DNA from: Owenia fusiformis
Taxonomy: Eukaryota > Annelida > Polychaeta > Sabellida > Oweniidae
Direction: 5' to 3'
Length of the DNA: 64,000 bases
NCBI GenBank assembly: GCA_903813345.2
Contig: CAIIXF020000003.1
Location: 6,099,815-6,163,814 of the forward strand
A program made the translations under genes and the position numbers. The notes under the pieces were generated by a model that saw only the letters and a list, made by a program, of their open reading frames with translations, was not told the origin of the DNA and searched no databases. Positions 1 through 64,000 of the stretch are shown piece after piece. Positions within the stretch are counted from its first letter, which is position 1. Every line of letters begins with the position of its first letter.

Positions 1-504
1 CTTATTAACATATTACGTCATACAAGAATGAAATACATGTATGCTGAACATGAAATTTAATTTCTCTGGCCTTACAGGTATGATTGATGATTTACAAAGC
101 CCACAATATCAATCTTTGTTTTTGGATTTAAATTGCTGAATTATGTTTCATTACATATGCTGAGTCACTGTTTTAATGCTTTATAGTTGAATGATTTGGT
201 CAATGTTGAAAACTATTTGATGTTTATGTAAATGTCAGATATTATGTCAATACACAATTTGGGCTTACCTCAGACACCCTTGCTCCAAATGGCACTCCTC
301 GTCTACTCTTTGTAAGAACTTAACCTCATCTTCACTCTTTCAATATTAGAAACCTTTGAGCTGACCCATACCTGAATCATATACATGTATGAGCTGTCTG
401 AAAATCATTTTTTATCTATCAGTAGCTAACATTCATTTGCATTCCAAATTCAATAAAAAGCTGCTATAGGTAAATTTGAGATTGTTAAGATATTAAAACA
501 ATAT

Positions 505-972
505 ACAGTAAAACCAGAGAAAAAACATTCAGTGTTAGTAGGTGTTCACTAGAGAGAGGTGTTCACTTAGACAGGTTTTACTGAACATTATTTTGTTAAT
601 GTGTCTAGCTGATTCAGATTACAGGTGTTCACGGTTCAAGGTGAAAAAAACTTGGATGTCTTCAAAGGTCAAAAGCAGAAAAATGGGACTGAAAATAAAT
701 GTTCACATATGAGAGGTCAGGCCCTTAGCCAGGGGGGTTCGCAGGGTTCTGGTGAACTCCCCCCCCCTGGCCAAAACTTCTTTCAAAATCATGCAGTTTT
801 TCACCATTTTGAGCACTTCTCAAGTAATTTTAGCCATATTTGGGGCAAAATTGTCAAATGTGAACTCCCCTGGAAATTTTTGAAAACTGAACCACCCCCC
901 TTGGCAAATCCTGGCTACGGGCCTGGAGATGGTCAGACAAGAGAGGAGTTTAGATATACAGATTTTACTGTA
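505..972. mobile_element. Short MITEs with acaggttttactg ends, with a nested element
   Basis: 505-583 has ends cagtaaaacc / ggttttactg. A second, longer copy of about 620-970 ends in gattttactgta and is interrupted at about 720-925 by another repeat (gcccttagccagggggg ... cctggctacgggcc). Other copies of the acaggttttactg family lie in introns of the MAM/WAP gene. Confidence 0.6.
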
Positions 973-1059
973 CATTGGGTTTATTTCACCTTAGATCTGT
1001 GTCTGAGATTAGGGCCATTAGGGACATTGCCACACTTATTATGACATATTCTGCCATAT

Positions 1060-1862
1060 ATGCGTGTTAAAATGTCCTGGTAAAAAGTAGCATTTGTAAA
1101 CTTAAATGCCCTGTGGGTGACCTATAAAAATCTAAAAAAAATCATCAAGTACTTATCTGTTGTCACGAAATGTTTATCCGACCTTACTAATTAGGTATTA
1201 TGTATGCCATTCATGTTAAAGGCCTTTGTAAAGTTTGAAAATATAGTTTTATCATTCAGATATCACCTTCAACTTTTAACTCTGGATCAGCAATTAAGTC
1301 ATATTATTTCAACATATAGACTTTTATAGTATCTTGTGTTGTAATTTGTCATGTTATAATGATGCGCTGTCATGTCACTCGATCAGCTTACAAAATATTT
1401 TTACAAAAATTGTCAAATATTTTTCTAAATATGCTATTTACCTTCAAAATAAGGCAATATTGTTGCCTGTCTAGGTTGAAAATGAGTTTCTATCATAATT
1501 TAAATATTTTGTGTACTATTGGATTCAAATTTTAAAATGCTTTTTTCTCTGAATCACTTTCTGCTCTTATGAATTAATTTCTTGCATATTTTCCAACCAA
1601 TTTTCTTGATTTTTTCAACTCAAAATAACGTCAGGATATGTACTATTATGTTTTGGTGTAAATCATTACCTAACAATACATGTGCATGACAACTAAAATT
1701 CAATTTCAAATAAATTCACAATTTTTGGAACAAAAAGTCCATCAAAATCTACTTTTGGAAATTAAATTGAAAGTTCCACATAGCATATTTTGATAACATT
1801 GGTTAGGACTATAGTATAATATAAGCTAAATAGTGGTTTAAACTTTATATTGGGCCTTTAAG
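1060..1862 (+). repeat. Dispersed 0.8-kb repeat, copy 1 (upstream of the MAM/WAP gene)
   Basis: Shared landmarks with 33150-33932 in the same order and orientation: tttctaaatatgct, gaacaaaaagtcc, ttgataacattggg/t and gtggtttaaactttatat. No coding frame. Together with the short MITEs it fills most of the first 1.9 kb, where I see no gene. Confidence 0.7.
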
Positions 1863-1943
1863 TATAAGAAAGATAAACATTCAATTGAGGAATATATGGT
1901 TTGGCATACAGTATTAGTTTCAAATTTTTATTACTTTTTTCAG

Positions 1944-2046
1944 GATAGACTCGTGAAAATTAATTGATGAACCCAGATGAAACAAATGATGAAGGAAAGC
2001 AAGAAATTGTACCTTATTTCAACTTTAATACTTGGACTGCTAACAG
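1944..2046 (+). CDS. 5' UTR end and signal-peptide exon of the MAM/WAP gene
   Basis: A pyrimidine tract followed by cag ends at 1943, so 1944-1976 looks like 5' UTR spliced to an upstream non-coding exon that I cannot place. The ATG at 1977 opens a basic start ([10 protein letters not shown]) followed by a hydrophobic core ([14 protein letters not shown]), a typical signal peptide. The donor at 2047 reads gtaaga and leaves phase 1. No promoter is visible nearby. Confidence 0.8.
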
Positions 2047-5000
2047 GTAAGATCCGAGTAATAAAATGTTTAATGTCTAAAACTCTTGATATAATATTTC
2101 CATACTTCACAACAACTAGTGGTATTAACATGCAATAATGCCTAAATAAAAATGTACTTCATGTTTGAATTTGATCCCCTTACGACACGAGGAATCCCTA
2201 ATAGTGGGAAAAATCAACTTTTTTTAAATAATAGAGGAATCCCATTGCTCTAGGTTTCACTAATACTACTAGAGATATGAGCAGGTCACTATTTTTGACT
2301 TTTTAGAAATTTAAAAGAAAACCCTTTTTATTCACAGTTTGATTTCATTTACATTATAATTCATTTCATAGCAACATGTTTAATAAGTAAGAAATGGTAC
2401 AGGGGGTACCAGTATTTTATGAAAAATAAAAATAACGTAAAAGAAAAACTTAGATTGTTAGAACATTTTAGATTATGATACACTTGCACCATTTTAAAGG
2501 TTATCCATAAATGATGAATCAGATTCATTACACGGAGGATTATTTTCTTTTGTTGTAGGAACTGCTGTCCACGGGAGACCTGGTAGTGAATATAAACAAA
2601 GGATTACAAGGGATACCAAGGACATTGTTAGCTTTTGCAACTTTGAAAAAGATTTCTGTGACTTCATTCATGACGAAAAAGCACAATTCAAGTGGCAACT
2701 CCATAAAGGAGAGACACCTAGTGGCCTAACTGGTCCTAGCTCAGACGTCACAAAAGGCACAATACATGGTAAAATATTTTTGTTATTTGAGGATTTATTG
2801 TTGTTATCCTAAATACTTCCAACAATGACACAAAGTGTACCATTTTTATTGTCCACCAAAAATGGGGAATTGATTTAGCTTTAATAAGATATAATATTAT
2901 GTGACTAAGCTTCAATCTTGTAGATATTGTGACAGTTTTTGACTGTGATGTTACATATCACAAGGAACAGATTTTACAATCTAAAAATGAAGAAATTCAT
3001 AAATAAATGTCTAATATGCCTGCTTCTATCTATGATAGTAGAAAGCCCATGCTGTACATTAATTTTTCTAACCTCAACTTGTTCCTAATGATTTTCAGGC
3101 TTTTTTGGAACAATTCACACAAGATGCCAATTATACATTTCTATAATAAAAAATCACAATGTTGTCACAATTTTGAAAAAAGATTGTCTAGGCAACCTAA
3201 TGATATTTATTTATTTATTTATTTATTTATTTCGATCTACACTTTTGAAACAGTGGCACGCTCTGCAATGCAAAGGTGCGTCGAATGTACATATTAAGAT
3301 AAAACAATTATTACAACTTACTAAAAACATTCATTTTGAGTATTTAATATAAACTGATTTTAAAAACCTTTTAAAACACTTGTCAAACATTCTACCTTGT
3401 TCTTTCCCCCAAATTTCAAAGACATCATCCCCTAACATGTATTTTAGCTTCTCCTCAGGAGAGAGAGAGATGAATTCAGCTACTAAAAGAGCGTCACATT
3501 TTGAAGTTATATCATTTATAAATTGTAACCTTTCATTAATGAACTTAGGGCATACAATGAATCGGTGAATTAAATCTTCAATGTCATTACTTTTACAATG
3601 AGGGCAAATTCCATCACTTTTCTTCCATCGTTTATTATCCTCCTCCAAGTTAAAGCACCCAGTTCTTGCCATGAATTTTAACCTGGAGCAATAGAAATCG
3701 ATGTCATCTTGGAGGTAGTTCTCTTTAAATGTATGTTTCTTAAGAACAGTGTAAGTTTTCAGTGATGTTCTCTTATCTATAGCTCCGAAAAAATCTGTAT
3801 TCTTCATTTCATTAGAGATTTCTAGGAAGGACTTATACCAAGTTTGATCGGTTGACTTTAAACAACTATCTAGGCCATGTTTAATTAGGGTATCAGAAAT
3901 TGATTTAATATAGGGCCAGGATGAAATCTTATTATCTTCGAAACGCTTAAACATTTCCATAAATATATTTCTAAAAAGTGTACTTTTTTCCATGCGCTTC
4001 TGTAGATGAAGGTAATAATCTATTATTCTTTTGTCAATGGTATTCAAAATCGGACGCCATCCTAAATCACCAATAACCGCTTCCCTGGCAGGCTTCATAT
4101 TTAGATTAAAAACTGATCTTCCAATGTTATATTGGAAAGAATTCATATCGTTACATTTGGATTTCGATTCAAAAGTAAGAATACCACACCCATGTAATAT
4201 TGCTGGAATGAACACATTATTGTGAAGAGTATCGCCAAATTTAAATCGTTGTATATTAGAGTGCTTGTTTAGGGTTGTATTAATATAGAGGCTTATTTTC
4301 TTAGCTTTGGGTCTTAAAAGTTCCTTAAAATGTGCTGTATCACTTAGATTGTTACTTATAATAACTCCTAGGTATTTGTAGACTTTAGTTTCAGTGAGAT
4401 TCAAATGGCCTAGTTTCCATGATGCATTGGGATTGATTTTTCGACCTACTGGCATTATTTTGGACTTTTTCGTGTCAAACTGAAACCCCCAGTATACAGA
4501 GAATTCATTAGCAACATTTAACATTTTGGATAACTGATGTTCTGATTCAGCTAAAAGTACTACGTCATCAGCATATAAAAGGGCAGGGATTCTTTGTCCA
4601 CCTAAAGGGATTCCTAAATTTTCATATTTGAGTCTTTCTGTAAGATCATTCATTATAACAAGAAATAGAGTCGGTGAGAGGGCACATCCTTGTCGGACAC
4701 CATATTCTGATATTCTGATACTCATACAATGATGGAAAAATAAGAAGAAATAAAAAAATTTTAAATTATTGAAATCATGAAAAATTCAATTTCAAAAGCT
4801 ATTTTTCGAGGTAACACATCACATTTCTTTCTTAAAGAAAAATATAATGAAAACTTGCATTATTTGATTTGAAATTTGACATACACGAATGGTGTTCAAA
4901 CTTCATACTCGCTAATTTTCATGACATTTGTTTCATATCTGCTCTTTTAAATAGAATATGTGAGTGTCCCATTGTTTTGCCCACCCTTATATATCCCCAA

Positions 5001-8000
5001 ATAATAAACCTGTGATAACTGATCATATAAATAAAAATATTTCCTGCCTCTAGGAGATAACTTTTACACCCCTCTGTTATTTCTTTTGATTCTAGGGCAG
5101 TATATCTACATAGAATCCTCTTCTCCTAAACGACCCAAAGATGCAGCCAGGATTCTTCTCAATGTGAGTGACTCCACACAGGAACATTGCCTCACAATCA
5201 ACTACCATATGTATGGGGCAGCTATAGGGAGCCTGGCTATTATAAGCATTGGGGCAACCAACAAAACTTTATTCTTCAAAAGTGGTAAGACCATTAATTG
5301 TCCATTTATGGGATTCTCAACTTAATTTTTATTACATTTTCTGTAATAAGGTCCATACATTATTTGGACCATTTATTGTTTTTTAAAATGAGGTTTAAGG
5401 TGAGTAGTCCATTGAGTATTGTTTGGAGGTAAAATACAGATGTATTTGATTTTTTATGTCACCACCAAAAAGTGGTGACAGATTGTTATGGTCTCCTTTT
5501 TGTGACGGTGGTTGGTGTCTGGCGTCCGGCCTCTGTAGCAAGTTCTTCCAACTTCCAATAACAAAATCATCTGTAAGTTATCAGAAGTTCAAATCTGACT
5601 TGAGATTGAACTCATAATGATTGTGTGCATCTAGGTGGTGACATTATGTCATGTTAATGCCTTAATGTCTTAAGCTTGCTAGCAGGTTAAGTATGGCATT
5701 GTCAAACTATATGAGTCTGTGTGAGTAAACTTAGGGAATTTCTAATGTATCTTAATCTATGGAAATTTTTCAGCAACTTTTGAATATAAAAATGTAATGT
5801 TAATAAGTTAACAATATAATTACTTGAAAATATTACATAGTGTAGAAAATATACTAATAACACAAAATGTGTGTGTGTTTACTCATATATTGATACATAA
5901 TGTCTCTTGCATCAATTCAAGGAGTTATTGTATGTGTTTTGAAATCTTTTTTGGCAGGTAATCAAGGTAATAATTGGCACAGTGTCAATGCTACAGTACC
6001 ACAAGGGAGTAGGGCTGTTATGATTGAGGCTACTATAGGTGAAAGTTTTACAGGAGATATAGCCCTTGATGATATCACACTTACCAAAGGCAATTGTTTT
6101 GGAGGTAAATACAATCTCTTTCATGAAAAAGGACACTTGAGCGGGGGGGGATTTTCTCCAAAATTATGTCTTCTTTTGAAAGTGAGGCCCAAAACACATT
6201 GTTGGGACTAGGTTCTACAGGTACACAATTGCAAGGGGAATATTTGGTAATGTAAATTGAATTGTTGTTTAGATGTCATATTGATATACTCATCCTGTTC
6301 CAATGACATATTCCAATGATTGTGCTTGTGTCCATTAGGTGGTTCATCCGAAGACACTCCAGGCAGTGTAGGGGGTACTGTTTGGTCATGTGACTTTGCA
6401 AACCCAGGATGGGAGAACCCTCAAGACAACAATGGTTGTGGTAATAACAACTTTGGAATGACCCAGCTCAGGTCTGATGACTTTGACTTTACACGCCTTA
6501 ACAGAGAAACTCCTTCACAGCACTCTGGCCCAACAGGACCTTCAGAAAGTCCAATAGGTATGTATTCATGTAGTTCTAGAAGTGACATTTGACAAGAAGT
6601 TACAGATCTACATGTATTGCAAATTAGATCTCAATATTGCACAAATAAATGGTTTCCTCAAAAAGACTTGTTATGTATGTTGTCTAATCTGGTGACATAT
6701 CAGTTGTACTCTGACTACAATATTTTGGCTCTATATTACTATATTTGCCCAGATTTTTCATAGATATCAAATCTGCAAATATTTTACTAAAAATATTGAA
6801 AAGATACTGTACTTTAAATACATATAATATATGTACACAATGAAATATAAAATCATTCATGAAACCAGGTCAAAGTAAAAAAGGAGATTTTATTAGAGCA
6901 ATAATCGTGCAATAAGCAGTAACTTTAAAGGGGTCATTGTGCAGTACTGTTTCCACCTTACAGGTTATTTCATTTACACCGAGTCATCTCCAACTGACTT
7001 CCTCCCAGACAGAAGGAATGAAGTGGCCTCTATTAGGACCCCAGTGATGGACCCCAGTCTGAGGAAACAATTAATATTTAGGTACACTGTTTTTATTATA
7101 ATTTATAGTTTTAGAATTATTTCTTTTTGTAATAATTCATCTCCAAAGTACTTCATTATACCAAGAATGGTTGAATGGTCATATATAGAATTTAGTGTAA
7201 TATTTTGAGATGAAATAACAAATTGAATTTCCTTTTTCTTCTTTTGATATTAACTTTAATATTCCATTTGGCTTTCATTTACATGTAGATGATTAGTTAG
7301 ATCATTACTAGATTTGGCTCAATGGATCAATGTTATCCCGTGCCAGGACTATAGACTATAGTCCTGGTACGGGATAAGATCAATGAGCTATAATGGACAA
7401 GAGGTAACACACACATTTGAAAAAACATGACAAAATATGAGAAATAATTTGTATTTGAACATTGTAGGTACCACACCAGGGGTTTTGTGCTAGGTACCAT
7501 CAATGTGAGAGCCCTCTCTAGCAGTTTCAGCAACATCCCTATTGGTAAGTAAACCTCAACAGAAGGCACTGTGGTTCATGTAAGAGTCACTTCAGTCACA
7601 TCAAGAGAAAGCTCATAGTCACATTTACTCTACAGCAACCATATGTCGACCATAGTTCCCTGAAATTGGCAAATTCCTATGGCAACTGGAGAAAATATAT
7701 GGTCTACATATGGCGTATCTAGTCTTACAGGCTCTAAGAGTTGCCATATATAACTAGGAGTTATAACTTTTTTAGGTTGCCATTTTTTGACCACCCTGTA
7801 CATATAGACTAAAATATCTTGACTGTGACAGTATAATTGCTAGTAAGATTCTAACACATGCATGTATGTGTATAATATCTAGGTATATATTTCATTATGG
7901 GGTTTCAAGGTATGATTTCATAAATGTTGATTTGCAGGTCCTATGTGGTTCAATATGACATCAGTGGATTTGTGGAAGACTGCAGATATAGCACTGCCAG

Positions 8001-11000
8001 ATGGAACAGCAGCTGTTGAATTTAATGTTACCCTCCCCAATGTTGAAAAGTTCTGGTCATCTGATATTGCATTTTCTCAGCTTCGTATTTTCTCTCCAGG
8101 TAAGATTCATATTTAATGGATTGTTAAATTCATCGATTCAGTTTAATCCCTTTCTTTCCTCTATAGCTACATGGGATGTCACATAGATTTCTATTTTTAC
8201 TTTTTCTATATTGTGATTAGTTTGCCGGGTGAGCAGACATCCTAAAATCTTGTCTACAGGTTTTCAGACAAACTGTTAAATTGATTTATCTGAAAATTTC
8301 AGGGCTTCTATAGGTTTCCAGCCAAACTGTTTCATGGATTCATCTGAAAATTTTAGCGATATTTCAACATATTAAAGTTTAGAACTGAGTTTTTGGGCAG
8401 TCTGGGTAAATGTTAGGGTGGCCATTTTCAATTTTCCCTCCTGAAAACTATATTTTATTCAAGAGTGTGAACCTGGTCACTCAGTCTTTTGATAGATATT
8501 ATATGAAAAACACTGTCATTTTCCCTATTCTCTTCTTTGAATATAAGTTACATGAACTGAAATAGATTTTATAGCCAACAAAAGCTGTCACAATTAAAGC
8601 ATCCAGTTAATTACAAGTGTTGCCCTTTGTGCTTTCTCTTTTTATCTTTGTAGTATTTACTTATATTGTCATATGGCTTAATATTGTTTTTAGATTATAC
8701 GTTCACATGTATTCATGTGTACTTTTCTTATATTTCAGATTTATCACCTGATCCAGATGCAAAACAATCTACAACCACAACAAAACAGCCCTCTACAATT
8801 ACAAAACAACCAACAACTACAAAACAACCTACCACCACTACAAAACAACCCACCACCACTTCAAAACAACCCACCACAACTACAAAACAACCCACAACCA
8901 CTTCAAAACAATCCACTACCACTACAAAACAACCAGCCACCACTTCAAAACAAGCCACTACTACAACAATGCAATCCCAAGGAGTATCATATCCAAACAG
9001 AGTGTTATATTCCTGTACATTTGATGTTGATGACTGCAATATGGAGGATGATACTAATGATGATTTTGATTGGACCCGTCACTCAAAAAGCACAAAGACA
9101 GACACATCAGGCCCAAGAAATGACCATACTCAAGCTAATGATCAAGGTACCGCAAGCTGATTTTGTTTGTATGGGCTATAACTCAAATATGGTGGAGTGA
9201 TTTGATTTAAATATCACAGGCTGATATCTTAAGGGCTTCGGACTATCCTTACTTAAAATAAATTCTGTACATTCCTTATTCCAGGTTACTATATGTATAT
9301 AGAGACCTCAGATCCAAGAGTAAAGGATGATGTAGCAAGACTGTTCTCTCCTATACTGTCTCTCACTGAGGGGTCAACCTTGACATTCTGGTATCACATG
9401 TTTGGAGAAGATGTAGCACAACTTAGAGTAAAGATAGAGGAGAACATATTGTGGCAGAGAACAGGTAATTGCTAATTATTGTCATTAATTGACCTTCAGC
9501 TATCTCTGTGTCATATGTTTTTAGAGTGTTTAGGTAAATATGGTTAATTGACTCAAACACTGTTCAAAACTGCTATTTGTTTAAATGTCATTTCCTGATG
9601 AATCCTAAAAATCAGCATATAAACATGATCAAAATAATTGTTATAAAAACATGAGATGCGAGTTTGGTTGAAAATCAGAAATGGAAATGTGGACAAACGA
9701 TATACCAAATAAAATAACGGAACCTGTGGATTTGGTTTATTGAAGAAATAAATTCAATTAGTTATTTTTATATAAGCTGTAAAAATAACTTAAATTATTA
9801 GTCCATTTCCTAATTATTAAAGCCTATATGGACACTAAATTCATTGTTCACCTACTTTACACAATCAAGGTGTGATTAACCCCTACCTATCAAAACTTTT
9901 GGCTGACCCCTCAAATGCATTCTATTCTTCAGGCCCCCAGGGTGATGTGTGGCTCCAAGCAGCAGTATACCTGCCCCAGGGGAAACACAAGTTAATATTT
10001 GAGGCTACTCGTGGGGTTAGTTATAGAGGAGATATAGCCATTGATGACATCACTGTCACTAGAAGAGGTAACTAAACAAGTTAAATCAAGTTAAATATAT
10101 TTAAATCAAGTTGAATCAAGTTAAACAAATTTAATCAAGTTAAATATATTTAAATCAAGTTGAATCAAGTTAAACAAATTGAATCAAGTTAAATATATTT
10201 AAATCAAGTTGAATCAAGTAAAGCAATCAGGTTAAACAGTTGAATCACCTTCTTAAAATCATAAGATTAAAGGCGGTCTTTGCCTATTTCTGATCCTAAA
10301 ATGCACCAAAATCGAAAGAAATTCAGAATAACCTGTAACTTGGACCATTTGTAGATTTTGCTACAAGTCTTTTCTACAAATCTAGTAAAGATTTCTCACA
10401 TTGTAATTAGTGAATTAATTGCCTTATAGAAAAGGTTCACACATAGAAAGTAATAGCTTATCATATTTGAACTATCAAAGGGTAATGCAGTGAAACCTGT
10501 AAAGTTTTTCAGAGTCCCAAGACCAACTGACATTATGTTAAATGAACCTCAATAAGTGGAACACCTCCAAAGTGGAACACTTTTTAGAGCTACCAAATGT
10601 GTTCCACTTATACAGGTTTTACTGTATTTTTTACTGTTCTTTCACACTATAATCTTTTTAACCTTAAAGGCAAGTATAGTGATACTCATGAGTGCAGAAT
10701 CGTGGGTGATGATGAAGTAGGCATCTGTGTTGAAGATTGTACACAGGAGAATGCGACCACAAATACTGAAGACTCGTGTACTGGTGATACATTGTGTTGT
10801 TTTAATGGCTGTGGCCATGCATGTGAGAAAGGTAAGATAGGTAGAGACAACTGAATGGAAGTACATATATTCTACTAGCTTGTGATGTATTGTTGTTTCC
10901 AAGGTTATGGGCACAGGTGTGAGAAGTTGATCTTCATTTAGGCTCTTGTAGCAGAACATAAGCGCCCATCTCACATGATGTAGTGCAAGTATTTATGGGA

Positions 11001-14000
11001 TTTTTTTTATCTTTACCAACAGTTATGAAGGAACCTTTTTCTAGTTGGAGAAATCCTACTGATATAATCAGTAAAAAGTATAAGTAACACATCCCATCAG
11101 GGATTGCCCCATGCTGGACAGTCACATGACTGAAACTGGCCAATCAAATACATTAATTTGCAATGGTCTGGTTGGTGATAGTTTCCTTTATGAGATGGAA
11201 CATTTGACTATAACAGACTGATTTTACTTTGTAGGCAAGTACAGTGATGATCATGTTTGTCGGCCTGTGAGTGCAGGGAAAGTAGGAGCATGTGTAGAAG
11301 CATGTACACAGAAGAACATAACAAGGAATACTAAAGACTCGTGTACTGGTGATACAATGTGTTGTTTTAATGGCTGTGGGCATACATGTCAAATAGGTAA
11401 AACACAGACTCAGACTTTATGAGTTCTGCTTTTTTGGGTCACCCTGTAGTTTGAAGGCACATCTATACTGACAAATGAGGGTAAAGTGTTAGGTCAGAAA
11501 CTGTACCTTTATGGGTAGAGTAAACATTTTGTTTTGTAGTTTTTTGATATTTATAAAAGATCTTACATTTGATAACACAACTCAAAACTTAACTCAAAAT
11601 TATTCATTATGTGTATACAATTCATCTTACATACATGTACTGCCTACAATGATCTGCCAATAACTCAACTCAACATTCTCAACATGTACATGTATCACTA
11701 AACAGCTTGAACTTCACTGTCTTCTTCAGGTGATCCTAAGCCATCTCCTGAACCTAGCACAGTCTCCCCATTATCAGAAGTGAGCTTTTCTTGTGACTTT
11801 GATGGAGGAAACACCTGTGCATCACTTGAGAATGACCTTAGTGGGGACTTCACCTGGACATGGAACAAGGGGTCAACTAAAAGTGGAGATACAGGTCCAA
11901 CCAAGGATTACACTTGCTCCTGTGATTCTGGTACTTCAAATTGATTACCCTTGGCAAATGTTTTATTACTTCATTGGTCAATGGTTCTTGCATGGATCCA
12001 CCTAAAATAAAGCTCATGATACAATGATGGCTGTCAGTTTATCTTTAAAACTTTTGTTTTTATCAATTAAAACCACTTTCCCCATGGACTTTGGGATTTG
12101 AAATTCTGATCATATCAAATTATGTGTTATTAAAATTGATGATTTGCGATCACTGGATGGATTTTATCTTGCAGTGACGTCACAATTAGGCCACATTGCT
12201 ATAGCTGTTTGATTTTGAGATATCATCTTCTGTATTTCGTACTAATTTATCTATTTTTCACGAGTGTTCGATTTGACTAGATCAACATTCATTCTAAGCA
12301 TGTGCCAAGTCTAAGATCTTACTGACATGATTTAGATAGCGGTTAATGATTAGTATGAATTTCACCGAAACTTCACACATATAAAGATATACTCATGATC
12401 TAGTCAAATCGGCATACGTGGTAAATATTCGACCCAAGGTTTTCATCGAAGAAACGATAATATTTTTAGCTTAAAACTGCCACGTGTCCGCCATTTCCTC
12501 TGTCCATCATGTCTAATATCAGTTTTATTTGATGTCACACCAATAAGACGAAATACATGACAACAGTATACATGCATTCTGATCACAAAAGGTCAATTCC
12601 ATCACTAGTCTTGCTTCAATACTGTGCCCCCCCTTACCTAGAAGATAGGGGGGGGGGTCAGGGTCTTGAAGCAAGACCATTCCATCACCTAAGAAACCAC
12701 TATCTTGTGTGTGTGTAAACCGCACAATGGTACATATATGTTCCATTGTTTACATGTGTAGGCCATTCAAAGAAAATTATATGTTTAACATCCTGATTAA
12801 GAGCCAAATATTAGGGGATGGGAGTTGAAAGTATGATATATTCATGTATGCTGAAGATTCTTTGATTTAACTTACTCTATGCTATAAATTCACTTCTTTC
12901 TAATTCAAGGTGGGTATCTCTACATAGAGGCGTCCACCCCCAGGGTACAAGGGGACAGGGCTATGATATATGCCTCACTCACTCCACTACAAGATACACA
13001 TTGCCTCACATTTGCCTACCACATGTGGGGAAGTGACATAGGATCACTATGGGTCTCAGCTAGATCACAGTCCACTAATACTACATTGTTTACAAGAACA
13101 GGTAAGAACATTTATACAAGATTCACATTTCCTCACATTTGCCTACCACATGTGGGGAAGTGATGTAGGATCACTATGGGTCTCAGCTAGATCACAGTCC
13201 ACTAATACTACATTGTTTACAAGAACAGGTAAGAACATTTATACAAGATTCACATTTCCTCACATTTGCCTACCACATGTGGGGAAGTGACATAGGATCA
13301 CTATGGGTCTCTGCTAGATCACAGTCCACTAATACTACATTGTTTACAAGAACAGGTAAGAACATTTATACAAGATTCACATTGCCTCACATTTGCCTAC
13401 CACATGTGGGGAAGTGACATAGGATCACTATGGGTCTCAGCTAGATCACAGTCCACTAATACTACATTGTTTACAAGAACAGGTAAGAACATTTATACAA
13501 GATTCACATTGCCTCACATTTGCCTACCACATGTGGGGAAGTGACATAGGATCACTATGGGTCTCAGCTAGATCACAGTCCACTAATACTACATTGTTTA
13601 CAAGAACAGGTAAGAACATTTATACAAGATTCACATTTCCTCACATTTGCCTACCATATGTGGGGAAGTGACATAGGATCACTATGGGTCTCTGCTAGAT
13701 CACAGTCCACTAATACTACATTGTTTACAAGAACAGGTAAGAACATTTATACAAGATTCACATTTCCTCACATTTGCCTACCATATGTGGGGAAGTGATA
13801 TAGGATCACTATGGGTCTCAGCTAGATCACAGTCCACTAATACTACATTGTTTACAAGAACAGGTAAGAACATTTATACAAGATTCACATTGCCTCACAT
13901 TGCCTGCCATATGTGGGGAAGTGACGTAGGATCACTTTGGGTCTCTGCTAGATCACAGTCCACTAATACTACATTGTTTACAAGAACAGGTAAGAACATT

Positions 14001-17000
14001 TATACAAGATTCACATTGCCTCACATTTGCCTACCACATGTGGGGAAGTGACATAGGATCACTATGGGTCTCTGCTAAATCACAGTCCACTAATACTACA
14101 TTGTTTACAAGAACAGGTAAGAACATTTATACAAGATTCACATTGCCTCACATTGCCTGCCATATGTGGGGAAGTGACGTAGGATCACTTTGGGTCTCTG
14201 CTAGATCACAGTCCACTAATACTACATTGTTTACAAGAACAGGTAAGAACATTTATACAAGATTCTCATTGCCTCACATTTGCCTACCACATGTGGGGAA
14301 GTGACATAGGATCACTATGGGTCTCTGCTAGATCACAGTCCACTAATACTACATTGTTTACAAGAACAGGTAAGAACATTTATACAAGATTCACATTACC
14401 TCACATTTGCCTACCACATGTGGGGAAGTGATGTAGGATCACTATGGGTCTCTGCTAAATCACAGTCCACTAATACTACATTGTTTACAAGAACAGGTAA
14501 GAACATTTATACTAGATTCACATTTCCTCACATTTGCCTACCACATGTGGGGAAGTGACATAGGATCACTATGGGTCTCAGCTAGATCACAGTCCACTAA
14601 TACTACATTGTTTACAAGAACAGGTAAGAACATTTATACAAGATTCACATTTCCTCACATTTGCCTACCACATGTGGGGAAGTGACATAGGATCACTATG
14701 GGTCTCAGCTAGATCACAGTCCACTAATACTACATTGTTTACAAGAACAGGTAAGAACATTTATACAAGATTCTCATTGCCTCACATTTGCCTACCACAT
14801 GTGGGGAAGTGACATAGGATCACTATGGGTCTCAGCTAGATCACAGTCCACTAATACTACATTGTTTACAAGAACAGGTAAGAACATTTATACAAGATTC
14901 ACATTTCCTCACATTTGCCTACCACATGTGGGGAAGTGACATAGGATCACTATGGGTCTCAGCTAGATCACAGTCCACTAATACTACATTGTTTACAAGA
15001 ACAGGTAAGAACATTTATACAAGATACACATTACCTCACATTTGCCTACCACATGTGGGGAAGTGACATAGGATCACTATGGGTCTCAGCTAGATCACAG
15101 TCCACTAATACTACATTGTTTACAAGAACAGGTAAGAACATTTATACAAGATTCTCATTGCCTCACATTTGCCTACCACATGTGGGGAAGTGACATAGGA
15201 TCACTATGGGTCTCTGCTAAATCACAGTCCACTAATACTACATTGTTTACAAGAACAGGTAAGAACATTTATACAAGATTCACATTTCCTCACATTTGCC
15301 TACCACATGTGGGGAAGTGACATAGGATCACTTTGGGTCTCTGCTAGATCACAGTCCACGAATACTACATTGTTTACAAGAACAGGTAAGAACATTTATA
15401 CAAGATTCACATTTCCTCACATTTGCCTACCACATGTGGGGAAGTGATGTAGGATCACTATGGGTCTCTGCTAGATCACAGTCCACTAATACTACATTGT
15501 TTACAAGAACAGGTAAGAACATTTATACAAGATTCACATTTCCTCACATTTGCCTACCACATGTGGGGAAGTGATGTAGGATCACTATGGGTCTCTGCTA
15601 AATCACAGTCCACTAATACTACATTGTTTACAAGAACAGGTAAGAACATTTATACAAGATTCACATTACTTAACATTTGCCTACCACATGTGGGGAAGCG
15701 ACGTAGGATCACTATGGGTCTCTGCTAAATCACAGTCCACGAATACTACATTGTTTACAAGAACAGGTAAGAACATTTATACAAGATTCACATTGCCTTA
15801 CATTTGCCTACCACATGTGGGGAAGTGATGTAGGATCACTATGGGTCTCTGCTAAATCACAGTCCACGAATACTACATTGTTTACAAGAACAGGTAAGAA
15901 CATTTATACAAGATTCACATTGCCTTACATTTGCCTACCACATGTGGGGAAGTGATGTAGGATCACTATGGGTCTCTACTAAATCACAGTCCACGAATAC
16001 TACATTGTTTACAAGAACAGGTAAGAACATTTATACAAGATTCACATTTCTTCACATTGCCTACCATATGTGGGTAAGTGACATAGGATCACTATGGGTC
16101 TCAGCTAGATCACAGTCCATTAATACTTCATTGTTTACAAGAACAGGTAAGAACATTTATACAAGATTCTCATTGCCTCACATTTGCCTACCACATGTGG
16201 GGAAGTGATGTAGGATCACTATGGGTCTCTGCTAAATCACAGTCCACTAATACTACATTGTTTACAAGAACAGGTAAGAACATTAATACAAGATACACAT
16301 TGCCTCACAGTTGCCTACCACATGTGGGGAAGTGACATAGGATCACTATGGGTCTCTGCTAGATCACAGTCCACTAATACTACATTGTTTACAAGAACAG
16401 GTAAGAACATTTATACAAGATTCACATTGCCTCACATTTGCCTACCACATGTGGGGAAGTGACATAGGATCACTATGGGTCTCAGCTAGATCACAGTCCA
16501 CTAATACTACATTGTTTACAAGAACAGGTAAGAACATTTATACAAGATTCTCATTGCCTCACATTTGCCTACCACATGTGGGGAAGTGACATAGGATCAC
16601 TATGGGTCTCAGCTAGATCACAGTCCACTAATACTACATTGTTTACAAGAACAGGTAAGAACATTTATACAAGATACACATTGTCTCACATTTGCCTACC
16701 ACATGTGGGGAAGTGACATAGGATCACTATGGGTCTCTGCTAGATCACAGTCCACTAATACTACATTGTTTACAAGAACAGGTAAGAACATTTATACAAG
16801 ATTCACATTGCCTTACATTTGCCTACCACATGTGGGGAAGTGACATAGGATCACTATGGGTCTCAGCTAGATCACAGTCCACTAATACTACATTGTTTAC
16901 AAGAACAGGTAAGAACATTTATACAAGATTCACATTTCCTCACATTTGCCTACCACATGTGGGGAAGTGACATAGGATCACTATGGGTCTCTGCTAGATC

Positions 17001-20000
17001 ACAGTCCACTAATACTACATTGTTTACAAGAACAGGTAAGAACATTTATACAAGATTCTCATTGCCTCACATTTGCCTACCACATGTGGGGAAGTGACAT
17101 AGGATCACTTTGGGTCTCTACTAGATCACAGTCCATTAATACTACATTGTTTACAAGAACAGGTAAGAACATTTATACAAGATTCTCATTGCCTCACATT
17201 TGCCTACCACATGTGGGGAAGTGATGTAGGATCACTATGGGTCTCAGCTAGATCACAGTCCACTAATACTACATTGTTTACAAGAACAGGTAAGAACATT
17301 TATACAAGATTCACATTTCCTCACATTTGCCTACCACATGTGGGGAAGTGATGTAGGATCACTATGGGTCTCTGCTAGATCACAGTCCACTAATACTACA
17401 TTGTTTACAAGAACAGGTAAGAACATTTATACAAGATTCACATTACTTAACATTTGCCTACCACATGTGGGGAAGTGATGTAGGATCACTATGGGTCTCA
17501 GCTAGATCACAGTCCACTAATACTACATTGTTTACAAGAACAGGTAAGAACATTTATACAAGATTCTCATTGCCTCACATTTGCCTACCACATGTGGGGA
17601 AGTGACATAGGATCACTATGGGTCTCAGCTAGATCACAGTCCACTAATACTACATTGTTTACAAGAACAGGTAAGAACATTTATACAAGATTCACATTGC
17701 CTCACATTTGCCTACCACATGTGGGGAAGTGACATAGCATCACTATGGGTCTCTGCTAGATCACAGTCCACTAATACTACATTGTTTACAAGAACAGGTA
17801 AGAACATTTATACAAGATTCACATTACTTAACATTTGCCTACCACATGTGGGGAAGTGACATAGGATCACTATGGGTCTCAGCTAGATCACAGTCCACTA
17901 ATACTACATTGTTTACAAGAACAGGTAAGAACATTTATACAAGATTCACAAAAGATCAGTTTTGTTTAAACTCTTTAAATGTGTTTAGACTCTTTTATTA
18001 TTTATTAGAGTTTATTTGTTTTAGCTAATAATATAATGATTTACTACAATACTTTTGTACATTTCTGCATATAAATAACCAAGATTAATTTCTCATTTGA
18101 AACTCTATTAAAGATTTGATATTACCTAAGATCTCACAATTCAAGATTAAAATGTAAAATTACCTTTTTAAAACTCTTAGATCAATTCTAAGACTCATTT
18201 TGTAACAAAAAGGTACATGCATATTCAATGGCTTTTCACTATTATAGGTAACCAGGCTAACCTTTGGTACAGTCAATCAGTTGATATTGCACCCTCTGTG
18301 ACTAGAATTGACTTTGGAGCTACAACAGGGAGTGGCTGGAGAGGTGACATTGCATTAGATGGTATATCTCTCCAACAGGGGGCATGTGCAGGGCAGTCAG
18401 GAGTCACGACAACTTCACCATCTTCAACGAAGACAACCTTTAAACTTACTACAACAACAACTTTGCCTCCAACAACTACAACCAAGCCTTCAAGCACTAC
18501 AACCAAGCCTTCAAGCACGACAACAAAGCCTTCAAGCACTACAAAAAAGCCTTCAAGCACTACAACAAAGCCAAGCACTCAAACAAGCACTTCCTCCAGC
18601 TACCAAACCAGCCAATCAACTGTTAACGGAGTGACATCATTACAAACTGACTTTGAATCCGGGTTTAATGGTCTGCTACATGACCCTAATGGTGACTTCA
18701 ACTGGACCATAACTAAAGGCGAGACGCCCAGTCATGCCACTGGCCCTACCAGTGATCATACTTTAGGCACCTCAGAAGGTACAGTATTATTCTCTTAAAT
18801 GTAGATTTGTTTACTAGGCAAATATTCAGCTAAATTGGAATCATCTCTATAAGAACTAAATGAACTTCAGTAAAACAAATCTAATCTGAATGCAACTGAG
18901 ACCATACAGAAGTGTTCGGATTTTTGATGAACAGGTGTTCACATTTCAAGTTTAGCCATATCAAATGGGAAAACATCAAAGTTGGACAGTTTTTTCATAA
19001 TGCAAAAACTGTTTATAGAGAGCTTTTCAGATGAGACTTGCTCAGATATACAGGTTTTACTGTGTAGTACTTTACATGTACATAGAAAAGCAAAATGGGG
19101 AATTGATTGAAACAATTAATTGAAGACAAAATTATTGAAACGTTATTGGATAATACAGTGAATTAAGATGATTAAAACATATGAAATCTTGATGTTTTAG
19201 GTCATTATGCTTACATTGAGACATCAGGGCCACAGGTTCAAGGTCAGAAGGCCCGCCTTATGACCCCAATGTTGACCTCAAAAGGCACAGGCAATGGATG
19301 CCTCGTCGTTGAGTTTGTAGACATGTTGTATGGTATAGATGTCGACACATTGACTGTCTATATCAAACATTTCGGTCAGTCTGAGGTGTCAGTCTACTCA
19401 GTCAAAGGTTTGTATACATCTATGTTTAGCACATGTGGTGTCCAGAAACATTTATAAGGGAATTGGACAATTCAATATTGAATATGAAGCAATTTTTCTG
19501 AAATGCCATTTAACAGAGCTTATTTTTGGAAAACATAAATAAAAACTAATTTAGATTAAATATAGCTGTAATTTTATTAGTTATACATTATGGTCATTAA
19601 ATCACTTTGAATAGAAGTTGCAAAGGATTGGTGTCAATATGGTGAACTGAATTCAACAATGTTTTTCTCTTAAACCAATCATTGAAAACATTCTGTAAAA
19701 AACACAGTAATTTATGTAATGTTGTCTGATTGACAACAATTTTATGCAAAAATTATTTTAAAATATTTTTTTTATATGACTGTTTTTGTTAACATTTTTT
19801 GTTTTTTTAGTGCAATTATTTTTGCTCCTTTTTACCAATTCTTGAGAATGAAATAAAATGTCTTTCCGAACAAAATAGCATATACAAATATGTTTTTAGT
19901 CCTCTCAATATTAGAGTTATACAAAGGAATTTTTGGTTGATTTTAAAAAAGTACTCAAAAAATTAAAACAAAATCCCCCAAAAATAGATAAAAATCAAGA

Positions 20001-23000
20001 TAAACCTTTTATTTCATTAACAAGATACTTTTTTAAAATCAACCAAAATTTCCTTTGTACAATTACAATATTGAGAGACCTAAACAAGTTGTGTTTATGT
20101 CGTTTTCTTCCAATGAGGTTCGGAAAGATGTTTCATTTCACTCTGGAAACATGATACCAAGAACAAAACAAGTGTTTGATGTGTTTTCTAAAGCAATATA
20201 GATGAAAGTTTATATATATTTTTCAAATTATATTGTTACCGTTTAAAAGATGACCATTAAATTGACAATGTGTTAAATTTTTAGATTTTTTTATGACTGG
20301 TGTAAGAGAAATGTTTGTTCAAAATGTTCTCCATATGGATACCACTCCTTTGCAACCTATATTGATTAATGTTATATCACATTGTTGCAACAGCGTTGCA
20401 AATCTTCACAGCTGCAAACAAGGTGCAAATATGATTCCCTGACTATCCTCACTGAATATAAGTTCTTTTTCTTATTTTTTTATTACAGGTAATAGGGGCA
20501 AATTCTGGCACAATGTTAAACTAACTCAGAGTGGGAATGCATTCCAGTTGATCTTCGAAGGTACTGTCGGCCATTCCTTTAGAGGTGACATTGCCATTGA
20601 TGATCTCTCTATACGACCAGCAACAGCCTCAGAGGCACAAGGATGTAGTAAGTGCTTGTTAATTTCACTCTTTGTTTTAATATTAAAATTCAGAATAAGT
20701 GGAATATGGCAGAGTACCTAGAGTAAGGCCTGTGAAGGCATTATTTGGAATATAGAATGAGTGCAATATGGCAGGAAAGTCACTGTACATTCATTTTGAC
20801 AACTTCTCAGAACATTCTGTATGAACAACTCAACCAGTGTCACCGATTTACTCAACCAGTGTTTAACGATATCTTCCAGACTTGAAGTTGTAGTGAGATT
20901 AATAGACTTAACCAGTTCCCTTTCAACAATCACTGGGCTGACCTGTGCTCTATTCAGTAATCACCATATCTGATTCATCAAAAATGGACTCTGCATGTAA
21001 AGTCACTCTTTATTTCATTGCACATTAATTCACAGACACATGTACTTCCAGTAAAAATTGATGTTCAACCAGTGCCTTCAACTACTCCACCATCAACAAC
21101 CGCTAGCACTTCTCCAACAACACCACCTACTTCAACTACAGTTGGATCTGTAGCATCTTCTGTATCATGTAACTTTGACTCTGATATGTGTGGATTCACA
21201 AATGCCACAGGGTTAGATTTCAAATGGTCTCGATCTAGAAGTAAAACTCCCAGTAGTTCAACAGGACCAACTAGTGACCATACATCAGGAACAGGTGGGT
21301 GTTTATTATATGTTAATGCCCACCCTTGGCAAGAGTTTGATCTTGACCTAACTCTTCAAGAGAGAGATGATATTATCACACTTTTCAACATGCTTTCTTG
21401 TTGTTGTCTTGTGCTGCTGGGTAGGTTGGTATCATATAAATCTTGTCTTCAAAATTCCAGGAAAACTTGAAGTTTTTACTGATCGAAAAACAAATGTTTG
21501 CCAACTGGTTAGGTTTTAGTAATTTTGAAGTTTTAAAAGTGCAATATTTAGAGTGCATCTTGTTTTGTCTAATCAAATATGTAGTATTTTAGCTGCATTT
21601 ATTTAAATTCTTTATAGTTACATTTGAGATTATTGTGTACAGGGATTTGCCAATTTTGAGACATGTTTATATATTGTAGAACAGAGTTTATTTTCAGGCT
21701 ATTTCATGTTCATCGAGACCTCAAGCCCGAGAGTGAGGGGAGACACAGCTGGGTTATTGACTCCACTGTTGTCTATAGTCGGCTCTGCATGTTTCAAGAT
21801 GTATTACCACATGTATGGGAGCTCCACAGGGGCTCTTAGGGTGATTAATGAGATGAACCAGCAGACACTTTGGATTGCTAAAGGTAAAAAGACTACATGT
21901 GTGGAGGAAGCTGATACAATAATTGTGTTATAGTACATTGATTTGTGATACAATATACATTGATTTGTGATACACTACAATTGATTGATTGTTGATGCAA
22001 TAATGATTGACGAACAATACATTGTGATTTGTGATACACTATATACATGTACAATGATTTGTGATACACCATAGTGATTTGTGATACAACGTCAAGATTT
22101 GTGATACAATATAGTGACTTGTGATACAATATCAAGATTTGTGATACAATATAGTGATTTGTGATACAATATCATGATTTTTAGCTCACATGGTGAGCTT
22201 TTGCAATCACTCACTTGTTAAACAATTTACTGCTCTGTCTCCAGGTGATCAGGGGAATAGATGGCTCTCCCTAGAGCTCCAGCTACAGGTTGGGGTATAT
22301 AGACTTCAGATACAGGGTGAGACTGGGGATAGTTTTAGAGGAGACATTGCTATAGATGACATAGAGATCAGACCAGGGTTATGTGTAGGTGAGTTCTTTT
22401 TTTTAATGTGACTTATTAATATTTGGAAATAAAATACATATTATATGTATTATATTTATAATATGAGGTGACTGATATGATTAATAAATTTTTACACTAA
22501 ACCTTTTCTCTATGAACTATGAGATGATGGAATAACGACAATAAGTATCTGACTTATGGTCTTATAGCATTTAATTCTAAAAGTGCACATTTAACATGGT
22601 AGGGATACATTAAGAAAGAAACAAATTATTTTAGCCTTTCATCAACTCTTTGTGTCCCACTCCACCAGTCAAATACATATTCTATGATGTGTCGCAAAAA
22701 GGTGGCGCATTTGTTTTTCAAGGGTATTGCGTGAATGTAACTTTGATTCCCCGGATTATAAGATAATATTCTAATTAAAGTTATATATCATTTTAAAGCT
22801 GTTTCGATGAAGTTTTTAGATCAACTACACTTTGTTCACGATTCTTGCGCGTTCTTTTTTTTTTAAAAAGATAGTTTTTTACCAAAACATCTGGCAAATA
22901 TCCCCTGTTGACACGTTACATTTTGAATTATTTTTCGTCTTTAAAAGCTCATAACTCAAACAATATATGACTATTATACTTATTTTTTGTCTTAGTAAAG

Positions 23001-26000
23001 GTAGATGGAAGTTTTATTTCAAAGGATGAATTTTAGTAAGCATCCCATATTGTGACGTCATATAGTTTGAAAAATAGAATCAGTTGACAGCGACCTTTTT
23101 TGCTCATTTTTTGTTACCTTCAACTTTTCAGGTGTACATTAAACAAAAAATACGAGATCAATTTTTAATAAATCATACATGATTATTTTGCTCTTAAACT
23201 CTAGTTTATTGATATATAGTTGATTTTGTTCGCAGAAGTATGCGTTTTCTATTGTATGTGGAAAAGTGGAGGACGAAAGGTTTTCAAAATTCATTAAAAT
23301 AGGGCTAATTTACCCCATTCGCTTATTTTCAAGCACAGCAACACATATATTTATTTCACCTAAAATATCAATTGATTCATGTTTTATGATGCTCCTATCC
23401 CATTGTTAATACATATGCGATATCAGAGTTATTCGCCTTAAATATTTTGAGATATAGAGGCAAATGTGGAGGACGAAAGGATTTCCATATGTGTACATTT
23501 TTCTCAAAAAACATCACATTCTGTGGTGTTAAAAAGCGAAAATGTGTAACAATGTGTGCGCGACCTTCTTGCGACACGTCTATACAAGACTAACAATATA
23601 TTTTAGCACATTTTCTTAAAATGCTACATTGTTATCATCTTGTGTGAAAATTAATTCATGCATTGAAGCAACCTTGTTAAACTCGAATCATTTGTGAATG
23701 ATTTTTCAGCGCCAACAACTATATCACAAAAGCCAACACAACAGTCACAGAAGGAATTCTTCATTTGTAATTTTGAGACAACAACGTGCAACTTCAGCAA
23801 GAACTTGAACGATGATTTTGATTGGTTCTGGCAGCAAAGAGAGACTCCTAGCTCTGGGACTGGACCATATAATGATCATACTCTTGGACAGCCTATAGGT
23901 TTGTTTATGATCTGGCCTGAATGCACATGTACAGGTTGTCAAATAAATATGCTCTCCCCCACACAATGTTGCATAACTTTTTTGTCTGTATGATATCATG
24001 ACTTGTTCTTTAGCACATTAAAACTAGGCTTCATGGAGCAACTCCACAGGGATTCAGATCACTATAGCTCAACTAAATGCACTTTTGTGCATAAAGGATC
24101 ATATTGTTGAAATTAAGATGGAGAATATATTTATTTGACACCCTGTACATACATTTTGTCAGGATCTGTTGAATTTTTGTTATCTCTATAAGTTAGAGTA
24201 TTAAAATAAATAATTTTGTTCATTTATCTATTTGATTGATTATTATGTCTAGGATGTGTTGAATATGTAGGATATTGTTCATGCAGGATATTCAATGCAT
24301 ATATTGTACATGCAGGATATTCGATGCATATATTGTACATGCTGGACATTGTACATGAAAACCATTCAATGTGCACCAATCAATCCTTACATTTTAGTTC
24401 TGTGCTTCATAAACTAATGTACAAAATAACCATGGGCATTAAATCTATTGAAAGCCCATGCAATAACTGATCTCCTTCTTACACATCAAGTGCTGATCCT
24501 TTCAAATGTTTGTTATGATTTTCAGGACATTTCATCTTCGTTGAGGCCTCACCAACATCAGTGAGTGACCTCACTCCAGAATTGACCTCTCCTAATATTT
24601 CTGTAGACCAGGTCCATTGTCTTGTGTTTCACTACCATGCCTATGGGGAACATATAGGCAAGCTGAGTGTGTACAGGAGAGAATCAACTACAAAGCAAGA
24701 GTTGATATATTCCATAACACCTTCAGGTTAGTATATTCTTTTGTATTTGCTGATATACACGCTTTTTATTTAAACAATCCTTTGTTCTCTAGCCTTACCC
24801 AATCAGAACAGGCCAAAATCTAGCGACCCAGTCACATTTGTTGTCACTGGATGGATTTTCTTCATATTTGTTGGAGTGGCCGTTTTGAGTAAATGATCTT
24901 GAAAAAATGCAAACTAAATATTCTTATAAAGTTTAAGATGCAGAATGTGTTTTATTAATATATACATTAAAATCTGAATCTGAAATTAAGTTCAGCTTTA
25001 AGGAGTTAAGGAAAACGAATGACATTGCCAAAATGTTTATGAAATGAAATTTTTTGACAAATTATAGCTTTCAACGAGGTGTTTTCAAATAAAAAGATGT
25101 CCCATGTACAGAGGTTCATAAGACATTAAAGAGAGAATCAGATATAGCGAGTAGGCTAAACAAAAATTTGTCTCAATTTTAGAATATTTTTGGCTCATGT
25201 CATTCCTTGTCATGTCTATTTTCTAAAAATCACAAAACTGCATACTTTATTCAAGGAAAACTAAAGATTTTTACAATAATGTATTATTTTTCTATAAGAA
25301 TGGTTACCATTCTTATTATTTGGGAGAATTTCACTCATTTTTGCACTTTGAGTCATTAATAACTTTACCAATTTATAACATATTGTGATTCTTTTGGGAG
25401 ATATTGTATTTGAGATTGTAAGGAATAGATTGGTAGGTCAATTATACAAGTTGCTTGTAATTTTGTCACCCCCTATAGATCTGATTCTGCCTTTAAGCCA
25501 TTTTGGTACAGGACCCTGAAAAGTGTTCCACTTACAAAGGTATTCCAGAAGTGTTTCACTTTACAGGTTTTACTGTAGAAGTTGACAAAATATAGTATTT
25601 ACAAGTATAATACTCAGCCAATCTCAAACAGAACCATATGATAACATTTTTACTGTGGTACTGTACGGTATTGTAAAATAGATACCATATTGTACCGTAG
25701 ACTAAAACAGTAATGTACTGAACAGTGAACGCTGTACATAACCATACTCAAACTGTACCATATGGTACCATATTGTTAATGTAACTGCACAGTACCGTGA
25801 TTTCAGATTGGGGATTGGAGGTGTATACATCCAGTTAAGATTCCAGGTTCACTTCAGATTTGAGCTGTTTTGTTTTTTTTTAGGTTTGGAGCAAAGGTGG
25901 AAAGAGGTTAAAGTAAAATATATGCAGCCTGGCACATACAGAGTGGTCTTTCAGCCTACTGTATTGGGGTTCAGGGGAGATCTGGCCATTGATGATGTTA

Positions 26001-28313
26001 TGGTACTGGCCCATTGTAATGGTAGGTATTCTATATAAACTGTTCCATGCATGGCCAGTTCTTATGTCACCATCAGGAAGAGATGATAGTAACGTGACAT
26101 GATTCACATTGAGCGTGATTGGTTGATATCTGTGGTCAGCTTCTGTAACAAATTGTTGTAGTTTTGAAATCCTATCCATAAGAACTTACCTAGGTGACAC
26201 ATCTTGTCATGTTAATGCCTTACCTAGGTGAGATATTTTGCCTTCTATGATGAAGCTTTAGACCAATTAAATTGCTTGTTTTCAATTCACTTTATACATC
26301 TTAATAATGTATGGCTTTGTTTTTGAGGATTGGGATGGGGTATGGGTCAATCTGAAAATAGATATCAAGTTATTGAATAATATAATGCTATAAAGCATAC
26401 AATAAGCATCCCATATAAAAACAATATGGCCACTCTACGTAAGTCAACTGGATCAGTCCATTTTTGAGAAATAAGGGAAATTCCAGTTTATTGAAATCGT
26501 CTTGGAGATAAAATAATCCAGTTACAATAATTCTGTAAACATTGAGAGAGTGAATTATCCAAAGGATGCATGTGCATCAGTGAATAAACATGTAAATCCT
26601 TGTGTTAAAATTGCTTTGTTTCACAAGGAAAAATCATTTGATGCAATCGGAGTGTAGTATGGTAAGCCAATGGGGATTCAGGGTACTCAGATGATCTGAT
26701 TTTTGTTTGAATTATTATTCTTCAGAGGAGGTAAATGATATCCCAGCATCCCCTGTGTTCAAGTGTACAATGGAGGAGGCATCATGTTCCATAAAGAATA
26801 CTGGTCAATTTGATTGGTCAGTTGGCCAAGGAGCCACAGGACAGAGTAACACTGGACCAACCACAGATGCCACATATAAAAATTCAAATGGTATGCACAC
26901 ATTTGCATTTTCCTGCCAAAAAAGATTTATCAACAATTTTTAATAATCTGACTTTCAGCAATGTTCAGACTGTCCAACTTGTTCTAATAGCATGGATGCT
27001 ACCTGTAAGATTGTGAAATAATATGAAATACATTCAGCGGGCAAGAATCGACAAAGCATGAAACATCTGAACACAAAACATTTTACCTTTCAGGGCATTA
27101 CCTGTACATAAACACACAATTTCGCAACACAGGAGACAAAGCAAGGCTGCAACTTCCCTCTATAAAAGATGGTTCTGCATATCTTCACTTCAACTATCAC
27201 ATGTATGGACAGGACATCAATACCCTCACAGTGTACCTTAATGAAGGTGCTGAGGTACCAATATGGAGCATGAAAGGTAGGGCATTGAATGGGTGATAAA
27301 GCATTGTGTATAAAGGGTTAGGGCATTGAATAGGTGATATAGCATTGTACATAAAGGGTAGGGCATTGAATAGGACATATTATGTAAAGTATTCTGTAAG
27401 GGTATTGAATTGTATATATGAGGGCATTTTGTATAAAGGGTAGGTCGTTGAATATGAAATAAACTATTGTGTACAACGTAGGGCATTGAATAGGTGATAA
27501 AGCATTGTGTATATAGGGAAGGGCATTGAATAGGAGACGAAGCATTATGTATTAAGGGTAGGGCATTGAATAGGAGATAAAGCATTTGTATAAAGGGTAG
27601 GGCATTGAATAGGAGATAAAACATTGTGTATAAAGGGTAGGGCATTGAATAGGAGATAAAGCAATGTGTATAAAGGGTAGGGCATTGAATAGGAGATAAA
27701 GCATTTGTATAAAAGGGAGGGCATTGAATAGGATAAAAAGGTTGTGTATACGGGTAGGGCTTTGAATAGGAGATAAAGCATTGTGTATAAAGACTATGGC
27801 TTTTAAATAGAAGATAAAACATTTTATATAAAAGGTAGGGCATTGAATATGAGATAAAGCAATGTGTATAAAGGGTAGGGCTTTGAATAAGAGATAACAA
27901 CCATGCAGCACTCATGTGATTTCATGCATTTTGTTGTAGGTGATCAAGGCAACACTTGGCACCAGGCTAGTATCCCAGTGACTGGAACGGCCAAATACTC
28001 TCTCACCATAGAAGCTACAGCAGGCAGACTGGGAGAGATAGCCATCGATGATATCATGTATTCCGCAAGAGGTATGTACCATTTTGTTTTATTGTTGTTA
28101 TATCACTGTCATGCTTGCCATTTTCATATTAAGCAAACCCAATACAGCATGCATTACTCAAAATTTGAAACAAATGAAATTACAACCACAAAATGGTTGA
28201 ATGATGCCAGTTAAAGTGACTCAGTGCATATTTTTCAGTGTTCTTAAGCAAAATAAAGACTTATTTTTCATCTCCCATTTCTTTCCAAAGGATTGATATG
28301 TACTCAAACTTGA
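1977..28313 (+). CDS. Secreted multi-MAM, two-WAP-domain protein (28 coding exons)
   Basis: Exons read from GT/AG borders, open frame and MAM homology: 1977-2046, 2559-2768, 5096-5284, 5958-6104, 6339-6557, 6964-7081, 7468-7544, 7938-8099, 8739-9146, 9285-9464, 9933-10067, 10670-10831, 11235-11396, 11730-11930, 12910-13101, 18248-18778, 19201-19407, 20489-20647, 21052-21294, 21698-21883, 22245-22388, 23710-23898, 24526-24726, 25884-26021, 26726-26890, 27094-27276, 27940-28071, 28291-28313. They sum to 5,133 nt, 1,710 aa plus stop. All introns are phase 1 except intron 6 (phase 2). Order: signal peptide, MAM1-3, WAP1-2, MAM4-8, with Thr-rich linkers before MAM3, MAM5 and MAM6. I see no membrane segment, so the product should be secreted. 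MAM domains are known as extracellular interaction or adhesion modules, and WAP domains often inhibit proteases; the role here is inferred only. Stops precede the chosen ATG in frame. The very short last exon is the least certain. Confidence 0.9.
2559..6104 (+). CDS. Exons 2-4: MAM domain 1
   Basis: Three phase 1-1 exons (210, 189 and 147 nt). The N-terminal part carries [10 protein letters not shown] and the [10 protein letters not shown] turn. The middle part has [12 protein letters not shown]. The last part has GDIALDDI followed by GNC. All four canonical MAM cysteines are present. Intron 2 holds a truncated LINE. Confidence 0.92.
3205..4727 (-). mobile_element. 5'-truncated non-LTR retrotransposon (LINE) in intron 2
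   Basis: An open frame (4725-3331) encodes the C-terminal half of a LINE polymerase: [13 protein letters not shown], the catalytic [11 protein letters not shown], and a C-terminal [16 protein letters not shown] zinc-knuckle region. The 3' end is an (AAAT)n tail at about 3205. The 6-bp direct repeat aatgat flanks it (3199-3204 and 4728-4733), and the 5' part is missing. With an intact frame of 464 codons it looks fairly young. The clade was not assigned. Confidence 0.88.
5455..5700. repeat. Possible dispersed repeat shared with about 26062-26270
   Basis: Both intronic stretches have gtcacca near one side, then taggtg-acat-type sequence and tgtcatgttaatgcctta. Only part of the similarity is certain by eye. 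Confidence 0.35.
6339..8099 (+). CDS. Exons 5-8: divergent MAM domain 2
   Basis: Exon 5 encodes the N-terminal third, with SCDFANPGW and a second cysteine at NNGCGN. Exons 6 and 7 split the middle third at a phase-2 intron, the only one in the gene. Exon 8 encodes the last third with [10 protein letters not shown] in place of the usual GDIAIDDI motif. Exons 6-8 contain no cysteine, so the second disulfide of the MAM fold must be absent. All joins keep the frame open. Confidence 0.82.
7333..7377. repeat. 45-bp near-perfect inverted repeat in intron 6
   Basis: ttatcccgtgccaggacta pairs with tagtcctggtacgggataa, one mismatch and almost no loop. It can form a cruciform or RNA hairpin. Confidence 0.85.
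8739..10067 (+). CDS. Exons 9-11: Thr/Lys/Gln linker and MAM domain 3
   Basis: Exon 9 opens with about 70 residues of repeated KQPTTT or KQPTTTS, a likely O-glycosylated stalk, then starts MAM3 ([10 protein letters not shown]). Exons 10 and 11 supply WYHMFGED and [10 protein letters not shown]. Cysteines 3 and 4 are both missing, as in MAM2. The antisense strand of the linker is also open, but that only reflects the ACA/CAA-rich codons. Confidence 0.9.
10076..10235 (+). repeat. 49-bp tandem repeat just inside intron 11
   Basis: About three and a half units built from caagttaaat-like decamers, starting within about 10 nt of the exon 11 donor (10068). Confidence 0.8.
10487..10626. mobile_element. 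MITE of the acaggttttactg family, intron 11
   Basis: Ends cagtgaaacctgt / acaggttttactg, with ggaacac repeats inside. It lies only about 45 bp upstream of exon 12. Confidence 0.7.
10670..11396 (+). CDS. Exons 12-13: two WAP (four-disulfide core) domains
   Basis: Two 162-nt phase 1-1 exons (10670-10831 and 11235-11396) encode related 54-residue modules. Each has eight cysteines, with the VEDC or [19 protein letters not shown] and final C signatures. The Cys-Cys pair and x3 spacings at the C-terminal end fit the WAP family; the gap between cysteines 3 and 4 is longer than usual. WAP domains are commonly serine-protease inhibitors or antimicrobial; no inhibitory loop can be assigned here. The two exons look like a tandem duplication. 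Confidence 0.85.
11730..18390 (+). CDS. Exons 14, 15 and first part of 16: MAM domain 4
   Basis: Exon 14 (11730-11930) gives [11 protein letters not shown] and [13 protein letters not shown]. Exon 15 (12910-13101) gives [17 protein letters not shown]. Exon 16 starts at 18248 with [10 protein letters not shown], then [10 protein letters not shown] and GACAG. All four cysteines are present. The exon 14 donor (gtactt) is weak. Between exons 15 and 16 lies a 5.1-kb intron, most of which is the 127-bp array grown from exon 15's own end. Confidence 0.88.
12989..17938 (+). repeat. 39-unit tandem array built from the 3' end of exon 15 plus its 5' splice site
   Basis: The unit is 127 bp: 113 bp of exon 15 (12989-13101) plus 14 bp of intron (gtaagaacatttat). 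It occurs 39 times: 36 units of 127 bp and three of 126 bp, exactly 4,950 bp, followed by a 12-bp partial unit. Units differ at a few sites (ttcctc/tgcctc, gacata/gatgta, gctaga/gctaaa, ctcagc/ctctgc). Each unit ends its exon-like part with acag|gtaaga, a good donor. Unit joins fall at acaag, a short match between exon and intron, suggesting how the first duplication formed. Read straight through, the frame shifts by one per 127-bp unit and soon stops at the tga after gggaag. Confidence 0.95.
18391..20647 (+). CDS. Rest of exon 16, exons 17-18: Thr-rich linker and MAM domain 5
   Basis: Exon 16 runs on to 18778 through a Thr/Lys/Pro/Ser linker (repeats of TTTKPSS) and the start of MAM5. Exons 19201-19407 and 20489-20647 finish it with [17 protein letters not shown] and a C-terminal GC. 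In MAM5 the first cysteine pair is missing (TDFESGFNG where others have CDFE..C) while the second pair is kept. A 740-bp palindromic element sits in the intron between exons 17 and 18. Confidence 0.88.
18868..19062. mobile_element. MITE of the acaggttttactg family, intron 16
   Basis: Left end cagtaaaacaaat, right end atatacaggttttactg. The inside shares ggtgttcac with the 505-972 copies. Confidence 0.55.
19617..20356. mobile_element. 740-bp imperfect palindrome (foldback element), copy 1
   Basis: Ends gttgcaaagga and tcctttgcaac are complementary, as are inner landmarks (atggtgaa, tttccgaac, ctctcaatatt, tttggttgattttaaaaaa). The whole element is a long hairpin centred near 19990. It lies in intron 17 of the MAM/WAP gene. 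Confidence 0.85.
21052..22388 (+). CDS. Exons 19-21: Thr/Pro linker and MAM domain 6
   Basis: Exon 19 is taken from the acceptor ending at 21051, because the alternative AG at 21035 reads into a stop after eight codons. It encodes a short Thr/Pro/Ser stretch, then [12 protein letters not shown]. Exon 20 (21698-21883) gives [11 protein letters not shown]. Exon 21 (22245-22388) gives [10 protein letters not shown] and GLC. All four cysteines are present. Confidence 0.87.
21935..22180 (+). repeat. Short tandem repeat near the 5' end of intron 20
   Basis: Degenerate repeats of tgatttgtgatacaatat with varied spacing, beginning about 50 nt after the exon 20 donor. Confidence 0.8.
22689..23578. mobile_element. 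890-bp TIR element in intron 21 of the MAM/WAP gene
   Basis: Ends gtgtcgcaaaaaggtggcgc and gcgcgaccttcttgcgacac are complementary with few mismatches. The inside contains ggaggacgaaagg twice and no credible coding frame. Confidence 0.7.
23710..26021 (+). CDS. Exons 22-24: MAM domain 7
   Basis: Phase 1-1 exons of 189, 201 and 138 nt. Key residues are [12 protein letters not shown], a [15 protein letters not shown] turn, [21 protein letters not shown] and a final HC. The domain is complete. The preceding intron holds an 890-bp terminal-inverted-repeat element. Confidence 0.9.
24285..24365 (+). repeat. Short tandem repeat in intron 22
   Basis: gcaggatattcaatgcatat with ttgtacat, two to three units. 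Confidence 0.6.
25510..25577. mobile_element. MITE of the acaggttttactg family, intron 23
   Basis: Right end ttacaggttttactgta. The body carries gtgttccactt as in the 10487 copy. The left end is diverged. Confidence 0.5.
26726..28313 (+). CDS. Exons 25-28: MAM domain 8 and C-terminus
   Basis: Exon 25 gives [12 protein letters not shown]. Exon 26 gives [12 protein letters not shown] without the usual third cysteine. Exon 27 gives [11 protein letters not shown] chose a last exon at 28291-28313 (LICTQT, stop) because of its strong pyrimidine tract and because it places a cysteine where MAM domains end. That cysteine would lack its usual partner, so a second acceptor ending at 28809 (adding DFGK, stop at 28823) is a real alternative. 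Confidence 0.75.
27277..27897 (+). repeat. 40-bp tandem repeat starting at the exon 26 donor
   Basis: About 15 units of a 40-bp sequence containing gtagggcattgaatagg and gataaagcattgtg. The first unit starts at the 5' splice site itself (aaag|gtaggg), and most later units keep aagggtaggg, so the donor motif is copied again. The repeated antisense reading frames here are artefacts of the array. Confidence 0.9.
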
Positions 28314-28411
28314 TCATTTGACACCAAGACAGCTCAAATGGCCACATTGGAGCTTATAATAGATTATCAAAAATATTTTCGATCTGTTTAAGTTTTGTCA
28401 GTTTTATTCCA

Positions 28412-28417
28412 AATAAA
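28412..28417 (+). terminator. Candidate polyadenylation signal of the MAM/WAP gene
   Basis: AATAAA about 100 nt after the preferred stop codon at 28313. It would cut off the alternative last exon at 28810, so it supports the preferred model if used. Confidence 0.5.
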
Positions 28418-28419
28418 AT

Positions 28420-29240
28420 TGAAAGATGGCAGAGGTACTCATACTACCATGTTAGTCATTCATATTTGGTCTATGTGTGAACCAAATACGCCATCTATTC
28501 ATTCAAGAGAAATTTAAAAGCACGTGAGTGAAGACACTACATGTGGAATTACATGTGCCGATCTATGAACTTATCAAGCTGTTTTGTCAAAATGAGGATG
28601 GAAAGCTTAACTGTGATATAATAAAACCAAGTATGACTTTTCTCCCTCGTAGGATAAAACTGATATCACATTCAATTTCTGGTGAATTGCAGTGTCAAAA
28701 TTACTTATTTACAAAAGTTTAGAAACTATAGGAAACCCTTCCTTTATATTCTAACACAGATTGTATAATACTAGAAAACGATATACCATTTTTCTCAGCT
28801 TTCTTTTAGATTTTGGCAAATGAAATGAGGCTCATTTTTAGTTTTCCTTTAAAGTTAGTTGTTGGTACATGTATATGGATTTTTTGAATATGTGTTAGGA
28901 TTGATAGTTGAAGTGCTAGAAATATGGAATAGCTTGGTCTTATATTAGAAACTGCAGCTTGACATAAGAAAGATTGGGAGAAGTTGTTATTAAACTTAAT
29001 CATGTAACATCTGCCATTTTGGTGTAATCTGATTGTTTCCATCTCCTCTATTCTCTACGCAATTTGTTTGTCACATGAGAAAAACCACTGTTCAAGACAT
29101 TATAGAAATGTTTTATTTACATAAACTCAAGAATTACATGTACCAATAGAGGGACTTCGAGAAAATCTTTCCATTTTTTGGTGAACCAAGCCCAGTACAT
29201 GTAATGAGATTTCACATTTATTGGAAATAATGCACAAGAT
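28420..29240. other. Convergent intergenic gap
   Basis: About 0.8 kb between the 3' ends of the MAM/WAP gene and the small secreted-peptide gene. Apart from the alternative last-exon acceptor at 28809 I see nothing coding or repeated. Confidence 0.5.
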
Positions 29241-29267
29241 GATAAACTCATAGTACTGTATTTAGTA

Positions 29268-29273
29268 TTTATT
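29268..29273 (-). terminator. Polyadenylation signal of the small secreted-peptide gene
   Basis: AATAAA on the minus strand about 32 nt after the stop codon, at a normal distance for a short 3' UTR. Confidence 0.6.
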
Positions 29274-29304
29274 TCCTATTGATATCAGGATGTACAGTAT
29301 ATGA

Positions 29305-29535
29305 TTATTTCTTGGGACATGGGTCGCACATTTCACTTGTTCTTAAATCTTCAGGTGTGGAAAGACATTCCGCCAAGTTTGAATCTGAACAATCACAATC
29401 TTCAGGTTTGCAAGAGCCTGCAATATCATATTTATATTGTTCGCAGATACACACGTCGCCGAAGGCACTGCTCTGTTTCACTACCATAGCAACACAGACT
29501 GTCATCAAAAGCAAACAAGCCAATTTGGCAGACAT
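29305..29535 (-). CDS. Small secreted cysteine-rich peptide (76 aa)
   Basis: The ATG at 29535 lies 13 nt after a strong 3' splice site (ttatttcag, exon from 29548). The product has a signal peptide (MSAKLACLLLMTVCVAMVV) ending near KQSSA, then a mature acidic part of about 52 residues with eight cysteines spaced C-x-C-x10-C-x4-C-x-C-x7-C-x12-C-x2-C. The stop TAA is at 29305-29307. An upstream in-frame ATG at 29592 lies in the intron and is not used in this model. I cannot name the family: single-VWC-like, toxin-like and antimicrobial peptides are all possible. The gene converges on the MAM/WAP gene, whose end is about 0.9 kb away. Confidence 0.72.
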   Translation of the reverse strand: MSAKLACLLLMTVCVAMVVKQSSAFGDVCICEQYKYDIAGSCKPEDCDCSDSNLAECLSTPEDLRTSEMCDPCPKK

Positions 29536-30027
29536 CTTCAGACTTATTCTGAAATAAATAGAAATAACAAAATGCATTTTCACAGTTATCAAATTCTTTT
29601 GTCACTTTAGGCCCAGTTGAAGCATCTCCCATGGGATTTCATTTGCTTTTAAAATAAGTCAAATTGTTCTGTACTTCATATTATTTAAGCTTTACAGTGG
29701 ACTTTCATTTTGTAGCCCAGGGCTTTATCATGAAAAAAACCCTTTTCTCCAGTAGAATGCATACTTGCTTTGAGGTGCTCATTCTGATATTAGTGACCTA
29801 AGTTGGTCAAGGTTAGGGTGAAAGATTTTAATCATACATTAGGGGAACTGTACATGGTTAACAAAGGTTAAAAAAGCATAATCAGGCTAATGCAAAAAGT
29901 AGTTGTTTTTATGTTAAAATAACAAATTGATTTAGATTTGCTTCTTCAAGCAACTGAAAATTATTCCTTTACTTATGACATCATAGACTAAAACAATAGA
30001 ACAAATAGATCATTATTCAATACAGGT

Positions 30028-30182
30028 CCCGTAGCAAGGATTTGCCAAGGGGGGGGTTCAGTTTTCAAAAATTTCCAGGGGGGTTCACATTTGACAATTT
30101 TGGTCCAAAAATCAGTTGAGAAGTGCTAAGAAGGGTGATAAACTGCATGATTTTGAAAGAATTTTTGGCCAGGGGGAGGATT
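30028..30182 (-). repeat. Dispersed repeat, inverted copy of the one at 720-925
   Basis: It shares, in reverse orientation, gtagc..ggatttgccaagggggg, the tgacaattt and tgcatgattttgaaag landmarks, and the poly-G ends. It lies in the intron of the small secreted-peptide gene. Confidence 0.8.
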
Positions 30183-30514
30183 CATTAATTACATTGCCAT
30201 AGAAAATGTATCATTAAGCACACCTGAACATCATGACAATGTGATAGATTTGATAAAACAGCAATTTCTATCACTCTTATACACTCTGGTATACTTTTCC
30301 TTGACAATAAGTCACACTTCAGTAAAATGTCATCTAATATTGTATATATTGTGTAATATATAAAATAAATGTCCATTGCAAGCCTGCCAAGGTTGCCCTG
30401 TTTGGCAACATACTGTAGTCTGGAGGCAATACTGCATGATTTTAGTGAACTAAAACAATTGTTTGAATGTAATACGTCTGATAAGTTGAAAGGGGATTTT
30501 AATGAGTGTTAATG

Positions 30515-31060
30515 ATATGTCTAGTCTGAAAACATATGTGCATTTAAAGAACAGATATGGCATTCAGGAAAAATAGCTTCAAACACCCTTGGATGACTTC
30601 CTAGGCTGCAAATATAAATTCCTTGCAAGAACTGGTAGATTCAATTTAAGATCTGAAACCTGTAAATGGAGAAATCTGAGCAATGATCTACTGGACAATA
30701 AATGCACATACTGTTGTTTGAATAGCATAGAAGATATAACACACAGACTCTAAATATGTCCCTATTTTAATGATAACCGTATACCATTTTAAAACTCAAT
30801 CACTAATAAAGATCCAAATGTATCCTTTACCTATTGAACAGAAAAGTGGATTTTGGGAGAAGGAGCAATGATTGGAGGACATGATTTTTTTATTATAAAA
30901 ACAGAGTGTCAACAGATTTATAGTGTCAAGCAGATTTATAGTCATAACTTTTAAACTACTATAGATGTAATCATTTTAATGGATATTTTACCTGGATGCA
31001 CCTAGTGTTAGTGTGTCACTGCTTTAAAAGTGTAATTCCAAATAAATAAATAAATAAATG
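30515..31060 (+). mobile_element. Degraded LINE 3' fragment related to the intron-2 copy
   Basis: Readable residues (SLKTY, KFLARTGRFNL, C..C...NSIEDITHRL) match the C-terminal end of the 3205-4727 LINE, and it too ends in an (AAAT)n tail. It has several in-frame stops, so it is older. It lies in the intron of the small secreted-peptide gene, on the opposite strand. Confidence 0.78.
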
Positions 31061-31084
31061 TTATAAATTGGTTAAGTTAAGGAT

Positions 31085-31495
31085 TCAAAATGCAAAAATG
31101 GGAGAAAAGACTAAAGGTTGAACAATTAGTGCAGAAACATTATAGTATACCAACGATCATGGAACTAGTGTCAAAATATATCGAAGTTAGGATATTTCAT
31201 CAAGGCTAACATCTATTTTCATTATCTATAAAGAAACCCATTGAATAAACCTTAGTTCTGCTGAAATTCCTACAGTTAAAATCTTGAAATGTAGTATATC
31301 TTAAAAATCTAAAAGTGGGACTCCTCTTATGGAAATGGCTGAAATAGACTGGCATGTCCATACGTTTTAAGAAAATGCAGTTAGGTCTAACATCATTATT
31401 AAGAAGATGTTAAGCCAAACGTCACCATGATAGCTCAGAAAAAGGGAAATTTTTCTATTTTTCTCTCTTCAGGCCTTGATGTCCCTTTAAATTTT
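31085..31495 (+). repeat. Dispersed 0.4-kb repeat, copy 1
   Basis: Shares gaacaattagtgcag-like, gtgtcaaaatata, atcttaaaaatct, aagtggga and tgatagctcagaaaaa with 59250-59640 in the same order. Confidence 0.7.
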
Positions 31496-31969
31496 CCCAA
31501 ATAATAAAAACCATGAAAATAGAGAAATAACATATTATTGTGAAAATCCTAAGTTTCCCAAGAATAAAAATGCACTTCTGGGATTTTTAGAAAATAAATA
31601 TGACAAGGAATGATATGAGTCAAAAATATTTTAAAATTTACAACAATTTTTAGTTTAGCTTGCTTGCTTGATCTGATTCTCTCTTTAATAAATGATATTT
31701 TATGTGGAAATACATGCTGAAATGACACATAATCTTTTGCTGAAACATCTATGGTAGCCATTTTGAGACATGATTTCTAGTGTTGTCTCACACTCATTAG
31801 ATGTATGATTTTTGCTACACCTTGGTATCAAGTTGTAAGGTTTATTTGATTAAATTATAATTAGTTTGCTACATGTTAGACAATATTTTAAGTCAAATTC
31901 AATTTTGTGATGAAATATTAAAAATAATCAAGAGAAAATGTAAAGATTACATTCTGAAAATATTCTTAC

Positions 31970-32020
31970 CTTTTGTTGTATTAATTGAGGTATTCTCAGG
32001 AATGCTAAAAGCTGCAAGGT
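31970..32020 (-). other. Non-coding first exon of the small secreted-peptide gene
   Basis: On the minus strand a TATA box is followed about 30 nt later by a likely start site near 32015-32020. A donor (caaaag|gtaagaat) ends the exon at 31970. Splicing to 29548 removes a 2.4-kb intron. The transcription start is inferred from TATA spacing. Confidence 0.6.
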
Positions 32021-32043
32021 AAATATTCCAAGCAATGTTCTCC

Positions 32044-32051
32044 TATTTATA
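32044..32051 (-). promoter_or_regulatory. TATA box of the small secreted-peptide gene
   Basis: TATAAATA on the minus strand, in ggtataaatagg, about 75 nt upstream of a good splice donor. Confidence 0.6.
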
Positions 32052-32490
32052 CCATTAACTTGACATTTTGCAACATCCACATGTCTTCTAAGTATAACAA
32101 TCCCTGGCTCAAGTCATAGCATTTAACTAAATATCACCCATAATTTAGTATCTACTAGAATGATTCATGTTTTGTTAGTTTGTCCTTGCTGTAAGTTTGA
32201 TTTGTGGTTATCACTTTAGGAAGCAATTTAATTTGAAGTGACATTTCAAAATAGAATTTAGCTAATCCCCGTGTGATGAGTTCTACTGTGCACAATGTCA
32301 TCACAACATGTAAGTAAATAAATAGTTTATTGGTGATAATTACTCTTGTGTTATAGTAGACACATGGTAGACGAAAAGAAGAAATATATCACTGTGATAA
32401 ACTAGGTTGAGGTTAAGGTGTAGCAGATGACATAAGATTGAAAGATTGTATTGTTAAAACATGACTTTTGTAACAGTAAAGTCTAAGCCT

Positions 32491-32657
32491 ATATTCACGA
32501 ATAAAACTAACTCCTGTCAGCTACCGGATTGACCTACTATTTTATATCCAACTCATTTAAATATGAATAGAATAGTGGCAGGTACTATTCATATTTAAAT
32601 GAGTTGCCCATAAAATAGCAGGTTAATCCGGTAGCCAACAGTTGCATTCACGAATAC
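32491..32657. mobile_element. Hairpin MITE upstream of the small-peptide gene promoter
   Basis: Arms of about 75 bp (attcacgaataaaactaac and catttaaatatgaatag pair with the other side) with a loop of about 14 nt. It lies about 440 bp upstream of the TATA box. Confidence 0.8.
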
Positions 32658-33149
32658 AATCTTAGTTTTACCACATTTTATATATATTGCACTTACATGT
32701 TAAAGCCCACATATATGAGTTATGGAAAAGACTCCTGCACCTTTTATGTCTTGATTGAAATTTCCTATTGGAATGAATTAAGATAATCCATGGTGGAGGT
32801 AATGAGAACTCTTCCTGGACAATATGAATTGTATTCAAAGCAACGTCATTTCAATTGTCTTATCATGCTTTTATTTCTTTAAGGTCAAACCATAGTGCTA
32901 CTTAAAGTCAAATAGTGACAGTAATTACATGAGGAAATGATTTTTAAATACCAATTGCAGATAAAACAATCTACTTGTGAGTTCAATTTGTGACACTGAT
33001 TCATTAAATGCTAGACCTTATACTTCTATTCCAATGTAAGACAAAAATAAACACTTATTTTTTATTCATGGAGGTAATGACAATAAGGGGCAAGAGAGGA
33101 CAAAATAGCTGAGAGCTGTTACTTTTTGATTTTTTGTTTGTTTGTCCTT

Positions 33150-33932
33150 TAAGTCCCCGTGTAATGTTTAAAAATTTGTTTTTATCATTCATTTACTAAT
33201 TGTCATGACTTTAAAAGTTAATTTAGAGATATTTTGAAAAAAGAATTTTTTGAAAATTTCCCGCCATTTTTCAAAAAATGATGAATTTTTTTAATTATCA
33301 AATATTCTACCATGCATTTCAAAAAAGATTATCTTTTTAACACCTATGCAAAGATTGAACAAAGGACACACTATTTCAATAATAAAATGCCATATCTTAT
33401 GTGCCACTTAAATGTTTTAGCATACCAAAAATATTTTACAACCTGAGTGATGTCATCGATGACTCAAACAGCTGGCAAAACATTTTTTGAAAAATCAATC
33501 TTTTCTAAATATGCTAAACTTCAAAAATAAATCAATGTTGATTGTCTTACAAGGTTAAAAGGAAGAATATATTATGTTTTAGATATTATTGTACAATTGG
33601 TTTCTTTGAGAACTAAAATTTTGAAATGCATTTTTCTCTGAACCATTTTCATGGATTGATGAGTTCATTTCTCGCTTATTTATGAACCGATTTTTTCGGC
33701 AAAAAACATGTGAGGATGAATGCTGAACATTAGTATGAATTATCCCTTATTAAAAGATACATGAAACGTCTAAAAGTTAGTTTAAAAGAAATTCATGATT
33801 TTTCGAACAAAAAGTCCTTCAAAAACCACTTTTTGAAATTAAAATAAGAAGTTTCACAAATGACACTTTGATAACATTGGGTAAGACTACAATATAACTC
33901 GAAGTGGTTTAAACTTTATATGGGGGCTTTAA
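33150..33932 (+). repeat. Dispersed 0.8-kb repeat, copy 2
   Basis: Same family as 1060-1862, moderately diverged. It lies between the small-peptide promoter and the 3' end of zinc-finger gene 1. Confidence 0.7.
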
Positions 33933-34428
33933 TTATGGAGTAGGGATGAATCAGATGGTGTAACTTGCACATGTAAGTTCTATTCAGTGATAGGCCTACA
34001 CACATACTATTAGGAGATAATAATTAACCCATCAGATACACTTTGTGCATGCAACTTAAATGAGTGCAGAAATTCACATTTATAAACAAAACATTTGCCC
34101 CTTTGTCGAGAAAACTGGCGATCAACAAAAATCCATTAAAAAAATCAATGGAGGACTGTTGGCATATTTAATAATTCTGTGACCCTAAATTTTAGTAGAG
34201 ATAGTCTCCAAGGATCTTTTGAATGAGGCAAGTCTGTAGTTCGAGAGACAATTGTATCAATTTAAGGTAATTAAGTTGCATTTTGGGTGAAAATTTTCAA
34301 AATGCAGGATTACATTGGTATCCCACATTGAAAATCCATTGTTTAAGAAGTTTCAGTTTTCTACAACCCTTGAACTAAGTTCAAATGGTTCAACAAAATA
34401 TTTCTGATTGGTGCATCAGTATCATGAT

Positions 34429-34434
34429 TTTATT
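34429..34434 (-). terminator. Candidate polyadenylation signal of zinc-finger gene 1
   Basis: AATAAA on the minus strand about 260 nt past the stop codon; the nearest good match I see. Confidence 0.35.
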
Positions 34435-34692
34435 TCAATTTCATGTTCATCAAAACAGACCACAGATGGTATCAAAATGTTGTTTCTGAAACTTAAACAT
34501 AAACTTACACTTTTTATGCTTGAAACGAATCGCATCATTTCCTTTTAAAATGGAAAAGGTGCAGGTAGTCTTTTCAACTTTAAACTTGACATAAACATTT
34601 AAAGAGTTTTTTCAAACTTTGAGATTAATTCATTTGAATTAATAATATGTATTGGTAAATTAGCTATTGTCCCTCTATAAGACTGTCTAACA

Positions 34693-37600
34693 TTATTTCC
34701 GGGAGCGAGTTTTCCTTTTCACAGTAACTTTATCCTGTATAGGTTTTGTTGATACGCTGGATTCAGAATTATCTTCACTTGTGTTATATGACTTCTTCCT
34801 TTTCGCAGTCACTTTATCATCAATAGGTATTGTTGATACACTGGATCCAGAATTCCTCCTTCTCAGTGTTGGGGTTTTCTTCTCTGAGACATCTGTACCT
34901 CTCTGATCCAGCTGAAACAACAGGATGAAGAATTGCTTAATTGAGAAATCAGAATAGATACTACAAATTAAGGAACTATAAAAAACAATATGCTTGATCA
35001 AATATTTTTCAATGAATAAAAAAGGAATAAAAATAAAATAAAATAAGTTTAATACATTGCTTGGCCAAATATTGAAGCGGACATTTATAGCATTGCATGT
35101 GTTACCTTTCTGTTTGCTGAAGTAAAATCAGCTTCAGAATCAGTGCTAGTATCAGATTCACTGTCCACTTTACGCTTGCGTCCTTTCTGTGACCGTCTCA
35201 CAAACTGTGCTGGAGATGATCTCTTACCTACACCTAACCTTCGATTGTAGTTATCCCTATTGTTCTGAAATATAATGTATTTTAAATTAATTGTTGTAAA
35301 TAATTTTAGACAAAATATACATTGTCTACATATACTGTACTGATATAAAGAGGTTATTTTCTGGGAGTTATTGAATTTGGGTAATGTATTAGAAAAGAAA
35401 TTATATTCAGAATTAATTGAGGATTAAAGACACTTTCTTTTCTCTGAACTATCTCCCTCATATACACACACAGTTAATCCCTTTAAAGGAATAAGTGAAT
35501 TCCTTCAGAGGTTTTAAAGATATCCATTATGGGTGACCAAAATTAAGCTGAAAGCAATGGATCGCATGAGTTTTCCCTATGGGAAAATAACATGGGAAAT
35601 ATTGTTTTCGACTTAATCTAAAAGGAATTACCTATTCCTTTAAAGGATTAAACTGTCTCAAAACGCAACATATAGATACAACGAAAATTGAAAAAGCAGG
35701 GGTTGAAAAACATTTCACAAAAAACATGTGGGTGGATTGTTTACATCTTCCCTGTCTCAAAGTGGAAATCATTTTATCATCTCTATCAGTGCTTGTCCTG
35801 GAGTTAATGCATTGGTCTAACATATGCACCTGTTTAAATCCTCAGAAAATAGCCAAAATCCAACATATGACTGTCCGAAATCTGTTGCGATACTTTCCCT
35901 TCTCCTTTGAAATATTATGACCGTATTCTCTGTATTAAGTGCATGGGCATTTAAAAACTCAAAATACCTCCTCCAGACCATTCTAATAAGCACAAAGATG
36001 TGAAAAAAGTTAATAATCACTGTGAATTTCAAGTATTGCAATATTTGGGCAGGAATTGCTTATTTGCAACACTAGAATGAAGCAACAACATTAATGTTTA
36101 CACAGAAGAGCCCCTTGAATTAAATGAATGGTTTTCCCTGATTATCTTCATAATCTCCATTACAGACTGTTCAATATTGATATTAAGTAATTACCTTATT
36201 GTTTTAATTTAGGTAGGTTCTAAATACAGCGATTACTGTTGTTAAAAGTCACTTACTGCTTTGGTGGCTGGTTCTATCCCATGTTTCTCCTTCAAATGTA
36301 GGGTCAATGCATAGCGTTGTGTGTAGCTGACATCACATGTATCACACTTGAATGCCCTAATTTTATCATGTATAGATTGCTTGTGTCTTTTGAGTGCAGA
36401 TTGTTGGGTAAAACATTTCAGACAGACATCACACTTATGCTTTCTCTCACCTACAAAACATTGATATGAACTGAACATTGATATGAACTGAACATTGATA
36501 TGAACTGAACATTGATATGAACTGAACATTGATATGAACTGAACATTGATATGAACATTGATATGAACTGAACATTGATATGAACTGAACATTGATATGA
36601 ACTGAACATTGATATGAACTGAACATTGATATGAACTGGACATTGATATGAACTGAACATTGATATGAACTGAACATTGATATGAACTGAACATTGATAT
36701 GAACTGAACGACGGTATTATCATTACATTAGCACCGTGCAACGTGGTACTACATGTAATTTCGACCATTAATTAGAATTTTTGATGATGTTTGAAAATCA
36801 AGGATTGCGAGTATCATACTGCACCGTTTTTCTTTAAACTTGTTCCATTCAAAGCATAACAAAAATGCCTTTCTGTTGGTACAGTATTCTGTTAGACAGA
36901 GTCTCTCCTTCCAGCTGTGAGAAGGGGTTTTAATAGCTGGTGACCAAAACGCTGCTAAAAGTAGGGACTCTTTCCAATTAAGCATTATGCACCGGCAGAA
37001 AGGCAATTTTGTTTTGCCTTGAATGGACCAAGTTTGAAGAAAAACGATGAAGTATGATACTCGCAATTCTTGACTTTCAAAGATCTGGTATGTTATATAA
37101 GTTTAATATGTTTACCAGTATGAATGACCATATGTCTTTGTGTTGCAGCTTGACTATTAAAGGATGCTCCACAAGTCTCACAAACATGTTTCCGTTCATT
37201 TGTGTGGAATGCTATGTGACTTGTCCATTCAGTTCTGGTCCTGAATCTCTTGCCACAGACTTCACATTGATGTGGTTTTTCACCTGTGTGAGCTCTGTAA
37301 TGACTTTCCAATTCTGAAACATGAAAGAATGAACACCTGAAACATAGATACAAATAGTGGTAAAAACCTAAAACATGGGAAAATGAAAACCTTGTTATTT
37401 CCAAGGTCTTTTACCACCATTTAAGACCTGATACTCTGTCTTGAGTTATATATGTACTGGTACTACAATCTTAAAAAACAATCTGAAAAAATGAGAAGTA
37501 AATACAAAGTATTTGGAGTAACCATTTTTTCCCAAAGGTCCATGTGCAGTATGGCAAGTGATTTTAGACAGTCATATCTTCCACCATGAGTACTTTCTCA

Positions 37601-40600
37601 CCATAAATACAGTGTTTTTAATAAAAACAACATGTTTTCTTTCAAGGGAAATTCCCTTGATAGTAAAATATTAATCCAACTCTGGTAAATCATGGTTTAG
37701 GATCCGGGCACTTTTAAAAAAATGTTAGGCTTATTTTCTAAAAAAGAGGATCTTGTTTTTCTTGATTTATCCATCGCAAATGTTTCATCTACACTATATT
37801 TACAACTTCTGAAAAGGGGATTGGTATTGAAATGCGTTAAAGTTAAAAACCGTATCCCATGTTATTTTCCCATAGTGAAACTCGTGCTATCCATTGTTTT
37901 CAGCATAATTTTGGTCATCGGAAATTGATATCTTCAAAACTAGACTTTCAATACCATTCTACTTTTAAAGAAGTTTTAGACCCCTTTTTGAATAATATTT
38001 TCATGCAAGAAAAATCAGAAAAAGGAAATCCGCTTTTTGTAAATAAGTTCAACATTTTGAAAAAATTGATTGATATTTTTATCATCATGGGTACTTCACT
38101 TGAAAGAAAACATATTGTTTTAATAAAAACCACTGTATTTATGCCCAGAAAGTACTCATGGTGAAGGATATGACTGTTTAAAATTACTTGCCATACTGCA
38201 CATGGTTCTTTCAATGGTTTCATTGCATATCATGTAACCATGTAACCATCATTTCAACCTTTAAGATCAAAGGAAATATCATCATTTCAACCATGAGAAA
38301 CCATTGCGCAACCTTTACTTCACCCAATCTTTTCAACCTTTTTTACATGTATAGTTGCAATGGTTACACAACTGATTTTTGAGAAACTATTGCAAAACCA
38401 TAACATTTTATCTAAGTTACATACCTTTTTTATAGAAGAAGACTTTGTCACATTTATCGCATGGGTAGTCACCAATTTTATGAACATGGGATAAATGCTG
38501 CTTGTATCTGTCATTTATGTTATATTTTCCCTTTTTCTTTATTGTAAAGAGTTTTCCACATAATTCACACAATGAAAAGTATAAATCAGGCTCTTTTTTG
38601 TCCTTGCAAATTCTCATGCAAGCTTTTACATGTGGATATTTATGATGCAAACCTAGGAGGTTTTTATCACAAACTGGGCATTTGTTTGTCTGCTTGGAAT
38701 GCTTCATAGCACATTTTTGAAAATGCTTTCTTAACTTGCCTTCACACATATTCACTTTGCAGAAAGAACAACAATGTGTCAGTTCACACCAGCTTCTATG
38801 GTAAGAACAGTCAGGATAATTATTGAAGTTAGTATTACAGCGACGGCAGGACCAGGTTTTCAAACTGCAGATTCTGGTATGTTCTTTCAGCATTGTTTCA
38901 TCATTGCTTGTAAAATCATAACAATTTCTGCAAACCTTTTTATTTTCTTTGCAATGGGACTCATGGTATTTAAGTGTTTTAGTTGTTAAATATTCCTTCT
39001 TTTTACAAAACTCACATGTTAGGGTATTTACTTTGTTTCCTTCCTTTTCAATCGTTTCCTCCTCAGCTGCACTGTCAAAGATAAACTTCAACTCACCATG
39101 TCGATGTTTTAGGAATTGACCATGTGACTTGAAAACTCGAAAACATGTATCACATTTCAATGAATATGACCCATCTGGCTTTGTTTTTTTCGAACTACAT
39201 TTCTCAATAAGCTGCAGTATTTTTTGATACTGTAAATATGGATGCTCAGAGACATATTTTTCAGTTGCTGGCTGAAGCTTATCTTTCTTCTCACTCACTT
39301 TGATACTTGCAGTAGGTTTATGTTGATTTGTTTTGTTTGTTTTATTTTGATTCATATTTTGATTACTTATGATTTTGTTACTTTGAACTTCCTTCTTGTG
39401 GAATCTCTCATCTCTGTCATTCAGTGTATTTTGGACATTTGAATCTTTATTTTCTGATTTAATGCAGACATCATCTGTAGTCTTTAACATTTCAAACTCA
39501 CCATGTCTGTCAATTACTCTATAGTGTTTTGTTTCAACATGATTGTCTTTGTTATCAGGCCGAGTCAAAGTATTTTTTGTTTGTAACACGTCGCTATGAT
39601 TGTGTCCTTGAGGATTTTCTACAAGGACTCTCGGTTGTGTAGGTTGCGTTCCAATTAGCTCAATTGATCTGGTTTCTTTATTTTTGGGTTCATTTGTTGT
39701 ATTTGATGGCAATGTTTGTTTCATTTCCCTTTCATTTTTTGATTTAGGCATTTCTATTTCAAAACGCTGCCTCTTTTTCTTGCTAAAATTTAGCCCCATT
39801 CTTTTCAACTCACTATTTACATGAATATTATCATGTTCCAGTTCATACTCATCTCCAGATGAGTCTGTTGGGAGTTCATAATAATCATCATCATTGTCAC
39901 TATCACCAAGAACATTATCATCATCATCTTTTTGTTTTGTGTCTTGACAATGTACCATTTTGATATGAGCCTTAAGTTTCTGATCTCTGTTGAATGCTTT
40001 TCCACATATGAGGCAAGTGTATTGTGGAGTCTCAGCAGTATTGTCACCAGTTTTATTTGTTGCATCGTCAGGCATGTCTTTGCCAGTATCATTGTGATTG
40101 TTATGTTCTGAATGAGATTCTATATTCATATGGATCATCTTGTTGGTATCAAGTGAGTCATCTTCCCATTTACTTACAAAGTTACTTGGCTTTATTTCAC
40201 TTAGATCTTTGAGGTTTGTGCTAGTCATATTTTTGTCTTTTAAGATACATATTAGACTCTGTGAGTCTTGAATGTTTGAAGCAGCAGATGTCTGATTGTC
40301 CTTTTTGTCAATACTGATTTCATTTCCATGTTTGAGGTTGACGTTACTATTATATTTCTCTTTGATATGAATTGATTGGTAATTCATTAAGTCTGGAATA
40401 GTGTTGGATGACTGACTATCTGTTTTGTCAATACTGATTTCAATTCCATCTTTCAGGTTGATGTTACAATTATCTTCCTCTTCACTGATAAACATTGGGC
40501 TATAACTCATTAAATCTGAAATGTCTGTAGCATCGGATGTCTGACTATCTGGTTTGTCAACAATGATTTCATTTCCATCTTTCAGGTTGATGTTACAATT

Positions 40601-41530
40601 ATCTTCCTCTTCACTGATAAACATTGGGCTATAACTCATTAAATCTGAAATGTCTGTAGCATCGGATGTCTGACTATCTGGTTTGTCAACAATGATTTCA
40701 TTTCCATCTTTCAGGTTGATGTTACAATTATCTTCCTCTTCACTGATAAACATTGGGCTATAACTCATTAAATCTGAAATGTCTGTAGCATCGGATGTCT
40801 GACTATCTGGTTTGTCAATAATAATTTCACTTCCATCTTTTAGGTTGATGTCACTTTTGTCTTCCTCTTCTTTGATACATATTGGAATGTAACTTAATGA
40901 GTCTGGAATATTTGAAGTAATGGATGTATTAGTGTCTGTTTTTTTATTATTGGCATTAGTCTTATCATCAGTTAGATTGGCATAGAGGTCATTATTCATG
41001 TCAAATGATTCACTGATATTCTCTTTATTTGGAGTTATGTTTGTTGCTCGTGATTGACATCTAATATCATGTGACTCACTCCTGGTATTTGAGATTATTT
41101 CTGCTAAATGTGGTTCACTTTTAACATGTTTAATATATGAGGCACTGCTCTCTGCTTTTGGTTCAAGAAGAGAGTTATTATCTATGCTCGGTTCATATGT
41201 CTCATCTATGATGTAAGTCTCTGTAAATACCTTATTACAAGGTTCATTTGATGGTCTTCCCTTAGTAAAAGTATCAAACTTTATATTTGATAAGTGTATT
41301 GCGAATAGATTTCCACATTTTGCATTGTACTTTGCGATTTTGTCCAAGGCCTCAATACGATCAAGAGTTACACATGGAACTTTCCAGTTACTTATTAGAG
41401 TCACCCATTCTGATGTTTTGGTAGGTGTATAGTCCTTCTCATTTTGATCCTGTTCAGTTGTTTTATGTATGGGAACAGTGTTGTCATGCAGCCCACTCCT
41501 TGTTTGTCCTCTTATGTCTTTACCATCCAT
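34693..41530 (-). CDS. C2H2 zinc-finger protein 1 (five coding exons, 1,291 aa)
   Basis: Coding exons on the minus strand: 41530-38425, 37313-37116, 36450-36257, 35264-35106, 34911-34693 (3106, 198, 194, 159 and 219 nt, total 3,876). Joins restore codons inside fingers, e.g. FFYKK|ELESHYRAHTGEKP and VIHTG|ERKHKCDVC. The N-terminal half is long, acidic and Ser/Asn-rich, with SEEEDN repeats and one finger (YTCLICGKAF). About a dozen more C2H2 or C2HC fingers follow, then a basic tail (GRKRKVDSES, KRKTRSRK) likely to be nuclear-localising. DNA or RNA binding in the nucleus is expected from the family; the target is unknown. The start ATG lies 4 nt inside an exon whose acceptor is tttcag, so an upstream 5' UTR exon exists but was not found. 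Confidence 0.9.
36453..36712 (-). repeat. 17-bp tandem repeat ending at a 3' splice site of zinc-finger gene 1
   Basis: About 15 units of acattgatatgaactga (plus strand). On the gene strand they run into the acceptor tcaatgttttgtag before the exon at 36450. Since 17 is not a multiple of three, all frames give repeated but meaningless peptides. Confidence 0.9.
36784..37087. mobile_element. Foldback element in an intron of zinc-finger gene 1
   Basis: The arms (tttgaaaatcaaggattgcg and its complement at 37055-37085) enclose a palindromic centre around gctggtgaccaaaacgctgc. Same family as the larger element at 44690-46205. Confidence 0.75.
37519..38221. mobile_element. Long terminal-inverted-repeat element in intron 1 of zinc-finger gene 1
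   Basis: About 170 bp at the left end (contains ccatgtgcagtatggcaagt) is complementary to the right end (about 38050-38221). The inside shows no coding potential. Likely a non-autonomous DNA transposon. Confidence 0.75.
40444..40831 (-). repeat. In-frame 129-bp coding repeat in zinc-finger gene 1
   Basis: Three nearly identical 129-bp units encode a 43-residue acidic module (contains SDLMSYSPMFISEEED and KPDSQTSDATD). More diverged units flank them from about 40230 to 40920. Near-identity at silent sites suggests recent copying or gene conversion. Confidence 0.92.
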
Positions 41531-42158
41531 GATACTGAAACACAATTAGTGATTTATCATTGACTACAAGGTAGTGGTGTCAATTAACCGCTTGAGCATT
41601 AACCGGTTAACCGGGTGTTTTTACCGGTTAAAGTTGGTTAACCGGCGGGAAATTTGAACTGATAATTTCAAATGAAATCTTCATCTTCGATCTTGAAAGT
41701 TGAAAAAAATTGGAAAAATGATATATCGGCGTTTATTTTTTACGTTCGTCAAGCTTTACTCTATTCTATTCATACACTACCTGACTACCGGTACCTCTTA
41801 ATCACATACCACACTGGTTTACCTTTGGAATCTCAACGAACGCACCATAACAACGAGAATTGCAGCTGGTTATGTTTATTTTAATTTTAATTTTCTCACT
41901 ACCAAAGTGAGGCTTTGACCTTTGACATTTTGGTGACGTTGATAGACAACAATAATAACAAAACTGACGAATTTAAAAATGCATATAATGCATGAAATTG
42001 TTTTGCAATATGTAAAATTGTTAAATGGTTAAATATCTAAAACTAAAATAAATGTGTAAAATTTGTGAATAAAATTAAATCTGCGCCAGATTCTGAGGAC
42101 TACTCTTGTCAGCTTGAAGTCGGCAAATCTACTGTCTTGGTACAAAACCAGGTATATT

Positions 42159-43312
42159 CAGTGCGCGAAATAGACGTCCGACATCGGCCATTGGCCTGAC
42201 AAAATTATAGATGGCTTGTTTTGATAAAAACACCCAGACATTTTGGCCTGCCAGATATTTGTGGCATTCGTTAGATTGCCCATGAATAGAACTCACATTT
42301 CAGTCCGGAAATCCTCCGAATTCCCAGCGATTTCGGCTTATTCCATGACTTTTGTTGAAGATTTAAAAAAATTTCAAATATTTTTGTTTTCGTACTGAAG
42401 CCCAAGATATAACGTGACTTTTGATTGGCTGTTGTTGTTTGTTGAAATTACGGTGATTTTGATTGGCTATGGATGACTCATTTCTTCATCGTCGTTCGCA
42501 AATCGAGTGCATTATCAGTATGCCGGATGTAGAAAAGAAATTGAAAAATCGAGCCGGCATCTAAGTCCAAAAAGTCGGCAGTTTGGAAGTATTTTGGGAC
42601 TCCGATATCACAAGGTAAACGAATTGGTGATAGTTCACCATGCAGATTATGTGAAATGCCGATCACATTTGCGGCAGATGCTTTATATTCGATTTTAATT
42701 GACGTATTTCTGAATATGATTTTGAAAAGTGAAACTGAAAGTGAAACTATCATCATCAGACATTGTATCATTTTTAATGTTCTGTCCCGTCCTGTCCCGA
42801 AAGTATCGTGTCCCGAGACCATTTGTACCGTTCCGTACCGTACCGAAATTTTTTTGGACCGTGACACCTCTAATATATACCTTGAATTTTAGTCTGTTAG
42901 TGGAGTCTGTGTACATAGTATGTGTTTTTGAATACCTTGAAGCTTCTGAGAGCAATTCTAAACCGACCAAAATCAGTACAATTTAGTTTGATCAATATGT
43001 ACATGTTCATCATGTTTTGGTAAGGTGAATCTAGGGGGAAATCAACACACCCAGGCTATTGGTTAAGTCATCAAGTGCAGTATAGTGGATAATACATGAC
43101 ATGCAATGGAATTAGTTTTACTTTGTTAATATTGTACTAAACTAAATCTCATTTTAGAGTGGTTGTGGAGAAATATGGAAAATGAAATTTTTGGCCAGAG
43201 AAGTAAGAAACAGCCTGCAAAAAATTGGCCTGAGAAAAAATGATATGGCTGGTTAAAATCTGGCTGGCCTGCCAAAATGTCTAGGTTAAAAAAATCCTTA
43301 TTTCACGCACTG
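42159..43312. mobile_element. Second TIR element nested in the hAT-like element
   Basis: Ends cagtgcgcgaaat and atttcacgcactg are complementary, and subterminal cagacattttgg and ctggcctgcc motifs also pair. A target-site repeat was not clear. Inside, gtgacacctctaat at 42861-42875 may be the end of a further insertion. Confidence 0.6.
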
Positions 43313-43398
43313 ATATTAGACCAACAATGAGATTTTTTGTTTTTATTAAGAAAGACAATCGCATTAACATGTTTTGGAGTGAGTTGGGATCTTTTTTT

Positions 43399-43700
43399 GA
43401 AAAACAAACAGATTAACATGCAAAGTAAGCGCGGGAAAGCAATGTGGCAGGGATTAAAGTTGCTGATTGGATGTTTGTAAGGAATAATCGGACCTATCAC
43501 ATGTATGAGTAGCTCACATGAAACTGACGCTTGAAAAACAAACAGATTAAAATGCAAAGTAAGCGCGGGAAAGCAATGTGGCAGGGATTAAAGTTGCTGA
43601 TTGGATGTTTGTAAGGAGTTTTCGGACTTATGACATGTATGAGTTGCTTACGTGAAACTGACACATAAAACCAAACAGATTAGCATGCAAAATAAGCGCG
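43399..43700 (+). repeat. 134-bp tandem repeat inside the hAT-like element
   Basis: Just over two units, each containing caaacagatta, gcgcgggaaa and gttgctgattggatgtttgt. Confidence 0.8.
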
Positions 43701-44689
43701 GGAAATAACAGAATTATACACGGTCAACTAACCACCCATTAAAACAGACCGGTCAAGGCATTGTCGGCGGTTAACCGGTTAACCAGTTAATACTTGACAC
43801 CACTACTACAAGGTACTTAGTTACAAAATACTAAAGTAAGCAGTGGTATTTACAAGTTGATAAACATAAATATCATAAGTGCACTCTATGTTTATACTAC
43901 ATATTATCCTACACTTAGTGTACTAAATGTATAATAACATTAAAAATAAATTTGATATATTTTGGCAAAATGAATAACCAGAGGATATTGCCTCGATATA
44001 CTCCGGAAATCCAATATGCGGAGGACATTGTGACAATATACTCCAGAATACAAATATGCGGAGGATATTGTGACGATATACTCCGCTTGTTGATTTCCCG
44101 CCAAATTGAACATGAAATTTAATTTTCAATGAGATTATACATTTAGTACACGACGAGTATCAGTGTAGGAAAATAAGAACATGCCACGATTTTTCAGAAT
44201 ATCATTTTAATCTACTCTGTGATATTGATATACGCACTTGTTCGCTTCGCTCTCTCGTGCAGATACATCACTTTGTAGATAAAAGTGGTATTTCTCAAAA
44301 TCATAGGATATCCTATAATTACTTTTATGCTGGATTAAAATAATTATTATTTACTAATGTTTCTTATTGCCCCAACCTGTAAATGCAGTGTGAATGTAAT
44401 TTCTCACCTTTCCCTGCATTCCTTCAATTTCATAGATAACATATTTTGTGAAATTTAAAAAAGAATCAAACTCAGCTAATTAATATCTCCATTGCCTATA
44501 ATGTCTGATCATGATATAAACCTAGAATATTTTTATGTTCACCATCTGTTTGACAACTCATGTTGTAAGTGGCAGTTAAGTTTCAACTCTATAGCGTCAT
44601 TGATATTGGGTTGGGCAGTTTGTAATATACACAAACCAATGCCCAAGAGCACAAAATATCATGTTATAGTTCTGTTAATACCATATTCA

Positions 44690-46205
44690 CGCGGTCCTAA
44701 CTTCGACCGTTAATTTGAATTTTTGACCTACCGGATGTTTGAAAATCAAGGATTACGAGTCTCATACTTCACCGTTTTTCTTGAAACTTGTTCCATTCAA
44801 AGCATAACAAAAATCCCTTTCTGATGGTACATTATTCTCTTAAACAGAGTCCCTACTTCCAGCGGCATTTTGGTCCCCAGCTGTAAGAAGGCCTTCTAAC
44901 AGCTGGGGACCAAAACGCTGCTAGAACGAGGGACTCTTTACAATAAAGTAATGCACCGACAGACAGGCAATTTTGTTTTGCTTTTAATGGTATAAGTTTG
45001 AAGAAAAACGGTGCAGTTCACAGGCAAATTATATCGGACCCCGTACAAGCCCGTACGGAGGTTGTTGTGTCAACGGACCCTGTACAACCTCGTTCGGGCC
45101 TCGTTACGAGTCTTGTAATTGGTTGTAATTTTCGAGCCTCGTAAGTGCTTGTGATTACAAGGCCCGTAATAGCTCGTAATTTTCGACCCCCGTACTTGAC
45201 CGTACAGTGCCCGTAACAAGCCCCGTAATAAATCGTAATTTTCGATCCCCGTCCTTGCTAGTACGGTGCCTGTTACGAGGCCCGCAATAGCTCGTAATTT
45301 TCGAGCGTTGTACTTGCCTGTGCTATGCCCGTAACAAGGCCCGTAATGGCTCGTAACTTTCGAGCCTTGTACTTGCCTGTGCTATGCCCGTAACAAGGCC
45401 CGTAATGGCTCGTAACTTTCGAGCCTTGTACTTGCCTGTGCTATGCCCGTAACAAGGCCCGTAATGGCTCGTAACTTTCGAGCACTGTATTTGCCTGTAC
45501 GGGGCTTGTAACGAGGGTCGTAATTGCTCGTTTATTTTAAGGAACACTTTTTGATCGATGAAATAAAATACAGCATACTTGGGAAATGACATTTCAATTA
45601 TATCTAATTATGTATTAATATGTCTTCAATAATTTCAAAATATTATTAAAGTATTAAAGCTAGGAAACTAAATAAACAGGAGGGTAACCGATAGGAGACA
45701 CCATATTTCTCTACAAGTGAAGCAAATGCATATAAAACCATTTGCGTGCGCTACTAGAATAAGTTCAAATGTGATGTAAATAAGTATTCTCGTTCTTGAA
45801 TGTGTAAATAAGAACACAACTCGTAGTTGTATCATTCTAGTACACAGCATGTTCTGGATAGATACGTGAATCATGTAGCATGACATCAATTATTTTTTTG
45901 TTCCGAGTTCGATAACGGGCCTCGTACGAGCTTGTTAAGGCCTCGAAATTACAAACCTCGTATGTGCTTGTACGGGCCTTGAAAACAACAATTACGAGCA
46001 TCGTACAAGCTCGCACGGGCCTCGAAAACGAGCTTCGTACGAGCCCGTACAAGGATGGTGCTCCTTTTTGTCCGTAATGACTCGTAATTCTCGAGGCTCG
46101 TACGGGGCCCGATGTAATTTGCCTGTGTATGAGACTCGCAATCCTTGATTTTCAAGCACCTGGTAGGTGAAAAATTCAAATTAACGGTCGAAGTTAGGAC
46201 CGCGT
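44690..46205. mobile_element. Foldback element carrying a second nested element
   Basis: Outer arms: cacgcggtcctaacttcgac at the left and its complement at about 46175-46205. A palindromic centre with cagctggggaccaaaacgct matches the 36784-37087 copy. The right arm is interrupted by another inverted-repeat element (45018-46126). Confidence 0.78.
45018..46126. mobile_element. Nested TIR element with GTACGGG-rich content and a 59-bp tandem array
   Basis: Ends cacaggcaaatta and taatttgcctgt are complementary and followed by gtacggg/cccgtac-rich sequence. Between about 45110 and 45540 a 59-bp unit recurs; starts at 45321, 45380 and 45439 are almost identical and earlier ones diverged. It is more GC-rich than its surroundings. 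Confidence 0.72.
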
Positions 46206-46593
46206 GATATTATAGCTTCGATGATAGCGATAAATATTGAAATAATAGACAAAAATAATTTTAAAGATTTAGACACAGAAGTATAAAGAAGTTCATTTAT
46301 AGGGCATAAGGAATAAGTCACCCCTCTCTCTTCCCCTCTGTCTTATATTCTGTAGCCTATACTAGCCTGTTAATATTAGGGATATAAGAAAGGGGGTGAC
46401 TTACCCCCCTTGATTAAGGACCATAATTGAACCTGTTTGAAGGCTATACTGTATATCTGTTGAGCTCAGTGGGCCTTCTCAGTTTTCTGACCCTGGAGCT
46501 AATTTTTCAACCCCCCGTGTTATTTCAGAATGTCATAATTTATGATCATGACTTTAGTAATTTTTTCAAAATGTTTTCGTTGGAGAATAATTT

Positions 46594-48072
46594 GTGACAC
46601 CCCAATTGAAAAAAGCCTATGGAAAATCATCTCCAATTATCACCTAACTTACTATTGATAATTAGTTGAAAGTAAGGTGTAAAAATTCACATGCAAATGA
46701 GCTAATTATCAACTTAATTAACGCTTAATTTGCAACTTAATTAACGATTAACTACCATCAATATGCAAATGAGCTATTTACGTAAATTAGTTGAAAGTTA
46801 GTTGTAAGTTTGATGTAAGTTAATCTCTAATTATCACCTAACTTACTATTGATAATTAGTTGAAAGTTAGGTTTAAGTCAGATTTGTGACATCTCAAAAA
46901 TGACTCGCTTCTTTTTTGCTTCCCTTCACTCGGAGATTTTTGCTTCATCTTGAACTATTTTGTGACGGAATATTCATCTTAATTAGGATCTTTCAGAACA
47001 GACAACATTGAACTTGAACTATTGAAATTTCACAGCAAGAGGAGGGAAAACCCCATGATTCAATTGATGACATAAGATTTCCTCCTTCGCACACCTTCTT
47101 TTGTCGAAAACGTACCCTCCATCTTGGTTTTTAAAGTTTTCAAATTGACCTAGATTTAAACCAATCAACGATCGACTCGCTAAACCAATCAGCGACGATG
47201 TCATCTCAATACAGATTTACAGTATAAGCGTATGTCATCTTTGAACCCTGGGGTTTCTCCCCCTCTTTTTTAATTCTATTTTGCAAATTTTTAAGATTCA
47301 TGAAAAGCATGTGAAGACATCATTATTGCCATCAACAACTAAAATCAGAACACAAACATTAGACTATAATGTTACATAATAAGGACGTAACAGATATAAT
47401 CAAAAATATGTTTTGAAATGTCTTTGATCTAACAATCATTATTTAGAAGAGCACATTTGGATTATTTGTGAAATATAGATAACCCATGTTAGTACCTAAA
47501 TTGCATTCTAGGATTAATATTATATGATCTGATTCAAAAAAAATTTAAATTCATAAACATTTCAGACAGAAGTGTGAATAAGATTTAACATACATTGTAT
47601 TCATGTTCTACATACCCTTATGATAATGTTGACCAAATTTCATGGTAGTATACGCACCATTCACGTTGTAATTCTCAATTTTATGAGAGAAATATCTCTC
47701 ACATGTTTTCTTTTTCCACCATCTTGAAATTAAATTTAGGGGGTTTGTATTTCTAAATCATGGGCCTAATTTACGACTAATTATCATTAAAATCATCCTA
47801 TATGTTAACTATCAACCAATAATCTACTTCAGACCAAAATTGTTTTAATTTACCACTTACTATCACCCTCAAACATTTCATATCTTAATTATCAACTAAA
47901 AATCATAAATCAGCATTATTGTAAGTTAATTTGCGTTGAACTTGCTACTGATAATTAGGCCATAATTATCATTGATTTAATTAACGCTTAACTTTAATTC
48001 CAATTGCCAGCAGAATTGTTGATAATTAGTTGTAAATTAGTTGGTAATAAGTTTTATTTTTCAATTGGGACG
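46594..48072. mobile_element. Possible TIR element with aattagttg-rich ends
   Basis: The left end (caccccaattgaaaaa) and right end (tttttcaattgggacg) are roughly complementary. Both ends are rich in gataattagttg and cttaattaacg motifs. No coding potential is convincing. Boundaries are approximate. Confidence 0.5.
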
Positions 48073-48074
48073 AA

Positions 48075-49610
48075 ACTTAGAATTTAGCTCATTGTGACAA
48101 CTTTTGATGGTTGAGGTTTATTTTTGTCTCCCACTTTACATTCCCTGCATTTTTTGGCCTTCATCAAAATGCGGTAACTTTACGAGGATAACTTCCTTTT
48201 TACTTTTATATGCTTATTGAGTCAAATAAGGCTCGCTCTGTTGCATACTTCTTTTTCCTTCTAGACGAATTCTTGTGAGAGAATGCCATGGTGTTTTATG
48301 CGTATATGACGCTGGATGCCATTGTCAATTGCTCCTGTGTTGTCTGGAAACTTGGAATTTTGGAAAAATAGAAAGCGAAAAAATAACAGAATTTCCTGGA
48401 TTCCATTGACCTCTTATACCAGATTTACTAATGATACTACAGTTGGGAACAAAAATAAATAGTGACAGGTTGATTTTCTATCACCATTTCCTAATCATGC
48501 GTCGTCTGAAAGCCCATAATTTCTAATATTGTCTGACACATATCCCTTAAAATTTGTATATTTTACATTTTGTATAATCTCATCCACTGATGTATGGGTC
48601 TCCTGAAAATTCTCTTATTTTTAACATGGGAAATCCTCACTTCAGCAAATCCACCTGTCATTTATTTATGTTCCAAACTGTAAAAAAGCAAGGAAATAAT
48701 GCCTTCATACTTTATTTTGTACCAGAAAATAACATATGCAGGTGTAGCAATTTTTCCCAAAATGTTAATTTCCAGCTGTACCTCAACAGAATGCATTGCT
48801 ATAGGTACATTAAAGTACATTACTTACATGTGTATGGTTGCTGGATTCTTAGCACTTCCTGTTATGGCTTCATCAATAAACTATTGCATTGTGGGTGAAA
48901 GGCATCATGGGAAATAGCTTTTTGAAATTGTTTTGGAGGGACATTTGAATATGTAAAGTGCTACTATGTATTGTACCACATATTGAAGTAACAATGTTAC
49001 TCATTATGTTTAACTGAAATAAAGTATTGAAATTAAAATGTTGTACATGCATGTGCATCATCTATCATTTTAACAGTGTAACATGGTCACTTTCACATTG
49101 TTTATATTTCTACTATTCATATTGACCAATCCCCATCCATGTCATTTTAACAGGTCCCTTCATTACTCTTACACCAGTTTGTCAAATATTTAACTCCAAT
49201 GTTTTCAATTCTTTTGTATACTTTCTACTTTAGCTTCCTTTAAACCAGTTTTTAGCTTTGCATGGTGATTGTTTCGTACTGTTTTTGTTTTCCATATAAT
49301 ATAGCATTCACTTACATGTAGCTGAGTTGTGGTGTTGTCCTATTACTAGTTAGTGTTGCCTAGAGTTTGTGACTGTACATACACAGAGTATTTTCAAATA
49401 GATATTTTAGAAAACATTTTAACTACATCTACTTTTATATTTGATTGCCACCCACGGGCAATGTACGGATGTACATAGTAATATTGATAGTCCTGATGGA
49501 ATCTGAATATCATTCCATTTTCAGTCTGCAACATTATAAAGTTTTATTATTACCACCTTGCCGGGCCTGTTCTAGAGGTATTAGTGCTAGTTTAGAAGGC
49601 TTTTATTTTA
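48075..49610. other. Intergenic stretch with no recognised feature
   Basis: Between two transposon copies. Short frames at 48590-48898 lack homology I recognise and have no splice or promoter context. Nothing supportable. Confidence 0.4.
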
Positions 49611-49613
49611 CTA

Positions 49614-50882
49614 CAGGGTGTCTGGAAAGTATAAGCCCCCCCCACCCCTAGGCAGACATACACCAATGTCCCCATAGTATCTATCATATATCATTTTAAA
49701 GCTTGTCCAAAGTTACATTGATTTGCCAAGTATCATGGTTCAACTCACAAATGGGAAAAAGTTACACATATTTCTAAATGTAATGTTTTTCCAAAATTAA
49801 TAGTCGCCGTGTCTCCCTTGGCCATGTTAACAGCAGCAATTCTTTCCAGATATACCTTAATTACACTGCAGATATGGGGATGACATTAAATAATCCTCAT
49901 AAAACCTTTTTAAGGCATTTTAAAAGAGTTTCCTTGGAGTATCTGCCCTTAGCGACCTCTTTTTACAACTCAATATCCACCCTCTCTTTAACGATAGCAC
50001 CCATATTTTTGGTCACATTCAGGTTAGGGCTGTTTCCAGGATACTGAAATGATCTATATTTTTGGCCAAACACTAAGTTTTGAAATGGTTGTAACTTTTT
50101 ACCATTTGTGAGTTGAACAATGATACTTGGCAAATCAATGTAACTTTGGATACTTAAAAATGATATAGAATTAGAATTAGAATTTATTAAGGCCACTGTG
50201 TTATCAGGGCATGGCCAGACTACAATTATACAAACTACATTCATACAGTTACATTAATCTACAAAGATATTGTGTTGTAATGGTTGCGATGTTATAGATT
50301 TCTTTCCTTAAAGCATATTTCAATGAAATGCAGGACTTCCTCCATATTTGATTTGTATGACATAATGTATAGGAACTTGTTTCCCCAGTCATGTTAGAAA
50401 AGTCCTTATTTAACATTTGAATTTTATCTAATAATATAGTGCGCTCACTTTCGTAGATTTTGCATCTCATAACAAAGTGACAGCTCATCTTCAACACAAT
50501 TATCTGAACATTTTGTACATATGCGTTCTTCTACATTTTTATTTTTGTATCTTCCTGCTTCAACCTCTAATGAATGGTCACTGAGTCTCAGCTTTGTAAA
50601 TAGTTTTCTTTTTTCAAAGTTAGTTTCAGTAGTGAGATATTCTTCAAGATGTATATTATTTTTGAATTTTACGTAGGTTCTCATTTTACTATTGTTACTT
50701 GGTTTGCTACCAGCATTTATTTTCATCTTCCACTGGTCATTGCATTTAATGATAAGTTTTTGTTTAACAGATTTTAAGAATGTATTTTTTGAGGATGAAT
50801 CAGGAAGTTTAACATATGACATACTATGGGAACATTGGTGTATGTCTGCCTAGGGGGGGGGGCATACTTTCGGGACACCCTG
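49614..50882. mobile_element. TA-flanked long inverted-repeat element, split by a LINE
   Basis: Ends read cagggtgtctgg and gggacaccctg and are flanked by TA (49612-49613 and 50883-50884), as in Tc1/mariner-type MITEs. The left arm (49614 to about 49790) is complementary to 50070-50165 joined to 50823-50882. The LINE accounts for the gap in the right arm. Confidence 0.82.
50166..50822 (-). mobile_element. LINE 3' fragment of a second family
   Basis: Reading frames encode a typical LINE C-terminal tail: KLFTKLRLSDHSLEVEAGRY, ERICTKCSDNCVEDE, then HFVMRCKIYES in another frame after one frameshift. The 3' end is a short ttctaa repeat at 50166-50190. It is inserted inside one arm of an inverted-repeat element, whose sequence resumes on either side. 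Confidence 0.8.
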
Positions 50883-50889
50883 TATATTG

Positions 50890-53550
50890 ACCTGAGAAAT
50901 ATGTGACGATATTTCAGCCCGCCAATGTTCCCAGGGAAATGAGATATTGTTTAGTGGGTATAATTTCTTTCAGTGGCACTCCATTCTTGCTATTTCAGCC
51001 CTAGGCATAAACGGTGGTAATAATTCAAAATTTTTCAGCCTGACCCCCATGGGCCCTTTATGCGGGAAAACAGCCAGTACATTTTGTTAATTGTGAGATC
51101 TCTGAGGTAAAAAAAGGAAATCTAATATACCACTAATACATCACCTAGAGATTTAGTCAAGTGGTGTGTATATTGTAAGTTATGCAATAATCAACTAAAA
51201 CATCACTGTGAGGTAGAAGAAGAGTTGAGTGGGGTGTGAGTTGTATATTAACTTTTTTTGTAAAATGATGTATTAGTTGAATATTAAAACATGTTCCCTT
51301 TTAAAATGGCAGAAATAATAAAATTTGATGGAATTGATTCTGCAATGAAAAGCAGCATTGAATGAACACCACAATTATTTTGCATAGGTCGAATATTAAC
51401 TAACAATGTCCTCAAGAAAAAAAATCGGTACATTAATTTCTTTCTTGTCATGGTTTCATCTCCTCCCCCATCAAGAGCTCCATAGTTAGTGGCCGAATCA
51501 CTCAAAATTAAACAGTGTATAAATGCGCTGTTTTTCTGCAGTGAAAACAAAATGAACTTCAAGCTGCCCATGTCAACTTGTTCCATCAACTTACTGTACT
51601 AAATGACCCATCAGACCCAAAAGACACTGTATGCAGAGACATCTATTCATGTATATAGCATTTATTTTATAGAACTAGTTTTGACTGCCATGCCATAAAT
51701 GCGGACTAACAGTGGTGTTCATTCATTACAACCAGAAGAGTGACTGGACTTTATTGAACCTAGTTCAACGTAATCATATGTAAAAGATGTACATGTTGAA
51801 TCATATTCACATTTCTTGCTGAATTTAGCATTAGAGATTTTGTACACTATGCATAAAATTCTGAGATTTCAGGAGTGATCGTTAGTAGGGAATTAGTAGT
51901 GTATTATTGGTATTTAGCATTCCACACTTGGAGAGTGATGTATAATTTGTAGGGTATTACTGTAGGTTTTGAGCCGTAATAAAGATGGCAGCACCAGAAT
52001 CCAATTTTATATTTTTCTAAAGATAATTATAAATAAACACAGATCTTTAATTACCATGCCATAAATTTATTTATATCGACCTAAGCCTATGAGCTGTATA
52101 CAAGTAAACTATTAGTGGAATACTAGAGTGATGTGACAAGTTGTTTTTCACTTTGGTAGCTTTATTATACTCAAATGAAAGACAACTTAGAGTAGATTGC
52201 AAGTATCAATTGTATCGTTTTTCTGTCTTAGGCTTCAGAGAGTTCAAATGGCTGCCTAATGTTGGATTTTGCAATAATAAAATCCAATCATCCATGAAGG
52301 GAATATTGCAAGAAAAACTCAATTGAATTGAAAATTGAACATTTGAAAGGGGGGTTATTCAAATGTTTTTCCCCTCTTTATAAAGGCCCATGAGCATTCA
52401 TTTTGAGGTGAAAACATTTAAGAAAAGGATTGAAATAGCTTAAAAACAATATATGGTAACAGGTGATTTCTGCCGTTCAAACACTTAATGTTTAAGTAAT
52501 CAAAAATATGCCACCATTTAATTGTTGAATTATAGATTGTATTTCAAATTGTATCAGAACAATAGAACTTCAGTTAAATTATAGCATTGCTGGCGCAAAC
52601 ATTCAAAACCAGTATAAAACGCTCAATGCTATCACTCTTTTCAAATCATAACAGAACAATATATAGCAGAGCTGCATAATCAAAATCATGATTAATTAAA
52701 CTAGTATTAACTTCATAGCGCACAGTAGCTTCAATGCTACGTCAGTTCAGGATCGCCTTGGGAAAGCTATTTTTCCCTCTCAATAAATGCCCATTCCCCT
52801 GGGAAAAATGTTTTTCCCTCTTAATGAAGGCCTATGGGCATTTATTATCACAAAGGAATAAAAATCATGAAGATTCCTTCTTTATTGAGAAAGTAATTAC
52901 AAAATAAGTGGTGACATTTTTTTGTCACTCTGTATTTAAGCATTTGGGTGACCATTTAGGAGTTTCAAAGGCACAAATCACAAAGACAATACTGTTTGAT
53001 ATATGAGATCTAATATAGAATAAAACATACTTTGAAGAGATTTATAATCATAGCGAATTCCCTCCTTAGGCAGCCATTTTGAATTTCCTCACACATGAAT
53101 AAAAAAAACAATACCATAATAGTGGATGGCATTTTTAGTGTCACCCTGTATTATTTTCTTTGGTATTTGCTACTCTGGCAGGTTGCTGATTACTCTGTCA
53201 GTTTCCTGATTTGAGTCCTTTCAAATAAAACCCTCTGCAGAATAAATGCCCAGTGGGCCTATTCAAGAGAAACTCTGGTATACAAAACATAACAAACTAC
53301 GATCTTAAAATTAGAACCATAAACACAGACTGACAGTCTTGATACTAGAATAGATAAACAACATATAGTTGTGTATAATGAAGAGATTAGAGTCCATATA
53401 GGTATTCCAGCTGTTAAAGAGATGACTGTTGGCTTCCCCCTCCCCATAATTTGAGAAGGAATTGTTAATTTTTTGGACTCATCTACACACTAGTTCTGTC
53501 AATTTTCACAACTTCTCCCTGATTCACTGCAAACCTACATCCATCATTCA
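50890..53550. other. Intergenic stretch of diverged repeats
   Basis: Pieces at 51045-51110 and 52140-52270 resemble the left and middle parts of the 54011-55033 element, as if one copy had been split by about 1 kb of other sequence. Two gtcac(c/t)ctgta ends at 52925 and 53142 may be MITE remnants. No gene seen. Confidence 0.4.
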
Positions 53551-53557
53551 CAGATTG

Positions 53558-53563
53558 TTTATT
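53558..53563 (-). terminator. Candidate polyadenylation signal of zinc-finger gene 2
   Basis: AATAAA on the minus strand about 170 nt beyond the stop codon at 53729. Confidence 0.4.
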
Positions 53564-53728
53564 TCAAACAAACATTGTCCCTTTATAACGCTCTAACACT
53601 ATAATGTCTGTACAGGCTGTAACACATCGAGGGTCAGATCCTTTTTTCTGTGCTCAAATGCCATGTTGGGAATCCCTCGTCTCCCTGTTGTAACAGTTGA
53701 CTTTGTGTTATGATTACATGAGTCCATT

Positions 53729-56700
53729 TCAAGGCTGTTTTCTTTTGCGAGGCACCTTTGTCTCCTTGTTACTACGATTATGCTGAAACAACAGAATGAT
53801 GGCAATATGAATATGATACTCTGTTAAACCACAGGCACAAAACTAGTACAGAAAATACTTGGAAAATATGATTTTTACAACCTTCTAAAAAAAAAACGAT
53901 GTGATTGGGGGTATATACTATATAGTGACTGAGTCAGGATGGTAGGAACTTGTTTTTCTATTTCAAAAATTGCCATTCATTCACAATCTAAATCCATGAA
54001 CTCAATCATTATCCCAACGAACGAAGTTTGGTAGAGATATAGTGAAGCCCTCTGTCCATCTGTCTGTCCAGAATATAGCTTGAATACTAGTGGACAGATT
54101 TGCTTCAAAATTTGTTGAAAGATGTATATTGGTGAATAGTTTTACGCAAAAATATTTTTTCAAGATGGCCTCCGCTTTAGAAAGGGCGGGAATATTTGGG
54201 GAAAATCTTTAGTTTTTCATTTTAAACCAAAGAAATGATTATTTTTGTTTGAAATTTTGATAATATATTCACAACATTTATGTCACATATATTCTGAGTT
54301 TTTCAGACTGACCCCCATGGGCTGTGTATGGGGGGTCGGGAAAACAGGAATTTGTGTTAATTTTGAGATCTTTCTAAAGTATAGCTTTATGATACTCAAA
54401 TGTAAGTCAATTTAGAGTAGATTACAATTGTTGTATCATTTTTCTAATATGGGTCCCGAAAAATTCAAAATGGCTGCCTTTTGTGGGATTTAGCAATAAT
54501 TTTCTGATCTTTTCAAAGTATGGCTATATTATACTCAAATTGAAGGAAAATGGTAGATCACAAATATGCTATTGTTATACTGATTTGTGCCTCAGAAAAT
54601 TCAAAAATGGCTGCCAACAGGGATTTACGTCAATTTTGAGATCTTTCAAAAGTATAGCTTCATTATAATCATTTTTTTGATTTGGGCCTTGTAAAATTCA
54701 ATATGGCCATCTCATGTGTGATTTCACAATAATTTTCTGATCTCATCAAAGTATGGCTATATTATACTCAAATTGAAGGAAATATGGAGTAGATCACAAT
54801 TATGGTATTGTTTTTCTGATTTGTGTCTCAGAAAATTCAAAATGGCTGCCAAGAAGGAATTCTCTGTTTTTTACTAAGAGTATGGTGACATGATACTTTA
54901 TTAAATGTAAAATATATTGTCTTTATTATTTGTGTATGTAGGCCTACCAATCATATTTTCAAGGGAAGGGTAAATGGTAAATATTTTATTGTGACAAATA
55001 CACATTCATATATGTTATAGTGTTCGTTGGGATTTGCTACTCCGTGGAGTTGCTGTTTTCGAGTTAGTAATATAAAGACTTTTTCATCACTATAAGTTTT
55101 GTAATTGTGTATGTATTATACCTTTTTGTTTGACGAAATTACACCAGATTCAGAATCAGTGCTAGTATCAGATTCACTGTCTGCTTTACGCTTGCTTCCT
55201 TTCTGTGACAGTCTCACACACTGTGCTGGAGATGATCTCTTACCCACACCTAGCCTTAGATTGTAGTTATCCCTACTGTTCTGAAATAAAATGTACAATG
55301 TATTTTAAATTAATTGTTGTAAATAATTTCAGACAAAATATACATTGTCTACATATACTGATATAACATGTATAAAGAGGTTATTTTCTGGGAGTTATTG
55401 AATTTGGGTTTCATTAATTTTTCAATTTGTGGGTAATGTATTAGAAAATTAAACTACATATTAAGGAACTATAAAAAACAAAATGCTTGATCAAATATTA
55501 AAATAAGTTTAATACATTGCTCGGCCAAATATTGAAGCGGACATTTATAGCATTGCATGTGTTACCTTTCTGTTTGGTGAAGTAAAATCAGCTTCAGAAT
55601 CAGTGCTAGTATCAGATTCACTGTCCACTTTACGCTTGCGTCCTCTCTGTGACCGTCTCACAAACTGTGCTGGAGATGATCTCTTACCTACACCTAGCCT
55701 TCGATTGTAGTTATCCCTTTTGTTCTGAAATATAATGTACACTTAATAATACATTAATCATCATAAATAATTTAAACAAAATACAAGTTATAAAATACTA
55801 ATACACATTGAATGTTTAATGGAAGAAAAATTGTTTTAATTGTGTAGCATCAACAACTTGGAGATCTAGAGATATCACATTTTCAGTAGAGGAATTTACT
55901 GGGGGTTATTGAGCAAGCTTGGAAAATGTGAACTCAAAATAAGTTTTGGTCCACCTCTGTTGAATTAAAGTATTTTATCCTCAGAATAAATAGAAGATTG
56001 TAGACACTTTCTAACTATCAAACTATCCACCTCACCAGTATGTGTACAATACTCATCAGTATGTGTACAATACTCACCAGTATGTGTACAATACATGTAT
56101 ATCTACAATGACAGTGGGATGTACATCCTAATATGAAGCTGCCGATACTGACGTGAATAAGTCAAATTTTCTTTAAATATCTAACACTTTCAAATAAACT
56201 AGAAGTAGAACTTTCAAATAAATGCTAGTAGTTGCTATATGTGCAACATATGTGCTCTGAAGATTGTTGCCATGACACAAAAGGCAGTAGTAGACACTTA
56301 ACATGAAAATGAACTGCCGTATATGGAAACTTTATCTCTCTGATTGGTTCACTATACACGGCTCCTAAATGAATATAGTAGTCGTAATAAATGATTCATT
56401 ATAAATATTAAAAGTTGGCGTGACTAGCTTTATTTTGACACTAAAGAATGGGTATCGATATGGCAAACTTTTTGAACACACGTTTCTCTTAAACAAGTGA
56501 TCAAAAATTTCTGAATATCTCACAAATTGTCAATTTAATGGCCATCTTTTGAATGTTAACAATATAATTTAAAATAGATATACATACTTTCATCTATATT
56601 GTTTTAAAAACCCCATCAAACACTTGTTTGGTTCTTGGTATCATGTTTCCAGAGTGAAATGAAACATCTTTCCGAACCTCATTGGAACAAAACGACATAA

Positions 56701-59700
56701 ACACAACATGTTTATGTCTCTCAATATTGTAATTGTACAAAGGAAATTTTGGTTGATTTTAAAAAAGTATCTTGTTAATGAAAAAAAGGTTTTTCTTGAT
56801 TTTTATCTATTTTGGGGGGATTTTGTTTTAATTTTTTGAATACTTTTTTAAAATCAACCAAAAATTCCTTTGTATAACTTTAATATTGAGAGGTCTAAAA
56901 ACATGTTGTATATGCTATTTTGTTCCAACAAGGTTCGGAAAGACATTTTATTTCATTCTCAAGAATTGGTAGAAAGGAGCAAAACCAATTGCACTAAAAA
57001 AACAAAAAATGTTAACAAAAACAGTTTTATAAAATATTTCTAAATAATTTTCGCATTAAATTGTCGTCAATCAGTCAACATTACATAAAATACCATGTTT
57101 TTTTACAGAATGTTTTCAATGATTTGTGTAAGAGAAAAACATTGTTGAATTCAGTTCTCCATATCGATACCTATCCTTTAAGATGTTTCACATTAAAATG
57201 ACCTCGCTAGATGAGGTTGAAATATTGTCATTTGATGGTGATATGGTCTAGGATGGATCAAAATTGACTGACCCGTGTCAACTAGTTCCAACTAGCTTTC
57301 AACTAGCGACTATATGCTCCTATTAAGGACCTAGGCTTAACTTGGCAGGAAAATAATTCTTATTGAGGTCAACTGGTCATAATATAGGTCAAATTTAAAT
57401 TTCTCATAATTTGTCTTTGTACTTCATTATATCAATGAAGTAAATGTAAAGTTTACATTTAAGCATTCTCTACAAATTGCTTACAATGATTTTTGAAATT
57501 GATTTTTTGGATTCAAATTTAGGTTAGCTTAATCACAAAAGACCTTCTGAGCTCTAAATAAAGTAATTTTTTCAAGGTCAAAGAAAATTAATTTAAAGTA
57601 AGTAACAGTAACTAACTCAGAGTTCAAAGGAGTGGTATCGATATGGTGAACTTTTTGGACACGCGTTTCTCTTAAACCAGTCATCAAAACATTCTGAAAA
57701 TTTTACACATCGTCAATTTAATGGTCATCTTTTGGATGGTAACATTATAATTTGAAATATATATAAATATACTTTACTCTATATTCTTTTAGGAAACACA
57801 TCAGACACTTCTTTTGTTCTTGGTATCATATGTTCGGAATGAAATGAAACATCTATCCGTACCTCATTTGAACACAACGTATTTAGGTCACTCAATATTG
57901 TGATTGCACAAAGGAAAGTTTGGTTGATTTTAAATAGTATCTGTTCATGAAATAAAAGGTTTATCTTCATTTTTATCTATTTTTGGGGTTTTGTTTTAAG
58001 TTTTTGCATACTTTTTGTTAAATCAACCAACATTTCTTTTGTATAACTATAATATTGAGAGGTCTCAGAAAATTTTGCCATTTTGTTCCAACAAGGTTCG
58101 GTTCGGAAAGACATTTTATTTCATTCTCAAGAATTGGTAGAAAGGAACAAAAAACAATTGCACTAAAAAACAAAAAATTTAACAAAAACAGTTATATAAA
58201 AAAAATTTATATATAATTTTTGCTTTTAATTGTTGCCAATCAGTCAACATTACATAAAGGACCATGTTTTTTACAGAATGTTTTCAATAATCGGTTTAAG
58301 AGAAAAACATTGTTGAATTCAGTTCGCTATATCGATACCTATCCTTTGACCTTAGTTTTAAGTCTTGTGTATGGTAGAATAAATTTGAAATCTAAAAACA
58401 ATATTATAACTCATTAATTATATAGGTACAGATTACTTACTACTTTCATGGTTGGTTCTATCCCATGTTTCTCCTTCAAATGTAGGGTCAATGCATAGCG
58501 TTGCGTGTAGCTGACATCACATGTATCACATTTGAATGCCCTCAATTTATCATGTACAGTTTGCTTGTGTCTTTTGAGTGCATAGTGTTGGGTAAAACCT
58601 TTCAGACAGACATCACATTTATATTTTCTCTCCCCTACAAAATGTTATGTAGATTAATGGAATTGCTCTGAACTCTCATAGAACAGTCTTATTAATACGA
58701 GTACAATGTCATTAAGTTAATTTGGAACTGCAGATGTTTACTAAAATATGCCAAGAAAATTCATGGTTTAATTTTACATGTTTTTAATATGATGTCATCA
58801 TTTTATTTTGTCACAGAGATTGAAACACTACTTTTTTCTCTAAAACCAAAAAAGGAGGCCATTCATGAACTATGTAGAATTATTCCAAGCTTTTTCAAAG
58901 AGCTTTTACTTAAGTTCTGAGAATATCGTTGTCAAATATATTTGCAATAATCTGTATACTCCTTTACAATTTTACTGCCATAGAGTCTTTTCCACATAGC
59001 TTTGAAATCTAGTTTAAGACTCGTTTTTAATGAGATTTTTGGAGATCTTCATTTTTAACCATTAGAGACCAACATTTTCTTCTATTTGATGGCATATTTG
59101 AATTCTAGGTATCAAAACAACTTTGATTTGCACTGTTATTTACCTTTATTCAAAATTCTAGGATTTTCAAGTTTTCTGAGTCTAAATCCCCATTGACACA
59201 ATGTTGCAAATGCTTTAGATATCCATCTGATCCTTCAAGGGTCACAATTTTAAAGTTAAAGGTGCAACAATTAGTGCAGGGGGGGGGCCATTCAACAATC
59301 ATTGACCAGTCAGTGTCAAAATATACTTTAGTTTGGATGATTTCATCAAGACTAACATATATTTTTATTTTCTACAAAGAAACCCCCTGGATGAATATTA
59401 TTTCAGCTTATATTCCTCTTGAAATGTGGTGGATCTTAAAAATCTATAAGTGGGAATCCCTTTATAGAAGCTTTGAATTGGATTTACACTTCTTAAATGC
59501 TGAAATTTATAGTTTATCCAATTCCATACATTGTAAGAAAATAGGTATGTCAAAGACGATTTTAAGCCAAATATTGACCTGATAGCTCAGAAAAAATAAA
59601 ATCTTTTGAATTTTCTCTCTATAGTCCTTCATGCCCCTTTAAGTCAAAATCCACATGTCAACAAGATCACATGGTCACATTCCAATGGACTTGCATATGA

Positions 59701-62700
59701 ATCCAAATTGAAATATTTGAAAATCAAGGGATTAAGTGACTTTCTGCAACAAGCAAAAACATTGTAAAACCACAAAACCAGTGTATGATTACATCAATTT
59801 CATTTATTTTACCACATGTCTCTTCTTTCCAATGGTATGTCATTTATTCATATATGACCACAGATCACTGAATAATCATTACTTTTGTACAACACGCCAA
59901 AATCTGCTCTGGACCAAGTTTTAGACATTACAACAGTTAATAGAGAATCACCAATGAGGTTGCTGCTCTCCGCCAGAACCCACAGATGATTCAAAGAGGT
60001 ATTCATGACATGGAGAGACGAGCCAATCTCTCTGTGTAGAGAAATGGTGGCCATGTGAAGGGGCATAGAATGTAATCTTTCACGAGTTATCTTTCATAAG
60101 ATGACAGACACCGGCAATGATTGTGACTTTACTGACTTAACTGTTTATGCCACTTCTTTTTCCATGTTTGTAACGTTAACTGAACCATCAAGGATACTAA
60201 TGAAAAGTTAAAGTTTAATCTTTTTTCTTGGTTAATCTAAATCTGAAACTTTTTTTTTTTTTTCATTTCTCATTTATTCCAAATATAACATAAAATACAT
60301 TACAATATTATTGCCTACGTTTTTCAACATTGTCGGCAATATAAATCTGAAACTTGTGTTATGTAACTCTTTTGACCAGAATTTAATCCGCAGTCCCAAT
60401 TACATAATGATTTACCTGATTGCACAATACAATCAATTGACCGAGGATATTTCAAAACTTGGCACAAAGACATTTTCACCCATGTGCGAAAAAAAAGATT
60501 ATTTATTGGTCATTATCAGATATGCACAAATGACATACCATTGGAAAGAGAAGACACATGGTTTCATGGTAGATTAAATGAAATTGATGTAATCTTCACT
60601 GATTTTGTGGTTTTGCAATGTTGCTTGTTGCGTATTTTTGGGATGCACTGTAAAATTGTACCGGATTTTCTCGCATATACGCCCCCCTAAATTTAGGCCC
60701 ATGGGCCAAAAATCGAATGGGCCTATAAAAAATGACTATTTATTGATTTTTTCAATAAATTCAAGAGTATTTTGTCACTGGCAGATCGTTCTGTAGTTAC
60801 TTTGTTTCAACATTAAGTTCAACCCTGTGCCGTAAGTGGCAGTGGTGGATCGTTCTGTTGTTACTTTGTTTCAACATTAAGTCCAAGGTTGTAGGTGACA
60901 TTTCCTTTATAATTCTTGCAAAACATGGGGTAGGACTACAACAGTAGGTACGGTAGTCCATTGTATTCATCAGCTCTTCTCACTTTTACGCCCACTGGGC
61001 CAAAAATCGAAAGTAGTACACTTATACGCCCATGGGCGAAAAATAAGAGGTAAAATAACAGACGAAATTACCCCTTCTTTCAGTTATACGCCCAGGGCTT
61101 ATATGCGAGAAAATCTGGTAATGGTATTCTAGCACTACCAACTCTCACACTGCCATCTATTAATCCTTTTCTATATATCTGTATAGAAAATGGTCAACTG
61201 GATATTACTAAAGTGAGTATTTTTTCTCAGAAATTGTAGTAATTACTTAGAGGGGCTCATTTTATTGGCCTGCTTGTTAAAGTAATCACCCTGATTTTTA
61301 TTTGACATTTTCAGAAAAACTGCAATGCAATGCAATGAGTGAATGGATAATAAAATATAAAAAACTGATTTAATTAAATAAAAAAAATTATAAAGAGTAT
61401 TTACCAGTATGAATAACGATATGTCTCAACAGTGCAGTAGGGCAATTAAAGGATGCTCCACAAGTCTCGCATACGTGTTTCCGTTCATTTGTGTGAAATG
61501 CCATGTGTTGTTTGAACAAGCTTTTCACTCTGAATTTCTTCCCACAGACTTCACATTGGTGTGGTTTCACTCCACTGTGAGTCTTGTAATAATGACTTTC
61601 CAATTCTGAAACATAAAGAATAAATACCTTGTTATTCAAAGGTCTTTTATCGTGCCTAAAAAAAGGTATGACATTTTTGTCAGTTTGGTGGAAAGCTTCT
61701 CATTTTTATAACATTTAACAAAGTTCGGAGGGATATAGGAAACGCCTCCGTCTGTCCATCCATCCGTCGGATATAGGAACGCCTCCACCTGTCCATCCAT
61801 CCGTCAGGTATAGAAAACGCCTCTGTCTGTCCATCCATCCGTCGGATATAGGAAATACCTCCGCCTGTCCATCCATGCATCCAACCGAAAGATAACTCAA
61901 ATACCATTGACCCAATTTTTTCATATTTTGTACACATGTGCCCTATGGGGGTAGAAGTTCTGCTCGAAAATTGATTTTAAAAATTGTGAAATTTTGAAAA
62001 TTGTCTTAGTGTTGATTTTTCAGTAATTTATGGAGAATATACATATGTATATAAAATTGGAATAGCAATTTGTTTCAAATGTAAAAAAGTTATATTGGAC
62101 ATTAATAAAGCTAGGCATGTAGATATTTAAAAAAGACATAGCAGCCATCTTGAAAAAAGACGGCTTTTACACACTATTTTACAATTTTTGCTGTAACTTG
62201 AAAAGTAGTGGATTGTTCATATTTGAGTGTGTGGATACTCATTAGCATGTCACACTGTTTTATGACACTTTTGCTAGAAGGCGGACATTTTTTAAAATGG
62301 CCACCATTTTCAAGTGTGTTATTTACATTTTTACTATAACTCAAACAGTGATAGAGCAATTTTGATCAAATTTGATATGTGAATACTCATAAGCATGGCA
62401 CACTGTTTTAGAACACCTTTGCTAGAAGTCAGCCATTTTGAAAATTGCCACCATTTCTACGTGTTCTATTTTACTTTTCTTTGTTACAATAACTCAAAAA
62501 GTAATAGAGTGATTTTGTTCATATTCAATATACGACTAAAATGACACTTTGGCTAGTAGGCAGCCAGAATCTCAAAAATGAAAAGAACATAGAAAACGGA
62601 AGCCACATTCTTTTAAAACAATGTAATGGACACAAAGAATCTCTTTTTGAATAAACTTTTATGATTATGATTTATGACCTGTATGATTAAAGTTACTAAC

Positions 62701-64000
62701 CTTTTTGATCCATGAAGATTCTGTCACATTTATCGCAAAGGTAGTCACCAATTCCATGAACATTTGATAAGTGCCTGTTATATCTATCTTTTACGCGACA
62801 TACTTTTTTGTGCTTTGATGTTTCCTTATGTTTAAATAGTTTTCCACATAATTCACACAATATAGAAAATAACTTATTTTCTCTCATTGTCCTCTCCCTG
62901 CAGATTCTTAAACAATCTTTCACATGACTGTATTTAAGATTTTCACATATGTTCTTATCACAAACTGGGCATTTGTTTGTATATTTGAAATGCATGATAG
63001 CACATTTTTCAAAATCCTTTCCTATCTTGCCTTCACACAGATCCGATTTGCAGAAAGGACAACAATGTCTTGGTTCACACCATTTTCTATGGTATTTATA
63101 GTCAGCGAAATAATTGAATTTCTTATTACAGCCCTGGCATGGATAAGTTTTCAAAGAGCATGTGTTGGTATGTTCCTTGAGCATTGTTTCATCATTGCTT
63201 GTAAAATCATGACAATTATTGCACACCGTTTTATTTTCTTTGCAATGGGACTCGTGGTATTTAAGTGTTTTAGTAGTAAGATATTTCTTCTTTTTACAAA
63301 ACTCACATGTTAGGGTATCTAATTTGTTTCCTTCTTTTTCAATCTTTTCCTCCTCTACTGCACAGTCAAAGATAAGCTTCAAATCACCATGTAGGTGACT
63401 TAAGAATTGATCATTTGACTTGAAAACTCGAAAACATGTACCACATTTCAATGAATATGACCCATCTGGCTTTGCTTCTTTTGAACTACACTTCTCAATA
63501 AGCTGCAATATATTGCGATTTTGTAAATATGGATGCTGGTGGACATGTTTATCAGTTGCTGACTGAGGCTTATGTCTCTGTTCTCCCACTTTGATATTTG
63601 TATTGGGTTTATGATTGTTTGTGTTGTGCGTTAATGTGTTTGTTTTATATTCATTCGTAATATGTTTACACAGCGAATCTCCAACAGTTTTGGCTAAAAT
63701 ACCAAAATGTATCATGAGACTAGTATATGGTAGGGTTTTGATTTTATTACTTTGAACTTCCATCTTATCTTTATCAATTGTATTTTTGCCATTTGGATCT
63801 TCATATTCCTTCTTTATGCAAACATCAACTGTGGTCTTCAACAATTCACATTTGTCGCTTTTTGTTTTTGTTTCAACATGATTGTTTTTAGTAGCATTAT
63901 TAGTCAAAGGCTGTTTTGTTTTTAACATGTAACTGTGATCGAGTAAATGAGGATATTCAACGGTGACTCCTTGTGTCTGTTGTCTCGATTGAGTTCTAAC
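53729..64000 (-). CDS. C2H2 zinc-finger protein 2 (paralogue of protein 1; 5' part off the window)
   Basis: Minus-strand exons: 64000-62701 (open to the window edge), 61605-61405, 58634-58441, 55724-55566, 55280-55122, 53782-53729; 2,067 nt in frame, 688 residues plus stop. It follows paralogue 1 finger by finger (GSYSLKC.TCFRVFKS, LTCEFCKKK, HQCEVCGK, CDTCDVSYTQRYALTLHL). The 159-nt basic exon is present twice (NKRDNYNRRLGVGK and NSRDNYNLRLGVGK). The last exon adds a short basic tail (HNRSNKETKVPRKRKQP) unlike that of paralogue 1. A methionine at 63928 is not the start, since homology continues upstream of it. The same family role (nucleic-acid binding in the nucleus) is expected. Confidence 0.87.
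54011..55033. mobile_element. 1-kb element with short TIRs and internal 130-bp subrepeats
   Basis: Perfect 12-bp ends atcccaacgaac / gttcgttgggat. Between about 54340 and 54870 a unit of roughly 130 bp recurs four times, each with actcaaat..., gattt... and attcaaaatggctgcc. A related unit lies at about 52140-52270. Confidence 0.65.
55122..55724 (-). repeat. Duplicated 159-nt exon of zinc-finger gene 2
   Basis: Exons 55724-55566 and 55280-55122 are tandem copies, phase 0 on both sides, and both match exon 35264-35106 of paralogue 1. Intron sequence next to each copy is shared too: the stretch before 55566 matches that before 35106, and the stretch after 55280 matches that after 35264. Confidence 0.88.
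56036..56097 (+). repeat. Three-unit 21-bp repeat
   Basis: ccagtatgtgtacaatactc repeated three times with small changes. Confidence 0.7.
56443..57180. mobile_element. Palindromic foldback element, copy 2
   Basis: Same family as 19617-20356 in reverse orientation, with ends aaagaatgggtatcgatatgg and its complement. It lies in an intron of zinc-finger gene 2. Confidence 0.85.
57626..58347. mobile_element. Palindromic foldback element, copy 3
   Basis: Same orientation as copy 2, 446 bp beyond it and in the same intron. Ends aaaggagtggtatcgatatgg and its complement. Confidence 0.85.
59250..59640 (+). repeat. Dispersed 0.4-kb repeat, copy 2
   Basis: Same family as 31085-31495. It lies in an intron of zinc-finger gene 2. 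A 129-codon frame across it is not supported as a gene. Confidence 0.7.
60661..61118. mobile_element. TA-flanked MITE in an intron of zinc-finger gene 2
   Basis: Ends ccggattttctcgcatat and atatgcgagaaaatctgg, with TA on both sides (60659-60660 and 61119-61120). Non-coding, with repeated acgccca motifs. Confidence 0.82.
61730..61878 (+). repeat. 38-bp minisatellite
   Basis: About four units of ggatataggaaacgcctcc plus tctgtccatccatccgt, in the intron between the first two exons of zinc-finger gene 2. Confidence 0.85.
62100..62580. repeat. Degenerate tandem repeat of about 130 bp
   Basis: Three or four diverged units with ataactcaaa, gatactcataagcatg, cacactgtttta and ttgctagaag landmarks. 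Non-coding, just 3' of the zinc-finger exon that ends at 62701. Confidence 0.6.

Follow-up and report, generated by a model that had tools for sequence, protein, structure and literature searches.

An array of 39 units multiplies a 5' splice site in a multi-MAM gene of Owenia fusiformis, and similar arrays lie at exon ends of other genes

Which donor is used when an exon end and its 5' splice site are repeated 39 times in a row, and how does a gene come to carry such an array? This question is raised by a gene encoding a multi-MAM protein in the annelid Owenia fusiformis. The gene is located in a stretch of 64,000 nucleotides (the window; coordinates refer to it, and the features given below are on its + strand). 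Here, a consensus 5' splice site falls within the unit of a tandem repeat that starts in a coding exon and extends into its intron.

Tandem Repeats Finder reported a single array at 12988-17950, with a period of 127, 39.1 copies, and 96% matches. Splitting the array into units gave 39 complete copies at 12989..17938, of which three carry a 1-bp deletion (36 x 127 + 3 x 126 = 4,950 bp); these comprise 31 distinct sequences. Each unit consists of 113 bp from the tail of a 192-bp coding exon and 14 bp from the intron head, and CAG|GTAAGA is present in every one (39/39). The sequence CAGGTAAGA also occurs in all 39 units, with two further occurrences on the + strand of the window. The 39th and last donor and the 14-base intron part of its unit lie at 17925..17938; they are followed by a 12-bp partial 40th copy, ACAAGATTCACA (17939..17950), which repeats the start of the unit. 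The number, lengths, and composition of the units proposed in a sequence-only reading of this locus were borne out by unit splitting. The end it gave at 17938 holds for the full units, and the 12 bases of the partial copy have to be added. The array makes up 4,823 of the 5,146 bp of the host intron, so that about 94% of it consists of repeats of the intron's own exon tail and donor.

The MAM-domain coding exon at 12910..13101 (192 bp, phase 1-1; Pfam PF00629, 1.5e-9) matches the deposited Owenia protein P0001 exactly. It ends at donor 1, and the repeat descends from its last 113 bp. This exon is the 12th of 24 placed exons, counted from 2559, which is not necessarily the gene start; an earlier numbering had called it exon 15. 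The next coding exon, at 18248..18778, encodes the second MAM half, a Thr-rich linker, and the start of the following MAM (PF00629, 1.6e-10). P0001 contains a 13-residue junction stretch that corresponds to donor 1 (GTAAGAACA, 13102..13110) joined to 18248. In simulated splicing, only donor 1 kept the reading frame; all transcripts using donors 2-39 reached the same in-frame TGA at 13161..13163. The array donor ties for the best among the 24 donors of the gene. The site at 18248 had been described as a single clear acceptor. It is the acceptor joined in the deposited protein; however, it is weak, ranking 23rd of 24 in the gene (when scored by a matrix built from the remaining 23 acceptors), and the intron AGs at 18009 and 18025 outscore it.

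The choice among the donors, previously regarded as open and testable, is less open than this suggests: the deposited gene model joins donor 1, as exon definition predicts (PMC9225289). In the minigenes described in that study, with two identical CAG/guaagu donors flanked by introns of 365 nt, splicing went exclusively through the upstream donor. Judging from the gene model, donor 1 appears to be the donor in use.

The array might also diversify the protein, through varied donors or through units spliced as cassettes. A unit spliced from column 6 would indeed be an in-frame, phase-1 piece of 108 nt. However, no credible acceptor was found within the units, where the best mean score per unit position is 1.1 and one single site reaches 3.0, versus 4.1 to 15.0 (median 12.4) across the gene's 24 acceptors. 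In tandemly duplicated alternative exons of the Dscam type, every copy comes with an acceptor of its own. The Owenia gene resembles these systems in that many head-to-tail copies of exon sequence are contained in one intron, but its units have no acceptor of quality. The possibility that the units are cassette exons or tandem alternative exons was rejected on the same ground, the missing 3' splice site in each copy. The premature stop shared by the 38 extra donors also argues against a source of isoforms, as do the three units with a deletion and the loss of a MAM cysteine codon in 18 of the 39 units (13 TTC, 5 TAC; the codon is kept in unit 1). We consider this role, one of three offered by the sequence-only reading, hardly credible.

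The origin of the array can be approached through its edges. The exon side (TACAAGATACACA) and the intron side (TACAAGATTCACA) overlap over 13 bp with one mismatch. This near-repeat between exon and intron is likely the birth point of the array, by slippage or unequal exchange, and the short direct repeat 12988-13000 / 17939-17950 probably seeded the duplication. The unit layout, the exon model, and the short repeat uphold the earlier proposal that the array grew from an exon-intron boundary and multiplied a strong 5' splice site. All four combinations of states were present in 43 of 78 pairs of common variable sites, and we therefore conclude that the units have recombined and are mosaics. 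Higher-order structure in blocks of 2-6 units did not exceed that of shuffled order (P 0.14-0.66), and neighboring units are slightly more similar to one another (P 0.04). The synonymous share of the unit changes is 10 of 24, against 22-27% expected, which is no more than suggestive with regard to coding selection on the units.

Among the best-scoring candidates in the genome (498,259,871 bases), the array unit gave at least 39 matches, all within the array. On these candidates, the unit does not behave as a dispersed satellite or a transposon-derived repeat, which would lie at other places as well. That all matches fall at one place in one assembly, with no second allele for comparison, would also fit an array whose copy number was inflated or collapsed by the assembler, and the published Owenia assembly, which we take to be the same one, is described as purged of haplotigs (PMC9977687). 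Against such an artefact stand the 31 distinct units, the many similar arrays in the genome, and the read N50 of 25.75-30.75 kb given in the same source, several times the array length. An artefact is very improbable, although the exact copy number of 39 may be off.

The same gene contains a second donor-multiplying array at 27276..27897, with units of about 40 bp that start at an exon end; its donor at 27277 (AAG|GTAGGG) has eight near copies downstream (at most 4 mismatches in 20). Three of the six intron arrays of the gene touch a donor (P <= 0.0007), a post hoc count that includes the array at 10073, which contains no copy of its donor. Tandem repeats are frequent in the Owenia genome, with 62 arrays in a 200-kb sample, seven of them of at least 1 kb. 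We scanned the genome for CAGGTAAG occurring three times at 101-131-bp spacing, using the reversed word as control. The scan returned 395 matches in at least 34 places, against 71 matches in 15 places with the reversed word. We inspected 26 of the other 33 places. The peptide ending at the array matched a protein family with an E value of 0.001 or better at 10 of these loci and weakly at four more; seven were exon-like without a family match, and the remaining five were negative, displaced, or neither way. Arrays of this type have also formed at exon 3' ends in other Owenia genes; the loci include an ion channel, two scramblases, a kinase, an SLC22-like transporter, and a YjeF_N gene. The acceptor-type word TTTTCAGG gave 274 matches in arrays versus 23 for its reverse. 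This word is itself 3.8 times commoner than its reverse in the sample (46 vs 12), and the matches are known as counts alone; the excess is therefore given little weight.

These further loci also bear on the idea of a decoy field, in which U1 snRNP would occupy the 38 extra donors and gene output would be reduced, delayed, or protected depending on copy number. All 39 donors are intact, the donor is among the strongest of the gene while the acceptor is among its weakest, and the 46 bp around the donor contain no shared variant (P = 0.012, random placement, post hoc). This variant-free stretch could reflect constraint instead of neutrality; windows counting all variable columns gave P values of 0.04-0.10, and we therefore did not lean on donor conservation. 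The mean local RNA accessibility of the array donors (0.31) is within the values obtained for 24 real donors and for 200 random GT sites, and masking of the donors by an RNA hairpin was rejected, since accessibility is ordinary despite a predicted local stem. The presence of similar arrays in unrelated genes points to a mutational tendency of this genome and not to a device of the MAM gene. Little speaks positively for a decoy, which we consider unlikely. Neutral expansion fits best among the three readings, and the arrays at other exon ends strengthen it.

A minisatellite whose units carry splice donors is also present in human IFI6 (6-16), where the unit is 12 bp, far smaller than the 127 bp of the Owenia array. 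Its "multiple splice donor sites" were reported by Turri et al. (1995, NAR 23:1854, as cited in PMC4526556), a paper also referenced in PMC3618361, PMC2915984, and PMC2572611. Two downstream repeat units of IFI6 are described as used as donors, and three mRNAs are made (PMC4526556), an observation that counts against use of donor 1 only; in the Owenia array, in contrast, only donor 1 keeps the frame. The human CBS 31-bp VNTR, c.1444_1467+7(16_21), is similar in that its unit, to judge by the name, begins in coding sequence and includes the first 7 bases of the intron, so that the exon-intron boundary is copied with it; its units differ by single substitutions (PMC2630376). It is smaller in unit size (31 vs 127 bp) and copy number (16-21 vs 39), and it is polymorphic in people, whereas the Owenia array is known from one assembly. 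In human segmental-duplication genes, variable internal tandem repeats at exon-intron boundaries are reported to alter splicing and to be able to create novel introns, which form in recent primate paralogs (PMC2812944). In Owenia, it is an intron already in place that lengthens at its 5' end, and the first copy preserves the reading frame. As far as they are described, the repeats in earthworm metallothionein introns (PMC12783039), chicken MUC2 (PMC3549977), and DDX3Y (PMC3039753) are not of the donor-array kind. The literature contained single human cases (IFI6, CBS), and we found no report of a set of donor-multiplying arrays like this one.

We think it quite probable that the intron grew near-neutrally by boundary duplication, with donor 1 used through exon definition. 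A tandem duplication would have occurred between two short, near-identical stretches, the first in the exon at 12988-13000 and the second in the next intron, 13-14 bases past the exon end. It would have duplicated the exon tail together with the 5' splice site, and later slippage or unequal exchange would have raised the number to 39. Through exon definition, the acceptor at 12910 would pair with the nearest donor, donor 1, to give the 192-nt exon; the other 38 copies would be removed inside the 5,146-nt intron, formerly about 323 nt. Products of later donors would hit the shared stop codon, and nonsense-mediated decay would presumably remove them. With the first donor still in use and wrong products presumably cleared, the array would be tolerated and its growth close to neutral.

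What is new is that this donor-multiplying array is not alone in its genome. It documents a route of intron lengthening, through copies of an intron's own exon tail and donor. More tentatively, and perhaps doubtfully, a process in O. fusiformis may preferentially multiply splice sites genome-wide, with short direct repeats at exon ends seeding arrays and introns growing. If so, the genome would hold dozens to hundreds of natural arrays in which identical donors compete, and many introns would lengthen through copies of their own 5' splice site and perhaps also of 3' splice sites. Experiments on how one of several identical 5' splice sites is selected usually rely on artificial constructs in which a few sites compete; the two-donor minigenes described in PMC9225289 are an example. 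Owenia offers 39 donors in a row, and further arrays in varied genes, in one animal with public project data (PMC9977687), including RNA-seq under project PRJEB38497. The arrays are natural experiments on the cell's choice among identical splice signals, and they could reveal whether the first donor wins, how leaky this rule is, and whether additional copies increase the leak.

The array at 12989-17938 of the window (+ strand) consists of 39 units arranged head to tail, 36 of 127 bp and three of 126 bp, for a total of 4,950 bp; 31 of the 39 sequences are distinct. In each unit the terminal 113 bp of a coding exon (12910-13101) run into the initial 14 bp of the intron behind it, and all 39 units preserve an intact CAG|GTAAGA donor. 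The sequence-only reading of this region as a 39-unit array that grew from an exon-intron boundary and multiplied a 5' splice site is thereby borne out. A scoring matrix derived from the gene's remaining 23 donors ranked the array donor joint first of the 24. The exon encodes a portion of a MAM domain (E 1.5e-9 in Pfam), and the MAM cysteine codon is lost in 18 of the 39 units (TTC in 13, TAC in five).

We placed 24 exons of this gene between 2559 and 28071. Every exon length is divisible by three with phase-1 ends, an outcome of our own choice of sites. A protein search with 321 residues returned a deposited O. fusiformis protein of 1,674 aa (P0001) with 100% identity over the searched region. 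Because residues 1-1205 of P0001 map exon by exon onto the window from 9041 on, the exons upstream of that position are prediction only. The domain accessions listed for P0001 are PF00629 (MAM), PF00057, PF15494, and PF00089; the last three denote LDLa, SRCR, and trypsin domains. A reverse transcriptase (RVT_1) open frame is located on the minus strand at 3331-4785 (E 1e-16), within an intron of the gene model. Also on the minus strand, 129-bp (43-codon) repeats occupy 40304-40885 within a 1,042-aa open frame. In a MAM protein from the snail Littorina saxatilis (P0003), NSSGIEPGTCNFEDPKLC is found four times in tandem at the C-terminus, a coding repeat at a MAM-domain start.

In P0001, the first donor of the array is joined to the acceptor at 18248. 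Each donor was simulated in turn: donor 1 alone keeps the frame, and donors 2-39 all end at the same TGA (13161-13163). No AG within the unit resembled an acceptor when scored against the acceptors of this gene, and the array donors showed ordinary predicted local RNA accessibility. The single acceptor noted earlier after the array is the one joined to donor 1; however, it is weak rather than clear, ranking 23rd of 24 in the gene. Where two identical CAG/guaagu donors were placed in a minigene with flanking introns of 365 nt, the upstream one is described as being used exclusively (PMC9225289); the introns flanking the array exon (979 and 5,146 bp) are in the same class. Against first-donor use, human IFI6 is described as using two downstream units, and a 68-bp duplication in CBS as favouring the more distal site (PMC2630376).

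The start of the unit's exon part, TACAAGATACACA, and a stretch lying 13 bases past the donor, TACAAGATTCACA, are nearly the same, with a 13-bp overlap and one mismatch, as would be expected had a tandem duplication taken place between two short direct repeats. The founding step would have been such a duplication, between TACAAGATACACA on the exon side and TACAAGATTCACA on the intron side. Since the founding duplication the units have undergone shuffling, as 43 of the 78 pairings of common variable sites occur in all four combinations. No block structure stood out in the order of the units. Without its copies, the array intron would measure 323 bp. A run of 46 contiguous bases across the donor carries no variant common to two units (P = 0.012 under random placement; P 0.04-0.10 for windows when every variable column is counted), and this stretch, the one remaining sign of constraint, is a hint. 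Three readings had been offered: a decoy field, a source of isoforms, and neutral expansion. The last fits best: on this account the intron has lengthened, in a near-neutral way, out of its own 5' splice site, and donor 1 is the one that functions.

A second array in the same gene (27276-27897) begins exactly at donor 27277 (AAG|GTAGGG) of another MAM exon, and its units of about 40 bp include eight near copies of that donor. The first donor is again the one used in P0001. Two of the 24 donors in the gene are therefore multiplied (at most four mismatches in 20 bases). A 10/49-bp array at 10073-10226 begins 5 bp into the intron after donor 10068 and leaves that donor uncopied. On the minus strand, a run of about 15 copies of the 17-bp unit CAGTTCATATCAATGTT (36457-36709) stops 6 bp short of the acceptor inferred for a zinc-finger exon that starts at 36450; the paralogue of this exon, near 58634, is without an array.

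We scanned the assembly (498,259,871 bases, 525 contigs) for CAGGTAAG occurring three times at a spacing of 101-131 bp, with the same word reversed as control. The published Owenia assembly, which we take to be the one scanned, is described as based on PacBio reads (N50 25.75-30.75 kb), with RNA-seq used for its annotation (PMC9977687). The scan returned 395 matches (261 + 134), 37 of them from the main array, versus 71 (49 + 22) for the reversed word. Grouped by eye among the matches listed (100 of 395, 100 of 127, 100 of 130, and all 63), these form at least 34 places, versus 15 in the complete control list of 71. In a 259-kb sample the word occurred five times, its reverse three times, and four other shuffles 4, 8, 3, and 5 times, counts too small to rule out a twofold difference. 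The acceptor-like word TTTTCAGG, three times over, gave 274 matches versus 23 reversed; the word itself is commoner than its reverse (46 vs 12 in 259 kb).

The 5' end was inspected at 26 of the 33 other places: the eight other places in the first list, the full T list of 10 (two common to both), and, picked by hand, five of the nine remaining G places and five of the eight remaining A places. The shares among these 26 may be too high, because at least two of the seven left out (C5:7348138, C5:36342619, C7:17719729, C10:33687894, C11:6273009, C11:35601079, and C12:14772491) resemble short degenerate repeats.

For 10 of the 26 places, the peptide terminating at the array matches a family with E 0.001 or better: an ion channel (L029, E 1e-11), whose pore motif TVGYGD is that of potassium channels; scramblases (L031 and L032, E 6.4e-20 and 3.8e-20); NIF phosphatase (L033, E 4.9e-6); peptidase M24 (L034, E 2.7e-7); PF15874 (L039, E 7.6e-8); YjeF_N (L054, E 6.1e-14); SLC22 transporters of known structure (L048, E 3.8e-6, without a Pfam match); and, both below Pfam's own cut-off score, a kinase (L042, E 1.6e-4) and Mucin2_WxxW (L047, E 3.9e-4). 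Four places gave weak matches: L030 to importin-13/transportin-3 (0.012), L049 to saccharopine dehydrogenase (0.17), L052 over its whole length to monocarboxylate transporter 10 (0.34, without a Pfam match), and L036, which is ambiguous and without a Pfam match. The best chain for L036 is FEM1C (0.021, residues 6-23), and aminotransferases match nearly the entire peptide at 0.27-0.95; we think the aminotransferase assignment is the truer one. Seven places are exon-like without a counted match (L038, L040, L043, L046, L050, L051, and L055), the coiled-coil match of L038 (0.043) not being counted. At L041 about 80-100 bp separate the array from the end of the methyltransferase exon that precedes it, inspection of the array 5' ends was negative at L037 and L045, and L044 and L053 were placed with neither the exon-like nor the negative places.

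An exon-end check combined an open frame with acceptor scores from a matrix trained on the 24 acceptors of the window, and compared the places to up to 1,500 random GT sites; for L036, L044, and L054 the first donor was assigned manually. At a score of at least 6, 13 of 26 places passed versus 11.7% of random sites (P 2e-6); at 8, five versus 6.1% (P 0.019); and at 10, two versus 1.4% (P 0.05). Among the 24 donors of the window, 21, 20, and 17 passed, respectively. On the strength of this check, exon ends are likely, though not proven, at the places that have no family match.

The array after the M24 peptidase exon (L034 and L035, G000:C2 about 378.9-383.4 kb) has a 30-bp unit, with 24 exact CAGGTAAG within the 2.1 kb examined. 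The scramblase-like paralogs (G000:C1, about 60.00 and 59.97 Mb) lie about 34 kb apart, with 18 exact donors in L031 and five in L032; since both carry related units, the array may predate their duplication. In L033, L040, and L043 the unit contains no intron sequence beyond GT before the next copy sets in at AAGT; the short homology with an exonic AAGT may thus have been supplied by the donor consensus itself.

This genome has many tandem repeats (20 stretches of 10 kb on the same contig contained 62 arrays, seven of at least 1 kb, covering 9% of bases), so that some will by expectation lie over splice sites; the notable point is their retention at exon ends of conserved genes. The arrays may be merely tolerated at splice sites or preferentially born there. 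The excess of places would fit either, if real donors raise the frequency of the word, and the counts do not decide.

Human IFI6 is described as having a minisatellite that holds multiple splice donor sites, the 31-bp VNTR of human CBS, named c.1444_1467+7(16_21), has a boundary-spanning unit (PMC2630376), and boundary repeats that alter splicing are reported in primate duplicates (PMC2812944). The main array is thus one more case of a known kind, set apart from these precedents by its unit size, its copy number, and a frame that forbids every donor except the first; the chief difference is that it is a member of a recurrent set, of which we found no prior report in the open-access literature searched. 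The set as a whole is what is valuable, as a single animal genome offers many natural arrays in which identical donors compete.
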